From Streptomyces asiaticus (lineage in GTDB: Bacteria; Actinomycetota; Actinomycetes; Streptomycetales; Streptomycetaceae): a DNA stretch of 64,000 nt. The stretch spans positions 6,138,001-6,202,000 of the forward strand of contig NZ_JAGSHX010000006.1 in assembly GCF_018138715.1 (NCBI RefSeq), in the 5' to 3' direction. Position numbers and translations under genes: made by a program. This document shows, piece after piece, positions 1-64,000 of the stretch (within the stretch, counting starts at the first letter, position 1; each line of letters begins with the position of its first letter). The notes under the pieces were generated by a model that saw only the letters and a list, made by a program, of their open reading frames with translations, had not been told where the DNA came from and ran no database searches.

Positions 1-90
1 CGGAGCCCCAGTTGTGGGAAGGGGCGGGGAGGGGAACAGCCCGCCGCAGGCAACAGCCCGCCGCAGGCGTCACGACCCGCCGGATACCCC
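1..90. repeat. Dispersed GC-rich intergenic repeat, copy 1
   Basis: Non-coding stretch downstream of the TetR gene. Bases 1-34 are identical to 25375-25408, also just beyond the 3' end of a minus-strand gene. It carries the core GGGAAGGGGCGGGG followed by the GCCCGCCGCAGGC tail (twice here) that recurs near 6045, 25440 and 39245. The left end is cut by the window. Confidence 0.8.
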
Positions 91-684
91 CTAACGGGCC
101 CGCAGCCCGTCCAGCAGCAGCTCGCAGACGGCCGCGAAGGCCGGATCCATGTCCGGGTCCGACCACCGCGGCGCGTAGACGGGGTCGTGGAACTGCGCCG
201 TCGCGTCCCACAGCGCCCGGCCCGTGACACGGGCGTCCCGCATCGTGAACTCCCCGCTCGCGATGCCGCTTTCGACGATCGTGGTGAGCTGGCCGACCAT
301 CGTCTCGACATGGCGCGCGGCGATCTCGCTGTTCTCGGTGGCCAGCGCCAGATACGTGGCGAAGAGCTCCGGATCGACGCCCGCCTTACGGCGCTTGGCG
401 GCGAACAGGGTGAGCAGCCAGTCCTCCAGCCGGTCGGCCGCCGGGCCCTTGGCGCGGGCGATCCGGGACAGGCTGTCGTGCTCCTGGTCCAGCCACCGCT
501 CGGTGACCGCCTCGCGCAGCGCCGTCTTGGAGCGGAAGTGGCGGTAGACGCTGCCGTGGCTGACCCCCAGCGCCCGGGCCACGTCCACCACCGTGGCCTT
601 CGCGGGGCCGTAGCGGCGCAGCACGTCCTCGGTGGCTTCGAGGATGCGGGCGGGCGTCAGGGGGGTCTCGGGCGGCGGCGGCAT
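91..684 (-). CDS. TetR/AcrR family transcriptional regulator
   Basis: A 197-residue one-domain repressor of the usual TetR length. The N-terminal helix-turn-helix is clear at about residues 10-60, with the family pattern ending in VSHGSVYRHFRSKTAL. The remainder is an all-helical ligand and dimer domain. The ATG at 684 follows an AAGGGA site. The gene starts 8 bp after the stop of the aldo/keto reductase, so the two form one operon. The inverted repeat at 1771-1798 in front of that operon is the obvious candidate operator. The ligand is unknown; an aldehyde or ketone is only a guess from the partner gene. Confidence 0.92.
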   Translation of the reverse strand: MPPPPETPLTPARILEATEDVLRRYGPAKATVVDVARALGVSHGSVYRHFRSKTALREAVTERWLDQEHDSLSRIARAKGPAADRLEDWLLTLFAAKRRKAGVDPELFATYLALATENSEIAARHVETMVGQLTTIVESGIASGEFTMRDARVTGRALWDATAQFHDPVYAPRWSDPDMDPAFAAVCELLLDGLRAR

Positions 685-692
685 CGGGTCCC

Positions 693-1715
693 TTACTTCT
701 TCTCGCTGTCGAGGGTGGCCATCTGGGCCTCCGGGTAGCGGGCGCCCGCGGCGGCGTCCGCCGGGACGGCCTCCTCGATGGCGGCCAGGTCGTCGGCGTC
801 GAGCGTAACGTCAAGCGCGCCCAGGGCCTCGGCCAACTGGTCGCGGCGGCGGGAACCGACGAGCGGGACGATGGCGGTGGAGCGCCGGACGCCCTGCGCG
901 AGCACCCACGCGATGGCGATCTGGGCGACGCTGACGCCCTTGGCGTCGGCGATCTTGCGGAGCGCCTCCACGAGTTCGAGGTTGCGGTCGAGGTTCTCGC
1001 CCTGGAACCGCGGGGCCCTGTTGCGGAAGTCCTGGGCGTCCGTCGTGCGCTCCCGGTTCCAGTGGCCGCTGATCAGCCCGCGCGAGAGCACTCCGTACGG
1101 GGTGATGCCGATGCCCAGCTCACGGCAGACGGGCAGGATCTCGTCCTCGATGCCGCGCGCGACCAGCGAGTACTCGATCTGGAGATCCGAGATCGGGGCG
1201 ACGGCGGCGGCCCGCCGGATGGTCTCGGCGCCCACCTCCGAGAGGCCGATGTGCCGTACGTAACCCGCCTGTACGGCCTCGGCGATGGCCCCGACCGTCT
1301 CCTCGATCGGGACGGCCGGGTCGAGGCGGGCGATGCGGTAGATGTCGATGTGGTCGGTGCCCAGCCGCTGGAGCGAGTAGGCGAGGAAGTTCTTGATGGC
1401 GGCAGGGCGCCCGTCATAGCCGGTCCAGGTGCCGTCCGGGCCGCGCAGGGCGCCGAACTTCACGCTGGTCAGGGCGCGTTCGCGGTGGGCGGCGGGGGCG
1501 GTGCGCAGGGCCTCGTTGATGAGCAGTTCGTTGTGGCCCATGCCGTAGAAGTCGCCGGTGTCGAGCAGGGTGATCCCGGCGTCGAGTGCGGCGTGGATGG
1601 TGGCGATGGACTCGGCGCGGTCGACGTCGCCGCCGTACATGGCGGACATGCCCATACAGCCGAGGCCGATCGCGGAGACGTGGGGGCCGGTGGTGCCGAG
1701 CTGGCGGTTCTGCAC
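693..1715 (-). CDS. Aldo/keto reductase
   Basis: NADPH-dependent aldehyde/ketone reductase of the AKR superfamily, about 340 residues. The protein opens [22 protein letters not shown], continues to the DTGDFYG catalytic Asp/Tyr region near residue 55, and has the usual (alpha/beta)8 pattern with [11 protein letters not shown] and the C-terminal [11 protein letters not shown] segment. The reading frame stays open to 1796, but I chose GTG at 1715 because AAGGAG lies 7 bases before it and the extra 27 residues are encoded by the palindrome region. It is the first gene of an operon with the TetR regulator. Confidence 0.9.
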
Positions 1716-1770
1716 GGGGGTGACTCCTTGGGATTCCGGGGTGGGGCGTCCAAGGAGAGCGTGGCATGTG

Positions 1771-1798
1771 CGATGACAGATTTCAATATCTGTCATCG
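1771..1798. promoter_or_regulatory. Inverted repeat, probable TetR operator
   Basis: Perfect inverted repeat with 10-bp arms CGATGACAGA / TCTGTCATCG and an 8-bp spacer, 56-83 bp upstream of the chosen reductase start. The size and position fit an autoregulated TetR operator. Confidence 0.7.
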
Positions 1799-1863
1799 CT
1801 CGCCAGTCACCCCGTTCGATCGTTCCGCTTGTACTGCTTGTACCGCTTGTTCTCCGCGACCTG

Positions 1864-3333
1864 CTACGACACCTTGCGCGGCAGCCGCAGGCTCATCAGC
1901 AGGGTCAGCGCGATCGCCCCCAGCTGGGCCGCGAGCGTGATGACCAGCGCGTCACCCATGCCCGCCGACGGCCCCAGGGACAGGAAGAGCGTGCCGAGCG
2001 TCGCCACGCCCAGCGCCAGCGCCGACTGCTGGGTGGTGACCATCACGCCGCTCCCCACCCCGGCCCGCTCGCTCGGCACATCGGCCAGCACGATCCGGAT
2101 CAGCACCGGAAGCTGGAGCCCCTGCCCGAACCCGGCCAGCGCGACGCCCGGCAGCAGCCCGGCCAGCGACAGATCCGGCCAGTCCCGCCAGATGGCCACC
2201 ATCAGCAGCGCGATGCCCACCGCCTGGATCAGCCCGCCCGCGGTCACCACACGGCTGCCGTAGCGGCCCACCAGGCGCGGCCCCATCAGCGAGGCCACGA
2301 AGAACGTCGTGGCCATCGGCGCCAGCGCCAGCCCGGCCTCCACCGGCCCGTACCGCAGCCCCTGCTGGAGCGCGACCGCGATGACGAACATGAAGCCGCC
2401 GAAGCCGATCGAGAACGGCACCACCATGGCCAGCCCGCGCCGCAGCCCGGGCAGGGCGAACAGGCTCGGCGGCAGCAGCGGCGTGTGCCCCGCGCGGTCC
2501 CGGCGTCGCTCCACGACGTAGAACGCGACGGCCACGAACGGGAACGCGCCCAGCCCCAGCCAGGTCCACAGCGGCCAGCCCGCCGCCCGCCCCTCGGTCA
2601 GCGGCACCATCAGGGTGATCAGCGACAGCGCCAGCAGTACGGTGCCCGGCACGTCCACCGGCGCGGGCCGCTCCGAGCGGGTCTCGGGGACCGTACGGAC
2701 CGCGAGAACCAGGCCGATCAGCGCGACCGGCACATTGACCAGGAAGACCGCGCGCCACCCGGTGCCCGCGATGTCCGCGGCCACCAGCACACCGCCCAGG
2801 ATCTGCCCCGCGACCATGGACAGACCGGCCGTCGCGCCGTACATGCTGAGCGCGCGGGCGCGGCGCGAACCGCTGGTCGAGGAGTGGATCGTGGCCAGCA
2901 CCTGCGGAAGCATCAGCGCGGCCGAGGCGCCCTGCGCCACCCGGGCGCCCACCAGGCTCCAGGCGTCCGGCGCGAGCCCGCAGGCCAGCGAGGTCAGCCC
3001 GAAGGCCGCCATCCCGGAGAGGAAGAGCCGGCGCCGCCCGAAGGTGTCGCCCAGCCGCCCGCCGAGGACCAGCAGCACCGCGTACGCCACGCCGTATCCG
3101 GCGACCACCAGCTCCAGTACGGCCGGACCGGCGTGGAGGTCGTGGTCCATGGTGGGCAGGGCCACATTGACGATGAAGAAGTCGATCAGCGGCAGCGCCG
3201 CGCCCAGCAGCACGGTGAACAGACCGAGGGGGCTCAGCGCGGGTCCGGAGGAGGTGTGGGTCCGCCCGGGGGTCTTGGCCGCACCCGGGGCGGCGGTTCT
3301 CGTTCGTATCGTGGAAATCTGCGTTTCGGTCAC
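1864..3333 (-). CDS. MFS drug transporter, DHA2 (EmrB/QacA-like)
   Basis: A 489-residue integral membrane protein with about 14 hydrophobic segments, the DHA2 size. Family motifs seen are [15 protein letters not shown] in the first segment, [18 protein letters not shown] (motif A) in loop 2-3, and the repeated glycine-rich membrane segments. It probably exports drugs or other amphiphilic compounds by proton antiport. The frame is open to 3405, but that extension would be encoded by palindromic promoter DNA, so GTG at 3333 is preferred; its ribosome site is weak. It is divergent from the MmyB-type regulator at 3435, which probably controls it. Confidence 0.88.
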
Positions 3334-3360
3334 GCTTACGAAGATCCCGCGTTGCTCAAG

Positions 3361-3402
3361 CTGGTACCAGAGTGTCTTTATCCTGGTACAAGAAGTACCT
3401 GG
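3361..3402. promoter_or_regulatory. Operator-like palindromes between divergent pump and regulator
   Basis: CTGGTACCAG at 3361-3370 is a perfect palindrome. At 3385-3399, GGTACAAGAAGTACC is a second inverted repeat built from the same GGTAC half-site. Both lie in the short gap between the pump (start 3333) and the regulator (start 3435), where they could control both genes. Confidence 0.6.
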
Positions 3403-3434
3403 CAACCGGCTGAGCCCTCGGGCACCCTGGAGCC

Positions 3435-4391
3435 ATGACCACGATGGTGCACGATGCCACGGCCGGGGCCACGGCCGAGAGCAGGAGCGCGGGGGCTGAG
3501 ATACGGCGGGGCGAGCTGGCCGCGTTCCTGCGCAGCCGCCGGGAGCGGATCACGCCCGAGCAGGTGGGGCTGCCGCGGGGCCGCCGCCGGCGCACCCCCG
3601 GGCTGCGCCGCGAGGAGGTCGCGCAGCTCTCGACCGTGGGTGTGACCTGGTACACCTGGCTGGAGCAGGGCCGCGACATCCATGTCTCGGCGCAGGTCCT
3701 CGACGCCATCGCCCGCGCGCTGCTCCTGGACCGCAGCGAGCGCGCCCATCTCTTCGCGCTCGCCGGTGCCATCGATCCGACCCCGGCGAGCGAGTGCACG
3801 GGCATTCCGCAGTCGCTCCAGCTCATGCTGGAGCGGCTCGAGCCGTTCCCCGCCTGCGTCCAGAACAGCCGCTTCGACCTGCTCGCCTACAACCGCAGCT
3901 ACCGGCTGCTGATGTGCGACCTGGACCAGGTGGCGCCGGAGGACCGCAACTGCCTGTGGCTGGCCTTCACCAATGACGAGTGGCGCTCCAGCCTGGTGGA
4001 CCGGGACGAGACGATCCGGCTGATGGCGGCCAAGTTCCGCGCCGTCATGGCCGAGCATGTGGCCGAGCCCGCCTGGAAGGCGATGGTGAAGCGGCTGGAG
4101 GAGGTCTCGCCGGAGTTCCGGGAGATCTGGGCGCGGCATGAGGTGATCCGGCCCGGCGACAAGATCAAGGTCTACCGCCAGTCGCGGGTGGGCATCCTCC
4201 GGCTGGCCTCCACCAGCCTGTGGACCGGCCCCCAGCAGGGCTCCAAGCTGCTCACGTACACACCGGCGGACGTGGAGACGCAGGAGCGGCTGGAGCGGCT
4301 GCATGCGCTGGCACTCGAGGAAGAGGCCACGACGGAAGAGGCCACGACGGAAGAGGCCACAACGGAGGAGGCGGCCCCGGCGACGGTCTGA
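3435..4391 (+). CDS. MmyB-like HTH (XRE-type) transcriptional regulator
   Basis: A 318-residue regulator. Residues about 18-95 form the helix-turn-helix, with the family signature GLPRGRRRRTPGLRREEVAQL and VTWYTWLEQGRDIHVS. Residues about 110-290 form the MmyB/PAS-like ligand domain (NSRFDLLAYNRSYRLLM...). Such proteins commonly repress a divergent MFS or dehydrogenase gene, as the neighbour here suggests. The C-terminus ends in a three-fold EEATT repeat, encoded by a 15-bp tandem repeat at about 4320-4368. The ligand is not predictable. Confidence 0.9.
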   Translation: MTTMVHDATAGATAESRSAGAEIRRGELAAFLRSRRERITPEQVGLPRGRRRRTPGLRREEVAQLSTVGVTWYTWLEQGRDIHVSAQVLDAIARALLLDRSERAHLFALAGAIDPTPASECTGIPQSLQLMLERLEPFPACVQNSRFDLLAYNRSYRLLMCDLDQVAPEDRNCLWLAFTNDEWRSSLVDRDETIRLMAAKFRAVMAEHVAEPAWKAMVKRLEEVSPEFREIWARHEVIRPGDKIKVYRQSRVGILRLASTSLWTGPQQGSKLLTYTPADVETQERLERLHALALEEEATTEEATTEEATTEEAAPATV

Positions 4392-4652
4392 CCCGCCGGG
4401 CGCCGGGGGGCCTCCTCGCGCATTGCGCCTTACGGGGCGTGTCCGGCAGGGCGGATCATTCCCCCTCCCCGCCCCTTCCCGTAACCAGGGGCTCCGCCCC
4501 TGGACACCGTTTCCTGGGACTCTGCCCCCGGCCCCCGGCCCCCGGCCCCCGTGGCCCGGGGCTCTGCCCTGGTGAGTTCGCGCGGGCTCCGTTACGGCCC
4601 CTCTGTTCGTACGCGAGCGGTGGGCAGCAGGAGGGCGTGGCGGTCGGGGTGA
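4392..4652. repeat. Intergenic region with dispersed GC-rich repeat
   Basis: There is no gene here. The stretch 4450-4500 is the reverse-orientation version of the dispersed repeat (CCCCGCCCCTTCCCGTAACC followed by the GGGGCTCCGCCCC hairpin). Degenerate CCCCGGCCCCCGG runs follow. It separates two convergent genes and may help terminate both. Confidence 0.65.
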
Positions 4653-5774
4653 TCAGTAGAGGTGGCGGACGAAGACGTCCGACTTGCCGTTGGTGTCGCC
4701 GGGCACGATGTCGTCGGCCGTGGAATGGAAGACCACGTCGCGCCCACCGGCGCTGACCGCGTCGGTCCCGGCCGAGGCGGGCTGGTTCGAGACGATCTCG
4801 TCGGTGCCCGTCTCCAGGTCGCGCAGCGTGAGCGACGGTCCGTTCGTGTCGTGTGGGGCGTACAGCAGATAGCGGCCGGTGGGATCGATGGCCACGCCCC
4901 GCACGTTCGGCACCAGTTGGTCGGCGCCCGAGCGCTCGTCCTGGACGTAGGTGTCGGAGCCCGAGATGTAGACGATCTTGCTGCCGTCCTTGCTGATCTG
5001 AACGAGTGTCGCCGCCTTGGCCGGGCCCTCGATCGGGCCGGCGGAGGTGTCGTCGGTCTGGTCCCACACGAAGACGTCCTCCGCCTGGCCGTCCTGGTAG
5101 GCCACGAAGCGGCCGTCGCCGCTGATGGACGGCCGGGCCGAGACGGTGTGGCCGAACTCGGTGACGGTCTGCGTGTGGTTGGCCTGCCAGTCCTGTACCT
5201 CGATGCGCTGCCGGGACGGCGGTCGGCTGAAGGTGGCGACCTGGGCGATGTAGCGGCCGTCCGTGCTCAGCGACGGCTGGCTACAGCTGAGGCCCGAGCA
5301 GTTGATGCCGATCGTGCTTGCCGAGCTCACCCGGGACAGGAAGGTCGTCGTGTCCCTTTGCAACAACCCCCACAGGGCGACATATTGCCCGTCACCGCTG
5401 ATCACCGGCGGCTGGATCGGTGGGGTGAGGGTGCTCATCAGTGTGGTCTGGCTCGTCCGCTGGTCGCGGACGAACACCCGCTGCCCTGTCGCCGGGGTGG
5501 CGGGTGCGAGGTTCTTCGCCGACGACGCGAAGGCGATACGCCGGCCGTTGGCCGTGATCGTGGCGCCGGCGGAGTCGCCGTCGCCCTGGGTGCCGTCGGT
5601 CGCGACACTGATCCGCTCGACTCCGGCTCCGCGGTCGCTCGCGGCGCCCGGCACGGTCATGGGCTCAGCCGAAGCGGCTCCGGGCAGCGCCGTCATGACC
5701 GCGCAGACCACGACCGTGGCGCCTAAGGCGGCCCGCACACGTCTGGTGGCACTCCGATTCGCGTTTCCCCTCAT
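4653..5774 (-). CDS. Secreted TolB/WD40-like beta-propeller protein
   Basis: A 373-residue exported protein. Residues 1-39 look like a signal peptide: basic start, a hydrophobic core around GATVVVCAVMTALPG, and cleavage after ASA. The rest contains repeated PD40-type blades such as ITANGRRIAFAS, ISGDGRFVAYQ and ISKDGSKIVYISG. The C-terminal motif PGDTNGKSDVFVRHL is common in actinobacterial TolB-like proteins. ATG at 5774 is preferred over the longer frame because it follows a GGGGGG purine run and is directly followed by the signal peptide. Function unknown; probably a binding or scaffold protein outside the cell. Confidence 0.82.
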   Translation of the reverse strand: MRGNANRSATRRVRAALGATVVVCAVMTALPGAASAEPMTVPGAASDRGAGVERISVATDGTQGDGDSAGATITANGRRIAFASSAKNLAPATPATGQRVFVRDQRTSQTTLMSTLTPPIQPPVISGDGQYVALWGLLQRDTTTFLSRVSSASTIGINCSGLSCSQPSLSTDGRYIAQVATFSRPPSRQRIEVQDWQANHTQTVTEFGHTVSARPSISGDGRFVAYQDGQAEDVFVWDQTDDTSAGPIEGPAKAATLVQISKDGSKIVYISGSDTYVQDERSGADQLVPNVRGVAIDPTGRYLLYAPHDTNGPSLTLRDLETGTDEIVSNQPASAGTDAVSAGGRDVVFHSTADDIVPGDTNGKSDVFVRHLY

Positions 5775-5950
5775 TTTCCCCCCTAAGGCAGGACATGGTC
5801 CTTCTCCCCGGTTCCCCAACCGAGGGCCACAAGCATGCAACCGCGATGGCGCTGTGGGGTCAATGCGTCGCATAACTATCGAGAGGCGCGGTTCCGGTCA
5901 GATGAGAGCGGTCGGTTTCGCAGCGCGCAGGGCCGGAGTCTGGGGCGGAA

Positions 5951-6004
5951 CCCCACCACGCGGCGGAGCCCCACCACGCGGCGGAGCCCCACCACGCGGC
6001 GGAG
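5951..6004. repeat. Three exact 18-bp tandem copies inside a dispersed repeat
   Basis: The unit CCCCACCACGCGGCGGAG occurs three times without a mismatch (5951-5968, 5969-5986, 5987-6004). The surrounding 5930-6060 has the dispersed-repeat core (GGGAAGGGGCGGAGGGGGC) and the GCCCGCCGCAGGC tail. No gene is seen between 5775 and 6087. Confidence 0.85.
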
Positions 6005-6087
6005 CCGCCCATCGATGCTGCGGGAAGGGGCGGAGGGGGCGGCCCGCCGCAGGCGGCACGGTTCGCCGGACGGCCGCCCCCTCGCGC

Positions 6088-7578
6088 CTATGGCGCCTTC
6101 GCGTTCGCCGAGGTCTGCCCCGTCGGCTTGCCCTCCTCGAACAGCGCGGCCGCGTGCCGGGTCGTCCTCTCGGCCCACTGGCCCGTGGTCACCAGCCCCA
6201 GCAGCAGGATGACGGCACCGCACGCGGCGATGATCCACCACGCGGGACGGGCCGCGTCCACGAACGACGCGGCGGCCGCGGCCGAGGCGGCGTGCCCCAT
6301 TCCGCCCGCCGCCGACGCGGCGCCCGCCGCCAGCACCGCGCCGATGACCGCGACACCGAGCGACTGGCCCACCTGACGGCTGGTGGAGGCGACGGCCGCG
6401 GCGACCCCCGCCTGGGAGCGGGGCATCCCGGAGACCGCCGTATTGGTGATGGGCGCGTTGACCATGCCGAAGCCGAGGCCGAACAGCACATAGCCGATCA
6501 GCAGCCCCGCATCGCTCGCCTGGACGTCGAAGACGGCGAACAGGATCCCGCTGGCCGTTATGGCCACCCCGGCCACCAGCATCGACGGCCGCGGCCCGCG
6601 GGCGCCCACCAGCCGTCCGGACAGCGGCGCGCAGACGAAGCACATGAACGCCATGGGCAGCATCCACAGCCCGGCGTGCAGCGCGTTGAGCCCGCGCACG
6701 TCCTGGAGATAGAGCGTGTTCATGAAGAGATAGCCGCCGAGCGCCGCGAAGGCGCACACCGCGACGACCGTCGCCCCGCTGAACGGCGCGCTGTGGAAGA
6801 ACCGCACATCGATCAGCGGTTCCGCGCGCCGCCGCTCGTAGCGGATCAGCGTGAGCAGCCCCAGGGCGGCGATCCCCGCACAGATCGCGATCAGCGGCGA
6901 GTCCCAGCCGCGGTCCGGCGCCTCGATGATCGCGTAGGTGAGGGTGCCCAGCACCGCGATGACCAGCAGCTGGCCGACGGGATCGGCCCGGCGCGGCCTG
7001 GGGGCACGCGACTCGGGGACGTAACGGGCGGTGAGGAGCAGCGCCGCGAGCCCGACCGGAATGTTTATCCAGAAGATCGAGCGCCAGCCGACGGACTCCA
7101 CCAGCAGCCCGCCCACGATCGGCCCGGCCGCCATGCTGATGCCGACGACCCCGCCCCAGGCCCCGATGGCGCGGGCCCGCTCCCTGGGCTCGGTGAAGAC
7201 GTTGGTGATGATCGACATGGCGACGGGGTTGAGCATCGAACCGCCGATCGCCTGCACCATCCGGAAGAGGACCAGCGTCTCCAGATTGGGCGCGAGGCTG
7301 CACAGCCCCGAGCCGAGGGTGAAGATCACCAGCCCGGTCTGGAAGGTGCGCTTGCGTCCCACCCGGTCGGCCGTCGACCCCGAGAGCATCAGCAGGGCGG
7401 CGAGGACCAGGGTGTAGGCGTCGATCGTCCACTGCATCCCCGAGACGGAGGCGTGCAGATCACTCCGTATCGAGGGCAGCGCGACATTGAGAACCGTGTT
7501 GTCGAGGCTGACGAGCAGCAGGCTCATGCAGCAGATCGCCAGCACAAGCATGCGCCGCCGATGGCTGAGCTCACGCAT
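6088..7578 (-). CDS. MFS drug transporter, DHA2 (EmrB/QacA-like)
   Basis: A 496-residue, roughly 14-segment membrane protein, a second DHA2 pump unlike the one at 1864. The first segment reads LLLVSLDNTVLNVALPSI (motif D1), and motif A is LSGSTADRVGRKRTF. The C-terminus is a short cytoplasmic tail. It probably exports a toxic compound with proton antiport. The start at 7578 is the first ATG but lacks a good ribosome site, so a start some residues further in is possible. It is divergent from dusB across a 153-bp gap. Confidence 0.88.
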   Translation of the reverse strand: MRELSHRRRMLVLAICCMSLLLVSLDNTVLNVALPSIRSDLHASVSGMQWTIDAYTLVLAALLMLSGSTADRVGRKRTFQTGLVIFTLGSGLCSLAPNLETLVLFRMVQAIGGSMLNPVAMSIITNVFTEPRERARAIGAWGGVVGISMAAGPIVGGLLVESVGWRSIFWINIPVGLAALLLTARYVPESRAPRPRRADPVGQLLVIAVLGTLTYAIIEAPDRGWDSPLIAICAGIAALGLLTLIRYERRRAEPLIDVRFFHSAPFSGATVVAVCAFAALGGYLFMNTLYLQDVRGLNALHAGLWMLPMAFMCFVCAPLSGRLVGARGPRPSMLVAGVAITASGILFAVFDVQASDAGLLIGYVLFGLGFGMVNAPITNTAVSGMPRSQAGVAAAVASTSRQVGQSLGVAVIGAVLAAGAASAAGGMGHAASAAAAASFVDAARPAWWIIAACGAVILLLGLVTTGQWAERTTRHAAALFEEGKPTGQTSANAKAP

Positions 7579-7731
7579 GGTTGAACGCTACATCGATACC
7601 GTCGGTGCGGCGGTCAGCACCGCCCTGTCGATCCCTCTCGCGGGTGCGGGACGCGTTCCCTCCCGCGGGTGCGGGACAATAAGAGATCGGCCCCGCCCTC
7701 CCACCGTAGTACGCACGAGGAAGCTGATCCC

Positions 7732-8964
7732 ATGACGCAATCGCCGCAGACGCCGCACCCGGAGCGGACGCAGCTGCGGATCGGACCCCATACGGTCCAG
7801 CCGCCGGTCGTCCTGGCACCGATGGCCGGGATCACCAACGCTCCGTTCCGCACCCTGTGCAGGGAGTTCTCGGGTGGCAAGGGCTTGTTCGTCAGCGAGA
7901 TGATCACCACCCGGGCGCTGGTGGAGCGGGACGCCAAGACGATGCGGCTGATCCACTTCGACGGCACCGAGAAGCCGCGCTCCATCCAGCTGTACGGGGT
8001 GGACCCGGTGACCGTCGGCAAGGCCGTCCAGATGATCGTGGACGAGGACCTCGCCGACCACATCGACCTCAACTTCGGCTGCCCGGTGCCCAAGGTGACC
8101 CGTAAGGGCGGCGGCTCGGCGCTCCCGTACAAGCGGCATCTGCTGCGCTCGATCCTGCGCGAGGCCGTGACCGCCGCGGGCCCGCTGCCGGTGACCATGA
8201 AGATGCGCAAGGGCATCGACGACGACCACATCACCTTCCTCGACGCGGGCCGGATCGCCGTCGAGGAGGGCGTGACCGCGATCGCCCTGCACGGCCGCAC
8301 CGCGGCCCAGCACTACGGCGGCACCGCCGACTGGGAGGCGATCGCCCGCCTGAAGGAGGCCGTCCCCGAGATCCCGGTGCTGGGCAACGGCGACATCTGG
8401 TCCGCCGACGACGCGGTCCGGATGATGGGCGAGACGGGCTGTGACGGCGTGGTCGTCGGGCGCGGCTGCCTGGGGCGGCCCTGGCTCTTCGGCGACCTGG
8501 TGGCCGCGTTCGAACCGGGCGGCGGGGCGTCGGTGCCCGGCTCCGGCGTGTCGGTGTCCGGTCCCGGCGCGTCGGTGTCCGGCTCCGAGACCCCGGGGTA
8601 CGCGCGGCCGACGCTCAAGGAGGTCGCGGCCGTGATGCGCCGCCACGCCGAGCTGCTCGCCGAGTGGCTGGAGGACGAGGAGCGCGGCGTGATCGACTTC
8701 CGTAAGCATGTCGCCTGGTACACCAAGGGCTTCTCGGTGGGCTCGGAGATGCGCAAGCGGCTGGCGATCACCTCGTCACTCGCCGAGCTGGACGCCCTGC
8801 TGGCCGAGCTGGACCTGGACCAGGAGTGGCCCCCCGGCGCCGACGGCCCGCGCGGCCGCACCTCGGGCCGCAACCGCGTGGTGCTGCCCGACGGCTGGCT
8901 GGACGACCCGTACGACAGCGCGGGCGTCGGCGCGGACGCGGAGCTCGACACCTCGGGCGGCTGA
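7732..8964 (+). CDS. dusB: tRNA-dihydrouridine synthase DusB
   Basis: A flavin enzyme reducing uridines in the tRNA D-loop, about 410 residues. Diagnostic pieces are APMAGITNAPFR at the N-terminus, NFGCPVPKVTRKGGGSAL with catalytic Cys117, the KMRKG motif and VVGRGCLGRPW. ATG at 7732 follows GAGGAAG 8 bases upstream. Between the barrel and the helical domain (about residues 262-290) is a low-complexity SVPGSG/SVSGPG/SVSGS insert made of an in-frame tandem repeat, unusual for a core enzyme. It is usually a chromosomal backbone gene. Confidence 0.95.
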   Translation: MTQSPQTPHPERTQLRIGPHTVQPPVVLAPMAGITNAPFRTLCREFSGGKGLFVSEMITTRALVERDAKTMRLIHFDGTEKPRSIQLYGVDPVTVGKAVQMIVDEDLADHIDLNFGCPVPKVTRKGGGSALPYKRHLLRSILREAVTAAGPLPVTMKMRKGIDDDHITFLDAGRIAVEEGVTAIALHGRTAAQHYGGTADWEAIARLKEAVPEIPVLGNGDIWSADDAVRMMGETGCDGVVVGRGCLGRPWLFGDLVAAFEPGGGASVPGSGVSVSGPGASVSGSETPGYARPTLKEVAAVMRRHAELLAEWLEDEERGVIDFRKHVAWYTKGFSVGSEMRKRLAITSSLAELDALLAELDLDQEWPPGADGPRGRTSGRNRVVLPDGWLDDPYDSAGVGADAELDTSGG

Positions 8965-9054
8965 ACCCGGTAGTCCGGGGGTCACACGGGGTCATCACCG
9001 GTTAAAGTGATGGGCTCGTGGTCGCGGTGGGATCTGGACGATCTGGGGGGATCG

Positions 9055-10293
9055 GTGACAAGCGTCGTCTTCGTCCACGGCACGGGGGTCCGGGCCAAGT
9101 CGTACGAGAAGAGCTTCGCACGGGTCATGAGCGGCCTGGGGCGGGTGAGAGCCGATGTCCGGGTCGCCCGCTGTTTCTGGGGCGAGGAGCACGGAGCCTC
9201 GCTGGGGCTCGGCGGGGCGTCGCTCCCGGTGCGCACCAAGAACCGCGGCGTCGGCGGTGACGGCGCGCTGGACGAGGACGATCCGCTGGCCGTATGGGCG
9301 CTGCTGGAGGTGGATCCGCTCGCGGAGCTGCGGGAGTTCGCGCAGGCGGCGCACGACGACGGCGAGGAGACGGGCTTCGCGCCCGGCCGCGTCGACCCCT
9401 GGGAGACCGTCGCCGACACGGTGCGCGGGCTGACGCTCGCCGGCACCGGGCAGACCGGTGGCGGTCTGCCCCGGCTCGTCGCGGATCTCGCGCCGCATCT
9501 CGACGAGGCCGCCGACCGCGTGGCCGACGAGATCTCCGGCAGCCTGGGCGGCAGCTCGCCCGCCGACGGCATCGAGCCCATCGCGGCCCGCGCCGTGTAC
9601 GCCCTGGCCGTCCAGCTGGCCGAGGGTCCGTACGGCGACGACGAGCCGCTCGCGGTGGACGGCGCCGACCGCGACGCGGTCGTCGGCGCGCTCACCGATC
9701 AGCTGGGCGGCGGTGACCGGGGCGGATTCGTCGCCGGTGCCGCGAAGGGCGTCGCCGTACGGGCGTTCAACGCCTACGTTTCGCCGTTCTCCTGGCTGGC
9801 CCAGGCCCAACGGGGCCGGATCACCAAGGGTTCCGTCCCGGCCAGTGGCGACATCCTCCGCTATCAGGTGCGCGGCGCCGGGGTGCGCGCCGCGATCCGG
9901 GCGGCGGTGCGCGACGCGGTCGAGACGGGGGACGGCCCGGTGGTGCTGCTCGCCCACAGCCTCGGCGGTATCGCCTGCGTCGATCTGCTCGCCGAGCCCG
10001 ATCCGCCCGCCGGGGTGGAGCTGCTGGTGACGGTCGGCTCCCAGGCGCCGTTCCTCTACGAGCTGGACGCGCTCACCGCGCTGCGCCGTGATGAACCGCT
10101 GCCCGGCGCCTTCCCCCGCTGGATCAACGTCTACGACGAGCGGGATCTGCTCGGCTTCGTCGGGGAGAAGGTCTTCCCCGGCCGGGTCACCGATCTGCGC
10201 GTCAACACTCGCCAGCCCTTCCCGCGCGCCCACACCTCGTACTTCGCCCATCAGCGGCTGTACGACCTGCTGGCCCCGGAGCTGCCGAAGTGA
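9055..10293 (+). CDS. Alpha/beta hydrolase (lipase-like), first gene of the caspase-VMAP operon
   Basis: A roughly 412-residue alpha/beta hydrolase with no signal peptide, so probably cytoplasmic. The oxyanion-side motif VVFVHGTG is at residues 4-11 and the nucleophile elbow AHSLGG is at about 300-305 (Ser302). A long poorly conserved insert lies between them. GTG at 9055 is preferred because GGGGGGA precedes it by 5 bases and the protein then begins at the first strand; the frame is open from 9007. Its stop overlaps the next start by 4 bp (GTGA), so it is translationally coupled to the caspase gene. It may be a lipase or esterase effector of the system; this is inference from context. Confidence 0.85.
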   Translation: MTSVVFVHGTGVRAKSYEKSFARVMSGLGRVRADVRVARCFWGEEHGASLGLGGASLPVRTKNRGVGGDGALDEDDPLAVWALLEVDPLAELREFAQAAHDDGEETGFAPGRVDPWETVADTVRGLTLAGTGQTGGGLPRLVADLAPHLDEAADRVADEISGSLGGSSPADGIEPIAARAVYALAVQLAEGPYGDDEPLAVDGADRDAVVGALTDQLGGGDRGGFVAGAAKGVAVRAFNAYVSPFSWLAQAQRGRITKGSVPASGDILRYQVRGAGVRAAIRAAVRDAVETGDGPVVLLAHSLGGIACVDLLAEPDPPAGVELLVTVGSQAPFLYELDALTALRRDEPLPGAFPRWINVYDERDLLGFVGEKVFPGRVTDLRVNTRQPFPRAHTSYFAHQRLYDLLAPELPK

Positions 10294-12524
10294 CAGCGGT
10301 GGAGCACGACTGGCGCCGCACCCACGCCGTGATCGTGGCGGTCGAGCAGTACAGCGGCGGTGATGGCTGGACCCTCGACGGCCCGGTGAACGACGCGCTC
10401 GCGATGCGGACGTGGCTGACCGGGCTGGGCGTGCCGCCGGAGAACATCCGCCTGCTGGCCTCGCCCACGGAGGGGAACAAGGCCGCCGTGGAAGCGGCGG
10501 ACCGCGACTACCGCCCGGCGGACGGCCCCACCATCCGTCAGGTCTTCATGGAGGAGCTGCGGTCCCTCGACGCGGACCGGCTGTGGATCTACTGGGCGGG
10601 GCACGGCGTACAGGCCCCGGGAGGCAGCTGGAGCCTGCTGTACCCGGAGACCCGGGACCGGGACATGCGGGGTCTCGACGCGCTGAACCTGATGACGCTG
10701 CTGCGCACCGAGCATCTGCCGAAGTGGGGCGTGGACCGGGTCACCGTGGTCATCGACGCCTGCTGGCAGGCCCTTCCCCTCCGCACCCACCTGATGATCG
10801 CCGAGCCGGAAAAGCTCACCAAGAGGCCGGTGATCAACAACGCCCGCGAGATCTACTGGATGCGCGCCTGTCAGCCCGGGGCGGTGTCCAAGAACCAGCA
10901 GGGCGCGGGCCTGTTCACGTCCGTGCTGTTACGGCAGCTCGAAGCGGCCTCCGCCGGCGGCGTGGCGCCGGACCTCGACCGGGTGTGGCAGGGGGTCCAG
11001 GACGAGTTCGAGCGGCTGGGCCGGGAGGAGGGACTGCGGCAGTTCCCGACCGTGCACATCAGCAGGGGAGACCGGAACGGTGAGGACATCCCGCTCGGCC
11101 CGCCCCCTTCGCCGCTGGACGAGCAGCAGCGGCGGGAGCGCGCCAAGCTGATCCACGCGATCGGCGCGCTGCTGGGAGAGCGTCCCGGACGCGCGGCGGA
11201 GGTCGTCGTCGGGCTCTGCGAGCAGTTCGCCACCGACCCGCCCGCCACGACGCCTCCCTCGGCCGAGGAACTGGTCGACTGGGCGCTGGAGAACCCGCAC
11301 GGCATCGTCACCCTCTTCGCGGAGCTGAGCGCGCAGGCCCCGGTCCGTACGGAGATCCGCAAGGCGTGCCACGTGCTCCAGAACCAGTGGCTGACCCGCG
11401 CCGAGCACGCGGAGCTGGTCGGGCTGCTGGAGCGGCTGGGCCGGCGGGGGCGGCACGACTTCGCCGAGGTCGCCCGCGAGAAGTACCCCACCATGGCCCT
11501 GCCGTCCCTCGACCCGGCCGCCCTGGTCGACGACCTCGAAGCGGTGCTGCTCCCTCCGCCGAAACAACTCCCGCAGCTGCTGCGTGTCGTGGAGCACTTC
11601 GCCGCGCTCTGCGGGGGAGCGGTCGCGGGAGAACTGCAAGCGTGGTCGCTGGAGTGCGCCAAGCGGATCGATCTCGAGGGCCAGCTGCACGAACGGCGCG
11701 GTGAAGCGCAGGAACACGCCGAGCGCGTACAGGCCGACCCGGACACCGTCACGGACCAGGGGGCACCTCCCGGCGGTGGCTGGGGGAGCATCCAGATACG
11801 GCTCCACGCACCGAGCGGGGACGGGCAGCGGCGCGCCTATGAGGTCTGGTCGCGGCGCGGTGACAACGTCAACTCCCTGGCGAAGGCCGATACCCCCGCC
11901 TCGCTGGAGGAGATACAGCGCGGCCTCGATCGCCTCCTGGGCGGGCATGCCCGCACCCATGACACGCTGGTGGAGTTCTTCGTGACCCCCACCGACCTGG
12001 AACTGGCCGTGCACCGCTGGCAGCTCGACGCCGAGGGGCGGCTGGAGCGCTCGCTCGGCACGGAATATCCGGTCGTCGTGCGCTGCGCCGAACTCCGGGA
12101 GCACCAGCGGCATCTGTGGGAGCGGCGCTGGGAGCGGGTCGGTACCGCGGGCACCGAGGATCTGCACTGGCTGTCCGCCCACTATGAGACGTTCAAGCAG
12201 GTCAACGGCGACCTCCAGGGCCAGGAGGACGCTCCGGGCGTGGTGCTGACGTCCCCGGTGCGGGCTCGTTCGGAGGTCTTCAACGCCTGTCTGTTCGGCG
12301 GCGTGCCCGTCCTCATATGGCATGGCGAGGCGGAGGGCGCCGCCGCGCAGGCCGAGTTGGAGACCCTGCTCCGCACCGAACGGCTGCGGTCCCTGCCTCA
12401 GCATCTGCGCAAGCTCCGGTCGGCGAGCGAGGCCGACGCGAGCCACCACGGCCGCCATATGGCCCTTCTGTGGGACGATCCGCACCGCCCGCTCCCCGAC
12501 CAGCTCGACCTGTCCGCACCCTGA
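10290..12524 (+). CDS. Caspase-like protease fused to a VMAP-type C-terminal domain
   Basis: A 744-residue cytoplasmic protein. Residues 10-230 are a caspase-like (C14) domain: the catalytic His is in YWAGHG (H105) and the Cys in VVIDACWQ (C158). Residues about 280-480 are mostly helical and I cannot assign them. Residues about 500-744 (VEFFVTPTDLELAVHRW, YPVVVRCAELRE, GVPVLIWHGEAE) match my recollection of the vWA-MoxR-associated protein C-terminal domain (VMAP-C). In VMAP systems the protease or other effector is thought to be released by the MoxR/vWA partners. A dispersed genomic repeat is translated in frame at 11754-11787 as a Pro/Gly linker. GTG start overlaps the upstream stop. Confidence 0.88.
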   Translation: MTAVEHDWRRTHAVIVAVEQYSGGDGWTLDGPVNDALAMRTWLTGLGVPPENIRLLASPTEGNKAAVEAADRDYRPADGPTIRQVFMEELRSLDADRLWIYWAGHGVQAPGGSWSLLYPETRDRDMRGLDALNLMTLLRTEHLPKWGVDRVTVVIDACWQALPLRTHLMIAEPEKLTKRPVINNAREIYWMRACQPGAVSKNQQGAGLFTSVLLRQLEAASAGGVAPDLDRVWQGVQDEFERLGREEGLRQFPTVHISRGDRNGEDIPLGPPPSPLDEQQRRERAKLIHAIGALLGERPGRAAEVVVGLCEQFATDPPATTPPSAEELVDWALENPHGIVTLFAELSAQAPVRTEIRKACHVLQNQWLTRAEHAELVGLLERLGRRGRHDFAEVAREKYPTMALPSLDPAALVDDLEAVLLPPPKQLPQLLRVVEHFAALCGGAVAGELQAWSLECAKRIDLEGQLHERRGEAQEHAERVQADPDTVTDQGAPPGGGWGSIQIRLHAPSGDGQRRAYEVWSRRGDNVNSLAKADTPASLEEIQRGLDRLLGGHARTHDTLVEFFVTPTDLELAVHRWQLDAEGRLERSLGTEYPVVVRCAELREHQRHLWERRWERVGTAGTEDLHWLSAHYETFKQVNGDLQGQEDAPGVVLTSPVRARSEVFNACLFGGVPVLIWHGEAEGAAAQAELETLLRTERLRSLPQHLRKLRSASEADASHHGRHMALLWDDPHRPLPDQLDLSAP
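11754..11787 (+). repeat. Dispersed repeat (CCTCCC-GGTGGCTGGGGG) inside the caspase gene
   Basis: About 34 bp very close to the intergenic repeat at 25322-25352, 32212-32242 and, inverted, 61350-61382. Here it is read in frame and encodes a Gln-Gly-Ala-Pro-Pro-Gly-Gly-Gly-Trp-Gly linker just before the VMAP-C region. Confidence 0.75.
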
Positions 12525-12539
12525 GGAGAGACGAAGAAG

Positions 12540-13502
12540 ATGGCACAGGACTGGAGGCTCTTCCAGGGCGGCGACACCCGGCCCCACAAGGTGGAGACCT
12601 GGCCCCCCGCCCCGCCGTGGCGGCGCTTCGGCGATGACGCGCGGCGCCGGGACACGGAGCGGCCGCTGCCGTATCTGATCTCCGACGAGGACCGCGACGT
12701 CGTCAACATGGCGCTGCATCTGCACCGCCCGCTGCTGGTCACCGGCCGGCCAGGCACCGGCAAGTCGACCCTGGCCCACGCCATCGCCCGCGAGCTGATG
12801 CTGGGCGAGGTGCTGCACTGGCCGGTCAACAGCCGCTCCACGCTCACCGAGGGCCTCTACTCATACGACGCGGTGGGCAGGCTGCGCGAAGCCTCCCTCA
12901 AGCGGCGCGCCGACGAGACCGCCGGGACCGAACCGGACATCGGCGACTATCTGCGGCTCGGCCCGCTCGGCACCGCGCTTCTTCCGGCCCGCACACCGCG
13001 GGTGCTGCTCGTGGACGAGCTCGACAAGGGCGATGTCGACCTGCCCAATGACCTCCTTACGGTCTTCGAGGAGGGTGAGTTCGAGATCCCGGAGCTGGCC
13101 CGCCTGGGGGAGGGGAGGACGGTCCATGTGCAGTACGCCGGCTCCCGGGAGAAGGTCGGGATCACCAGCGGCTGGGTCAGCTGCTCCGTCTTCCCCGTCG
13201 TCGTCATCACCAGCAACGGTGAGCGCGAGTTCCCCCCGGCGTTTCTGCGCCGCTGCGTCCGGCTCGACCTCAAGCAGCCCGACGAGGCGCAGCTCCAGCG
13301 CATCGTCACCATGCATCTGGGCGAGGAGGTCGGCGCGCGGGCCCAGGAGCTGATCGCCGACTTCGTGTCCCGGCGCAACGAGCGGGAGCTGGCCACCGAC
13401 CAGCTGCTCAACGCGGTCCGGCTGCGCTCCTCCGGGGTGCGGGTCGACCAGGACGTCCTCGACAAGCTGTTCCGCTCGCTGAACGAAGTCGACGCGCAAT
13501 GA
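12540..13502 (+). CDS. MoxR-family AAA+ ATPase
   Basis: A 320-residue AAA+ chaperone-like ATPase. Walker A is GRPGTGKST (residues 69-77), Walker B is VLLVDE (155-160), sensor 1 is TSNGE (224-228), and the arginine finger region is FLRRC near 236-240. MoxR ATPases typically work with a vWA-domain protein encoded next door, as here: the stop overlaps the ATG of the vWA-TPR gene by 4 bp (ATGA). The start follows a GGAGAGACGAAGAAG purine tract, 15 bp after the caspase stop. Inferred role: remodels or gates the caspase-VMAP effector together with the vWA protein. Confidence 0.93.
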   Translation: MAQDWRLFQGGDTRPHKVETWPPAPPWRRFGDDARRRDTERPLPYLISDEDRDVVNMALHLHRPLLVTGRPGTGKSTLAHAIARELMLGEVLHWPVNSRSTLTEGLYSYDAVGRLREASLKRRADETAGTEPDIGDYLRLGPLGTALLPARTPRVLLVDELDKGDVDLPNDLLTVFEEGEFEIPELARLGEGRTVHVQYAGSREKVGITSGWVSCSVFPVVVITSNGEREFPPAFLRRCVRLDLKQPDEAQLQRIVTMHLGEEVGARAQELIADFVSRRNERELATDQLLNAVRLRSSGVRVDQDVLDKLFRSLNEVDAQ

Positions 13503-16500
13503 TCGAGCGGCTGTGCGCCCTGCTGGAGGACGCGGGGGTCGAGCTCTCCGAGGTGGAGCTGCGCGACGTCCTGTGGTTCGCCGCCACCACCGCCCCGGCG
13601 CGCGGCGAAGGGGACGGCGACGAACCGGCGCCGTCCCGGCGTTCCGCCGCTCCCGCCTCCGGCGCGGCCGACGGCGAGGACGAGGCGAAGGGCGCCCAGC
13701 GGCAGCTCCCCGGGGCGCTCACCCCCGGCGAACCCGAGCCAGGACCCCTCGTCCCCGCCGGGCTCTACGCCCCCGGCGCCGCCCGCCCCGCCGCGGCCCG
13801 CCCGGCGCGTGCCGTCGGCGTCCGGGGCGTCCGGGCGCTCCCCGGGACGCGCCGGCTGTCCCGCGCGCTGCGGCCGCTGCGGCGCAGCGTGCCGTCGCGC
13901 ACGTCCTTCCGCGTCGACGAGACCGCCACCGCCGAGTGGATCGCCGAGACCGGTCTGCCGGACGTGGTGCTGCGCCCCCGCCCGGAGCGCTGGCTGAGCG
14001 TCGCGCTCATCGTGGACGACGGCCCGTCGATGGTGCTGTGGCAGCAGCTCGCCGCCGAGGTGCGCGGACTGCTGGAGCGTCAGGGCGCCTTCCGCTCCGT
14101 ACGGACCTACGGCCTGGACAGCGCCCAAGAGGACCGACCGGTGCTCAGGGCGCGGCCGTACGCCCCCGGCGCCCCGCGCCGCACCGCCCGCCAGCTCACC
14201 GACACCTCCGGCCGCACCGTGATGCTGGTCCTCTCGGACGGGGTGGGCCCGGGGTGGCGCGGCGGCGCGATTCCGCGGCTGCTGCGCCGCTGGGCCCGCC
14301 ACTCACCGGTGGCGGTGCTCCAGCCGCTGCCCGCGCGGATGTGGCCGGAGCGCGGTATGCCCACCCAGCGGTTGCTGGTCGACGCGGGCGGCCGCGAGGG
14401 CGCGCCGGGCCGCGCCCTGTCGGTGCGCCATCCGGTGCTGCCGCGCGGCCTGGTGTCGTACGAGGGCATGACACCGGTGCCCGTGCTGGAGCTGGCCGAG
14501 GGCGAGCTGGGCGCGTGGGCGGCGCTCACCGGTACGGGCGGCGGCGGTGAGCCGCTGCCGGTGATGCTGCTGGACGGCGCGGAGAAGCCGGTGGCCGCGC
14601 GGGCCACGGCCCAGGTCCCCGAGCCGAGCGCCGAGGAGCGGCTGCGCCGCTTCCGGGGCGCCGCCTCGCCCGAGGCCCAGCGCCTGGCCGGGGCGCTGGC
14701 CACGGTCCATCCGCTGACCCTGCCGGTGATGCGGCTGATCCACCAGGCGGGCGCGGGCCGTGGGGAGCGCTTCCACCCGGCGCAGCTGGCCGAGGTGTTC
14801 CTGGGCGGGCTGCTGCGCAGACGGGAGGGGAGCGCGGAGGAGTACGAGTTCCACCCCGGCGTCGTGGATCTGCTGCTGGACGCGGTCCGGACGTCGGACG
14901 CGCTGGAGACGGCGGCGCAGGTCACCGAGTTCCTGCTGCACCGTCAGGGCAGCGGCCCCGAGTTCCGCGCCCGGCTCTCGGGCGACCACGGGGACTCCCG
15001 CGTCGCCGAGGAGGCCCTTCCGTTCGCGGCGGCCTCACCGGAGCTGCTGTCGCGGCTCGGACTGCTGGAGGACGCGGCGGAGGAGGAGCCGCCGCTGGAG
15101 CGGCAGGAGCCCCCGCGGCAGCCGCCCGAACCGGCCACCCCGCCCCCGACCCGCGAGGTCCCGCCCCGGTCCTACACCTCGGAGCGGGTCCAGCCGCTGA
15201 TGATCGCGCTGGTGCGGCGGCTCGCGGCGGACAACGGATTGCCGAGGGGGGTGCGCTACCAGGTCGACCAGGTGCTGGACAACGCCGACGCGCGGAACGA
15301 GGAATCCGGCTGGTGGGGCGTGCGGTTCCTGCCCAACCTGGCCTATGAGCTCGTCAGGGCCGGATGGAATGCGTACGCCGAGGAGCTGAAGGAGGCGGCG
15401 CGGGAGCAGATCGCGGGGCTGAGGTCCGCTGAGGACCTCGAATCCCGCAACCTCCGTGGGCATTTGGCGATCACCCTGAACAAGCTCGGGGAGCGCGACG
15501 AGGCGGAGCGCGAGCTGCGGGCGGTGGTCGCGGTCTCGGCGCGGGTGCACGGCGAGGAGCACGACTACACCCTCTTCGCCCGCAGCTACCTCGTGGACCT
15601 GCTCCACGACGCCGGGCGGCTGGAGGCGGCGGCGGAGGAGTCCCGCACGCTGCTCGAGGCGTGGAACCGGCGGGAAGGCGGCGACCATCGGGCGGAGGTC
15701 CTGTCCCGGCGCCAGGTCTACGGGCGGGTGCTGGTGGACCTCGCGCGCGTGGAGGAGGCCGCGCGGGAGTTCCGGACCGTGGCCGCCGGGCGGCGGGAGC
15801 TGGACGGCCCCAGGCATGCCAGGACCGTGACCCCGCGGGTCTGGCTGGCCGTCGCGCTGCGCAGGCTCGGGCTGTACGACGAGGCCGAGGCCGAGCTGCG
15901 GTCGGTGGTCGAGGACTGCCGCTCGGCGGAGTCGGACGTGGACGACGCGCTGCTGACGGCGGAGTTCGCCCTCGGCGAGCTCTTGGACACCAGACAGCGC
16001 AACGAAGAGGCCGAGGCGCTGTGGCGGGAGTTGGTCGAGCGGACCTCCGCGGGCCTGAAGCCGTGGAACTGGCGGATCCGCCGTGCGCGGCGCAACCGCA
16101 TTCACCGGCTGCGCGCCCTGAGCCGGTACGCCGAGGCGGAGGCCGAGCTCGACACGCTGGTGGAGGAGACGGTCGGCACGCTCGGGAAATGGCACGACGA
16201 CTCGCTCATCGCCCAGCGGCTGCGCGCGTTCGTCCTGGAGGACCAGGGGCGGTACGACGATGCGCGGCCGATCTACCGCGAACTCCTGGAACAGCAGATC
16301 CCGGTGTTCGGGGAGGACCATTCCAACGTCCTGAGCACGCGCTACTGCCTGGCGACCAGCATGCGGCTGGCGGGGCTGAACGAGGAGGCGCTGGCGGAGT
16401 ACACCGAGGTGCTCGACGACTGGCTCCGCGTCGTCGGACCGGATAACCAGTCGACCCTCATGACCCGGGGCGGCCGGGCCAGAACCCTGGCCAACCTGGG

Positions 16501-17020
16501 ACGCCGGGAGGAGGCCGAGGCCGAATACCGCGTGGTCGTGGAGGGGGAGGCCCGGGTCCTTGGCCGGGACGCCCCGCTCGCGCTGACGACACGTCTGAAC
16601 CTGGCGGCGCTGATGCGCGATCAGGATCGCTATGAGGAGGCCGAGGCGGAATTCCGCCAGGTGGTCGAGGGGCGCGTCCGGGCGCTGGGCGCCGAGGCCG
16701 AGGCGACGCTGGCCGCGCGGCACAGCTGGGGGTACGTGCTCAACAAGCTCGGCCGGTTCGCGGAGGCCGAGCGGGAGATCCGGGAGACGATCAGGGGGCG
16801 GCTCCGCGTGCTGGGCCCGGAGAACACCGGAACCCTCTGGACCCGCCACAACCTCGGCATCACCCTCAAGGGCCTCGGCCGCCTCGACGAGGCGGAGGCC
16901 GAGTGGCGGGCCGTGCTCGAGATCTGCGAGCGCGTTCTGGGCGACGAGCACAACTGCACCGTGAAGACCCGCGAGGCCCTCGCCGGGTTGCGGGAGCCCG
17001 GGGACGACCAGGCGTCCTGA
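13499..17020 (+). CDS. SAV_2336-like vWA protein with C-terminal TPR array
   Basis: A very large 1173-residue protein. Residues 1-35 are the short N-terminal helical segment typical of SAV_2336-related proteins. Residues about 160-330 are a vWA-like fold with a degenerate metal site: D173-x-G-x-S177 in VDDGPSM, then LVLSDGVGPGW. Residues about 560-610 are a Pro/Glu linker. Residues about 640-1170 hold roughly twelve 42-residue TPRs of kinesin-light-chain type (for example LGRLDEAEAEWRAVLEICER). The TPRs suggest a sensor or docking surface. Start and stop overlap place it last in the operon. It is the vWA partner of the MoxR ATPase by family logic. Confidence 0.9.
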   Translation: MIERLCALLEDAGVELSEVELRDVLWFAATTAPARGEGDGDEPAPSRRSAAPASGAADGEDEAKGAQRQLPGALTPGEPEPGPLVPAGLYAPGAARPAAARPARAVGVRGVRALPGTRRLSRALRPLRRSVPSRTSFRVDETATAEWIAETGLPDVVLRPRPERWLSVALIVDDGPSMVLWQQLAAEVRGLLERQGAFRSVRTYGLDSAQEDRPVLRARPYAPGAPRRTARQLTDTSGRTVMLVLSDGVGPGWRGGAIPRLLRRWARHSPVAVLQPLPARMWPERGMPTQRLLVDAGGREGAPGRALSVRHPVLPRGLVSYEGMTPVPVLELAEGELGAWAALTGTGGGGEPLPVMLLDGAEKPVAARATAQVPEPSAEERLRRFRGAASPEAQRLAGALATVHPLTLPVMRLIHQAGAGRGERFHPAQLAEVFLGGLLRRREGSAEEYEFHPGVVDLLLDAVRTSDALETAAQVTEFLLHRQGSGPEFRARLSGDHGDSRVAEEALPFAAASPELLSRLGLLEDAAEEEPPLERQEPPRQPPEPATPPPTREVPPRSYTSERVQPLMIALVRRLAADNGLPRGVRYQVDQVLDNADARNEESGWWGVRFLPNLAYELVRAGWNAYAEELKEAAREQIAGLRSAEDLESRNLRGHLAITLNKLGERDEAERELRAVVAVSARVHGEEHDYTLFARSYLVDLLHDAGRLEAAAEESRTLLEAWNRREGGDHRAEVLSRRQVYGRVLVDLARVEEAAREFRTVAAGRRELDGPRHARTVTPRVWLAVALRRLGLYDEAEAELRSVVEDCRSAESDVDDALLTAEFALGELLDTRQRNEEAEALWRELVERTSAGLKPWNWRIRRARRNRIHRLRALSRYAEAEAELDTLVEETVGTLGKWHDDSLIAQRLRAFVLEDQGRYDDARPIYRELLEQQIPVFGEDHSNVLSTRYCLATSMRLAGLNEEALAEYTEVLDDWLRVVGPDNQSTLMTRGGRARTLANLGRREEAEAEYRVVVEGEARVLGRDAPLALTTRLNLAALMRDQDRYEEAEAEFRQVVEGRVRALGAEAEATLAARHSWGYVLNKLGRFAEAEREIRETIRGRLRVLGPENTGTLWTRHNLGITLKGLGRLDEAEAEWRAVLEICERVLGDEHNCTVKTREALAGLREPGDDQAS

Positions 17021-17049
17021 AATATGGCGCGATCCATTCGCTGAGGACG

Positions 17050-17106
17050 GCGGTCCCCGGCTCCCTGATGCGAAGCGGGGCCGCATCAGCCGTATCAGGG
17101 GACCGC
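17050..17106 (+). terminator. Nested hairpin after the conflict operon
   Basis: Outer arms GCGGTCCCC (17050-17058) and GGGGACCGC (17098-17106) enclose inner arms CTGATGCG (17065-17072) and CGCATCAG (17082-17089). It begins 30 bp past the vWA-TPR stop, so it is a likely terminator. There is no T-run, as is usual in Streptomyces. Confidence 0.6.
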
Positions 17107-17587
17107 GGAGGTGCTGCCCCTCGTCATTCGCGGAGGTGGTCGTCCCCTCTTCCCGGCGTGTCGCTCATCTGAGCGTGCCCCCTCTCGTTGTATCCAAAAG
17201 GCGAGACAATGGGCTGTGACAAGGCGTGATTCTCGCCACTCTGATCGGGTCTTCGCTCAGATGAGCGGCAACCGAGAGGTGAATCGGTGGCATCCCGCTG
17301 TGCTCACCTCTCCAATGCGTGGCACTCAGTGCCACCTACTTGATGTTCGACACCTCGAACCATCGGTTACGTATAGTGAAATTCCAAGCGTCCATCACGG
17401 GCGGAGGGTGGGTGTGTGTTCGAGGCTTGAAGACATCTCGTAAGGGTCTCGTTCGGGCGCCGCACTTTCGAACACGTGGCAGGCGGGTGGTTACAGCCGT
17501 ATGACGGTGGAGTGGACCTGCTCAGGGGCCTTTGATCTGGGTACGCTCCCCGCCGTCAGGGCAGCCGAGCCGAGGAGATCGAGTCCC
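17107..17587 (+). promoter_or_regulatory. Palindrome-rich ppdK upstream region
   Basis: About 480 bp without a convincing gene. CGCTCATCTGAGCG at 17162-17175 occurs again as its exact reverse complement at 17254-17267. GAGAGGTGA (17274-17282) pairs with TCACCTCTC (17304-17312). GTGGCACTCAGTGCCAC (17319-17335) is a perfect 7+3+7 palindrome. A TATAGT that could be a -10 lies near 17372. These may be regulator sites or leader-RNA structure for ppdK. No known riboswitch is recognised. Confidence 0.5.
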
Positions 17588-20314
<2,727 letters not shown>

Positions 20315-20393
20315 CGGCCGGTGAACCGGTAGCGGCCGGTAAGACCACCGGAGTCGGCGCCGGGAACACCCACCCTCACCCCCGGCGGCGGCT

Positions 20394-20440
20394 CCGGATC
20401 TCAAAGGGGGCGGCACCTTGTGCGGAGGTGCCGCCCCCTC
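20394..20440. repeat. 47-bp direct repeat, left copy, containing the ppdK terminator
   Basis: A 47-bp segment identical base for base to 23730-23776. Its centre is a 12-bp stem GGGGGCGGCACC (20406-20417) / GGTGCCGCCCCC (20427-20438) with a 9-nt loop, a good terminator for ppdK. The identity includes the non-stem flank CCGGATCTCAAA, so it is not just a shared hairpin. The two copies bracket a 3.3-kb cassette. Confidence 0.9.
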
Positions 20441-20449
20441 ATTCGTCTG

Positions 20450-21538
20450 TCAGTCGAGGGGCGTATCGGGTGACCGGAGCCAGAGTCGCTGTCCGCCGGG
20501 GGACACGGTCAACCCGAAGTCGCCGGGGCCCGGGCTGCCATCGTTCACGTACGCCTCGTGCACGGCGGTGGCCTCCTCCCACAACCGGCGTGGGCCGTAA
20601 CTCCACACCTCCTCCTGGGTGACGGTGGCCGCCGACCCGTTTCGATCGTGGAGCCACATCTGATAGTTGCCGTCGGGCGTTCCGTCGGCCATGACCACGC
20701 CCGGCAGTTTCGCGCCCGCGTAGAGGGCGAAACCGAGGCCCGCCATGGTCTCGGCGGGAAGCGCGCCGGTGCCGCCGCGCCGCCCCGTTCCGCTGTCCAC
20801 CGGGGCGTCCGGGCGAGGGCGTTCCGAGCGCATGGGCATGAACCGGGCTCCGCCGACGAACCGGCCGGAGGCCACCCCGTCGCCGCCCACGTCGAGCCGT
20901 ACCAGCGCCCCGGACCAGAAGTCTCCTGCCAGCGGGGCGAGGATGAGCCCGCCCGGCTTGGTCTGCCGCACCCATGCGTAGGGGATGCGGCGCACCGAAC
21001 AGGTCGCGATGATCCGGTCGTACGGCGCCCCGGACTCCCACCCCCGTGCGCCGTCGCCCCACACGACGTCGGGGCTGTATCCGGCGTCCTTGATGACCTT
21101 CGCGGCCTTCTCCGCCAGCACCGGATCGACCTCGACGGTGGTGACGTTCCGGCTCCCCAGGCGCGCGGCGAGCAGCGCGGCGTTCCAGCCGCTGCCGGTG
21201 CCGATCTCCAACACGCGCTGCCCGTCGGCGACCTCCAGCGCGGTGAGCATGCGCGCCACCATCGTGGGCATGGAGTTGGACGAGGTCGCGATGGCCGGGC
21301 CGTCGCTCTGCCCGTCGTCCACCTGCGTCACGATCGGCACATCCCGGTAGACGAGGTCCCACCAGGCCGCGTCCGTCGTCACGGGAACGCAGGTGGCCCG
21401 CTGCTCCCAGATGTCGGCGGGGATGAAGTGGTGGCGTGGGACAGCGGCGAAGGCCGGGCGCCATGCGTCCGGGAGTTCGCCGGACGCGGTGAGGGCTTCC
21501 ACCAGTGCTGCGTGGCGTGGTCGCCAGTCCTCGGTCAT
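20450..21538 (-). CDS. PIMT-like SAM-dependent methyltransferase
   Basis: A 362-residue protein related to protein-L-isoaspartate methyltransferases, with the SAM motif VLEIGTGSGWNAALLA at about residues 108-123, the NSMPTMVARML segment typical of the PIMT fold, and VTTVEVDP. The C-terminal 150 residues are an extra domain of unknown role, resembling the methyltransferases found in actinobacterial regulator/peptide clusters (FxLD-type or ATP-grasp RiPP systems). No dehydratase or ATP-grasp gene is present, so the substrate is unknown. It is the last gene of a 4-gene minus-strand unit and starts 6 bp after a 34-codon ORF. Confidence 0.82.
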   Translation of the reverse strand: MTEDWRPRHAALVEALTASGELPDAWRPAFAAVPRHHFIPADIWEQRATCVPVTTDAAWWDLVYRDVPIVTQVDDGQSDGPAIATSSNSMPTMVARMLTALEVADGQRVLEIGTGSGWNAALLAARLGSRNVTTVEVDPVLAEKAAKVIKDAGYSPDVVWGDGARGWESGAPYDRIIATCSVRRIPYAWVRQTKPGGLILAPLAGDFWSGALVRLDVGGDGVASGRFVGGARFMPMRSERPRPDAPVDSGTGRRGGTGALPAETMAGLGFALYAGAKLPGVVMADGTPDGNYQMWLHDRNGSAATVTQEEVWSYGPRRLWEEATAVHEAYVNDGSPGPGDFGLTVSPGGQRLWLRSPDTPLD

Positions 21539-21544
21539 GGGCCC

Positions 21545-21649
21545 TCACTTCTCCCTCGGGGCGGCGTGTCGTCCGGCGGGGGCGGCGGCGGGGGCCGTCC
21601 ACGGCTTGATCGGGGCGGGGTCGCCCTTGTGCTTGTTCTCGACGGTCAT
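21545..21649 (-). CDS. Small 34-residue peptide ORF before the methyltransferase
   Basis: ATG at 21649 with GAGGTAG four bases upstream, open for 34 codons and ending 6 bp before the methyltransferase ATG. The peptide starts MTVENKHKGDP, has an IKPWTAP centre, an Ala/Pro-rich stretch and a basic end (APREK). The ribosome site, tight spacing on both sides and position just ahead of a modifying enzyme support a real gene. It could be a methyltransferase substrate or a RiPP-like precursor, but it lacks Cys, Ser and the FxLD motif, so this is only a hypothesis. Confidence 0.5.
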   Translation of the reverse strand: MTVENKHKGDPAPIKPWTAPAAAPAGRHAAPREK

Positions 21650-21653
21650 GGTT

Positions 21654-21878
21654 CTACCTCCTGGGTGCAGGTGCTTGGGCGTCTGTGCTGAAGGCCCGTC
21701 CCGACCGGGCCCGCCGCGTGGCCTCCTCGTAGGCGCGCAGCAGCCCCTCCCCGGTCTCGCACTCGGCGCCGGGCGTCCGGCAGGACAGGCAGCCCGCGGC
21801 GTGCTCGATGGCCGTACGCCATGCCTCGTCGGCGAACGGGTCCTTGGTCTCTTCGGTGGTGTGCTCGGGGGCCGTCAC
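21654..21878 (-). CDS. Small cysteine-containing hypothetical protein
   Basis: A 74-residue soluble protein with three cysteines in the pattern [12 protein letters not shown], then a helical charged segment ([13 protein letters not shown]). The CxxC-x6-C arrangement could bind a metal, but there is no fourth obvious ligand. GTG at 21878 overlaps the upstream stop by 4 bp (GTGA), and the next gene starts 4 bp after its stop, so it is part of a tightly coupled set. No recognised family. Confidence 0.65.
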
Positions 21879-22291
21879 CGGCCGTCCCTCCGGCCGTCAC
21901 CGGCGGCGGACAGCAGCGCGCGGATCAGTGCCTTGTACAACAGCCGCGGGTCGGTCAGGTACCCGTCGCGGGTGAACGGGACCCGCCAGTGCGAGCCGGG
22001 CGGGGTGAGCCGGTCCACGGGAGGAACGCCGAGGTAGGTGGCGACGCCTTCGACCGCACCGAGGACGTGGACGCGGTAGAGGTTCCAGGTCGCGGCGGAG
22101 CCGGGGGCGATGAGCCAGTAGAGGGTGTTGCAGCGGTCCTTGATGACGGCACCGGACCGGGCGCCGAGGACGCCGAGGGCGTGCTCGCCGATGTTCTCGG
22201 GCACGCGGACCGCGTCCCACCATGTGCCCGTTGGTAAGGCCGCGGCCTGTGATCCGGTGGGTGGTGTCCACTGCTCGGTGTTGGTCGTCAT
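21875..22291 (-). CDS. Hypothetical protein of the regulator/methyltransferase cassette
   Basis: A 138-residue soluble protein. It has a conserved-looking core, [13 protein letters not shown], then [18 protein letters not shown] and [21 protein letters not shown]. This resembles small proteins often found beside XRE regulators in Streptomyces, sometimes annotated as degenerate primase/polymerase N-terminal domains; that resemblance is weak and from memory. ATG at 22291 has GGAG upstream. It is the first gene after the 18-bp inverted repeat, so that element lies in its promoter or leader. Confidence 0.7.
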
Positions 22292-22342
22292 GGGCGGCTC
22301 CGTGCACGGTCTGTGTTCTGACCGTCACATAGTGGCTACCCG

Positions 22343-22385
22343 CAAGCACCTGTGCGTTGCTCAACTGGCAACGCACAGGTGCTTG
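22343..22385. promoter_or_regulatory. Perfect 18-bp inverted repeat between XRE gene and cassette operon
   Basis: Arms 22343-22360 and 22368-22385 are perfect complements (CAAGCACCTGTGCGTTGC and its reverse) with a 7-nt loop TCAACTG. It lies between the XRE stop (22405) and the next start (22291), both on the minus strand. It can be a terminator for the regulator gene, an operator for the regulator's protein, or both. Confidence 0.75.
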
Positions 22386-22404
22386 ACTGACTACAGAGCG
22401 TGCG

Positions 22405-23607
22405 CTAGACGCCGCACCACGCTGCGAACTCCCTCAGGCGCTCGTCCGCACGCTGTCGCGCCCGCAACAGCGTCGCCACCGTCTCGTGCGTCGAATGGTG
22501 ATAGCGCGTCAACTGCGACGACGCCTCACGCGCCGCGCGCAACGAATCCAGCGCATCGTCGTGCTGTGCTGTCCACGCTTCGGCGCGGGCTCGGTCGATC
22601 CAGTAATGTGCCGCCCGCGTCGGCGGATAGTCCTCCGGCAGGCTCACCTGAACGGCGTGGTCGAGCGCCTCCGCGTGCTCGTCCCGATCACCAGCCGCTG
22701 CGATCTGGTGCAGCCGAACGTTCAGCGGACCGAAGGCCAGGGCGTAGTCGCGTGTTTCGCCTGTCTCGCCGGCCAGTTCGGCGGCCTCCCCGAGCCAATC
22801 GCCGGCGGCGGCCTCGTCGCCATAGCGTGCCGACAGTACAGCGGCTCGGAGCTGAAGCGTGCCCCGCACGGCTCGGGTGGCACGATCGCCGTCGTCGTCC
22901 AGGTCTCGCAACGCGTGCCGCATCAGCGAGATGCCCCGGTCCAGACGGGAGTTGTCCGCCGCCATCTGCGCCCGCTCGTATCGCTCGATCGCGACCTGCC
23001 GCGGGTCACCGGACCGTGGCGCGGCGACCGCCATCCGGGACAGCGCGAGGCGAGCCAGATCCATGTAGCCGAGGCGATAGGCGACGATCGCCGCGGTGCG
23101 TGAGATTTCCGCCTGTAGATCATGGGCCCGCTCCCGGCGATGACCCGCCGGTGCCTGCGTCTGGGTGGCGATCGCGGCCTCGCTGATCAGGCCCGGCAAG
23201 CGTCCGGCGATCTGGAGGAATTCGGCCTTCACCCGAAGCTGTACGAGCCGCGCGGTCTCGGCCTCCAACGTCTCGAGCGGGCGGGGCGGCGGGCCGTCGT
23301 CCGGCGGGATGTCCCAGTCATCGAACGAGGTGCTGATGGGAGTGAGCAGGGCGTCTAGCTGATCTTTCTGGAGGGCCTGGACGTAGGGCTGGCCTCGCAG
23401 GACGGAGACGCTCACGCCGAGCGCACGGGCGACGGACGCGATGATGGGTTCGCTGGGGTAGCGCTCGCCGTTCTCGATTCGGGAGAGTTGGCTGGTGGAG
23501 ACGTGGGCGCGTCGCCCGAGTTCAGAGAGGGAGTAGTCACGGATGAGGCGGAACTCGCGGATGCGCGCGCCGATGCTCTCTGTAGACGTGTCGGTGCTGC
23601 CGGGCAT
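22405..23607 (-). CDS. XRE-family transcriptional regulator with helical (TPR-like) C-terminus
   Basis: About 400 residues. The N-terminal HTH (residues about 12-70) reads IGARIREFRLIRDYSLSELGRRAHVSTSQLSRIENGERYPS. The rest is all helical with repeat-like segments rich in Ala/Arg (AHYWIDRARAEAWTAQHDDAL), as in peptide- or small-molecule-sensing Streptomyces XRE proteins. ATG at 23607 follows GGGAG by 6 bases; the longer frame to 23682 has no ribosome site. It heads the minus-strand cassette and probably controls the three small genes and the methyltransferase. Confidence 0.88.
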   Translation of the reverse strand: MPGSTDTSTESIGARIREFRLIRDYSLSELGRRAHVSTSQLSRIENGERYPSEPIIASVARALGVSVSVLRGQPYVQALQKDQLDALLTPISTSFDDWDIPPDDGPPPRPLETLEAETARLVQLRVKAEFLQIAGRLPGLISEAAIATQTQAPAGHRRERAHDLQAEISRTAAIVAYRLGYMDLARLALSRMAVAAPRSGDPRQVAIERYERAQMAADNSRLDRGISLMRHALRDLDDDGDRATRAVRGTLQLRAAVLSARYGDEAAAGDWLGEAAELAGETGETRDYALAFGPLNVRLHQIAAAGDRDEHAEALDHAVQVSLPEDYPPTRAAHYWIDRARAEAWTAQHDDALDSLRAAREASSQLTRYHHSTHETVATLLRARQRADERLREFAAWCGV

Positions 23608-23729
23608 GATGACTCCCGTTCTGTGCTGACACTCAGAACGGTACCCGCGCCCGACGCCACGCGTGCGGCTGATCGGCCCCATTCCGGTGGCGGCCGTCGC
23701 GCCTCCTTGACGCGCCCGTCGTGGGCATC

Positions 23730-23776
23730 CCGGATCTCAAAGGGGGCGGCACCTTGTGCGGAGGTGCCGCCCCCTC
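23730..23776. repeat. 47-bp direct repeat, right copy
   Basis: Identical to 20394-20440 including the terminator stem-loop. The copies are 3336 bp apart. This copy has no gene reading into it from the left on the plus strand, so its presence as a terminator here is unexpected. It most likely arose when the cassette was inserted at the ppdK terminator. Confidence 0.9.
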
Positions 23777-24090
23777 TCACTCCCCCCACGGGAGCTGTTG
23801 CCGCGCGCATCGGCTACGTGCGGCAACACAAGTGCCCAGTCGCCGTAACGTACTCGTCACCCCCCACGGGAACGAGCAAACTGGCTCTGAGCACCGCCTG
23901 TTGAATTCCGGACGGCCGTCGGAAGTTTTTCCCGGTGGCCCCCGGTTTTCCTGGGGAACAGCTTTCCCCTTCCGGGCTCCGCGCCGCTCCCCGTTTCACA
24001 TCTGGCTAAAAGGGCGTGGTGACTGACCGTGCCAGCGTGCATACTCAACGGTGATCGGGGGGCGGTCGCAATGGCACGTGTGGGGGTCTT
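23777..24090. other. Intergenic region, no gene seen
   Basis: About 310 bp between the right 47-bp repeat and the ArsR-like gene. It is less GC-rich than its surroundings, which suits a promoter region, but no clear -10/-35 pair or palindrome stands out. Short ORFs here are not supported by codon pattern. Confidence 0.5.
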
Positions 24091-25188
24091 GTGCTCCGTG
24101 TTCATTTCAGTGAACTCGATCTGGCCCGGCTGCGGATGGCGGTCCGCCCGGACGCACTCTGGGAAACCGTTTTAAGTTTCCATAGGTTGCGGGAGAACCG
24201 GGCCGAGTCCGTATACGGGAAATGGCGTTCGGAGGCGCGAAACCGACTCAACGGCGAAGCGCGGCTGCTTGCGCCGCTCATTCCGTCGCGCGGGTATTTC
24301 CCGGACTTCCTGACACCCGCCGAGGGGGTAATCGGTTGCGATGCCGCGATGTCCGCGCTGCGCGCCATCTCGGGTGAGCGCTTGCACTCGGAGCTGGCCG
24401 GGCTTCCGGCGGCCCGGGCGCTTCCGGGGTGGATACGGGATCTGGCGCAGGGCGAGCGAAGATCGCTGGAGCGGCTGATCAGCACGCTGCGCGCCTACCA
24501 CAAGGCCGCCGTCGCCCCGTACTGGCCGCATATCCAGGCCCGGATCGAGGCCGACCGGGTGGCCCGGGGCCGCGCCCTGCTGGACGGGGGCGCCGACGGG
24601 CTGCTGGCCTCGCTGCCGCCGACGATGCGGTGGCGGGCGCCGGTGCTGGAGGTGGACTATCCGGTGGACCGCGATCTGTGGCTGCGGGGGCGGGGGTTGC
24701 TGCTGCTGCCGTCGTTCTTCTGCCGGGGTACGCCGGTGACCTTCCGGAACCCGGATCTGACGCCCATTCTGGTCTACCCCGTCGAACACGCCCGGTGCGG
24801 TCTGATTCCCCGCCCCGAGCAGCGGTCCGCCGTGACGTCCGGGCCCGGGGCCCGGTCCGGAACCGGGTCCGGGTCCGCCCAGACGCTCGGCAAGCTGGTC
24901 GGGCAGACCCGTTCGGCGGTGCTGCTGGAGGTCGGCGGCGGCTGTACGACCAGTGAACTCGCCCGCAGGGTGGGCGTATCGCTGGCCTCGGCCAGTCAGC
25001 ACGCCAGTGTGCTGCGCGAGGCGGGCCTGGTGCACACCCTGCGCCAGGGCAGTGCCGTCCTGCACACGCTGACCCCACTGGGGGCGGCGCTGCTGCGGGG
25101 CGGGGCGCCGGGGGAGCGCGTCTTCGGGGTACCGGCGGCGCTGCCGCCGGTCGCCACGAGCGGACGGGGGCCGTCAGGGCGCGGATGA
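24091..25188 (+). CDS. ArsR-like winged-helix regulator
   Basis: A 365-residue protein. The first 240 residues are a Streptomyces-typical N-terminal domain (VHFSELDLARLRMAVRPDALWETVLSF) of unknown ligand. The C-terminal part (about residues 268-340) is an ArsR-type winged helix: QTRSAVLLEVGGGCTTSELARRVGVSLASASQHASVLREAGLV. GTG at 24091 follows a GGGGG run. It is a single gene between repeats. Its target may be itself or a gene outside the window; no metal-binding cysteine motif is seen. Confidence 0.85.
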   Translation: MLRVHFSELDLARLRMAVRPDALWETVLSFHRLRENRAESVYGKWRSEARNRLNGEARLLAPLIPSRGYFPDFLTPAEGVIGCDAAMSALRAISGERLHSELAGLPAARALPGWIRDLAQGERRSLERLISTLRAYHKAAVAPYWPHIQARIEADRVARGRALLDGGADGLLASLPPTMRWRAPVLEVDYPVDRDLWLRGRGLLLLPSFFCRGTPVTFRNPDLTPILVYPVEHARCGLIPRPEQRSAVTSGPGARSGTGSGSAQTLGKLVGQTRSAVLLEVGGGCTTSELARRVGVSLASASQHASVLREAGLVHTLRQGSAVLHTLTPLGAALLRGGAPGERVFGVPAALPPVATSGRGPSGRG

Positions 25189-25317
25189 GGCTTGCTGGTC
25201 CTCCGCGTCACGAGTCTGCGTCCCCGGCGTGGCCCCGGTGGCGAGTTCGCCAGTGGCCACCTTGCTGTGCCGGTGGCCCCGGCAGAGGTAGATCAGCAGT
25301 CCGCCGGCCATCCAGCC
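25174..25317 (-). pseudogene. Possible C-terminal remnant of an amino acid permease
   Basis: The minus strand encodes GWMAGGLLIYLCRGHRHSKVA followed by a short polar tail and a stop at 25174-25176. This pattern (one hydrophobic helix, then a basic RHS motif and polar tail) closely resembles the last helix and tail of APC-type amino acid permeases. Nothing permease-like lies upstream; instead the dispersed repeat begins at about 25320. It looks like a gene tail left after deletion. Identification is by eye only. Confidence 0.35.
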
Positions 25318-25451
25318 TCTCCGGGGGACACCTCCCAGCGGTAGCTGGGGGAGATTGAGGAGCGGGGTCTGGGGCGGAGCCCCAGTTGTGGGAAGGGGCG
25401 GGGAGGGGGAAGTCTCGATATGCGGCTCCGCCGCGTGGCCCGCCGCAGGCG
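25318..25451. repeat. Composite dispersed repeat
   Basis: Two repeat types are joined: the CCTCCCAGCGGTAGCTGGGG type at 25330-25352 and the hairpin GGGGCGGAGCCCC plus GGGAAGGGGCGGGG type at 25371-25408. Bases 25375-25408 match the window start (1-34). A GCCCGCCGCAGGC tail follows. Confidence 0.8.
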
Positions 25452-26621
25452 TCACGATCCGTCGGACGCCTCCTGGGCCCTGAGCACCCCGGGAAGGTGC
25501 TCGGCCAGTCGTTCGTAGTCGGAGACGGTGTTGTAGACGTGGGCCGAGAGCCGCAGGAAGCCCCGGCCGTCCCAGGTGGTGATCGCGGTCTCGATGCCGG
25601 TGTCGGCCGCGATCCGGCGTTGCAGTACGTGCGAGGACTCGTGGTCGGTGGCGAGTCCGGCGGGCAGTGGGATCAGCCGCATCGCCGGGGCCTCGCTGCC
25701 GCCGACGCCGGTCAGGTCCGCGCCCAGGGCGTCGGCCAGCAGCCCCTGGGCCCCCTCGGCCAGCTTGGTCATCCGGGCGCGGGCGGCGTCCCAGCCGTAC
25801 GTCTCCTCGATGAACTCCAGCGAGCGCGGCGCCGCGAGACAGGCGGTGAGGTCCAACGTGCCCTGGACGTCGAAGCGTTGCGGGAAGGGGCCCGGGGCGC
25901 CCCAGGAGTCGGTGAGCGGCCACAGGTCCTGGGCGTCGGGCCCGCGCGCGATCAGCGCCGCCGTACCGCGCGGCGCACAGCACCACTTGTGCAGATTGCC
26001 CACCCAGAAGTCGGCCGCCCCGGCCAGCCCGACCGGATCGGCCAGCATGCCGGGTGCGTGGGCGCCGTCGACCAGGAGCTTCGCCCCGGCGGCGTGGGTG
26101 AGCCGGGCGATCTCCGCCACCGGGAAGAGCCGGGCGGTGGCCGAGGTGGTCTGGTCCACGACCACCAGCGCGGTGGCCTCGCTCAGCGCCCCCGCGAAGA
26201 CGGCCGCGATCTCCTCGGCGGTCGCCTCCAGCGGGATGTGCAGCGTCCGCATCCGGGCGCCGGCCCGCTCGGCGGCCCGCGCCGTGCCCATCGCCACCGC
26301 GCCGTAGGTGTGGTCGGTCAGCAGCACCTCGCCGCCGGGCGGCAGCGGCAGACAGCCCAGGACGGTGCTCACCCCGGCGCTGGCGTTGGGCACCAGGGCG
26401 GTGTGCTCCGCCGGGACCCGCAGGAACCGCGCCACGGCGGCGCGCGCCTGCCCGACCCGCTCGGGCAGCTCCCGGAACCACGCGTCCGGGTTGGTCTCCA
26501 TCTCCTCGCGCAGCGCCCGCTGGACCTCCTGGACGGTGCGCGGCACGGCGCCGAACGAGCCGTGGTTGAGATGGACGACCGAGGGATCGAGCGTCCAGTG
26601 CGACGACGACGGGGTGGTCAT
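25452..26621 (-). CDS. Class V aminotransferase-fold PLP enzyme (isopenicillin N epimerase-like)
   Basis: A 389-residue fold-type I PLP protein. It opens with VVHLNHGSFGAVPRTVQEVQ, typical of isopenicillin N epimerase-like and cysteine desulfurase-like proteins. The Schiff-base lysine is in GNLHKWCCAPRG (K212). The substrate is not predictable: epimerase, lyase and desulfurase activities all occur in this group. ATG at 26621 opens the coding region. A half-site of the FadR-type operator (ATGACTT) lies 42 bp upstream, so the divergent regulator at 26807 may control it. Confidence 0.88.
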   Translation of the reverse strand: MTTPSSSHWTLDPSVVHLNHGSFGAVPRTVQEVQRALREEMETNPDAWFRELPERVGQARAAVARFLRVPAEHTALVPNASAGVSTVLGCLPLPPGGEVLLTDHTYGAVAMGTARAAERAGARMRTLHIPLEATAEEIAAVFAGALSEATALVVVDQTTSATARLFPVAEIARLTHAAGAKLLVDGAHAPGMLADPVGLAGAADFWVGNLHKWCCAPRGTAALIARGPDAQDLWPLTDSWGAPGPFPQRFDVQGTLDLTACLAAPRSLEFIEETYGWDAARARMTKLAEGAQGLLADALGADLTGVGGSEAPAMRLIPLPAGLATDHESSHVLQRRIAADTGIETAITTWDGRGFLRLSAHVYNTVSDYERLAEHLPGVLRAQEASDGS

Positions 26622-26759
26622 GGGCCCCTTCCCTTGACTGACGGAGTTGGCATAGTTATCCGATGACTTCTCCGAGCTTCCGGGAACGGTAGAGGGGTGA
26701 GGCCGTTTTGAACAGGGTCTCGACGGAAATTGGGGGCAACGAAGCCGACCGGTAGCATG

Positions 26760-26776
26760 AAGTCATCTAATGACTT
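26760..26776. promoter_or_regulatory. Palindrome, probable FadR-type operator
   Basis: AAGTCATCTAATGACTT is a perfect 7+3+7 inverted repeat 31 bp before the GntR/FadR start. Its GT...AC layout fits FadR-family sites. A further ATGACTT half-site is at 26663-26669 by the divergent PLP enzyme. Confidence 0.65.
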
Positions 26777-26806
26777 GGTCGGAGCCGGGCAGGAAGGGGT
26801 GGCGGG

Positions 26807-27678
26807 ATGACCGCGACCGACGAGGCGGCGGACGGCCTCCGCGCCATGATCGCCAAGGGTGAGCTGGCCCCCGGGCAGCAGCTCCCCGCCGAGCCCGAGC
26901 TCTGTGCGCGGCTCGGCGTCTCGCGCGGATCGCTGCGCGAGGCGGTGCGCTCCCTCGCCGCCCTCGGGCTGCTGGAGTCCCGCCACGGCTCCGGCACCTT
27001 CGTATCGGCGCTGCGCCCCGGGCAGATGCTGGCCGGGTTCGCCGCCACCGTGGACGTCCTGCCGCTCGACGGGCTGCTGGAACTGTTCGACGTCCGCCGG
27101 CCCCTGGAGCCCAGGCCGCCGCGCTGGCCGCCGCCCGCGCCGACGAGCGGGTCGTCGCCCGGCTGCGCGAGGTGCAGAAGCGGCTGGCCGTCGCCGAGGA
27201 CGAGGCGGAACGGCACGCGCTGGACCGGGAGTTCCACTCCACCCTCTGCGAGGCGAGCGGCAACGAGGCACTGGCCGCCCTCGCCGATGTGCTGCGCGCC
27301 CGGGGCAGCCACTACAGCATCTACGGCGCCGCCGAGGCCGACATCATCCGGCTGGCCAGCGACCTCGGCCACGAGGAGCTGATCAACGCCATGGCCGCCC
27401 GCGATCCGGCGGCCGCCGCGGCGGCCGCCACCGCGCATCTGTCCCAGACCGAGGTCTGGCTGCGGCGGTACGCCCCGCTGCCGGACGACGGCCCGGCCGC
27501 CGGATGGGCAGCCCGGATGCCGGATGAGCCGCTCGGCCGCCGGATGAGCCGCACCGGCCTCAGTCGTCGATGCCCGTGCGCTCGACGCCCGCGACGATAT
27601 GGCGCTGGAGCACCAGGAAGACCACCAGCAGCGGCACGATCGACACCGCCGCCGCCACGAACAGCTCATGGAGGTTGA
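26807..27678 (+). pseudogene. GntR/FadR-family regulator, frameshifted
   Basis: Residues 1-70 from ATG 26807 are a full GntR winged helix (LPAEPELCARLGVSRGSLREAVRSLAALGLLESRHGSGTFV), and the FCD domain begins LDGLLELFDVRRPLE. At about 27109 the frame shifts by -1: the FCD domain continues only in the other frame as AQAAALAAARADERVVARL through HALDREFHSTLCEASGNEAL. The expected CTGGAGGCCCAG reads CTGGAGCCCAG, one G short. Either a true inactivating mutation or a sequencing error. The tail after WLRRYAPLPDDG runs on and overlaps the convergent permease gene. A shortened protein would keep only DNA binding. Confidence 0.8.
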
Positions 27679-28513
27679 CGGTCTGGGCGGTGGTGAACGT
27701 CGACAGCGCCACCTGCACCGTCCACGTGTCCCGGTCCTGCCCGATGACCAGCGGCCACAGGAAGGAGTTCCAGGCGCCGATGAAGACGATCGTGCCGACC
27801 GCCGCGAACACCGGCCGGGAGTTCGGCACCACGACGCGCCAGTACGTACGCCAGTAGCCAAGCCCGTCCACCCGCGCCGCGTCCTCCAGCTCCCGGGGGA
27901 AGCCCAGGAAGTACTGGCGGAAGATGAACGCCGCGACCGCGCTGAACAGCGTGGGCACCACCAGACCGCGCAGCGTGGACACCCAGCCGAGCGAGCTGAC
28001 CAGCACGAAGCTGGGCACGAAGGTGACCGCCGCCGGGACCATCAACGTGCCCAGGATCCAGTAGAAGACCACATTGGCGTAGGCGTACGGGATGCGCGCC
28101 AGACCGTACCCGGCGAGCGAGGCCAGCAGCAGGGTGCCCACGGTGGTGAGGACCGCGATCAGCGAGGAGTTGAGCAGCGCGTGCGCCATCGGCACATTGG
28201 GGTCGTCGAACAACTCGCTGACGTTGGACCAGTGCAGCTCGCGCGGGAAGAACGTCCACTCCGGCGAGGTGATGTCCGCCTCGCTCGACAGACCGTTGCG
28301 CACCAGCAGATAGAACGGGATCAGGAAGACCAGCGCGAGCGCGAGCAGCAGCACCAGCCGCACGGCGCGCCCCACGCCGACGAGGGCGTCCCGGACGTCG
28401 CGTGCGTTCCGGACGTCGCGCGCGTTCCCGCGCCGGACCTCGCGCGCGTTCCCGCGCCGGACCTCGCGCGCGTTCCGGCGCCGGGCGTCGCGCGGCTTCG
28501 GGGGAGTGGGCAT
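27560..28513 (-). CDS. Sugar ABC transporter permease (MalG-like)
   Basis: A 317-residue inner membrane subunit of a carbohydrate importer. About six membrane helices start at residue 52, and the EAA loop is ELEDAARVDGLGYWRTYWRVVVP, which contacts the ATPase. The first 45 residues are an odd basic tandem repeat (NAREVRRG/NARDVRN), encoded by a repetitive tract at 28387-28490; a shorter start is possible. The ATG overlaps the MalF stop by one base (TGATG). No ATPase gene is nearby, so a shared ATPase of MsiK type is presumed. Confidence 0.9.
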   Translation of the reverse strand: MPTPPKPRDARRRNAREVRRGNAREVRRGNARDVRNARDVRDALVGVGRAVRLVLLLALALVFLIPFYLLVRNGLSSEADITSPEWTFFPRELHWSNVSELFDDPNVPMAHALLNSSLIAVLTTVGTLLLASLAGYGLARIPYAYANVVFYWILGTLMVPAAVTFVPSFVLVSSLGWVSTLRGLVVPTLFSAVAAFIFRQYFLGFPRELEDAARVDGLGYWRTYWRVVVPNSRPVFAAVGTIVFIGAWNSFLWPLVIGQDRDTWTVQVALSTFTTAQTVNLHELFVAAAVSIVPLLVVFLVLQRHIVAGVERTGIDD

Positions 28514-29439
28514 CAGTCCTCCTTACGGCCCAGGCCGAACCAGCGGGCCTGCACCACCGTCACCACCGCGATGATCAGCGCCAGGATCACCGCGCCCGCA
28601 CTGCCCAGGCCCAGGTTCTGCCCCTGGCCCAGCGCCGTGTAGTAGAGGTAGACCAGCGGCGGCCGGGCGTAGGGCGGATAGCCGCGCGAGTCCGACAGCA
28701 GGTTGTAGAACTCGTCGAACGCCTGGAAGGCGTTGATCACCAGCAGAAGGACCACCGCGACCGAGGTCGCCCGCAGCTGTGGAAAGGTGATGTGCCGGAA
28801 CACCTGCCAGCCGGGCCGCGCCCCGTCCACGGCCGCCGCCTCGTACAGCCGCGGGGAGATGCGCTGGAGCCCGGCCAGGAACAGCACCATGTAGAACCCC
28901 GCCTGGAGCCACAGCCGTACGGTCACGATGACCAGCCAGTACCAGGGCGGGTCCGTGGTCGACAGCCAGGCGATCTGATCGGCGCCGAACCAGTCCAGCA
29001 CGGTGTTGGCCAGCCCGAAGCGCACCCCGTTGAAGATCGACATCTTCCAGATCAGCGCCGCCACCACATACGAGCACGCCACCGGCAGGAAGAACACCGA
29101 CCGGAAGAACGCCTGCGCCCAGCGCAGTCGGTTGACCATCAGCGCCAGCGCGAGCGAGAGCGCGTAGGTGGCCGGGACGATGAAGGCCGTGAAGACCAGG
29201 AAGGTCACCAGGCTGCCGGTGAACGCGTCGTCGCCCAGCATCGCCGTGTAGTTGTCGAAGCCGACGAACTCCGTGGGCGAGACGGTGTTGTGCGCGTCGA
29301 AGAAGCTGAGGTAGACGCTCCAGGCCAGCGGGACATAGGTGAAGAGGGTCAGTCCCAGGACGAACGGGCCGACGAATATCCAGAACCACAGATGGCGGTT
29401 CTGCGGGCCCAGGAGCCTGCGGACGAACGTCCCCCGCAT
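28513..29439 (-). CDS. Sugar ABC transporter permease (MalF-like)
   Basis: A 308-residue membrane subunit with six hydrophobic segments beginning WFWIFVGPFVLGLTLFTYVPLAWS. The EAA loop is LYEAAAVDGARPGWQVFRHITFP. ATG at 29439 overlaps the binding-protein stop by one base; the open frame to 29577 is ignored because it lies within that gene. It forms the channel with the MalG-like partner. Confidence 0.92.
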   Translation of the reverse strand: MRGTFVRRLLGPQNRHLWFWIFVGPFVLGLTLFTYVPLAWSVYLSFFDAHNTVSPTEFVGFDNYTAMLGDDAFTGSLVTFLVFTAFIVPATYALSLALALMVNRLRWAQAFFRSVFFLPVACSYVVAALIWKMSIFNGVRFGLANTVLDWFGADQIAWLSTTDPPWYWLVIVTVRLWLQAGFYMVLFLAGLQRISPRLYEAAAVDGARPGWQVFRHITFPQLRATSVAVVLLLVINAFQAFDEFYNLLSDSRGYPPYARPPLVYLYYTALGQGQNLGLGSAGAVILALIIAVVTVVQARWFGLGRKED

Positions 29440-30704
29440 CAGCTCTTCTTCTTCACGCGCCGCAGCTCCGCTTCGGTCTTGCGGACCACCGACCGCAGCT
29501 CGCTCTCCGGGTTGGCCCCGCTCTTGATGATCCGGCTCAGCGCGTCCTGGTAGGCCGTCTTGCTCGCGGAGGTCCACAGCAGCGGTTCGGCATGGCCGTG
29601 GTCGGTGGCGTAGCGCACCGCCTCACCGGCCGCGCCCTGCCGCAGCTTGGCCGCCTTCGTGGCGAGCGAGATCCGGGCGGGGATGTGGAAGCCGTAGCGG
29701 AGCGCGAAGTCCTCCTGGTAGTCGGTCCGTTCGACCCACAGCCACTTCACATACGCCTTCGCCAGCGCCGTGTCCCGGGCCCGGGCGCTGACCGCCGACC
29801 CGTACGCGCCGACCGGCACCGCGGGCGCGCCGTGCGCCCCGTCCTGGGGGAACGGCAGCACCCCGAAGTCGTCCCCCAGCGCCTTCTTCACCTGCGGCAG
29901 CGCCCACAGCCCGGACCACTGCATGGCGGTGAGCCCCTGCGTGAACGCGGCCGGGTCCGACCAGTCGGAGGGCGCCCCGAGCAGCAGCGACTTCTCCGCG
30001 TAGAGCTGGCGCAGCTTCCCGAGCGTCCGGGCGGCGGCCGGGTCGTCGAAGCCGACCTTGCCGTCCGCGGTGACCAGGGTGAGCCCGGCGGCGTTGAGCG
30101 GGGTGCCGCCGAGGACGCCGGGGCCGCCGTCATTGCCCAGGAAGAGCCCCTTGACGTCCTTGGTGGTCAGCTCCTTCGCCGCGTCGATCAGCGCGTCGAG
30201 GCTGCGCGGCGGTTCTACTTTCGCGTCCTTGAGCATGCTCTTGCGGTAGAAGAGCAGCTGGGTGTCGATGACCTGCGGTACGGCCCAGATCTTGCCCTGA
30301 TACGTCTTCGGGGCGAGCACGGCCGGGTTGAAGTCGTCCTTGGCCTCGCTGAGGAGATCGGTGAGATCGACCACTTGGCCGCCCCGGATCTGGTCCAGCG
30401 TCGGGCCGTTGACCTCGAAGACATCCGGGCCGGACTTGGTGAGCAGCGCGGCGGCGGTCTGCTGGTCGTAGTTGCCCGGCCGCCACTGCACCTGGACGTT
30501 CGCCTTCAGATACGCGTCGGCGTAGCGCCTGACGGCCTGTTCGGTGCCGGGCTCGCCGTACTGGTGGTACCACTGCTCGAGCACCGGCTGGCCGGCGTGG
30601 TCATCGCCGTCCCGCCCGGTGTTGGACCCACAGGCGGAGGCCAGCGCCCCGGTGAGGGCCAGCCCTCCGCCCGCACCCAGCAGCCTTCGGCGGCTCATGG
30701 ACAT
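29439..30704 (-). CDS. Extracellular sugar-binding lipoprotein of an ABC importer
   Basis: A 421-residue solute-binding protein. The N-terminus has a twin-arginine-like SRRRLLG and the lipobox LASAC with acylated Cys25, so it is probably exported folded (Tat) and anchored to the membrane. The body has MalE-like features (YADAYLKANVQVQWRPGNYDQQTAAALLTKSGPDVFEV). The first gene of the three-gene importer operon. The sugar is unknown; the operon is near the FadR-type regulator and PLP enzyme, but the link is unproven. Confidence 0.9.
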   Translation of the reverse strand: MSMSRRRLLGAGGGLALTGALASACGSNTGRDGDDHAGQPVLEQWYHQYGEPGTEQAVRRYADAYLKANVQVQWRPGNYDQQTAAALLTKSGPDVFEVNGPTLDQIRGGQVVDLTDLLSEAKDDFNPAVLAPKTYQGKIWAVPQVIDTQLLFYRKSMLKDAKVEPPRSLDALIDAAKELTTKDVKGLFLGNDGGPGVLGGTPLNAAGLTLVTADGKVGFDDPAAARTLGKLRQLYAEKSLLLGAPSDWSDPAAFTQGLTAMQWSGLWALPQVKKALGDDFGVLPFPQDGAHGAPAVPVGAYGSAVSARARDTALAKAYVKWLWVERTDYQEDFALRYGFHIPARISLATKAAKLRQGAAGEAVRYATDHGHAEPLLWTSASKTAYQDALSRIIKSGANPESELRSVVRKTEAELRRVKKKS

Positions 30705-30800
30705 TGGTGTGCGCCCCCTCGTCTCCCGGACCCCCGGTCTCCGTACGACTCAACGATCAACGATGGAGGCGGATTACGACAGAGGTATTGCGGGCGGATG

Positions 30801-32030
30801 TCACTTTTCGGTATCGGAATGTGACGCAGAGTCGACGTCGCTGTCGGAGTCGGGGTGGGGCTCGGCGTCGAGCTCGTCGAAGACGCGCTGGGCGGTGGCG
30901 AAGGCCGAGTTGGCGGCCGGGACACCGCAGTAGATCGCCGACTGGAGCAGCACCTCGCCGATCTCCTCACGGGTCAGCCCGTTGGTGAGCGCGGCCCGGA
31001 TGTGCATGGCCAGTTCGGCGTCATGGCCGTGGGCGATCAGCGCGGTGAGGGTGATACAGCTGCGGGTCCGCCGGTCCAGCCCGTCGCCGGTCCAGATCTC
31101 GCCCCAGGCGTAGCGGGTGATGAAGTCCTGGAAGCGGACGGTGAACGGGGTCGTCCGGGCCACCGCGCGAGCCACGTGCGCGTCCCCGAGGACGGCCCGG
31201 CGCACGGCCATTCCGGCGTCGTGGCGCGAGGCGTCATCCCGTGGCTGCGACGGTGCTGGGTCGTTGAGGTGGGTGAGCAGCGCCCCGGTCACCGCCTCCG
31301 GCCGCTCCACGCTCGCCAGGTGGGCAGCCCCGGCGACCTCCAGCAGGCTCGCGCCGGGCACGGCGTCGGCGATTTGGCGGGCGTGGGAGGGTGGCGTCGC
31401 GGGGTCGTCCCGACCGGCGACGACGAGGGTGGGCGCGGTGATCTTCGCCAGGTCGGCCGTCATGTCGTACGCGGCGAGAACGTCGCAGCAGGCGGCGTAG
31501 CCCGCACGGTCGGTGGCCCGCAGATCCTCGATCAGCGCGGCGCCGACGGGCGTGCGGGCGAAGTCGTGCGAGAACCAGGTGCCGGGGCGGCTCGCCACCA
31601 TCGCCTCCGTCCCCTCGGCCCGTACGAGCGCGGCCCGCTCACGCCAGACGGCGGGGTCGCCGAACCGGGCCGAGGAGCAGACGACGGAGAGGCGGCTGAT
31701 CCGGTCGGGGTGGTGTGCGGCGAGATGCAGCCCGACAGCGCCGCCGATCGAAATCCCCGCGTACGCGAACCGCTCCCAACCCTGCTCGTCGGCGAGCCGC
31801 AGCACGAGGCCGGCGAGATCGTCGATGGTGGCCGAGCCGTCCGAGGGCAGCAGCGTGGCGGGGGAGCCGCCGTGACCGGGCAGATCCCAGCGCAGGACGC
31901 GGTGGCCTCGGGCGAGTGCGGGGAGCTGGGGCTCCCAGACGGCGAGGGAGGTGCCGAGGGAGGGGCCGAGGATGAGGGGTGGGGCGGTGGGGGGTCCGGT
32001 GAGGTTGTGGTGGGGTGGGGTGCTGGTCAT
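30801..32030 (-). CDS. pcaL: Bifunctional 3-oxoadipate enol-lactonase / 4-carboxymuconolactone decarboxylase
   Basis: A fused enzyme for two successive steps of protocatechuate breakdown. Residues about 10-260 are an alpha/beta hydrolase with nucleophile elbow GISIGG and a DLPGHG motif (enol-lactonase, PcaD). Residues about 275-395 are the carboxymuconolactone decarboxylase domain (RFQDFITRYAWGEIWTGDGLDRRTRSCITL, AIYCGVPAANSAF; PcaC). The order is the usual actinobacterial PcaL fusion. ATG at 32030 precedes the hydrolase start; the longer frame is repeat DNA. The Asp/Ser-rich tail ends the protein. It is separated from pcaB by a 385-bp repeat element. Confidence 0.93.
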   Translation of the reverse strand: MTSTPPHHNLTGPPTAPPLILGPSLGTSLAVWEPQLPALARGHRVLRWDLPGHGGSPATLLPSDGSATIDDLAGLVLRLADEQGWERFAYAGISIGGAVGLHLAAHHPDRISRLSVVCSSARFGDPAVWRERAALVRAEGTEAMVASRPGTWFSHDFARTPVGAALIEDLRATDRAGYAACCDVLAAYDMTADLAKITAPTLVVAGRDDPATPPSHARQIADAVPGASLLEVAGAAHLASVERPEAVTGALLTHLNDPAPSQPRDDASRHDAGMAVRRAVLGDAHVARAVARTTPFTVRFQDFITRYAWGEIWTGDGLDRRTRSCITLTALIAHGHDAELAMHIRAALTNGLTREEIGEVLLQSAIYCGVPAANSAFATAQRVFDELDAEPHPDSDSDVDSASHSDTEK

Positions 32031-32415
32031 GGGGTGGGTGCTCCGGGGGTGCTCCGGTGGGTGGGCGGGTTGTGTTGTGCGGTGGGCCTGGGCGCGGGCC
32101 GGTGGGTTTTCCCCGCCCCGCCCCTTCCCGAACCAAGGGCTTCGCCCCTGGTCCCCGGGGTTTCGTTGCCTGGTGCGGGCCGGTGGGTGGGTTGTGCCCA
32201 CCCGTTCCGCCAGGGGGCACCTCCCAGCGGTAGCTGGGGGAGGAACGATTGCCCACAACCGGGGGCATATCCAGCCCCTCCTGCGGTGTTGGGGCGCCTC
32301 CAGCCCCTCCGGCGCTTGAGGAGCGGGGGTTCGGGGGCGGAGCCCCCGGAGCGGGGGCTGGGGCGCAGCCCCAGTTTCGGGAAGGGGCGGGGTGGGGAAC
32401 AGGCCCCCGCAGGGG
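32031..32415. repeat. MITE-like dispersed repeat element between pcaB and pcaL
   Basis: Terminal inverted repeats of 24 bp at 32109-32132 and 32376-32399 match at 23 positions. Inside are the CCTCCCAGCGGTAGC module (32221-32235), a GTGCGGGCCGGTGGG module shared with 61237-61345, and the CCGGCGCTTGAGGAGCGG module. No protein-coding pattern. It interrupts an otherwise tightly packed pca operon. Confidence 0.75.
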
Positions 32416-33738
32416 TCACCCATCGCGGGCCAGGGCCCGCATCGTCAGGGCAGGGGCCGCGCCCACATACATGGTCGGGTCCATCAGTTCGCGCAGGCGC
32501 TCCGCCGGCAGGACACCCGACAGCGCTTCGGCCAGCCCCGCCCCCTCCCGAGCCGCCTCCTCCCGAGCCGCCTCCGCCAGGACCTCCTTCGCACGGGCCC
32601 GCCCAAGCCCCGGCACAAGCGCGGCGATCAGGCGTTCGCTGACGATCAGCCCATCCGTCAGCCCCAGGTTCGCGGCCATCCGGTCAGGAAAGACCCGCAG
32701 CCCGGAGGCGAGTTCCGCGGCATCGCGGGCGGCCCCGCCCGCGAGCCGGAGCAGTTCCCGCAGGGGTTGCCACTCCGCATGCCACGCCCCACCCGGCCGT
32801 TCGTCCTCCGCGGCGAGCGAGCCGAGCAGGGTCGCGGCGAGCCCCGGGGCCTGACGGGCCGCGGCGGCCATCAGCGTGGCACGCACCGGGTTCGACTTAT
32901 GCGGCATCGCGGACGAGCCACCCCCCGCCCCCTCCGCCACCTCACCGATCTCCGTCCGGGAGAGCACCAGCACATCCGCCGCCATCTTCCCCAGCGCCCC
33001 CACGGCGAAGGCGAGCGCGGTGCCCAGGTCGGCGACGGGGGTGCGCAGGGTGTGCCACGGCAGTCCGGGCTCGGCGAGACCGGTCTCCTCGGCGAACCGG
33101 CCCAGCAGCGGAACCCCGCCGTCGAAGGCGGCCAACGTGCCCGCCGCACCGCCCAATTGGGCGGGCGGTCGCAGCGCCGCGAGCCGGTCGCGGGCGTCCA
33201 GGGCGAGCGCTCGCCAGCCCGCCGCCTTCAGCCCGAAGGTGGTGGGCACGGCGTGCTGGGTGAGGGTGCGGCCGGGCATCGGGGTGTCCCGGTGCGCGGC
33301 GGCGAGCCGCGCCAGCTCCGCCGCCGTACGCTCCAGATCGGCCACGATCGGCGGCAGCGCCCGCGCGGCCACCAGCATCGTGGCCGTGTCCACGATGTCC
33401 TGGCTGGTCGCGCCCCGGTGGACATACGACGCGGCCTCGGCGTCCCTACGGGCCACCGCCGCCGTGAGATCGGCGACCAGCGGGATGACCGGGTTGCCCC
33501 CGGAGCGGGCGCGCAGCGCCAGATCGCGTACGTCGTACAGCTCGGCGCGGGCCGCGCCCGCCACCGCCTCCGCCGCCCCGGCCGGTGCCACCACCCGCGC
33601 CAGCGCGGCCTCGGCGTCCAGCATGGCCTGAATGAACGCCGTGTCGCCCGTGGCGGCCTCCACGGCCGACCCGGCCCGCACCGGGGACAGCAGCCCCACG
33701 TCGTCGCTGTCGGAAGTACCAGGACTACCGGAACTCAA
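32416..33738 (-). CDS. pcaB: 3-carboxy-cis,cis-muconate cycloisomerase
   Basis: A 440-residue member of the fumarase/aspartase superfamily that lactonises beta-carboxymuconate. Signatures: VHRGATSQDIVDTATMLV (about residues 103-120) and the mobile loop GGSSAMPHKSNPVRA (about 273-287). The TTG at 33738 overlaps the end of pcaG by 14 bp; a GTG 13 codons later is an alternative, and neither has a strong ribosome site. The extra N-terminal and C-terminal Ala-rich residues make it slightly long. Confidence 0.93.
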   Translation of the reverse strand: MSSGSPGTSDSDDVGLLSPVRAGSAVEAATGDTAFIQAMLDAEAALARVVAPAGAAEAVAGAARAELYDVRDLALRARSGGNPVIPLVADLTAAVARRDAEAASYVHRGATSQDIVDTATMLVAARALPPIVADLERTAAELARLAAAHRDTPMPGRTLTQHAVPTTFGLKAAGWRALALDARDRLAALRPPAQLGGAAGTLAAFDGGVPLLGRFAEETGLAEPGLPWHTLRTPVADLGTALAFAVGALGKMAADVLVLSRTEIGEVAEGAGGGSSAMPHKSNPVRATLMAAAARQAPGLAATLLGSLAAEDERPGGAWHAEWQPLRELLRLAGGAARDAAELASGLRVFPDRMAANLGLTDGLIVSERLIAALVPGLGRARAKEVLAEAAREEAAREGAGLAEALSGVLPAERLRELMDPTMYVGAAPALTMRALARDG

Positions 33739-34384
33739 GGAAAACCGTCTCCCCTTCGCCCTGTAGGCGGATGTCGAAGCGATAGGTCCCCGGCGGGGAC
33801 GCCGCCGTCGCCACCAGCGTCTCGCGGCGCGCCGGATCCAGCGAGGCGAGCAGCGGGTCGGCGGCGTTGGCCTCGGCGTTCTCGGGGAAGTACACGCGGG
33901 TGAAGAGGTGGTGCAGCAGCCCCCGGGCGTGGACGCAGACGCTGATGTACGGCGCGGCGGTCCCGGCCGGGCTGCCGGGGGGCAGCGTCCGGGCCGTCCA
34001 GTGGCCGTCCGCGTCGGTGGCGATACGGCCGAAACCGGTGAAGTCCACGCCGTTGCGCCCGAGGAAGCCGCCGGTCACCGGGTCGCGCCGCATGGACCCG
34101 CCCGCCCCGGCGAGCGAGCCGTCCGGGCCCGCCTGCCACAGCTCCACCAGCGCGTCCGGGACGGGAGCGCCCGCGCCGTCGCGGACACAGCCGTGGAGCG
34201 TGATGGCGCCGGGGTGCCCCGCCGGGGCCATCTCGCCGCCGCCGGGGAAGGGCAGGGCGTAGCCGTAGAACGGGCCCACGGTGTGGGAGGGCGTGGGCGC
34301 GAGCGTCTTGGCGGGTGTGAGCCCTTCAGCGGGTGTGAGCCCTTCGGCGGATGCGCTCTCCACGGGTGCGAGCCTCTCGCTCAT
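33725..34384 (-). CDS. pcaG: Protocatechuate 3,4-dioxygenase, alpha subunit
   Basis: A 219-residue intradiol dioxygenase alpha chain, the non-iron-binding subunit. Core signatures are PSHTVGPFYGYALPF, DALVELWQAGPDG and YISVCVHARGLLHHLFTRVYFP. ATG at 34384 overlaps the pcaH stop by one base (TGATG). Residues 14-27 are a short tandem repeat (EGLTPAEGLTPA) between start and core, which other alpha subunits lack. Confidence 0.94.
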   Translation of the reverse strand: MSERLAPVESASAEGLTPAEGLTPAKTLAPTPSHTVGPFYGYALPFPGGGEMAPAGHPGAITLHGCVRDGAGAPVPDALVELWQAGPDGSLAGAGGSMRRDPVTGGFLGRNGVDFTGFGRIATDADGHWTARTLPPGSPAGTAAPYISVCVHARGLLHHLFTRVYFPENAEANAADPLLASLDPARRETLVATAASPPGTYRFDIRLQGEGETVFLEFR

Positions 34385-35151
34385 CAGCGACCCTCCTCGA
34401 TCCACGTGGCCGACGGCCCGTCCAGCACGATGTCCCAGCGGTAGCCCAGCGACCACTCCGGCCGCGACAGCGCGTGGTCGTAACGGGCGACCAGCCGCTG
34501 CCGCGCCGAGTCGTCCGTCACCGACTGGAGGATCGGGTCGTAGGCGAAGAGCGGATCGCCGGGGAAGTACATCTGGGTGACCAGCCGCTGGGTGAACGCC
34601 GCGCCGAAGACGGAGAAGTGCAGATGCGCGGGGCGCCAGGCGTTCTCGTGGTTGCGCCACGGATACGCGCCCGGCTTGATGGTGGTGAAGTGGTACGAGC
34701 CGTCGTCACCGGTCAACGTCCGCCCCACACCGGTGAAGTTGGGGTCGAGCGGTGCGGGGTGCTGATCGCGCAGATGGGCGTAGCGGCCGGACGCGTTGGC
34801 CTGCCACAGCTCGATGAGCTGCCCCCGGACGGGGCGGCCCCGGCTGTCCAGGAGCCGCCCGGAGACGGTGATCCGCTCGCCGAGCGGCTCGCCCCGGTGC
34901 TGCACGGTGAGGTCGTTGTCGATCGCGGTGATGTCGGTGTGGCCGAAGACCGGGGTGTGCAGCTCCACGGTCTCCGGATCGCCGTGCACCGCGACCAGCG
35001 GCTGCTTGGGGTGGCGCAGCACACTGCTGCGGTACGGGGGGAAGTCGCGCGGCGGGTGGTCGGCGGCGGGAGCCCCCTCGGCACGCGCCTTGTCGTACGA
35101 CTCCCGTATGTGCGCGAGTTCGCGGTCGATGTCGGACTGGGTGAGAGCCAT
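34384..35151 (-). CDS. pcaH: Protocatechuate 3,4-dioxygenase, beta subunit
   Basis: A 255-residue catalytic subunit holding the non-heme ferric iron. Expected ligands are visible: Tyr in SGRYAHL, Tyr in the AYPWRN region and two His in WRPAHLHFSVFG. It opens the aromatic ring of protocatechuate between the hydroxyls. The ATG at 35151 is chosen because the family starts there. The frame upstream crosses a (GCCGTT)n hexamer repeat (35179-35213) in the 67-bp gap after pcaF. Confidence 0.95.
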   Translation of the reverse strand: MALTQSDIDRELAHIRESYDKARAEGAPAADHPPRDFPPYRSSVLRHPKQPLVAVHGDPETVELHTPVFGHTDITAIDNDLTVQHRGEPLGERITVSGRLLDSRGRPVRGQLIELWQANASGRYAHLRDQHPAPLDPNFTGVGRTLTGDDGSYHFTTIKPGAYPWRNHENAWRPAHLHFSVFGAAFTQRLVTQMYFPGDPLFAYDPILQSVTDDSARQRLVARYDHALSRPEWSLGYRWDIVLDGPSATWIEEGR

Positions 35152-35178
35152 GTCTGCCGTCAGCCTTACCTTTCCAGC

Positions 35179-35213
35179 CGTTGCCGTTGCCGTTGCCGTC
35201 GCCGTCGCCGTTC
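35179..35213. repeat. GCCGTT/GCCGTC hexamer microsatellite
   Basis: About six near-perfect 6-bp units between the pcaF stop (35219) and the pcaH start (35151), just where the pcaH leader lies. Length changes here would alter pcaF-pcaH spacing without touching either protein. Confidence 0.75.
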
Positions 35214-35218
35214 CGGGA

Positions 35219-36433
35219 TTACCTCTCCAGGACGAGGGCGAGGCCCTGTCCGACGCCGATGCACAGGGTGGCCAGGCCCGTTCCCGAGCCGCGGGCGGCG
35301 AGCTGATGGGCGACGGCCCCGGTGAGCCGGGCTCCGGACGCGCCGAGCGGATGGCCGATGGCGATGGCGCCGCCACGCGGGTTGACGATGCCGGGGTCGA
35401 AGCCGGGGTCCTGGGCCGACCACTCGGCGAGGCAGCCCAGCACCTGCGCGGCGAACGCCTCGTTGAGTTCGAGGGTGGCCAGATCGGCGAATGAGCGGCC
35501 CGCCTTGGCGAGGGCGCGGCGTACGGCCTCGACGGGGCCGAGTCCGAAGTACTGCGGCTCGATACCGGTCACGGCCGAGGCGCCGATCCGGGCCAGGGGC
35601 TCGCGTCCGGTGGCCTTCAGCCCCTCCTCGTCGACGAGCAGCAGCGCGGCCGCGCCGTCGTTGAGGGGCGAGGAGTTGCCCGCGGTGACGGTGCCGCCGG
35701 GCTTGCGGAAGGCGGGCTTGAGCCTGGCCAGGGCCTCGGCGGATGTGTTCTCGCGGATGGTCTCGTCCCGGACGAGCTCGGTGTCCGGATACGGCAGCAC
35801 CTCGGCGTCGTACGCCCCGTCCTTCCACGCCCGCGCCGCCCGCTCATGGCTGGCGAGCGCGAACGCGTCCTGTGCCTCGCGGGTGATGCCGTGCTTGTCG
35901 GCGATCAGCTCGGCGCCCTCGCCGAGGGCGACGGTCCACTCGGGCGGCATGTCCGGGTTGGTCATCCGCCAGCCCAGAGTCGTGGAGTACATCTGCTGAT
36001 GCCCGGCCGGGAAGGCGCGCTCGGGCTTGGGCAGTACCCAGGGGGCGCGGCTCATCGACTCCACACCGCCCGCGAGCGCGATGTGCGCGTCGCCGACCGC
36101 GATGGCGCGGGCGGCCTGGAGCACGGCCTCCAGGCCGGAGGCGCAGAGCCGGTTGACGGTCGCGCCGGGCACGGTGACGGGCAGTCCGGCCAGCAGCACG
36201 GCCATGCGGGCGACATCGCGGTTCTCCTCGCCCGCGCCGTTGGCGTTGCCGAAGTAGACGTCGTCGATGCGCGCCGGGTCCAGGGCGGGGGTGCGGGCGA
36301 GCAGGCCGCGCACCACATGGGCGGCCAGGTCGTCGGGGCGCACCCCGGACAGGGCGCCGCCGTATTTGCCGATGGGAGTGCGGACGGCGTCGACGATATA
36401 GACGTCACGGCAGACGTCACGCGAGGTGGTCAT
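35219..36433 (-). CDS. pcaF: Beta-ketoadipyl-CoA thiolase
   Basis: A 404-residue thiolase giving succinyl-CoA and acetyl-CoA, the last step of the pathway. The active Cys is in NRLCASGLEAV (about residue 95); the C-terminal part has NPRGGAIAIGHPLGASGARL and TLCIGVGQG with the catalytic His and Cys. ATG at 36433 overlaps the pcaJ stop by 4 bp (ATGA), so it is coupled to the CoA-transferase genes. Confidence 0.95.
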   Translation of the reverse strand: MTTSRDVCRDVYIVDAVRTPIGKYGGALSGVRPDDLAAHVVRGLLARTPALDPARIDDVYFGNANGAGEENRDVARMAVLLAGLPVTVPGATVNRLCASGLEAVLQAARAIAVGDAHIALAGGVESMSRAPWVLPKPERAFPAGHQQMYSTTLGWRMTNPDMPPEWTVALGEGAELIADKHGITREAQDAFALASHERAARAWKDGAYDAEVLPYPDTELVRDETIRENTSAEALARLKPAFRKPGGTVTAGNSSPLNDGAAALLLVDEEGLKATGREPLARIGASAVTGIEPQYFGLGPVEAVRRALAKAGRSFADLATLELNEAFAAQVLGCLAEWSAQDPGFDPGIVNPRGGAIAIGHPLGASGARLTGAVAHQLAARGSGTGLATLCIGVGQGLALVLER

Positions 36434-37230
36434 CGGGTCTCCTTCCCGGGCTTCCCGGCGGCTTTGAGGGCGCGCAGCGCCGCCAGCTCTTGGGGGGTGG
36501 GCGGCTCGGTGGTGCCCACGGTGTCGGCGACGGTCAGCTCCCAGCCGGTGGCGGCCCGTACCCGCTCCACGGTGACGTCCGGGTGCACTTCGGTCAGCAC
36601 CAGCTCGGCGGTGGCCGGGTCGGGGCGCAGGATGCCCAGGTCGGTGATGACGGCGGTGGGGCCGGCGCCCGGCATGCCGAGCTTCTTACGGTCGCCGGGG
36701 CCGCCGCCGTGGCCCAGGGTCGTCACGAAGTCCAGCCGCTCCACGAAGTTGCGGGTGGAGTGGCGCAGCACCATCAGCACCTTGCCGCAGTTGGAGGCGA
36801 TCTCGGGGGCGCCGCCCGCGCCGGGGAGGCGGCCCTCGGGCTTGTCCGGGCCGCGGTCCACGACGGTGGTGTTGATGTTGGCGTAGCGGTCGACCTGGGC
36901 GGCGCCGAGGAAGCCGACGTCGATCCGGCCGCCCTGGAGCCAGTAGTTGAACATCTCCGGCACCGGGACCACCGCGTCGGCCGTCTCGGCGAGCTCGCCG
37001 TCGCCGATGGACAGCGGGAGCCGGGTGGGCTTGGAGCCGATGGTGCCCGACTCGTAGAGGAGTACGAGGCCGGGGTTGACGGTGGCGCGGGCCAGGTTGG
37101 CGGCGGTGCTGGGGAGGCCGATGCCGACGAAGCAGGTGGTGGCGTCGGTGAGCGCGCGGGCGGCGTTCACCTCCATCAGCTCGTCGGATGTGTAGTTGTA
37201 GTCCGTCGTCCCGGCGGGGGTGGCGGTCAT
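36430..37230 (-). CDS. pcaJ: 3-oxoadipate CoA-transferase, beta subunit
   Basis: A 266-residue SCOT-type subunit B with the catalytic Glu in LLYESGTIG and the CFVGIGLPSTAANLA glycine-rich loop. Transfers CoA from succinyl-CoA to 3-oxoadipate together with PcaI. ATG at 37230 overlaps the pcaI stop by 4 bp. Confidence 0.95.
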   Translation of the reverse strand: MTATPAGTTDYNYTSDELMEVNAARALTDATTCFVGIGLPSTAANLARATVNPGLVLLYESGTIGSKPTRLPLSIGDGELAETADAVVPVPEMFNYWLQGGRIDVGFLGAAQVDRYANINTTVVDRGPDKPEGRLPGAGGAPEIASNCGKVLMVLRHSTRNFVERLDFVTTLGHGGGPGDRKKLGMPGAGPTAVITDLGILRPDPATAELVLTEVHPDVTVERVRAATGWELTVADTVGTTEPPTPQELAALRALKAAGKPGKETR

Positions 37231-38087
37231 CGGGTGAGGGCTCCCTCGCTGTTGCGCACGTTGCTGTCGCGCACGTCGCTGTTGCGCACGTTGTCCTCGA
37301 TCCACGTCAAGAACGCCTCGCGGTCGCGGGCGATCGGGTCCCATGCCTGGTAGAAGTCGTTGTCGCGGGTCGAGTACCCGGTGGCGTAGGAGGGGTGGGC
37401 GCCGCCGGGGACGACGGACACCGCGTCGATCACCCACGTCGGCAGGACGATCCCGCCGGGGCGTGGCGTGAGCTCCTCGACGATCTCCTCCACGGTCACC
37501 AGCACCCGGTCCGCCGCGAGCGCCGCCTCCTTCTGCACCCCGGTCAGCCCCCACATCTGCACATTGCCGGCCCGGTCGGCCTGCTGGGCGTGGATGACGG
37601 TGACGTCCGGGTTGAGCGCCGCGACGGCGGCCAACTCCTCCCCGGTGAAGGGGCAGACGACGGTGGAGACGGTGTCCGTACGGGTCGGGATGTCGCTGCC
37701 GCGATAGCCGCGCAATACGGCGAACGGCAGCTTGGAGGCGCCCGCCACATAGCGGTTCGCCATGCCCGCGTGGCTGTGCTCGTCCAGCTCCAGCGGCCGC
37801 GGCCAGCCGTTCTCGACGGCGTCACGGAAGCGGTGCAGCGAGCCCACGCCGGGGTTGCCGCCCCAGGAGAACACCAGCTTGCGGACGAGTCCGGCGCCGA
37901 TGAGCTGGTCGTAGATGACGTCCGGGGTCATCCGGGCGAGGGTGAGATCGGTGATGCCCTGACGGATGACCTCGTGCGCGGCGGCGTACGGGATCAGGTG
38001 GGTGAATCCCTCCATCGCGACGGTGTCCCCGTCGTGGACGAGGTCCGCCACGGCGTCCCTCAGGCTTCGGATGTCGGCCATCGTCAC
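37227..38087 (-). CDS. pcaI: 3-oxoadipate CoA-transferase, alpha subunit
   Basis: A 286-residue SCOT-type subunit A, first gene of the pca operon. It opens IRSLRDAVADLVHDGDTVAMEGFTHLIPYAAAHEVIRQG. The last 15 residues are a tandem NVRNSDVRDSNVRNS repeat encoded by 37255-37293, an odd extension of the family. A candidate PcaV operator lies just upstream at 38102-38121. Confidence 0.94.
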   Translation of the reverse strand: MTMADIRSLRDAVADLVHDGDTVAMEGFTHLIPYAAAHEVIRQGITDLTLARMTPDVIYDQLIGAGLVRKLVFSWGGNPGVGSLHRFRDAVENGWPRPLELDEHSHAGMANRYVAGASKLPFAVLRGYRGSDIPTRTDTVSTVVCPFTGEELAAVAALNPDVTVIHAQQADRAGNVQMWGLTGVQKEAALAADRVLVTVEEIVEELTPRPGGIVLPTWVIDAVSVVPGGAHPSYATGYSTRDNDFYQAWDPIARDREAFLTWIEDNVRNSDVRDSNVRNSEGALTR

Positions 38088-38101
38088 TCCGCGGGTTCGG
38101 G

Positions 38102-38121
38102 ATGCTCAGTGTGCTGACTAA
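38102..38121. promoter_or_regulatory. Candidate PcaV operator, pcaI side
   Basis: ATGCTCAGTGTGCTGACTAA matches about 13 of 20 positions of the stronger palindrome at 38222-38241. It ends 15 bp before the pcaI start. Confidence 0.5.
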
Positions 38122-38182
38122 TGTGGTGCCGGTTTCGCACGGTGCCATTGGGTGGTGCGCTCGTCAAGGGAGTCTAGGTCGA

Positions 38183-38200
38183 ATGTCGGCCTCTCGACAT
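38183..38200. promoter_or_regulatory. Inverted repeat in pcaI-pcaV gap
   Basis: ATGTCG-GCCTCT-CGACAT, a perfect 6-bp arm inverted repeat midway between the two divergent starts. Confidence 0.45.
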
Positions 38201-38221
38201 GGGGTCTTCCACAGGGCAGAA

Positions 38222-38241
38222 TTACTCAGTGCACGGAGTAA
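38222..38241. promoter_or_regulatory. Candidate PcaV operator, strong copy
   Basis: TTACTCAGTGCACGGAGTAA is a 20-bp palindrome with one mismatched pair. Its size suits a MarR dimer. It lies 60 bp upstream of the pcaV start. Confidence 0.65.
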
Positions 38242-38301
38242 GTGGGAGTAAGTGAGCAGCGGGGAAGCGGAAGCCGGAAGGCACGGCATGGGAGGCACGG
38301 C

Positions 38302-38742
38302 ATGGGTGGCGCGGTCGATCTGAACACGCACCCCGGGCATCTGGCCCGCCGCTTCCAGCAGGCGCACTCCCTGCTGTGGGGCGCGATGGTCTCCGAGGAG
38401 ACCACCTCGCCGCAGTTCGCGGTGGTCAACGCGCTGATCGAGAAGCCGGAGATCGACCAGCGGACGCTGAGCGAACACGTCCATCTCGACCGCTCCACCA
38501 TCGCCGACCTGGTCGCCCGGCTGGCCCGGCGCGGCCTGCTGGAGCGGGTGCGCGACCCGAACGACGGCCGCCGTAACGTCCTGCGGCTGACGGAGGAGGG
38601 CGTCCGGGTCCACCGGAAGCTGGTCACCCGGACGTCCCGGATGAACCGGGTCTTCCTGGCCCCGCTGGACGAGACGGAGCGGGAGACGCTGCTGCGGCTG
38701 ATCGCGCGGGTCGCGGACGCGGCGGAGGAGTTGCGTGCGTAG
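38302..38742 (+). CDS. pcaV: MarR-family repressor of the pca operon (PcaV-like)
   Basis: A 146-residue MarR regulator, divergent from pcaIJFHGBL as in Streptomyces coelicolor, where PcaV represses the operon and is released by protocatechuate. The N-terminal THPGHLARRFQQAHSLLW holds the Arg residues expected near the ligand. The winged helix is LSEHVHLDRSTIADLVARLARRGLLERVRDPNDGRRNVL. ATG at 38302 is chosen because GGAGG stands 6 bases upstream; the frame is open from 38242. Confidence 0.92.
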   Translation: MGGAVDLNTHPGHLARRFQQAHSLLWGAMVSEETTSPQFAVVNALIEKPEIDQRTLSEHVHLDRSTIADLVARLARRGLLERVRDPNDGRRNVLRLTEEGVRVHRKLVTRTSRMNRVFLAPLDETERETLLRLIARVADAAEELRA

Positions 38743-38876
38743 GCGCGCGGGGCGCGCAAGGGGGCGGCGCGCTGGGGTGCCGCTCCGGCCGTCGGCCGTC
38801 GGCCGCCCGACGGGCCGGGGCGAACCTCGCCCGCCACGAACTGGGTGGCTCCTAGGGGTGTCCGCAGCGTCTTGAC

Positions 38877-39254
38877 GCCTGCGGCGGGCTGCTCCCCTCC
38901 CCGCCCCTTCCCGAAACTGGGGCTCCGCCCCAGCCCCCGGGCTCCGCTCCGACCTCGAGCCCCGGGCTCTGTCCCAGCCCCCGGGCTCCGCTCCGACCTC
39001 GAGCCCCGGGCTCTGCTCCAGCCCCTGGGCTCCGCTCCGACCTCGAGCCCTGGGCTCCGCTTCAGCCCCTGGGCTCCGCTCCGACCTCGAGCCCCGGGCT
39101 CCGTCCCAGCCCCCGGGCTTCGCTCCAGCCCCTGGACCCGGGCGAAGCCCAGGCCCCGGGCCGGGGCTTCGCCCCTTCGCGTGGCATCGAGGGGGTCCGG
39201 GGGCGGAGCCCCTGGTATCGGGAAGGGGCGGGGAGGGGACAGCCCGCCGCAGGC
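38877..39254. repeat. 378-bp MITE-like repeat with internal 44-bp tandem array
   Basis: Ends 38877-38931 and 39200-39254 are inverted repeats of each other over about 50 of 55 positions, each with the core CCCCGCCCCTTCCCG. Inside, a 44-bp unit starting CAGCCCCxGGGCTCCGCTCC begins at 38931, 38975, 39019 and 39063, with a partial fifth at 39107. No gene or ORF with coding pattern is present from 38743 to 39278. Confidence 0.85.
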
Positions 39255-39278
39255 GGCGCGGTCCGCGCCGGGCGGTCC

Positions 39279-40079
39279 CTACGAGGCCGATGGCCTCGTG
39301 CCGATGATGACCGTGGCGTCCAGCTCGTCGCTTTCGGCCAGCCGTGGCTCCAGCCCGCCCTCCGCCACGATGGCCATCGCCGTGGCCGCCTGCCGTCCGC
39401 TCGTCTCGAAGAGCAGCGAGCCGCCCGGGGTCAGCCAGCCGCCCGCCCCGGCGGTCACCCGGCGCAGGACGTCCAGCCCGTCCGCGCCGCCGTCCAGCGC
39501 CACCCGCGCCTCGTGGACCCGGGCCTCCGGCGGCAGCAGCCCGACCTCCTCGGTGGGCACGTACGGGACGTTGGCCAGCAGGAGGTCCACGCGGCCGCGC
39601 AGCGCGGCGGGCAGCGGCTCGTAGAGGTCGCCCGCGTACACCGTGCCGCCCGCCGCCCCGACATTGCGCCGCGCGCAGCGCACCGCGACCGGGTCGATAT
39701 CGGCCGCGTACAGCTCCACCCCGCCCAGGGCCGAGGCCAGCGCGGCGCCCAGCGCGCCCGAGCCGCAGCACAGATCGACCACGACGGCCCCGGACCGGGC
39801 CAGCGGTACGGCCTGCTCGACCAGGAACTCGGTGCGCCGGCGCGGTACGAAGACCCCGGGGTCGATGGATATGCGAAGTCCCCGGAAATCCGCCCAGCCG
39901 AGGACGTGCTCCAGCGGCAGTCCGGCGGCGCGCCGGTCCACCATGGCGTCGATCTCGGCCGGAACGTGGCCCGCGGAAAGGATCAGCCGCGCCTCGTCCT
40001 CGGCGAACACGCACCCGGCGGCGCGGAGCCTGGTGACGACGGCGGAAAGGGTGACAAGTGAAGATGGAGAAGCCGACAT
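39279..40079 (-). CDS. PrmC-like (N5-glutamine) methyltransferase
   Basis: A 266-residue SAM-dependent methyltransferase of the HemK/PrmC type: N-terminal helical part, PLEHVLGWADFRGLRISIDPGVFVPRRRTEFLV, SAM motif VVDLCCGSGALGAALA, and the active-site NPPY motif changed to NVPY (LLANVPYVP). The variant motif and divergence suggest it is a paralog rather than the release-factor enzyme itself. It is annotated in relatives as putative protein N5-glutamine methyltransferase. Single gene, bordered by a repeat element at its 3' end. Confidence 0.85.
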   Translation of the reverse strand: MSASPSSLVTLSAVVTRLRAAGCVFAEDEARLILSAGHVPAEIDAMVDRRAAGLPLEHVLGWADFRGLRISIDPGVFVPRRRTEFLVEQAVPLARSGAVVVDLCCGSGALGAALASALGGVELYAADIDPVAVRCARRNVGAAGGTVYAGDLYEPLPAALRGRVDLLLANVPYVPTEEVGLLPPEARVHEARVALDGGADGLDVLRRVTAGAGGWLTPGGSLLFETSGRQAATAMAIVAEGGLEPRLAESDELDATVIIGTRPSAS

Positions 40080-40127
40080 GGAGCCCGGAAAACCTTTCGG
40101 GATGCCTGGGGCGCTCCCGCCGGTCGG

Positions 40128-40235
40128 CTATGCCGCGTCGTACGTCACGGCGACCGCACGGCCGTCAAGGGCGAGCACCCAGCCTGAACTGGCGTTGATG
40201 GGTCTCACCTCCTCGGTGCGTACGGGTGTGGCCAC
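40128..40235 (-). CDS. Possible 35-residue ORF
   Basis: GTG at 40235, 35 codons, encoding VATPVRTEEVRPINASSGWVL and a short hydrophilic end before TAG, 48 bp upstream of the PrmC-like gene. The composition is more protein-like than surrounding shadows, but the ribosome site is weak (GGG). It could be a leader peptide or chance. Confidence 0.25.
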   Translation of the reverse strand: MATPVRTEEVRPINASSGWVLALDGRAVAVTYDAA

Positions 40236-40263
40236 ATTACCCGATGCCTCGGCGCCGTGGCGG

Positions 40264-41442
40264 TCACGGTGCAGCCGGGGCAGCGGGTGCAGCGGGTGCA
40301 GCCGGGGCAGCCGGGGCAGTCGGGGCACGGAAGGTGCGCCGGTACGCCGACGGGGCGACCCCCGCCTCCGCCGCCAGGTGCCGCCGCAGCGAGGTGGCGG
40401 TGGCGAAGCCGACCTCGTGGGCGACTCGTTCCACCGGCAGGTCGCTGGACTCCAGCAGGTGCCGCGCCCGCCGCAGCCGCTGCTGGGTCAGCCAGCGGCC
40501 GGGGCTCAGACCGGTCTCCTCCCGGAAGCGCCGGGCGAAGGTACGGGTGCTCATCGCCGCGTGTGCGGCCAGCTCGTCCAGCGACAGCGGCAGTTCCAGC
40601 CGTTGCAGCGCCCAGTCGCGGGTCGGCCCGGTGCCGGTGTCGCCCGCGGGCGGCAGCGGCCGCTCGATGTACTGCGCCTGCCCGCCGTCCCGGTACGGCG
40701 GCACGACGCAGCAGCGGGCGACCTGGTTGGCCACCTCGCTGCCGTGGTCCCGGCGCACCAGGTGCAGGCAGACGTCGACACCGCTCGCGGCCCCGGCGGA
40801 GGTCAGCACGTCACCGTGGTCGACGAAGAGCACACCGACGTCGAGCTCGACCCGGGGGAACAGCTCCCGGAAGTGGTCGCCGAGCGCCCAGTGGGTGGTG
40901 GCCCGCCGCCCGTCCAGGAGACCGGCGGCGGCCAGCAGGAAGGCGCCGGTGCAGATGGACACCAGACGGGTGCCGGGGCGGACGCGGGACAGGGCGGCGA
41001 GGGCCTGCGGGTCCGGGGCGGCGGCCGAGGCCCGGGAGATCGCGTACGGAGGGATGACCACGGTGTCCGCCTCGGCCAGCACCTCGGGACCGTGCCCGGG
41101 GGTGACGGTCAGGTCCGCGTCGGTGCGCACGGGACGCCCGTCCGCGCTCGCGGACAGCACCTCGTAGCGGCCGCCGGCGGACCCCATGACCCGGTGCGGG
41201 ATGCCGAGTTCGAAGGGGTAGACACCGTCGAGGGCGAGGACGACGACCTTGTGGGCGTCGGGCCGGGGGTCCGGGTGCATCAGGCGGTCCAGCCCGGCGG
41301 CGCGGTCGGCGAGGTCACGGGCCCGGGAGGGCGCGGTGGGCGCGGTGGACGCGGTGGACGCGGGGCGGGTGCCGGGGGTGCCCGGAGGGCCGGGGGTGTC
41401 GAGGGCACTGGGAACGCGGCGGGCGGCAGGGACGATGCACAT
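40264..41442 (-). CDS. GlxA-family AraC-type regulator (DJ-1/PfpI + HTH)
   Basis: About 392 residues. Residues about 65-235 form the DJ-1/PfpI-like sensor domain (VVVLALDGVYPFELGIPHRVM ... RLVSICTGAFLLAAAGLLDGRRATTHW). Residues about 275-375 are the AraC double HTH (RTFARRFREETGLSPGRWLTQQRLRRARHLLE ... VGFATATSLRRHL). The C-terminus is a five-fold PAA tail from a repetitive tract at 40264-40322. ATG at 41442 lacks a good ribosome site; starts closer to the domain are possible. Divergent from a quinone-oxidoreductase gene, its likely target. Confidence 0.88.
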   Translation of the reverse strand: MCIVPAARRVPSALDTPGPPGTPGTRPASTASTAPTAPSRARDLADRAAGLDRLMHPDPRPDAHKVVVLALDGVYPFELGIPHRVMGSAGGRYEVLSASADGRPVRTDADLTVTPGHGPEVLAEADTVVIPPYAISRASAAAPDPQALAALSRVRPGTRLVSICTGAFLLAAAGLLDGRRATTHWALGDHFRELFPRVELDVGVLFVDHGDVLTSAGAASGVDVCLHLVRRDHGSEVANQVARCCVVPPYRDGGQAQYIERPLPPAGDTGTGPTRDWALQRLELPLSLDELAAHAAMSTRTFARRFREETGLSPGRWLTQQRLRRARHLLESSDLPVERVAHEVGFATATSLRRHLAAEAGVAPSAYRRTFRAPTAPAAPAAPAAPAAPAAP

Positions 41443-41512
41443 GGCTGGAATGTATCGAAGGTTGACCTTCTGGCCATGGTCCCGGGCCGGACCGTACAGC
41501 CAGGATCGGGGC

Positions 41513-42538
41513 ATGACTTCGACGGACACCCCTGAGAACCTCGCCTCCCCGGACCCGGCCGCCGCCCCGGACTCCGCGCGCCCCGCCGCCCCGGACGCCG
41601 CCCCCGTGATGCTCGCCCTGCACCAGACGGCCCTCGGCGGCCCCGAGGTCCTGCGGCTGACCGAGCTTCCGCGGCCCGCGCCCGGCCTCGGGGAGATCCT
41701 CGTCGCCGTGCACGCGGCCGGGCTCAACCCCACGGACTTCAAGCACCGCGCCATGAGTAGATTCCTGCCGCCCCCGCCGCTGACCCTCGGCTGGGACGTC
41801 TCCGGCACCGTGGTGGAGACCGGCTTCGGCGTCACCCTCTTCCAGCCCGGTGACGAGGTGTTCGGCATGCTGCCCTACCCGTACGGGGTCGGCTCCCACG
41901 CCGAGTACGTGACCGGCCCCACCCGCGCCTTCGCCGCCAAGCCCGCCGGGATCGACCACGTCCAGGCGGCCGCTCTGCCACTGGCCGCGCTCACCGCCTG
42001 GCAGGCCCTCGTCGATACCGCGGACCTCCGGGCCGGGCAGCGGGTGCTGATCCACGCCGCGGCCGGCGGTGTCGGCCATCTCGCCGTACAGATCGCCAAG
42101 GAGCGCGGCGCGCACGTCACCGGGACGGCGAGCGCTCCCAAGCACGACTTCCTGCGCGAGCTCGGCGCGGATGCCTGCGTCGACTACCGCTCCGAGGACT
42201 TCACCGACACCGACGAGCGCTACGACGTCGTCCTCGACGCCCTCGGCGGGGAGACCGCCACCCGTTCCGTGGGCGTGCTCCGCCCCGGCGGCACCCTCGT
42301 CTCCGTGCTGCCGGGCGCCGAGGACACCCGGGCCGCGGCGGAGAAGGCACAGGTCCGCGCCGTCACCCTGCTCGTCGAGCACGACCAGGCCGGGATGCGC
42401 GCCATCGCCGAACTCGTCGAGCGGGGCAGGCTCCGCGCCCACGTCTCCGGCACCTTCCCCCTCGCCGAAGGCGCCCGGGCCCATGTCCAGGGGGAGACGG
42501 GCCGCACCACGGGCAAGCTGGTCATCACCGTGCGCTGA
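41513..42538 (+). CDS. NADP-dependent quinone-oxidoreductase-like protein
   Basis: A 341-residue medium-chain dehydrogenase of the quinone reductase type, without structural-zinc cysteines. Motifs: AGLNPTDFKHR, GWDVSGTVVETG, LFQPGDEVFGML, the NADPH loop VLIHAAAGGVGHLAVQIAKERGA, and YDVVLDALGGETATRS. The first 30 residues are Ala/Pro-rich and not part of the domain. ATG at 41513 has only a GGGG run before it. It is divergent from the GlxA-type regulator across 70 bp. Confidence 0.9.
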   Translation: MTSTDTPENLASPDPAAAPDSARPAAPDAAPVMLALHQTALGGPEVLRLTELPRPAPGLGEILVAVHAAGLNPTDFKHRAMSRFLPPPPLTLGWDVSGTVVETGFGVTLFQPGDEVFGMLPYPYGVGSHAEYVTGPTRAFAAKPAGIDHVQAAALPLAALTAWQALVDTADLRAGQRVLIHAAAGGVGHLAVQIAKERGAHVTGTASAPKHDFLRELGADACVDYRSEDFTDTDERYDVVLDALGGETATRSVGVLRPGGTLVSVLPGAEDTRAAAEKAQVRAVTLLVEHDQAGMRAIAELVERGRLRAHVSGTFPLAEGARAHVQGETGRTTGKLVITVR

Positions 42539-42614
42539 GGCGGGACGGCTCGGCTCGAAAGCGGCGGACGTGGCTCAGCTCCCGAGCCTCAGCCTCAGCC
42601 CGCGAGCCTCAGCC

Positions 42615-43547
42615 TCAGCTCGCGAGCGCCTCGTACCGCACCCCCGTCAGCCGCTCGGACGCGGCCCACAGCCCCCGCCCCGCCGTGTCGCTGAGCGTCC
42701 ACTTGGCGCGGGCCGAGCGGACGGGGGCGCCGCGCCACAGCCCCTGGAGCGGCGGGCCGAAGAAGTCGTCCTGGCGTACGTCCGGCCCGGTCGCCGCGTA
42801 CAGGACGGGAAGCGTGCCCTGCTCCGGGCTCTGGGCGAAGTAGCGGTTGCCGATCTCCATGAACCGCTCCTTCGCCCGGTGGCCCTCCATCTTCGGCGCG
42901 GCGGACATGAGGTTGGTCGCGGCGTAGCCGGGGTGCGCGGCGGCCGCCACCAAGCGGACGCCCGTGGCGCGCAGCCGGTGGGCGAGCTCGTGGGTGAAGA
43001 GGAGATTGGCGGACTTGGAGCGGGCGTAGGCGACCCAACGCCGGTACCCCCGCTCCATGTTCAGGTCGCGCGGATCCACCGTCCCCAGCATGTGCATAAA
43101 GCTGGAGACGGTGACCACCCGCGCCCCCGGGCCCGCCTCCAGCAGCTTCGGCAGCAGCAGCCCGGTCAGCGCGAAGTGGCCCAGGTGGTTGACGCCGAAC
43201 TGCATCTCGAAGCCATCGGCGGTCCTGCGGTGCGGGAGGGCCATCACGCCCGCGTTGTTGATCAGCAGATCGAGCCGGTCGCCCTTGTGCTCGGCCGCGA
43301 AGGCCCGTACGGACGTCAGATCGGCGAGGTCGAGCGGCTCGACCTCCACCCGCGCACCCGGCGCCTGCGCCCGGATCCGCTCCGCGGCCTCGGCTCCACG
43401 CTGCTCGCTGCGGCACCCGAGCACCACCCGCGCACCGCGGCGCGCCAACTCCCGGGCGGTGACGAAGCCGAGCCCGCTGTTGGCGCCGGTCACGACGGCG
43501 GTGCGGCCGGTCTGATCGGGGATGTCGCTCGCGGTCCAGCCCTTCAT
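42615..43547 (-). CDS. Short-chain dehydrogenase/reductase (retinol-dehydrogenase-like)
   Basis: A 310-residue classical SDR. NAD(P) motif TGANSGLG at residues 20-27, NNAG at about 92-95, the VTVSS serine and the YARSKSAN Tyr/Lys pair. Substrate unknown. The start at 43547 has GAAGGAG 6 bases upstream. The leader 43560-43615 contains a degenerate GCGTCTGTC tandem repeat. Confidence 0.9.
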   Translation of the reverse strand: MKGWTASDIPDQTGRTAVVTGANSGLGFVTARELARRGARVVLGCRSEQRGAEAAERIRAQAPGARVEVEPLDLADLTSVRAFAAEHKGDRLDLLINNAGVMALPHRRTADGFEMQFGVNHLGHFALTGLLLPKLLEAGPGARVVTVSSFMHMLGTVDPRDLNMERGYRRWVAYARSKSANLLFTHELAHRLRATGVRLVAAAAHPGYAATNLMSAAPKMEGHRAKERFMEIGNRYFAQSPEQGTLPVLYAATGPDVRQDDFFGPPLQGLWRGAPVRSARAKWTLSDTAGRGLWAASERLTGVRYEALAS

Positions 43548-43654
43548 CACGCGCTCCTTCGCGGTCTGTCGCGTCTGTCGCGTCTGCCTGCCGCGTCTGC
43601 CGTGTCTGTCGCGGCCTGCGCTACGCGCCGGTAGCCCCTGTGTCCGGCGACAGC

Positions 43655-44452
43655 CTAAGGGCGGGGTGATGAAGGTGCGAGTCCGCCGAGCCATGTACGG
43701 GCGACGTCTTCCAGTGACCCGAGCAGCGGGTTGGGGTCGTCAGCGCGCGTGACGAGCACGACCTCGCAGGGATCGATGTCGATGACGGGCACCAGGGCGA
43801 TGTCCTCGCGCACGGCGGCGCGTCGATCGCCGGCCGGGAAGATCGCGACACAGTGGCCGGTGGCGATGAGTTCCAGCTTGTCCTCGTAGCTGTCGTCCAT
43901 CGCGGGCGGGGGTGGTGCCGGGCGGTCGCCGACGGGCTTGGGCGTGCTCCAGACAACCGGAGTGCTGGCGCAGGCCACCAGTTCCTCGTCCGACAGAGCC
44001 CGCAGGCTGACGGTCTTCTCGTTCGCCAGATGATGACTCGCCGATGTGACGAGTACCCGCGACTCCTCATGGAGCTTGGTCACCCGGAAGCCGTCCGTGG
44101 GCAAGGGCAGGGGCCTGTACGCGACGAGGGCGTCGACCCGCCCTTCGGCGAGGGCGCGCGTGTCCCGCCAGTCGAGGTGCCGGGTGCGGACCTGGCCGTC
44201 GGGGTGCCGGCGGCGCAGTTCCTGCACACAGGCGGTGATGACCAGTCCTTCGGCACAGCCGACGGTGATGGTACGGGGCTGGACGGCGGCTCTGGCCGTG
44301 CGGGCGGCTTGCTCGGCCTCCTGGAGCAGTATCCGGGCCCTGGGAAGGAAGGCCTGACCGGCGTCGGTGAGGCTGCTGCCCTGCGGCGAGCGGTCGAAGA
44401 GCCGGACACCGAGCTGAGCCTCCAGCCGCTGGATCTGGCGGCTCAGCGACGG
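43655..44452 (-). pseudogene. LysR-family regulator, 5' end deleted
   Basis: From 44452 the minus strand reads PSLSRQIQRLEAQLGVRLFD, the second half of a LysR helix-turn-helix, then a full substrate-binding domain (TITVGCAEGLVITACVQELRRRH ...) to a stop at 43655. About the first 30 residues, including the start codon, are missing, and a TGA lies just beyond the break. An internal ATG at 44227 would give a ligand domain without DNA binding. It abuts an SDR gene that is also missing its start. Confidence 0.85.
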
Positions 44453-45000
44453 ACATCAAGGCGCTGGCCGACACGGTCCAGGAGCGGTTCGGCGCGGTGG
44501 ACGCGCTGTTCGTCAACGCCGGTGTCACCGCGTCCGCGCCGTTCGACTCGACGACGGAGGAGATGTACGACGCGCTGTTCGGCATCAACGCCAAGGGCCC
44601 GTACTTCACGGTGCAGGCGTTGGCGCCGCTGTTGCGCGAGGGAAGCGGCGTGGTCCTCACCACGTCGGTGGTGAACGTCCTGGGCCTCGACGCGCTCAGT
44701 GTCTACTCGGCGAGCAAGGCGGCCCTGCGGTCGATGACGCGCACCCTGGCCCGCGAGCTGCTGCCGCGCAAGGTGCGCGTCAATGCCGTGAGCCCCGGAC
44801 CGATCGACTCGGGCATCCTGGACCGCTCCTTGCCCGCCGACGTCGTCGAGACGATGAAGGACACCTACCGGAGCACCAACCCGATGCAGCGGCTGGGGGC
44901 GTCCGAGGAAGTGGCCGCCGCGGTGGCGTACTTGGCGTTCGGTGCGACCTTCTCGACGGGAACGGAGTTTCCTGTCGACGGAGGGGCTTCGCAACTCTAG
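44449..45000 (+). pseudogene. Short-chain dehydrogenase, 5' end deleted
   Basis: From 44452 the plus strand reads DIKALADTVQERFGAVDALFVNAG and continues through TTSVVNVLG, YSASKAAL and VNAVSPGPIDSG to TAG at 45000. The roughly 60 N-terminal residues with the NAD(P) TGxxxGIG motif and the start codon are absent. An internal GTG/ATG start is possible but would lack the cofactor site. It is head to head with the truncated LysR gene. Confidence 0.85.
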
Positions 45001-45351
45001 GCGGGCGGCCAGGCTGCTCGGCTCGGCCGGGTGCGGCGCCGTCTCGCGCCTTCGGCGCGATTGAGCAGCGGGGCAGGGGGTGGGGGCGCGGTGCCGTCGC
45101 CGTCCTCCGGCCGCTGGTGGCCGGGCGGGTGGCGGCTTCCGTACTCGGCGGCCGGGGTCCCGCCGGACTGCGGGCGGTGGGACGATATTCCGGTGGGCGC
45201 GATGTGGGGCTACGCCCGGAGGTGTTTCGGTGGTCCGACGCCGCACTCGATCCCGTCCCTCCCGGTACCCCTCCGGAAAATGCTTGATCTGACGCAACTA
45301 ATGCATCAAGTGATTTCTGGTGGCGGAGCCGCGGCGGCTTGAGTGGAGCCG
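45001..45351. other. Intergenic region with one hairpin
   Basis: No gene seen. TCGCGCC-TTC-GGCGCGA (45044-45060) is a compact hairpin after the broken SDR and may be its terminator. CTTGAT (45283-45288) and ATCAAG (45305-45310) form a loose inverted repeat near the end. Confidence 0.5.
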
Positions 45352-46212
45352 TCATGGCTGAGCCGCGTGGACGTGAGTCGCGAGCAGGTCACGCAGGCTC
45401 GCCGCGTAGGCGGACGGGTGGCTGGTGTTGCCGTTGTGGCCGCCGGGCAGTTCCACGACGTCGGTGCCGAGCGCGTCCGCGAGGGCGTAGGCGCAGCGGC
45501 GGTCGAAGACGCCCTTGGGGGTGGTGCGGCCGACGGCGGGGACGATGCGGGTGGGCGTGGCCGCGAGGGCGGCCGTGTCGAGGGTGTCTTCGAGCACCGC
45601 GGTGAAGTCGTGACGGATGAAGTAGTCGAAGTTGGCGCGGCGCAGGTCGTTGAGCGGCTGCGGGGTCGGACCGGGTTCGGCGTCGCGTCCGCTGGTGTCG
45701 ATGCCGAGGACGCGGGCGATCTCCGGGAGGGTCGCGGCGAGGCCGGAACGTGCGTAGAGCCGCCGCAGGTCGGCGAGTTCGTGTTCATGGTGAGCCCGTT
45801 CGGCGGCGGGCAGCAGCCGGGGTGCGACGGGCTCGTGGGCGATCAGCGTGTGGATCCGGTCCGGGTGCCGCACCGCGAGGTGCAGGCCGATGACGGCGCC
45901 GAGGCTGCATCCGAGCATGGCGGCCGGTTCGGATGCCACCGTCGCGAGCAGGAGTGCCGCGTCGTCCGCGTGCTCGGCGAGCGTCGCCCCGCGTGACGGG
46001 TCGTCGAGTCGGCTCCGGGACAGGCCCCGCCGGTCGTAGGTGATCACCGTGTGCGTGTCCGCGAGGTGCGCGACGAGGTCGACAGTGCGGTCGGCGTCCC
46101 CCTCGCCGCTCTGCCCGATGACCAAGGTGGGTCCGTGCCCGCGCAGTTGGTAGTGGAGTGTGGCTCCGGGCGCGCGGACGGTGCCGGTGTGCGTGGTTTC
46201 GTCGTTCGTCAT
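45352..46212 (-). CDS. Alpha/beta hydrolase
   Basis: A 286-residue alpha/beta hydrolase fold enzyme. VITYDRRGLSRS, nucleophile elbow GCSLGA (about residues 113-118), and the late His in PGGHNGNTSHP are visible. The reaction is unknown; the closest styles are esterases and haloperoxidase-like hydrolases. ATG at 46212 follows GGGGGAG. Divergent from a MarR gene, with a 21-bp-arm palindrome between them, so it is probably the MarR target. Confidence 0.88.
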   Translation of the reverse strand: MTNDETTHTGTVRAPGATLHYQLRGHGPTLVIGQSGEGDADRTVDLVAHLADTHTVITYDRRGLSRSRLDDPSRGATLAEHADDAALLLATVASEPAAMLGCSLGAVIGLHLAVRHPDRIHTLIAHEPVAPRLLPAAERAHHEHELADLRRLYARSGLAATLPEIARVLGIDTSGRDAEPGPTPQPLNDLRRANFDYFIRHDFTAVLEDTLDTAALAATPTRIVPAVGRTTPKGVFDRRCAYALADALGTDVVELPGGHNGNTSHPSAYAASLRDLLATHVHAAQP

Positions 46213-46256
46213 GGGCTCCCCCTCGTCTCGGTCGTTGACGGCCACGCGTCACGCTA

Positions 46257-46304
46257 ATCCATCGGATTCGATGCATCAATATGGATGCATCGAATCCGAT
46301 GGAT
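46257..46304. promoter_or_regulatory. 48-bp perfect inverted repeat between hydrolase and MarR genes
   Basis: Arms of 21 bp at 46257-46277 and 46284-46304 (half-site ATCCATCGGATTCGATGCAT and its reverse) with a 6-bp spacer. Much longer than a usual single MarR site; each arm also contains the self-complementary ATGCAT, so it could hold two or three dimers. Confidence 0.8.
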
Positions 46305-46320
46305 CGACTATCATCGGGGT

Positions 46321-46755
46321 GTGAACGGAGTTGAACTCTTCCTTCTGGGCCGCACGCTGATGAAGATCGGTGAGGACGCCATGCCCGAGCCTCCCGGCGG
46401 CGCCGACCGCCATAAGGGCAGCGCGCGCCTGGTGTTGATCGCTGCCAGCGACGTGGCCGCACACCCCGGCACCACCGTGGGGGACATCGCGGCCCGCACT
46501 GGACTGCCGCAGAGTCAGATCTCCACCGCCGTCGCCCGCCTGAAGGAGGCGGGGGCGATCACCGTAGCCCCCGACCCCGCCGATCGCCGCCGCGTTCTCA
46601 TCAGTCCCGCCGCGGAGCCCTCCGCCCGCGTCGAGCAGGTCCGCGCCACGACCGTCGACGCCGCCTTGGCCGCTGCCCTCGGCACCGACGACCCGCACCG
46701 TCTGCGCGAGGTGGCCGACGCCCTCGCGGTCCTCGCCCGCCACCTCGTCCCGTAG
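46321..46755 (+). CDS. MarR-like winged-helix regulator
   Basis: A 144-residue regulator with the winged-helix stretch TVGDIAARTGLPQSQISTAVARLKEAGAITVAPDPADRRRVLI at about residues 60-105. GTG at 46321 is preferred since the upstream ATG at 46285 sits inside the palindrome. It probably binds that palindrome and controls itself and the divergent hydrolase. Confidence 0.82.
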   Translation: MNGVELFLLGRTLMKIGEDAMPEPPGGADRHKGSARLVLIAASDVAAHPGTTVGDIAARTGLPQSQISTAVARLKEAGAITVAPDPADRRRVLISPAAEPSARVEQVRATTVDAALAAALGTDDPHRLREVADALAVLARHLVP

Positions 46756-46778
46756 GGCCCACGGCGGGGCGGCGCGCG

Positions 46779-47240
46779 GCGGACGGCCAACCGACCTACC
46801 GGGACCGGGCCTTCGCCGATCTCGACCCCGGCGAGCTCCCGCGCCTGGCGCGGGTCGCCGACGCGCTCGGCCTCGACGAGGACGCGGCGGCGCTCTACCT
46901 CCAGCTGCTGGCCCTGCCCGCCCCGACCGACCGGAACGTCCGCACCTGGAACGGCTGGAAGACCGCCCGGCACCAGAAGGCCGCCGCCGCGCTGGTCGAG
47001 CGCGGTCGCGTCATCGAGGACAAGCGCCCCCGGGCGGGCCGTCAGGTCTTCCTGCCGGGCGAGTGGATCCACGCCAAGAAGCCGTACCAGCCCATGGAGG
47101 AGTGGAAGGCGGAGCTGCTCGGGGTGCGGCGCTCCTACAACCGGCGGCTGGAGAATCCGCTGCCGCTGCCCACCCGCACCCTGCCCGAACGGTTCGCCCA
47201 CGCCTGGTCGCTGGTGGAGAAGGGCGAGAGGCCGGCCTGA
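46779..47240 (+). pseudogene. Start-less C-terminal fragment of a larger actinobacterial protein
   Basis: A clear coding frame runs from about 46779 to TGA at 47238-47240 with no ATG/GTG start at its beginning. It reads TYRDRAFADLDPGELPRLAR, then LPAPTDRNVRTWNGWKTARHQ, AAAALVERGRVIEDKRPRAG and ends in HAWSLVEKGERPA. Codon pattern is fully Streptomyces-like. It resembles the C-terminal tail of large Streptomyces proteins of unknown function. The N-terminal bulk is missing and the fragment begins right after the MarR gene, so it looks like a rearrangement scar. Confidence 0.7.
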
Positions 47241-47253
47241 ACCGGCCCCGCCC

Positions 47254-49653
47254 CTACTTCACCCGCACCTCGCACACCATCCGCCGCCGGTGGTCCACCG
47301 TGCGCTCGGGCCCGGTCAGCGTCAGCGGCACGGTGTGCCGTACGTCGGACTCGGCGCTGGAGGAGGCCAGCCGCAGCTCCAGGGCGCCCGGTTCCACCAC
47401 CCGCGTGCCATCGGCGCCCAGCGGATACGAGGCGAGGTCGGCGTGGAAGGCGAAGTGGACCTCGGCGGACTCGCCCGGCCGCAGCGGCACCCGTGCGTAA
47501 CCGATCAGCCGGGACACCGGCCGGGCGATACGGGCCACCGGATCGTGCAGGTAGAGCTGTACGACCTCGGTCCCGGCCCGGTCGCCGGTGTTGCGCACGG
47601 TCAGCCGGACCGTGGTCTCCCCGTCGGTCGGCACATCGGCCGCGTCGGCCGCCGGGCGCTCCCAGGCGAACGAGGTGTAGGACAGCCCATGGCCGAAGGG
47701 GAAGAGCGGGGTCGGGTCGATCGAGCTGGCGTCGCCGCGCAGCCCGAGCGGCGGTTGTGCGTACGTCCAGGGCTGGCCGCCGGGCGCGTACGGAACGCTC
47801 ACCGGCAGTCGGCCCGAGGGGTTGACGCGGCCGCTCAGCACCCCGGCGACCGCCGGGCCGCCCTCCTCACCGGGGAAGAACGCCTGCACGGCGGCGGCCA
47901 GCAGGCGCGACCAGCGGCCGAGGGCGTACGGCCGTCCGGTGAACAGCACCAGCACGACGGGGGTGCCGGTGGCCACCAGCGTGTCCAGCAACGCCCCCTG
48001 CTCACCGGGGAGTTCGAGGTCGGCGGCGTCACAGCCCTCGCCCGAGGTGCCCCGGCCGAACAGACCCGAGCGGTCACCCAGCACCGCGACGCACACATCC
48101 GCGTCCGCCGCCGTCCGGGCCGCCTGCGCCAGCCGGCTCTCGGCGGTGAGCGCCGCCGCACCGGCCGAGGCCGCGCCCCCAGCGCCCCCCGCGTCCCCGG
48201 CGGACACGGCCGGGCCGGGCGCGGCGCACCCCTCGGCATGGGTGATCCGCGCACCGGGCAGCTCGGCGCGCAGCGCGGCGAAGAGCGTCGGCACCTCGAT
48301 GCCCAGGGGCAGTCCGGGGTGTTCCACCCCGACATGGCGGGGGAAGGTGTAGCAGCCGAGCATGGCGGCGGGGTCGTCGGCGAGCGGGCCGACCACCGCG
48401 ATCCGGGCGTCCGGCGCGAGCGGCAGCACATCGCCGTCGTCGGCGAGCAGCACCACCGACTCCTCGGCGAGCTCCCGCGCGACGGCCCGCATCTCCGGGG
48501 GGTCGAGATCGACGGTCCCCGCGGAGTCCACAGCCCCCGCGAGCGCCGAGGGCATCGGCGACCAGTCCGTATCCAGCAGCCCCAGCTCGCACTTCTGCCG
48601 CAGCACCCGCAGCGCCGCCCGGTCCACCAGCGCCTCGTCCACCTCCCCGGCCAGCACCGCCTCCCGCAGCGGGGTGCCGAAGCAGCGCACCGCGGGCAGC
48701 TCCACATCCACACCGGCCGCCAGGGCGAGCCCGGCCGCGCCGCCCCGGGTGTCGGCCACCCGGTGGGCCAGCTCCAGGAAGGACACCCCGAAGTAGTCGG
48801 AGACGACGGTGCCGGTGAAGCCCCAGGTGTCGCGGAGCAGTTCGGTCAGCAGCCAGGGGTTGGCGGCCGAGGGCACACCGTCGAGGTCGTTGTAGGCGTG
48901 CATGACCGACCGCGCGCCCCCGTCCCGTACCGCCAGTTCGAAGGGCGGCAGGATGACATCGGCCAGTTCCCGGGGGCCGATGGAGACCGGTGCGTGGTTG
49001 CGGCCGCCCCGGGAGGCGGCGTAGCCCGCGAAGTGCTTGAGGGTGGCGACGATCCCGGCGGACTCCAGGCCGTGGACGTACGCGGTGCCGATGGTCGCGA
49101 CCAGATACGGGTCCTCGCCGATGGACTCCTCCGTACGGCCCCAGCGCGGGTCCCGCACCACGTCCAGCACCGGGGCAAGACCCTGGTGGATACCGGCCGA
49201 CCGCAGCGAACCGCCGATCAGCCCGGCCGCCCGCCCCACCAGCGCCGGGTCGAAGGACGCGCCCCAGGCGAGCGGGGTGGGGAAGACGGTGGCGCGCCAG
49301 GCGAAGAAGCCGGTCAGACACTCCTCATGGGCCAGCGCCGGGATCCCGAAGCGGTTCCCGGCGGCGATCCGGGCCTGGAGGCGGGCGAGCGCGGCGGCGC
49401 CCTCGGCCGGTTCGACGGGGGAGGTGCCGAAGGGGCGGGTCAGCTGGCCGATGCCGTGCGGGAGGAGGCCGTCGAGGTCCACGGCCTCGGACACCTCGTG
49501 CTGGAGCGGGGCGACGTCCTCGCCCTCCTCGGCCTCGGATCCCGGCCATACGCCGACGAGTTGGGCGAGCTTCTCCTCCAGCGTCATCGAGGAGAGCAGG
49601 GCCGCCGCGCGGTCCTCGGCGGAGAGGGAGGTGTCCTGCCAGGGCTGAGGCAT
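47254..49653 (-). CDS. GH3 family beta-glycosidase (beta-xylosidase/glucosidase)
   Basis: A 799-residue cytoplasmic enzyme (no signal peptide). MTLEEKLAQLVGVWPG begins the barrel domain; the nucleophile Asp is in GTVVSDYFGVSF near residue 285; the second alpha/beta domain has VAVLGDRSGLFGRGTSGEG, and a C-terminal FnIII-like domain follows (VRLTVRNTGDRAGTEVVQLYL). Gene order LacI-SBP-permease-permease-GH3 matches xylobiose operons (bxlREFGA type), so imported xylo- or cello-oligosaccharides are the likely substrates. ATG at 49653 has AAGGAG. Confidence 0.93.
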   Translation of the reverse strand: MPQPWQDTSLSAEDRAAALLSSMTLEEKLAQLVGVWPGSEAEEGEDVAPLQHEVSEAVDLDGLLPHGIGQLTRPFGTSPVEPAEGAAALARLQARIAAGNRFGIPALAHEECLTGFFAWRATVFPTPLAWGASFDPALVGRAAGLIGGSLRSAGIHQGLAPVLDVVRDPRWGRTEESIGEDPYLVATIGTAYVHGLESAGIVATLKHFAGYAASRGGRNHAPVSIGPRELADVILPPFELAVRDGGARSVMHAYNDLDGVPSAANPWLLTELLRDTWGFTGTVVSDYFGVSFLELAHRVADTRGGAAGLALAAGVDVELPAVRCFGTPLREAVLAGEVDEALVDRAALRVLRQKCELGLLDTDWSPMPSALAGAVDSAGTVDLDPPEMRAVARELAEESVVLLADDGDVLPLAPDARIAVVGPLADDPAAMLGCYTFPRHVGVEHPGLPLGIEVPTLFAALRAELPGARITHAEGCAAPGPAVSAGDAGGAGGAASAGAAALTAESRLAQAARTAADADVCVAVLGDRSGLFGRGTSGEGCDAADLELPGEQGALLDTLVATGTPVVLVLFTGRPYALGRWSRLLAAAVQAFFPGEEGGPAVAGVLSGRVNPSGRLPVSVPYAPGGQPWTYAQPPLGLRGDASSIDPTPLFPFGHGLSYTSFAWERPAADAADVPTDGETTVRLTVRNTGDRAGTEVVQLYLHDPVARIARPVSRLIGYARVPLRPGESAEVHFAFHADLASYPLGADGTRVVEPGALELRLASSSAESDVRHTVPLTLTGPERTVDHRRRMVCEVRVK

Positions 49654-49718
49654 GAAGCTCCTTGTCGGGGGGAGGACGGCGGGGTGGGAGAACGGCTCGC
49701 GTACCACGCGCGGGAGGC

Positions 49719-50648
49719 CTATTTGCCGCCCACGCCCATCAGCCCACTGATCAGCTGACGGCGGGCGAAGAGATAGACCAGGAAGATCGGGACGATGGAG
49801 AGCACCACGGCGGTGAGCAGCGCCGGGGTGTCCACCCGGAACTCGCCCACGTAGTCGTACAGCCCCAGGGTCAGCAGCCGGTTGCTCTTGGACTGGGTGA
49901 GCAGCAGTGGGAAGAGGAAGCCGTTCCAGGCGTGCAGCGCCGACATCACCCCGACCGTGGAGATCCCGGACCGCGACAGCGGCACCACGAGCTGGAGCAG
50001 CACCCGGGTCGGGCTCGCCCCGTCCAGCGCCATCGACTCGTACAGCTCCTCGTCGATGTCGCGCATCGTGCCGACCAGGATCAGCACGCTGACCGGGAGG
50101 GAGAACGCGGCGGTCGGCAGGATCACCGCGAGCAGGGTGTCGTACAGATGGAGCTTGGTGATGACCAGATAGACCGGGATCACCACCGCCTGGGAGGGGA
50201 TCGCGAGACCCAGCAGGAAGATCTGGAAGATCCGGCGGGAGGCCCGGCCGCGGGTGCGGACGACGGTGTAGCCGACGGTCACCGACAGCGTGATCACGAT
50301 CGCCGCGCACACGGCCGTGACCAGCGCGGTGTTGAGGAGGTAGGAGAGGAAGTCGGAGCGCAGCACCCGCCGGTAGTTGGCGAGCGTCGGATGGTCGGGC
50401 AGGGCCAGCGGGCCGTCGTCGATATAGCCGTCGCGGGTCTGGAAGGTGGCGGCCACCAGGACGTACAGGGGCAGTCCGACGATGCCGAGCCAGATCAGGG
50501 AACCGAGCCCCGCGGGGTAGTTCCAGCGGGGCAGACCCCGGCGGCGGAGGCGGGGGCGAGGTGCCGCCGGGGTCTTGTTCGGCGTACGGACGCCGTTCAG
50601 GGGGCGGTTCGGGTGAGGATTCGGGTGGTCGTGCAGGACGTCGGTCAC
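49719..50648 (-). CDS. Sugar ABC transporter permease (MalG-like)
   Basis: A 309-residue membrane subunit with six helices from about residue 47; EAA loop ELYESMALDGASPTRVLLQLVVP. GTG at 50648 overlaps the MalF-like stop by 4 bp (GTGA). The ATPase is again missing; a shared MsiK-like protein is presumed. Confidence 0.93.
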   Translation of the reverse strand: MTDVLHDHPNPHPNRPLNGVRTPNKTPAAPRPRLRRRGLPRWNYPAGLGSLIWLGIVGLPLYVLVAATFQTRDGYIDDGPLALPDHPTLANYRRVLRSDFLSYLLNTALVTAVCAAIVITLSVTVGYTVVRTRGRASRRIFQIFLLGLAIPSQAVVIPVYLVITKLHLYDTLLAVILPTAAFSLPVSVLILVGTMRDIDEELYESMALDGASPTRVLLQLVVPLSRSGISTVGVMSALHAWNGFLFPLLLTQSKSNRLLTLGLYDYVGEFRVDTPALLTAVVLSIVPIFLVYLFARRQLISGLMGVGGK

Positions 50649-51589
50649 ATCCCCTCCCGGGTGCTGCGCATCGCGGCGAAGCCGGTGAGCCGCACCAGCA
50701 GCAGCGAGACGGTGGTGGCGACCACGACGAGGATGGTGGCGACCGCGCTGGCGTAGCCGAGGTCGAACGCCTGGAAGCCGTTCTTGTACATCAGATACGG
50801 CACGATCGTGGTGTCCGTGCCCGGCCCGCCCTTGGTGAGGATCAGGACGGTGTCGAAGAAGGTCAGCGCGCCCACCACCATGATCACCGAGGAGGTGACG
50901 ATGGTGTTGCGCAGCTGGGGGAGGGTGATCGAGAAGAACTGCCGTACGGTCCCGGCGCCGTCGATCGCCGCCGCGTCGTAGAGCGAGCGCGGGATGGCGC
51001 GGGCGCCGCCCTGATAGATCAGCGTGTGCAGCGGGATGAACTGCCAGGCGGTGACGAAGAGGATCGCCCCGAAGGCGCCCTTGGAACTGCCGAGCAGATC
51101 GCCGTCCGCGAAGCCCAGGGCGGGCCCGATGTCGGCGATCAGACCGAAGTTGGGGTCCAGCAGCGACTTCCAGACCAGCGCGAGTGCCACGGAGGAGCCG
51201 AGCAGCGGCAGGAAGAAGATGGCCGACAGCACGGCCCGGTTGCGCTGCCGCCCGGCCGCCCATACGCCCAGCAGCAGGGCGAGCGGGGTCTGGAACACCC
51301 AGGTCAGCACGGTGAGGATCAGGCTGAGCCAGATGGCCTGATGGGTCTCCGGGTCGTCCCACAGCCGGGACCAGTTGCTCATCCCGGTCCAGCTCGGGGT
51401 GCCGATGCCGTCCCAGTCGGTGAAGGCGAGGGCGCCGACCAGGACCATCGGCGCCACCGCGAAGAAGACGAAGAACAGCGCGCCGGGGAGCGCCCAGACG
51501 ACGCCGGGCCGGCCGACCCCGGCCCGGCCGACGCTTTGGCGCGCTTCGCGCGCCGGGCGCCGCCCGCTCGTCGCGGCGTCCGCCATCAC
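50645..51589 (-). CDS. Sugar ABC transporter permease (MalF-like)
   Basis: A 314-residue membrane subunit beginning its first helix at about residue 30 (VVWALPGALFFVFFAVAPMVLVGAL); EAA loop SLYDAAAIDGAGTVRQFFSITLP. The start is GTG 51589 or the adjacent ATG 51586, overlapping the binding-protein stop. Confidence 0.93.
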   Translation of the reverse strand: MMADAATSGRRPAREARQSVGRAGVGRPGVVWALPGALFFVFFAVAPMVLVGALAFTDWDGIGTPSWTGMSNWSRLWDDPETHQAIWLSLILTVLTWVFQTPLALLLGVWAAGRQRNRAVLSAIFFLPLLGSSVALALVWKSLLDPNFGLIADIGPALGFADGDLLGSSKGAFGAILFVTAWQFIPLHTLIYQGGARAIPRSLYDAAAIDGAGTVRQFFSITLPQLRNTIVTSSVIMVVGALTFFDTVLILTKGGPGTDTTIVPYLMYKNGFQAFDLGYASAVATILVVVATTVSLLLVRLTGFAAMRSTREGM

Positions 51590-52923
51590 ATGCCCTTCAG
51601 GGCGTCGATGAACCCGGTCGGGCTGAGCTGCCCGTTGAACAGCTTCTGCACGGCGGTGTGCAGCGGCGGGGTGTACTTGGCGGGCAGTGCCTGGTCCCAG
51701 GAGAGCGTGAAGTCGGGGGCCTGCTTGACCAGGTCGTACTGGAACCGCGCGTAGTCGGGGTTCTCGTGCTCGGCGAGCAGGGAGGTGGCGTCGGAGGTGG
51801 TGGGGACGTCACCGTTGGCGATCAGGTCCTTGGAGTAGTCCTGCTTCGCCGCGAACTTCACGAACTCGATCGCCGTCTTCTGCTTGTCGCCCTTCACCTT
51901 GGCGTTGACCGACCAGTAGTTGGTCGGGTTGCCGACGACACTCTTGGGGTCACCGCTGCCGCCGGGGACCGCCGGGAAGGTGGTCCAGCCGAGCCCCGAC
52001 TTGGCGAACGCGGGCTGGTTGGCCTTCTGGTTGGCGTACTCCCAGCTGCCCATCAGATGCATGGCCGCCTTGCCCTTGGCGAAGAGCGTCGAGGCCCCGT
52101 CGGCGGTGTAGTTCACCGACTTGTAGTTCTTGCCGAACGCGCCCCGGCCGACCAGGTCCCTGACGGTCTGCGCGGCCTTGAGCACCGCCGGGTCGTCCCA
52201 CGCCGCCATGCCCTGGCTCTGGATCTTCTGGAACACCCCGGCCCCGCCGTAACGGTCCACCAGGTACTCCACCCACATCAGCTCGGTCCAGGCGTCGGTG
52301 CCGGCCAGCGCGAAGGGGGTGACGCCCTTGTCCTTGAACGTGTCGATGAGCGTCAGCAGATCGTCCCAGGACTTCGGGGGCTGGGCCCCTGCCTTCTCGA
52401 AGACGTCCTTGTTGTAGAAGAGGATCACCGGCTGCATCCCGCGCATGGGGATCCCGTAGTGCTTTCCGTCGATCGCGCCCGCGTCGAGGATCGTGGGGAT
52501 GAACGCCTTCTTCAGCTCCGGGTCCTTGGCCATCGACGGGTCCAGGTCGAGCAGCATGTCCTTCTTGACGAAGTCGCTGATGCTGCCGCCGCCCCAGTTG
52601 AAGAAGACGTCCGGGGCGTTGGGCGTGCCCATGGAGGTGCGCATCTTGTCCGAGTAGCCCTCGCCGGGCACCTGGGTGAGCTTCACCTTGATGTCGGAGG
52701 TCTTGTTGAACCGCTTGACGACCTCGCGCTGCACCTTGGTCGAGGCGTCCTGGTAGACCCAGACGTCGAGGGAGCCGTCATCCGAACCCCCGGGCCCGCC
52801 GCTTCCGCAGCCGGTGAGTGCTGTTCCGACCAGCAGCGCGGCGGCTGTCAGGGTGGACGCGCGGAGGGTGGACTTTGACCTTGACCTGGACCTTGACCTG
52901 GACCTTGACCGAGGTATGCGCAT
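51586..52923 (-). CDS. Extracellular sugar-binding lipoprotein
   Basis: A 445-residue MalE/CebE-like solute-binding protein. The lipobox is LTGC with Cys39 after a hydrophobic core. The positive N-region is abnormal: six Arg-Ser pairs (residues 5-16) made by a 12-bp tandem repeat at about 52873-52914. The body reads SLDVWVYQDASTKVQREVVKRF. ATG at 52923 has GGAAGG upstream. It heads the importer-glycosidase operon; the promoter region holds CTTCCGGAAG and a CCGATAATTCTCGG palindrome. Confidence 0.93.
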   Translation of the reverse strand: MRIPRSRSRSRSRSRSKSTLRASTLTAAALLVGTALTGCGSGGPGGSDDGSLDVWVYQDASTKVQREVVKRFNKTSDIKVKLTQVPGEGYSDKMRTSMGTPNAPDVFFNWGGGSISDFVKKDMLLDLDPSMAKDPELKKAFIPTILDAGAIDGKHYGIPMRGMQPVILFYNKDVFEKAGAQPPKSWDDLLTLIDTFKDKGVTPFALAGTDAWTELMWVEYLVDRYGGAGVFQKIQSQGMAAWDDPAVLKAAQTVRDLVGRGAFGKNYKSVNYTADGASTLFAKGKAAMHLMGSWEYANQKANQPAFAKSGLGWTTFPAVPGGSGDPKSVVGNPTNYWSVNAKVKGDKQKTAIEFVKFAAKQDYSKDLIANGDVPTTSDATSLLAEHENPDYARFQYDLVKQAPDFTLSWDQALPAKYTPPLHTAVQKLFNGQLSPTGFIDALKGM

Positions 52924-52930
52924 CGTGTGC

Positions 52931-52958
52931 CTTCCGGAAGTAGCCCGATAATTCTCGG
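52931..52958. promoter_or_regulatory. Palindromes before the sugar operon, possible LacI operator
   Basis: CTTCCGGAAG (52931-52940) is a perfect palindrome and CCGATAATTCTCGG (52945-52958) is palindromic at 12 of 14 positions. TTCCGGAA recurs at 54595-54602 ahead of the LacI gene, hinting at shared control. Confidence 0.5.
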
Positions 52959-53025
52959 AAGCGGTTGCGTGGAAGGTATGGGGGTGCTGATGTGGTGTCA
53001 AGGGGTGCGGCAGCGGCCGGCTTTC

Positions 53026-53268
53026 GTTCCCCACCCCGCCCCTCCCCGAACCGGAGGACACCCCCGGCCCCCCACCACGGGGGCTCCGCCCCCACACCCC
53101 CACCGGGGCTCCGCCCCCACACCCCCACCGGGGCTCCGCCCCGGACCCCGGTCCTCAAGCGCCGGACGGGCTGGATTTTCCAGCCCGTCCGGCGCTTGAG
53201 GACACGCCCGAAGGGCGTCCGGGGCCGGGGGCGGAGCCCCCGATTCGGGAAGGGGCGGGGTGGGGAAT
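53026..53268. repeat. MITE-like repeat with long central hairpin
   Basis: Terminal inverted repeats at 53026-53050 and 53244-53268 agree at about 23 of 25 positions. Inside are tandem GGGGCTCCGCCCCxACACCCC units (53081-53140) and a perfect 25-bp-arm hairpin with a TTT loop (53151-53175 / 53179-53203). The hairpin lies downstream of the LacI gene and could terminate it. The stretch to 53473 is degenerate (CAGCCCxCGGxGGG)n repeat. Confidence 0.8.
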
Positions 53269-53473
53269 CAGCCCCCGGCGGGCGTGGGGGCCTGGGGTGA
53301 TCAGCCCTCGGCGGGCGTGGCTTGGGGGGCAGCCCCCGGCGGGCCGGGCCTGAGGGGTCAGCCCTCGGTGGGTGGGGCCTTGGGGGCCAACCCCTGGTGG
53401 GCGCGGTGCCTGGGGGATCGCGCTCGGCGAGCGGGGCCTAGGGGTCAGCCCCCGACGGGTGGGGTCCGGGGGG

Positions 53474-54517
53474 TCAGCCCCCGGTGGGTGGGGCCGTGCT
53501 GGCGCGGACGACCAACTGGGTGGCCAGCTCGACCCTCGGGGACTCGATCTCCTCCCCCCGCGCCTGCCGCAACACCGTACGGGCGGCCAACTTCCCCATA
53601 TCCGCCAGCGGTTGACGCACAGTCGTCAGCGGCGGCGCCGACCAGCGGACCTCGGGAAGGTCGTCGAAGCCGACGATGCTCACGTCCTCCGGAACCCGCA
53701 GCCCCCGTCGCCGCAGCGCCTCGATCGCGCCCAGCGCCATCTGGTCGCTGGAGGCGAAGACGGCGGTCGGCGGGTCATCGGCATCCATCAGCTGGTCGCA
53801 GCCGTGGAAACCGGACTCGTGGTAGAAGTCGCCCTGCACGACCAGAGCCTGGTCGAACGGCACCCCGGCCGCCTCCAGCGCCGCGCGATGGCCGTCCAGC
53901 CGGGCCCGGCTGCACAGCAGCCGTGGCGGGCCGGCGATCAGACCGATCCGGCGGTGGCCGAGGCTCAGCAGATGTTCGGTGGCGGCCATGCCGCCCGCCC
54001 AGTTGGTGGCGCCCACGGTGGGCGCGTCCAGCGCGGGGGAACCGGCCGGGTCGACGACCACGATCGGCACGTTCAGCCGCCGCAGCTCCTCGTGGACCAC
54101 CGGCTCCAGCACGGACGTCACCAGGATCACCCCGTCCGAGGCGCGGGCTCGCAGGTTCGTCAGCCACTGCCGGGCCGAGCCCGCGCGGCCGTGGATCGCC
54201 GAGACCACCGTGCCCACCCCGTCCTGGTGGGCGACGTCCTCCACGCCCCGGATGATCTCCACCGCCCAGGGGCTGTCCAGGTCGTTGAAGACCAGGTCCA
54301 CCAGGGCGGCGCGGTCACCCGGCGCGCTCTGGCGGCGGCGGTAGCCGTGGAGCCGCAGCAGGTCCTCGACCCGGGCCCGGGTCTCGGGCGAGACATCCGA
54401 ACGGCCGTTGACCACCCGGGAGACCGTGGGCACCGACACCCCGGCCTCCTGGGCGATGGCCGTGATCGTCACCTTGGGCCGGGTGCCGCCCTCGGTGCCC
54501 TTGCTCTCCGTAGCCAT
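53474..54517 (-). CDS. LacI-family transcriptional regulator
   Basis: A 347-residue repressor. HTH ITAIAQEAGVSVPTVSRVVNGRSDVSPETRARV at residues 18-50, followed by the hinge and a periplasmic-binding-protein-like sugar domain ending FASSDQMALGAIEALRRRG and SIVGFDDLPEV. ATG at 54517 has GGAGGAGG. It is upstream of, and on the same strand as, the sugar importer/GH3 operon and most likely represses it until an oligosaccharide binds. Confidence 0.93.
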   Translation of the reverse strand: MATESKGTEGGTRPKVTITAIAQEAGVSVPTVSRVVNGRSDVSPETRARVEDLLRLHGYRRRQSAPGDRAALVDLVFNDLDSPWAVEIIRGVEDVAHQDGVGTVVSAIHGRAGSARQWLTNLRARASDGVILVTSVLEPVVHEELRRLNVPIVVVDPAGSPALDAPTVGATNWAGGMAATEHLLSLGHRRIGLIAGPPRLLCSRARLDGHRAALEAAGVPFDQALVVQGDFYHESGFHGCDQLMDADDPPTAVFASSDQMALGAIEALRRRGLRVPEDVSIVGFDDLPEVRWSAPPLTTVRQPLADMGKLAARTVLRQARGEEIESPRVELATQLVVRASTAPPTGG

Positions 54518-54768
54518 TACCGCCTCCTCCGTTGACGGGAGCCACCCCCGCCTCTTGCTTCCCGGGGACGCGCCCTCGGAACCTTGCAGAAGTCTTCCGG
54601 AAAACCGGATCAGACGTGAAGAGACGAGAGAGGGACCGTCCCCATCAAGCTCCTGAGCTTACGCAGCGCCGCCCGCAATCTCGCCGCCCGGAATTCCCTC
54701 TCCCCGGGGTGTAAGAAAGCGCGGCCCTCGACCACTGCATGGTGAGAGAGCCGAGATGAGGAGACGGC

Positions 54769-55323
54769 GTGACCGACGCCCAACGCTTTCGGGACCTTTA
54801 CGAGGAGTGTCATCCCCGTGTGCTGGCCTACGCGACCTGCCTGGTGGGCCGGCAGGTCGGTGAGGACATCACCAGCGAGACCTTCACGGTCGCCTGGCGG
54901 CGGATGCGGGACATCCCCACGCCACCGCTGCCGTGGCTGCTCGGCGTGGCCCGCAATCTGACCCGCGAGCTGCGGCGCCGCGACGGCAGGCAGTACGCCC
55001 TGGCCGCTCAGGAGGCCCAGCGCGTCATCACCTCCGGCGCCCAGGTCGAGGACGTGGCCGCGGGGGTGACCGAGCGCGCGGTGGCGCTACAGGCGCTGGC
55101 CGGGCTGTCCGCCGCCGACCGGGAACTCCTGACGCTGGTCGCCTGGCACGGGCTCGGCCCGAGCCAGGCGGCACGCGTCCTGGGCTGCTCCACCGCCACG
55201 TTCTCGGTGCGGCTGCACCGGGCCCGACGGCGGCTGGAGCGGGCCGTGGACGCGGCCGGACCCTCTCGCGACCCTCGCGACCCTCGCGACTCCCGCCCGA
55301 AAGTGACACTGAAGGAGCACTGA
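54769..55323 (+). CDS. ECF-type RNA polymerase sigma factor
   Basis: A 184-residue sigma factor. Region 2 is YEECHPRVLAYATCLVGRQVGEDITSETFTVAWRRM (about residues 9-44); region 4 is LAGLSAADRELLTLVAWHGLGPSQAARVLGCSTATFSVRLHRARRRL (about 110-158). GTG at 54769 follows GAGGAG. A DPRDPRD tail ends it. Followed 1 bp later by a membrane protein of the CU044_5270 family that may act as its partner or anti-sigma. Confidence 0.93.
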   Translation: MTDAQRFRDLYEECHPRVLAYATCLVGRQVGEDITSETFTVAWRRMRDIPTPPLPWLLGVARNLTRELRRRDGRQYALAAQEAQRVITSGAQVEDVAAGVTERAVALQALAGLSAADRELLTLVAWHGLGPSQAARVLGCSTATFSVRLHRARRRLERAVDAAGPSRDPRDPRDSRPKVTLKEH

Positions 55324-55324
55324 C

Positions 55325-56512
55325 ATGGCACGCAAGCGGCCCGATGTCATGAAGACGCTGGCGGACGCCCGGCCCCCGGAGTTCGATCCGGCCCGCCTGG
55401 CCGGTTCGGAACGCGCCCGGCACGACCTGATCACCATCCTGGCGAGCAGGCCCGACGCACCGGAATCCCGCCGGTCCGCCCGGCCGTTCACCTGGCGGTG
55501 GGCGCTGCCCGTCGCCGCGACGGCGGCCGCGGCCGGGGTGCTCGTCGCCACCCTGCCGGAGGGCGGCTCCGGCACCCGGGACGCCCGTGGCTCCCGCGCC
55601 ACCGCCGGGCCCACCACGGACGGCCCCCGGCACACCGCCGAGAGCGGCCGCCTGGCGCTGCTCAACGTGGCCGCCCGGGTGGATCGCACGGCGGACGAGG
55701 GCACGTACTGGCAGACGACCACGCGGTCGTCCTGGATCGGCGTCGCCTCCGCGGCCGAGTCGACCTTCGCGGTGGTCTCCGCCGAGACCTCGCGGTGGTC
55801 CTTCGGGGTGCGGCCCGGTACGCGGAGCCTGTGGGTCTCGGGGCTCGACGCCACCACCGAGCCCCGCACCGCGCGCGACACGGCGCGCTGGCGCGCCGCC
55901 GGATCGCCGAAGGACCTGACGCTCGCCGCCTCCGGGTCGGGCGGCAAGCTCGGTCTGCGGCTGGAGCCGGGGGCGAGGAAGCGTCCGACGGTGGACCGGA
56001 TCAACAGCGGCGACAAGATCGCCGCCCTTGGCGCACGCAATGTGAGCTACGCGGAGCTGCGGAAACTCCCCGGCGACAGCGCGAAGCTGAAGAAGGTGCT
56101 GGCGGACCTGTACGAGGAGGACCGCGGAAGCGAGATCTCCGGCCGCACCGAGTGGATGTGGCGGCAGGCGGCCGGGCTGATCGGCCTCCCGGTCAGGACC
56201 GAGGTCCGGGCCGCCGCGTACCGCGTCATCGCGGATCTGCCGGGCATCCGGTCGCTCGGTGAGGTGACCGACCCGCTGGGCCGCAAGGGGGTCGGCTTCG
56301 CCCTGCCCGCGACCGCCCGGCCCGGCTACGGGACCGCGCGGTCGGAGCTGATCGTGGACCCGGCGACCGGGGCCCTGCTGTCCGACCAGGAAGTGCTGAC
56401 CAAGCCGGACGCGAAGGCCGCCGAGGCGGGGCTCACGGCGGGCACGGTGGTGAACTACAACGCCACGGTGGAGTCGGAGTGGACCGACCGGCAGTTGAAG
56501 ACCCCTGAGTGA
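55325..56512 (+). CDS. CU044_5270-family membrane protein
   Basis: A 395-residue protein with about 58 cytoplasmic residues (MKTLADARPPEFDP is characteristic), one membrane helix (residues about 58-78, WALPVAATAAAAGVLVATL) and a large external domain ending in VEYxx-like YNATVESEWTDRQ. The family is regularly encoded right after ECF sigma factors in actinobacteria; a role as regulator or effector of the sigma factor is inferred, not shown. AAGGAG precedes the ATG. Confidence 0.88.
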   Translation: MARKRPDVMKTLADARPPEFDPARLAGSERARHDLITILASRPDAPESRRSARPFTWRWALPVAATAAAAGVLVATLPEGGSGTRDARGSRATAGPTTDGPRHTAESGRLALLNVAARVDRTADEGTYWQTTTRSSWIGVASAAESTFAVVSAETSRWSFGVRPGTRSLWVSGLDATTEPRTARDTARWRAAGSPKDLTLAASGSGGKLGLRLEPGARKRPTVDRINSGDKIAALGARNVSYAELRKLPGDSAKLKKVLADLYEEDRGSEISGRTEWMWRQAAGLIGLPVRTEVRAAAYRVIADLPGIRSLGEVTDPLGRKGVGFALPATARPGYGTARSELIVDPATGALLSDQEVLTKPDAKAAEAGLTAGTVVNYNATVESEWTDRQLKTPE

Positions 56513-56560
56513 CCGGTCGGGGCGAGCTGTAAGAACGGGCGGGCGGCGGCCATTTCCTTC

Positions 56561-56605
56561 TGAGAGCCCTGAGAGCCCTGAGAGCCCTGAGAGCCCTGAG
56601 AGCCC
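56561..56605. repeat. Five 9-bp tandem repeats in an intergenic leader
   Basis: TGAGAGCCC is repeated five times perfectly, with a partial sixth copy, 30 bp before the start at 56636. Each unit contains a TGA, so it ends any translation reading through. Confidence 0.9.
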
Positions 56606-56635
56606 TGAGAAACCCACCCGAGCAGAAGGAGCGTC

Positions 56636-57889
56636 ATGGAGAGAACCGCAGGACGGCCCGGAACCCGCCGGACGCGGCTGCGCACAGCGGTCGCGGTGTG
56701 CGCGGTCGCACTCGGCACGCTCGCCACCCTCGGCACCCCCGCGAACGCCGCGCCCGGCACCACGACCAGCGCCGCGCCCAACGCCTCGTCCCACCGGGCG
56801 GCCCGCGCCGACACCCCGTGGAAGCTGCGGACGCCGCTGAGCGAGACCGCCTCGCGGGAGTTCTGGGACGTGGCCGCGACCGGCGCCAAGGACGCCTGGG
56901 CCGTGGGCCGCAGGACGGACGGCGCCGTCGGGCCCGCCCCCCTGATCCGGCACTGGAACGGCAGCGCGTGGACGGACGTACCCGCCGCATCCACCGACGG
57001 CAAGGCCGCCCAGCTGGAGAAGGTCGCCGCCGCCGCGCCCGACGACGCCTGGGCGGCCGGCACCCTGGCCGACAGCACCTCCGCGCCGATCGTGCTCCAG
57101 CACTGGGACGGCGCGAAGTGGACGAAGGTCGGCCACGCGGCCCCCGCGGAGGGGTCGCTGAGCTTCGTCGGCGACCTGGCCGCGTTCGGTAAGAAGGCGG
57201 CCTGGCTCACCAGTTTCGACTGGGACCCGAACGGCGGCACCCAGGTCTCCCGCCTGGAGCGCTGGACCGGCTCCGCGTGGCGTACGGTGTCCCTCCCCGC
57301 CGCCCCCGGCGGTGGCGAGGTACAGCCCTGGGACATCACCGGCACCGGCCCGGACGACGTATGGGTCACCGCGAGCGCCATGACCGGCGAGGTGTCCGTA
57401 CCGCTGCTGTACCACTGGAACGGCGGCGGCTGGACGGTCCGCGAGGTGCCGGCCCCCGGCGAGCACCCGACCGGCTGGGTGGCCAACCACGCCGTGGCCA
57501 CCGGCCGTAACTCGGTCTACGTCGTCGGGAAGACCAACGACCCGCAGTCGCCCACGGCCACCATGGCCGCCCGCTGGACCGGCGGCCGCTGGCAGTCGCT
57601 TCCCGCGCCCCCGTTCGGCGAGGCGAACGCCGCGGGCGCGGACGGCGCCGGACGGCCGTGGATCGCCGGCTGGGCCCCGGGCAACCCCCATGCCGTACTG
57701 GCGCGTTGGACCGGTACGGCGTGGGCGACCGAGGAGCTGCCCGCCGAGGTCACCGAGCACAGCGAGATGTCCACGGTGCTCGGTATCGCGGGCGTCCCCG
57801 GGACGAAGGGCGTGCTCGCGGCGGGGACGGCCGGCTGCGCGAGCGATCCCGTCCAGTGCGGGGTGCTGGTCTCACGCGACCTGGGCTGA
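56636..57889 (+). CDS. Secreted beta-propeller-like protein
   Basis: A 417-residue exported protein. Signal peptide about 1-39 (RLRTAVAVCAVALGTLATLGTPANA). Then repeated blades of the type VAATGAKDAWAVG, AAAAPDDAWAAG, ITGTGPDDVWVTA with the HWNGSAW motif, about six in all, giving a propeller-like fold. AAGGAG precedes the ATG. The gene follows the sigma/CU044 pair and may be in their regulon. Function unknown. Confidence 0.85.
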   Translation: MERTAGRPGTRRTRLRTAVAVCAVALGTLATLGTPANAAPGTTTSAAPNASSHRAARADTPWKLRTPLSETASREFWDVAATGAKDAWAVGRRTDGAVGPAPLIRHWNGSAWTDVPAASTDGKAAQLEKVAAAAPDDAWAAGTLADSTSAPIVLQHWDGAKWTKVGHAAPAEGSLSFVGDLAAFGKKAAWLTSFDWDPNGGTQVSRLERWTGSAWRTVSLPAAPGGGEVQPWDITGTGPDDVWVTASAMTGEVSVPLLYHWNGGGWTVREVPAPGEHPTGWVANHAVATGRNSVYVVGKTNDPQSPTATMAARWTGGRWQSLPAPPFGEANAAGADGAGRPWIAGWAPGNPHAVLARWTGTAWATEELPAEVTEHSEMSTVLGIAGVPGTKGVLAAGTAGCASDPVQCGVLVSRDLG

Positions 57890-58282
57890 CTCCGCGCCCG
57901 TGCCCGCCCGGGTACGGGTCGCGTACGCCTGGACGACGACCCCCTCGTCGTCCAGGCAACGCCCCGTCTCCAGGTCGAAGCGCTGCTTCAGCAGCGGGGA
58001 GGCGACGAACGGCCGCCCGCCCGTCGAGCCCAGCAGCCCCCGGGAGAGGACATACGCCCCGGTGAACGGGTCGCGGTTGGCGACCGCGTACACGCGCCCC
58101 GAGCGGTCCAGGAAGACCGCCACCTGGGCGCCGTCCGGCAGCAGGGCGGCCACCCCGCGCCCGGGGGTGAGGTCGGTCAGCTCGCAGACGGTGAACCATC
58201 GCTGGTCGACGAGGAGTTCCACGCGGACCGCGGTCCGCTCGGCCGCCATGGGCGTCATGGGCGTCGTGGGTGCCATGGTCAT
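57872..58282 (-). CDS. nirD: Nitrite reductase (NADH) small subunit
   Basis: A 136-residue Rieske-like protein of NirBD. The RWFTVCELTDLTPGRGVAALLPDGAQVAVF opening and ANRDPFTGAYVLSRGLLGSTGG are typical; the Rieske cysteine/histidine ligands are absent, as in many NirD proteins. ATG at 58282 overlaps the nirB stop by 4 bp. Converges with the secreted-protein gene, overlapping its 3' end by 18 bp. Confidence 0.92.
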   Translation of the reverse strand: MTMAPTTPMTPMAAERTAVRVELLVDQRWFTVCELTDLTPGRGVAALLPDGAQVAVFLDRSGRVYAVANRDPFTGAYVLSRGLLGSTGGRPFVASPLLKQRFDLETGRCLDDEGVVVQAYATRTRAGTGAESAQVA

Positions 58283-60909
58283 CGGCTGGCAGTCCCTTCG
58301 AGAGTACGGACGGGGAGGGTGGGCCCTGACAGGATCGTCAGGTCCGGCTTGACCTGGTCGCGCTCGGGCACGAACTTCACCGTCGGGTCGGGCGCGCCCG
58401 GTGCGTTGACGAAGGAGACGAAGCGCCGCAGCCGCTCCGGGTCGCCCAGGGTCTCGGCCCACTCGTCGCGGTAGCCGGTCACATGGTCGGCCATCATCGC
58501 CTCGAGCTCGGCACCCAGCCCGAGCGAGTCCTCGACCACCACCTCGCGGACGTGGTCCAGACCGCCCTCGATCCGCTCCAGCCAGGCCGAGGTGCGCTCC
58601 AGACGGTCCGCGGTGCGGATGTAGAACATCAGGAACCGGTCGATGAGCCGGATCAGCTCCTTGTCGTCCAGGTCCTGGGCGAGCAGATCGGCGTGGCGCG
58701 GGTCGGCCCCGCCGTTGCCGCCCACATAGAGGTTCCAGCCGTTGGACGTGGCGATCACGCCGAAGTCCTTGCCGCGTGCCTCGGCGCATTCGCGGGCACA
58801 GCCGGAGACGGCCGACTTGAGCTTGTGCGGTGAGCGCAGCCCCCGGTAGCGCAGCTCCAGGTCGATGGCCATCCGGACCGAGTCCTGCACTCCGTAGCGG
58901 CACCAGGTCTGGCCCACGCACGACTTCACGGTGCGCAGCGCCTTGCCGTACGCGTGGCCCGACTCGAAACCGGCCTCCACCAGCCGCGTCCAGATCAGCG
59001 GGAGCTGGTCCACCCGGGCGCCGAAGAGGTCGATCCGCTGACCTCCGGTGATCTTCGTATAGAGCCCGAAGTCCCGGGCCACCTCGCCGATCACGATCAG
59101 CTTCTCCGGGGTGATCTCCCCGCCGGGGATCCGGGGGACGATCGAATACGACCCGTTGCGCTGGAGGTTGGCCAGGAAGTGGTCGTTGGTGTCCTGGAGG
59201 GCCGCCTGCTCGCCGTCCAGCACATAGCCGCTCGCGCCCAGGGTGGGGGCCAGCGAGGCGATGATCGAGGCCACGGCGGGCTTGCACACCTCACAGCCGT
59301 CGCCCTCCCGGGCCTCCGCCCGGCCGTGGCTGTCCAGCAGCTGGGCGTAGGTGGTGATGCGCAGGGTGCGGACGACCTCGTACAGCTCGGCGCGGGTGTA
59401 CGCGAAGCAGCCGCACAGCCCCTTGTCCACGCTGACCCCGCTCGCCTCCAGCTCGTCGTTGACGAGCGAGGTGAGCGCCTTGACGCAGCTGCCGCAGCCG
59501 GTGCCCGCCTTGGTGCACTTCTTCACCTCCGGGACGGAGGTGCAGTGGTGGTCGGTGACGGCCGAACGGATCGCGCCCTTGGTGACGTTGTGGCAGTTGC
59601 AGATGACCGCCTCGTCCGGCAGCGCGGAGGGGCCGAGGGCGGCGGGTGCGCCGAGCCCCGCCGGGAGGACGAGCTGCTCGGGGGCGACGGGTGGCACCGA
59701 GCCGGTGAGGGGGCGCAGCATGCCGTACGACTCGGCGTCGCCGACCAGCACCCCGCCGAGGAGGGCGCCGTCGGCGCCCACCACGAGCTTCTTGTAGACG
59801 CCGGTACGGGAGTCGGAGTAGACGACGTCCAGACAGCCGTCGGCGGTGCCGTGGGCGTCGCCGAAGCTGGCCACGTCGACGCCGAGGAGCTTGAGCTTGG
59901 TGGAGGTGTCGGCGCCGGTGAAGCCCTCGCCGCCGGACGCGTCGGCGATCTCGCGGGCCGCCACCTCGGCCATCTCGTAGCCGGGCGCGACCAGCCCGTA
60001 CACCCGGCCGTCGGCGGCCAGCGCGCACTCGCCGATCGCATACACCGCGGGATCGCTGGTGCGGCACGTCTCGTCCACCGCGATGCCGCCGCGCTCGCCG
60101 ACGTCCAGGCCGCAGTCGCGGGCCAGTTGATCGCGGGGGCGCACGCCCGCCGAGAAGATGACGAGGTCGGTGTCGATGGACGAGCCGTCGGACAGCGTCA
60201 TGGCGGTGACCGCGCCGTCGGCATCCGCCGTGATCTCCTTACCGCCGACGCCGGTGTGCACGATCAGGCCCATCTCCTCGACCGTGCGGCGCAGCGCGGC
60301 GCCGCCGCCCTCGTCCACCTGGATGGCCATCAGACGCGGGTTGAACTCCACGATGTGGGTGGTGAGCCCGAGCCCCTTGAGCGCACCGGCGGCCTCGAGG
60401 CCGAGCAGCCCGCCGCCGACGACGACGCCGGAGGAGCGGTTTGTGGCGTACTCCTCGATCGCGAGCAGATCCTCGATGGTCCGGTAGACGAAGCAGCCGT
60501 CGCTGTCCTTGCCGGGCACGGGCGGGACGAACGGGTACGAGCCGGTGGCCAGCACGAGCGTGTCGTAGGCGACGGTCAGCCCGGACTGGGCGGTCACGGT
60601 GCGGGCGTCGCGGTCGATGACCTGGGCCGGGTCGTTCAGGTGCAGCTCGATGCCGTGCCGCGCCATGAAGCCGTCCTCGACGAGGGAGAGCTCGTCCGGG
60701 GTGCGCCCGGAGAAGTACGAGGTCAGCTGGACGCGGTCATAAGCGGGGCGGGGCTCCTCGCAGAACACGACGACGCGGGCGGTCTCCGTGACCTTCCGTT
60801 CGGCCAGCGCCTCGAGAAACCGCTGGCCGACCATGCCGTGGCCGATGAGCACGATGGTGGGTGCGCCGTTTTCGGCGGTTTCGGCTTTTCGGGAGTTCGA
60901 TGCGCTCAT
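58279..60909 (-). CDS. nirB: Nitrite reductase (NADH) large subunit
   Basis: An 876-residue enzyme reducing nitrite to ammonium with NADH in the cytoplasm. FAD/NAD domains at residues about 17-330 (IVLIGHGMVGQRFLEAL, VVVGGGLLGLEAAGAL). A BFD-type [2Fe-2S] site has CNCHNV near 435 and CTKAGTGCGSC near 470. The siroheme/[4Fe-4S] domain shows CVGQTWCRYG near 663 and SGCARECAEARG near 701. Full length. It lies 2 bp after a second FAD oxidoreductase gene and before nirD, one operon for nitrogen assimilation. Confidence 0.96.
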   Translation of the reverse strand: MSASNSRKAETAENGAPTIVLIGHGMVGQRFLEALAERKVTETARVVVFCEEPRPAYDRVQLTSYFSGRTPDELSLVEDGFMARHGIELHLNDPAQVIDRDARTVTAQSGLTVAYDTLVLATGSYPFVPPVPGKDSDGCFVYRTIEDLLAIEEYATNRSSGVVVGGGLLGLEAAGALKGLGLTTHIVEFNPRLMAIQVDEGGGAALRRTVEEMGLIVHTGVGGKEITADADGAVTAMTLSDGSSIDTDLVIFSAGVRPRDQLARDCGLDVGERGGIAVDETCRTSDPAVYAIGECALAADGRVYGLVAPGYEMAEVAAREIADASGGEGFTGADTSTKLKLLGVDVASFGDAHGTADGCLDVVYSDSRTGVYKKLVVGADGALLGGVLVGDAESYGMLRPLTGSVPPVAPEQLVLPAGLGAPAALGPSALPDEAVICNCHNVTKGAIRSAVTDHHCTSVPEVKKCTKAGTGCGSCVKALTSLVNDELEASGVSVDKGLCGCFAYTRAELYEVVRTLRITTYAQLLDSHGRAEAREGDGCEVCKPAVASIIASLAPTLGASGYVLDGEQAALQDTNDHFLANLQRNGSYSIVPRIPGGEITPEKLIVIGEVARDFGLYTKITGGQRIDLFGARVDQLPLIWTRLVEAGFESGHAYGKALRTVKSCVGQTWCRYGVQDSVRMAIDLELRYRGLRSPHKLKSAVSGCARECAEARGKDFGVIATSNGWNLYVGGNGGADPRHADLLAQDLDDKELIRLIDRFLMFYIRTADRLERTSAWLERIEGGLDHVREVVVEDSLGLGAELEAMMADHVTGYRDEWAETLGDPERLRRFVSFVNAPGAPDPTVKFVPERDQVKPDLTILSGPTLPVRTLEGTASR

Positions 60910-60911
60910 CG

Positions 60912-62528
60912 TCAGGACCCTCCATCGTTGGTCAGCAGGTGGAGCAAGGGGGTGGCGGGGAGCGGCTCGTCGCTCTCCCAGGTACGGGCGAGCGCGCCGA
61001 CGGTGCCGAGATCGCCGAGAAGAATGCCCCCGAGCAGGCGGTCACCGCGGACCACGACTTTGCGGTAAGTGTTGCGGGTGGCGTCGGTCAGGTGAATGAC
61101 GTCGTCGCCGGGGGCGGGGGTGGGGTTGCCGAAGGCAGCGAGGTCGAGGGGGCCGGGGGTTGACGCTGAGGTGAGCGTCAGCCGGGTGAGCGTACGGGTG
61201 CCGTGGTACCGGGGCAGGGTCTCGTTGCCGGGTGCGGGCCGGTGGCCGGGTTGTGCCCACGCAGCGTGGTCGGCGGGTGCGGCGTCCGTGTGCCGGGTCG
61301 GGGTTTCGTTGCCGGGTGCGGGCCGGTGGCCGGTTCGTGCCCACCCGTCCCTCTCCCAGCTACCGCTGGGAGGTGCCCCCTCCGCGGGACGATTGCCCAT
61401 AAACCGGTCCGCGGGCGCGGGGTCTGGGGCGGAGCCCTGGTCGGGGACGGGGGCGGGGGCCTCGTGGGGGTCCAGGGGGCGGGGCCCCATTGGTTCGGGG
61501 AGGGGCGGGGTGGGGGAGAGGCGGTGTGCCAGCACGTCCGCCTGCTCCTGCGCCGCGCCCGCCAGGCCGTACACGACCCCCGCGTGCTCCGCGCAGTCGC
61601 CGATCGCGAACACCCGCGGATCACTCGTCCGCAGCTCGTCGTCGATCACGACCCCCCGCGCCACCTCCAGCCCCGCGGCTCGCGCCAGCCCGACCCGTGG
61701 CCGGACGCCGCACGCCAGCACGACCAGGTCCGCCTCCAGGGCGTATCCGTCGGCCAGTTCGACGGCCTTCACAAGGCGCCGGCCGTCCATCGCGCGCGTG
61801 CGCAGGCCGCGGACGCGGCACTCCGTGTGGACCTCCACGCCCAGCGCCGCCATATGCCGTCGCAGGACCCCCGACGCGCCCGGGTCCAGCTGGCGCTCCA
61901 TCAGGTGCTCGCCCTGGTGCGCCAGGACCACCTGGGCGCCGCGCTGGGCCAGCGCACGCGCGGCGGAGACGCCGAGGAGTCCGCCGCCGATGACGACGGC
62001 CCGCGCCCCGGGGCGTACGGCGGCACCGAGGGCCAGGCAGTCGTCCATGGTGCGGAAGGCGTGGACGCCGTCCGGAAGCTCGTGGCCGTCCGGTTCGAAG
62101 AGGCCGCGCAGCGGCGGCAGCACCGGGTTGGAGCCGGTGGCCAGCACCAGCGCGTCGTACGGCACGCGGCGGCCGTCGTCGCACACCACCTCCGCCGCGG
62201 GGCGGTCGACGCGCACCACCCGCACCCCGCTCAGCCGCCGCACCCCGGCGGCGGGGGCGGGGAGCGCGATGACCTCGGGCGGGTACCGCCCGGCGAGCAC
62301 CTCGGCGAGCAGCACCCGGTTGTACGCGGGGTGCGGCTCCTCGCCGATGATCGTGACCTCGACGGCAACCGCATCCACGGCAACCGCACCCACGGCAACC
62401 GCACCCGCGGAACCCGCACCCGCGGAACCCGCACCCACGGCAACCGCACGCGCGGTCAGCTGCTGCGCCAGCCTCGTACCCGCCATGCCGCCGCCGACGA
62501 TCACCACCCGGCGGCGGTGCGGGCTCAT
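60912..62528 (-). CDS. FAD-dependent nitrite/nitrate-assimilation oxidoreductase with repeat insertions
   Basis: About 538 residues, related to the NAD(P)H/FAD half of NirB (VVIVGGGMAGTRLAQQL, LVLATGSNPVLPPL, VVIGGGLLGVSAARAL, RVFAIGDCAEHAGVVYG). Such proteins often accompany NirB or assimilatory nitrate reductase as electron carriers. Two insertions are unusual. Residues about 26-53 are an AVAVGAGSAGA tandem repeat inside the first Rossmann fold. Residues about 340-470 are low-complexity and are translated dispersed repeats (61195-61515), after which the domain resumes with NTYRKVVVRGDRLLGGILLG. ATG at 62528 follows GGGAG. Confidence 0.85.
   Translation of the reverse strand: MSPHRRRVVIVGGGMAGTRLAQQLTARAVAVGAGSAGAGSAGAVAVGAVAVDAVAVEVTIIGEEPHPAYNRVLLAEVLAGRYPPEVIALPAPAAGVRRLSGVRVVRVDRPAAEVVCDDGRRVPYDALVLATGSNPVLPPLRGLFEPDGHELPDGVHAFRTMDDCLALGAAVRPGARAVVIGGGLLGVSAARALAQRGAQVVLAHQGEHLMERQLDPGASGVLRRHMAALGVEVHTECRVRGLRTRAMDGRRLVKAVELADGYALEADLVVLACGVRPRVGLARAAGLEVARGVVIDDELRTSDPRVFAIGDCAEHAGVVYGLAGAAQEQADVLAHRLSPTPPLPEPMGPRPLDPHEAPAPVPDQGSAPDPAPADRFMGNRPAEGAPPSGSWERDGWARTGHRPAPGNETPTRHTDAAPADHAAWAQPGHRPAPGNETLPRYHGTRTLTRLTLTSASTPGPLDLAAFGNPTPAPGDDVIHLTDATRNTYRKVVVRGDRLLGGILLGDLGTVGALARTWESDEPLPATPLLHLLTNDGGS
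61195..61515. repeat. Dispersed repeat cluster read in frame within the FAD oxidoreductase
   Basis: Two copies of a GTGCGGGCCGGTGGCCGG-containing module (61237 and 61317 regions), one inverted CTACCGCTGGGAGG module (61361-61374) and a GGGGAGGGGCGGGG end (61497-61510) also found between genes at 32109-32399. Here they keep the frame open. Confidence 0.8.
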
Positions 62529-62594
62529 CGGCTCCCTGGACGACTCCATGCCAGGAAGCCTGCGGGGTGCCTGTTACCCGGCCGCATCCCCGCC

Positions 62595-62610
62595 GTTTCT
62601 CCGAGGCAAC
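62595..62610 (-). promoter_or_regulatory. Candidate GlnR box before the nitrite-reduction operon
   Basis: On the minus strand GTTGC-CTCGGA-GAAAC matches the actinobacterial GlnR pattern (gTnAc-n6-GaAAc) at all but one conserved base, 67-82 bp upstream of the FAD oxidoreductase start. Confidence 0.5.
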
Positions 62611-62630
62611 GCTGCCCTCAGCGCGCCCCC

Positions 62631-63935
62631 TCAGCCGCTGTGAGCGACCCCGGGCACCCCATGCACCCCGGTCACCCCGCGCGCCCCCAGCCGGATGGGC
62701 AGCCGCCGCGGGCTGTTGCCGACGAAGCTGGGGTGGGGGACCAGCTCCTCGTCGGGGACCGCCAGGTCCAGCGCGGGGAAGCGGGTGAAGAGGGCCTCGA
62801 GGGCGATCACGGCCTCCATGCGGGCCAGCGGGGCGCCCAGGCAGAAGTGGGCGCCGTGGCCGAAGGACAGATGGCGCGCGCCCCGGGTCACGTCGAAGCG
62901 GCCGGCGTCCGGGCCGTACGCCCGCTCGTCGCGCCCGGCGGCGGTGTACGAGATGAGCACGGGCGCGCCCTTCGGGATGACCGCGTCCCCGACCGGGAGG
63001 TCCCTCGTGGTGTAGCGGAACGGGAAGAAGGACACCGGGCTGTCGTACCGCAGCGTCTCCTCGACCACATCGCCCCAGCTCGCGGCCCCGGACCGGACCA
63101 GATCCAGCTGATCGCGGTGGTTGCACAGCGCCCGTACCGCGTTGGTGATCAGATTGAGCGTGGTCTCGTGACCGGCGATGATCGTCAGCATCAGCGTGCC
63201 GATCAGCTCCTCCTCGCTGAGCCGGTCGCCGTCCTCCTCACGGACCGCGATCAGCGCGCTGGTCAGATCGTCCCCGGGGTCCTTCAGCCGGGCGGCGGCC
63301 ACCTGGCCGAGGATCGCCACCATCTCGCGGTTGGCGGCCGGGACCCGGTCGGGCGCGGTCTGGGTGGAGACGATCTCGTTGGACAGCTCGTGCAGCCGGT
63401 CCTGGTAGTGGTCGTCCACGCCCAGCAGCCGGCAGATCACGCTCATCGGCAGCGGCAGCGCGAAGTGGCGGCGCAGATCGGCCACCCCGTCCGGATCGGC
63501 CGCGGCGGCGTCGCCCAGCCGCTCCAGCAGCGTGCCGGTCAGCTCGTACACCACCGGGCGCAGCGCCTCCACCCGGCGCGGGGTGAACGCCCGGGTCACC
63601 AGGGACCGCAGCCGCTTGTGGTCCTCGCCATCCGCCGTGATCATGCCGCGTACGGTGGCGAAGGTCCGCATCGGCCAGCCGGGCGGGAGCTCGTCGTTCT
63701 GGAGCGCGGCGAAGTGGCAGGCGTTCTTGGCCACGTCGGGGTGGGTGACGAACTCCTTCAGCTCCTCGTGCCGGGTGATGGCGTACGCCGGTACGTCACC
63801 GGGCAGCAGGACCGGGACCGCGGCCCCGCGGGCGCGCAGCTCTTCGTTCACCGCGTGCTGGCGCGCCCCGGTGGGGTCCAGGCGGTGCGGTGCGGCGGGG
63901 TCGGCGTGCGACACGGGGCATCGGCCGTCGGTCAT
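62631..63935 (-). CDS. Cytochrome P450
   Basis: A 434-residue soluble bacterial P450. Oxygen-binding I-helix AGHETT near residue 252, ExxR in EETLRY near 290, heme loop [17 protein letters not shown] with the axial Cys near 361. Substrate unknown; no ferredoxin gene is adjacent within the window. The C-terminus carries a short [11 protein letters not shown] repeat. ATG at 63935 has AGGAGA upstream. The upstream DNA to the window end contains a 17-bp direct repeat (GTCGGGGGTCGGGGCCG). Confidence 0.94.
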
Positions 63936-64000
63936 TGCTGTCTCCTGCGGGGGAGTCGGGGGTCGGGGCCGGTCAGTCGGGGGTCGGGGCCGCCGAGCCC

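Follow-up and report, generated by a model that had tools for sequence, protein, structure and literature searches.

A caspase- and hydrolase-bearing VMAP ternary system behind dusB in Streptomyces asiaticus

VMAP ternary systems were defined by Kaur et al. in 2020 (PMC7159879). The parts of that paper available to us list TPRs among the common C-terminal modules of these systems, state that VMAP-C could not be unified with any known domain, and describe caspase-bearing VMAPs as always accompanied by an adjoining alpha/beta-hydrolase gene. They also already describe the EAD2 recruitment of such peptidases and posit recombination, in general terms, as a source of variation. DGR-linked VMAP systems from Thiohalocapsa and cyanobacteria (PMC10907252) have the three core parts in common with the locus described here. 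As far as the available text of both papers goes, they disagree over the sensing end and the acting end of a VMAP system, PMC10907252 having the vWA C-terminus sense and the VMAP N-terminus act. In the accessible part of a third paper (PMC10910872), vWA-MoxR-VMAP modules stand beside type III CRISPR loci with CARF proteins. We found no experimental test of VMAP systems in the literature searched, a body that leaves out most subscription journals and preprints.

Here we describe a four-gene operon that is almost certainly a VMAP ternary system (vWA-MoxR-VMAP) of the caspase and alpha/beta-hydrolase subtype with a TPR module. The locus adds a member to that subtype and, because the pairing of caspase with alpha/beta-hydrolase is already present in the available part of PMC7159879, it belongs to an established family. 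Its sequence suggests two enzymes, a caspase-like protease and one that is lipase-like, under the control of a sensor and an ATPase, and we predict a role in immunity or cell death. Beyond what the accessible text of PMC7159879 holds, we add a constant site behind dusB, domain-by-domain exchange of alleles, and a CHAT-like fold for VMAP-C.

A four-gene operon between dusB and ppdK

The window, by which we mean the whole 64,000-nucleotide stretch of Streptomyces asiaticus DNA that was analysed, carries the operon on its forward strand at 9055-17020. All of the open reading frames of the coupled, same-direction block that had been proposed earlier were found in place: an alpha/beta-hydrolase gene (9055..10293, 412 aa; the longest mechanical ORF begins at 9007), a caspase-VMAP gene (10290..12524, 744 aa), a MoxR AAA+ ATPase gene (12540..13502, 320 aa), and a vWA-TPR gene (13499..17020, 1173 aa). 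As was also proposed, the block is bracketed by two genes of the same strand that lie outside the system, the constant upstream neighbor dusB (7669..8964) and the customary downstream neighbor ppdK (17501..20314). Two of the junctions are 4-base overlaps (10290-10293 and 13499-13502) and one is a 15-base gap (12525-12539); the original prediction was right about overlaps and gap but wrong in placing overlaps at three junctions. Elsewhere in the window, the minus strand carries ordinary genes: a glycosyl hydrolase family 3 enzyme with transporter solute-binding and permease genes (47254-53103), and a nitrite/sulphite reductase-type flavoprotein with a second pyridine nucleotide oxidoreductase (58279-62549), the latter ordinary metabolism.

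The caspase-VMAP protein combines three Pfam domains, all on the plus strand. A caspase (Peptidase_C14) domain spans residues 11-257 (10320..11060; 51.2 bits, cut-off 21.4), the VMAP-M0 form of the helical VMAP-M middle region typical of the family spans residues 369-470 (11394..11699; 28.7 bits, cut-off 25.9), and VMAP-C (PF20028) spans residues 516-731 (11835..12482; 137.8 bits, cut-off 27). The union of caspase and VMAP-C in one protein had been expected from the sequence, and Pfam assigns the C-terminus to VMAP-C and to no unrelated family. The catalytic residues H105 (10602-10604) and C158 (10761-10763) are kept in 60 of 60 sequences and, in a second set, in 40 of 40. D35 and D156 (58/60 and, in the second set, 40/40) are predicted to form an acidic S1 pocket.

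MoxR has Walker A (GRPGTGKS) and Walker B (D159-E160) motifs, and its N-terminal motifs WxhapG and PsWRxa are present as WRLFQG and PPWRRF. Among the 33 MoxR ORFs of the set, the first of these patterns occurs in 28 and the second in 31. The 1173-residue vWA protein proved to be of the SAV_2336 type, as anticipated (NCBIfam SAV_2336_NTERM, 410.9 bits against a cut-off of 200), with the N-terminal extension and vWA domain at residues 19-484 (13553..14950, plus strand); our literature search found no paper on SAV_2336. The two metal-binding MIDAS aspartates, D173 and D247, are kept in 32 of 32 vWA proteins. For the N-terminal motif [D/E]xxx[D/E]xxxa, the conserved residues are E20 (29/32), D23 (30/32), and W26 (31/32), which are spaced by +3 and not +4. 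The C-terminal TPR array, a fast-diverging, exchanged module (residues 581-1173; 15239..17017, plus strand), belongs to a protein that Pfam matches to TPR_12 in nine stretches; no catalytic domain was recognized in the array by Pfam.

All of the tested core features of VMAP ternary systems are therefore found here, save that one vWA motif is spaced off by one. The genes follow the strict order VMAP, MoxR, vWA, the VMAP protein begins with a caspase domain carrying the H/C dyad, and an alpha/beta-hydrolase gene adjoins, the last two being marks of the subtype. The operon shares these traits, together with VMAP-C, VMAP-M0, the MoxR N-terminal motifs, the MIDAS aspartates, a C-terminal TPR module, and several copies per genome, with the systems of PMC7159879, and no feature here excludes membership as that paper's available text describes it. 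The core module is also common to the systems of PMC10910872, where, in the accessible part, it is linked to a defense locus; the four proteins here contain no CARF or SAVED domain in Pfam. None of the four had a full-length match to a CRISPR effector family in Pfam, NCBIfam, or PADLOC.

Distribution, site, and exchange of domains

Within a genus set of 295 genomes, one per species, a VMAP match at E≤1e-50 was found in only 4, the window included, while dusB was present in 292. The system follows dusB in all four. A genus-wide housekeeping locus, the alternative that the original prediction had raised against itself, is rejected by this distribution. Scanning named genomes yielded 75 loci. In all 17 with at least 42% identity over the VMAP length, close relatives from other Streptomyces (two of which, L291 and L300, appear to be contigs of G149 and G114 of the genus set), dusB lies directly upstream, and ppdK was in the fetched downstream stretch at 14 of the 17; two stretches reach contig ends and one is without it. 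At the five more distant caspase-VMAPs checked (29 to 34% identity), dusB was absent from the fetched stretch in every case. The common position of the close relatives points to an old site rather than a recent insertion, so the insertion suggested earlier has to be qualified. A recent mobile insertion is further disfavored by phage and plasmid records: phage records gave no match at E≤1e-5, and plasmid records gave three at E≤1e-20, each 29 to 34% identical over at most half of the protein. Overall, the locus looks old, vertically kept, and often lost, with parts swapped by recombination. One relative, in S. violaceusniger NBRC 13459 (L297, 10774-14662), has best single VMAP and vWA matches that cover only part of the proteins, and is either a damaged copy or a product of draft errors.

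The interval between dusB and ppdK also takes other cargo. Among 80 dusB pieces, a hand-chosen and non-random sample, ppdK starts within 700 bases of dusB in 32, at 700 to 3000 bases in 12, and farther away in 29, including a S. hygroscopicus locus with this system (L041). It is inverted in three and was not seen in four, of which two (L058 and L059) carry the system. The piece with the most similar dusB (L040, genome G055) has a LanC/DUF4135 lanthipeptide-type gene and an FtsX permease gene before ppdK.

Parts of the system differ sharply in their divergence. Against S. hygroscopicus L041, identity falls from 96% in the vWA core and 93% in MoxR to 83% in VMAP-C, 66% in the TPR array, and 61% in the caspase, and dS rises from 0.13 in the vWA core to 0.34 in the TPR array and 0.41 in the caspase. 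That dS rises with divergence indicates an exchange of old alleles, not only faster change. Eight of the 17 named loci were also compared pairwise with the window. Against S. rugosispiralis (L285), all parts are 90 to 98% identical except the TPR array at 66% (dS 0.35, compared with 0.07 for dusB). Against S. endocoffeicus (L287), the TPR array (91%) and caspase (93%) are similar and VMAP-C is the divergent part (65%, dS 0.43). Over the eight comparisons, dN/dS was 0.44 to 0.84 for caspase and TPR segments, 0.22 to 0.33 for the slower N-terminal 500 residues of vWA, and 0.06 to 0.30 for dusB and ppdK. Thus, the faster evolution of VMAP and vWA relative to housekeeping genes, a family trait, holds for the caspase and TPR segments. 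The linker between vWA and TPR is also fast evolving (73% identity, dN/dS 0.86).

Tree tests on 12 strains gave conflicting groupings for different parts. VMAP-C rejects a group of the window with L287 (lnL difference 287, AU p 9e-80), and the TPR array rejects the window with L285 (lnL difference 550, p 1e-10). The caspase rejects the latter group weakly (lnL difference 27, p 0.005). MoxR plus vWA core rejects neither (window with L287, p 0.48), and its best tree contains the window with L285 at low support (36/32). Note that the groups were named after the identities had been seen, which makes these p values optimistic, although the VMAP-C and TPR differences are very large. Strains thus combine their caspase, VMAP-C, and TPR alleles in different ways; we saw no domain-level evidence for recombination in the accessible part of PMC7159879. 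The fast divergence of the caspase could reflect escape from phage inhibitors rather than a change of substrate. Natural chimeras of this kind, in which the MoxR-vWA core is similar and the alleles of caspase, VMAP-C, and TPR vary, would allow specificity to be mapped to one domain.

The hydrolase and its pairing with the caspase

The first protein of the operon had no Pfam, NCBIfam, or PADLOC match at E≤0.01; despite the lack of a Pfam match, its predicted model shows an alpha/beta-hydrolase fold, lipase/esterase-like and with a helical insertion. S302 and H393 are kept in 60 of 60 sequences and D364 completes an invariant triad; D361 is likewise invariant. The best structural matches of the model are lipases, esterases, and phospholipases, a likeness that is unspecific, as esterases and thioesterases score almost equally and no Foldseek match reached E 0.001. 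R253 (codon 9811..9813, plus strand) is invariant in 61 of 61 sequences. It is flanked by residues 246-251 and lies at the start of residues 253-260, both stretches with pLDDT under 50, and the model draws it within a helix (248-273). R253 is a candidate protease cut site; its conservation could alternatively be structural.

The hydrolase family occurs in 57 of the 295 genomes at E≤1e-15, and at all 60 hydrolase loci examined a caspase lies within the fetched piece. At 27 of these loci the caspase is fused to VMAP (24 complete by script, plus L163, L200, and L203). In L163 no MoxR-vWA was visible beside the fused protein, and L200 and L203 were counted as fused after a split hydrolase match had masked their adjacency. 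At 30 loci a separate caspase gene adjoins, after the hydrolase gene. The remaining three (L155, L156, and L159) have the hydrolase beside a caspase-less VMAP, with a caspase about 10 kb off on the other strand. Save at these three, therefore, the hydrolase gene adjoins the caspase whether it is fused or separate. Of the 30 separate caspases, 26 have an EAD2-like tail by our own profile, and Pfam confirmed EAD2 in both of those so checked (L161 and L164). The upstream DNA of 20 unfused loci contained VMAP, MoxR, and vWA on the same strand in 15; in four none of these was seen in the fetched DNA, and in one (L154/L237, genome G068) the hydrolase-caspase pair and VMAP-MoxR-vWA share a locus on opposite strands. 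Taken together, these counts show a hydrolase-caspase pair that behaves as a detachable arm. At several loci, the hydrolase and caspase-EAD2 genes are succeeded by a gene for a protein of roughly 600 aa; the two tested (L164, 3080-4891, and L151, 3192-4988) had no Pfam match at E≤0.001.

Proposed sensing, switching, and acting

The locus is a clean case for the disagreement between PMC7159879 and PMC10907252, with a bare TPR module and a caspase and lipase-like hydrolase as its only likely enzymes. As the TPR array has no recognized catalytic domain, these two are the only likely effectors here. The reading that we prefer, at somewhat less than even confidence, is that the TPR array senses, MoxR-vWA switches, and the caspase and hydrolase act. 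The TPR array would bind a phage or stress ligand, and the MoxR ring with ATP, by analogy with known MoxR-vWA pairs, would reshape vWA together with its linker. The signal would then reach VMAP through its conserved CHAT-like C-terminal domain, which has no invariant His/Cys dyad and may serve as a scaffold or allosteric arm. The N-terminal caspase would be freed and, given the two acidic pocket residues, would cut after Arg or Lys. Its main substrate would be the partner hydrolase, or something that the hydrolase acts with, and the released hydrolase may be a lipase or esterase that damages membranes, arresting or killing the infected hyphal compartment. Sensing at the vWA end is favored by the enzyme-free vWA module, by the detachable arm with its conserved active sites, and by the fast, independent exchange of the TPR array. 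Fast TPR divergence and separate allele combinations are as expected if these parts face outside partners. The three loci with the hydrolase beside a caspase-less VMAP, and the four unfused loci where no core genes were seen, count against our preferred reading. Sensing by the vWA C-terminus is also proposed in the available text of PMC10907252; in the systems of that paper a CLec domain is varied by a reverse-transcriptase element, whereas this locus has a TPR array as its module and recombination as the source of differences between strains.

The direction from sensor to effector is not fixed by sequence. In the model of Kaur et al. (PMC7159879, available parts), VMAP senses and the peptidase releases a vWA-borne effector: the variable VMAP middle would sense the invader, MoxR-vWA would rearrange the complex, and the caspase would cut the vWA protein to yield its C-terminal module, here the TPRs, as effector or scaffold. 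Eight vWA proteins of hydrolase-caspase systems were scanned, and others than this one end in TIR, kinase plus DUF742, CRP-like, cold-shock, or pentapeptide modules; the TIR (L153) and kinase (L162) are possible effectors, and such loci fit this model better. The VMAP middle region is also divergent and exchanged, and the linker before the TPRs evolves fast. However, at this locus the module is an enzyme-free TPR array, the conserved hydrolase would be left without a clear job, and the hydrolase and caspase behave as one detachable unit; we regard the model as unlikely here, though the VMAP family may use both sensing logics. Rather than the final effector, the hydrolase could be a protein that inhibits the caspase or serves as its immunity partner, or else a peptidase within that cascade. 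Steady pairing would suit an inhibitor or maturation partner too, and Foldseek matches include prolyl oligopeptidases besides lipases, but the complete, invariant triad and the lipases, esterases, and phospholipases among the best structural matches make this improbable. A developmental or stress-triggered switch for cell death or remodelling of the mycelium, not aimed at phages, would agree with the long retention of one chromosomal site and with the fact that VMAP systems are strongly associated with multicellular bacteria (PMC7159879, accessible text). Patchy presence (4 of 295 genomes) and fast recombining modules are unlike developmental genes, and we consider such a switch improbable.

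An elaboration concerns VMAP-C, whose modelled fold resembles, by structure match, the CHAT domain of Craspase TPR-CHAT/Csx29. The model thus has a CHAT-type fold, and a CHAT-like VMAP-C would link a domain left ununified in 2020 to the Craspase and separase world. The structural aligner reports ranges only, which places the likeness at fold level, not residue level. Proof from sequence failed in all three approaches: HMMER found no CHAT match among 29 VMAP-C members (its filters hide most weak matches), hhalign detected no similarity (probability 0.1), and our own profile alignment gave Z -0.8. At P 0.55, a statistically worthless value, the sole hhalign stretch aligned VMAP-C 'ARSEVFNACLFGGVPVLIW' to a strand-helix of CHAT. 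VMAP-C has no invariant His/Cys dyad; its best columns reach H 21/28 and C 20/28, in reversed order, compared with 21/21 for both H and C in the CHAT controls. Compared with Craspase (type III-E CRISPR; PMC9729208, available part), the VMAP-C domain has no His/Cys column above 21/28 and no detected sequence similarity to CHAT, and VMAP has its active protease in a distinct C14 caspase domain at the N-terminus. It is conceivable, though rather doubtful, that VMAP-C is a dead CHAT domain of the separase/Craspase type and VMAP a protease with two caspase folds, in which a pseudo-CHAT arm, shifted by MoxR-vWA as Csx29 is by target RNA, would gate the active C14 caspase. The caspase would then cut a lipase-like zymogen at the invariant arginine, and Streptomyces would keep the machine at one site while recombination of domain-sized pieces renews its sensor, gate, and protease independently. 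The position of R253 in a low-confidence stretch drawn as a helix, and not as a plain loop, lowers the chances of this reading.

The source genome contains five VMAP-C matches, among which this locus ranks second best. One of the others (L206, G000:C6:531541-533609) is a VMAP system with EAD2 in two adjoining ORFs, an adaptor-recruited layout. The fifth match (L209, G000:C2:105150-105485), on a 210-kb contig, covers VMAP-C from profile position 140 with vWA matches spread over two ORFs, and looks like a broken ternary system.
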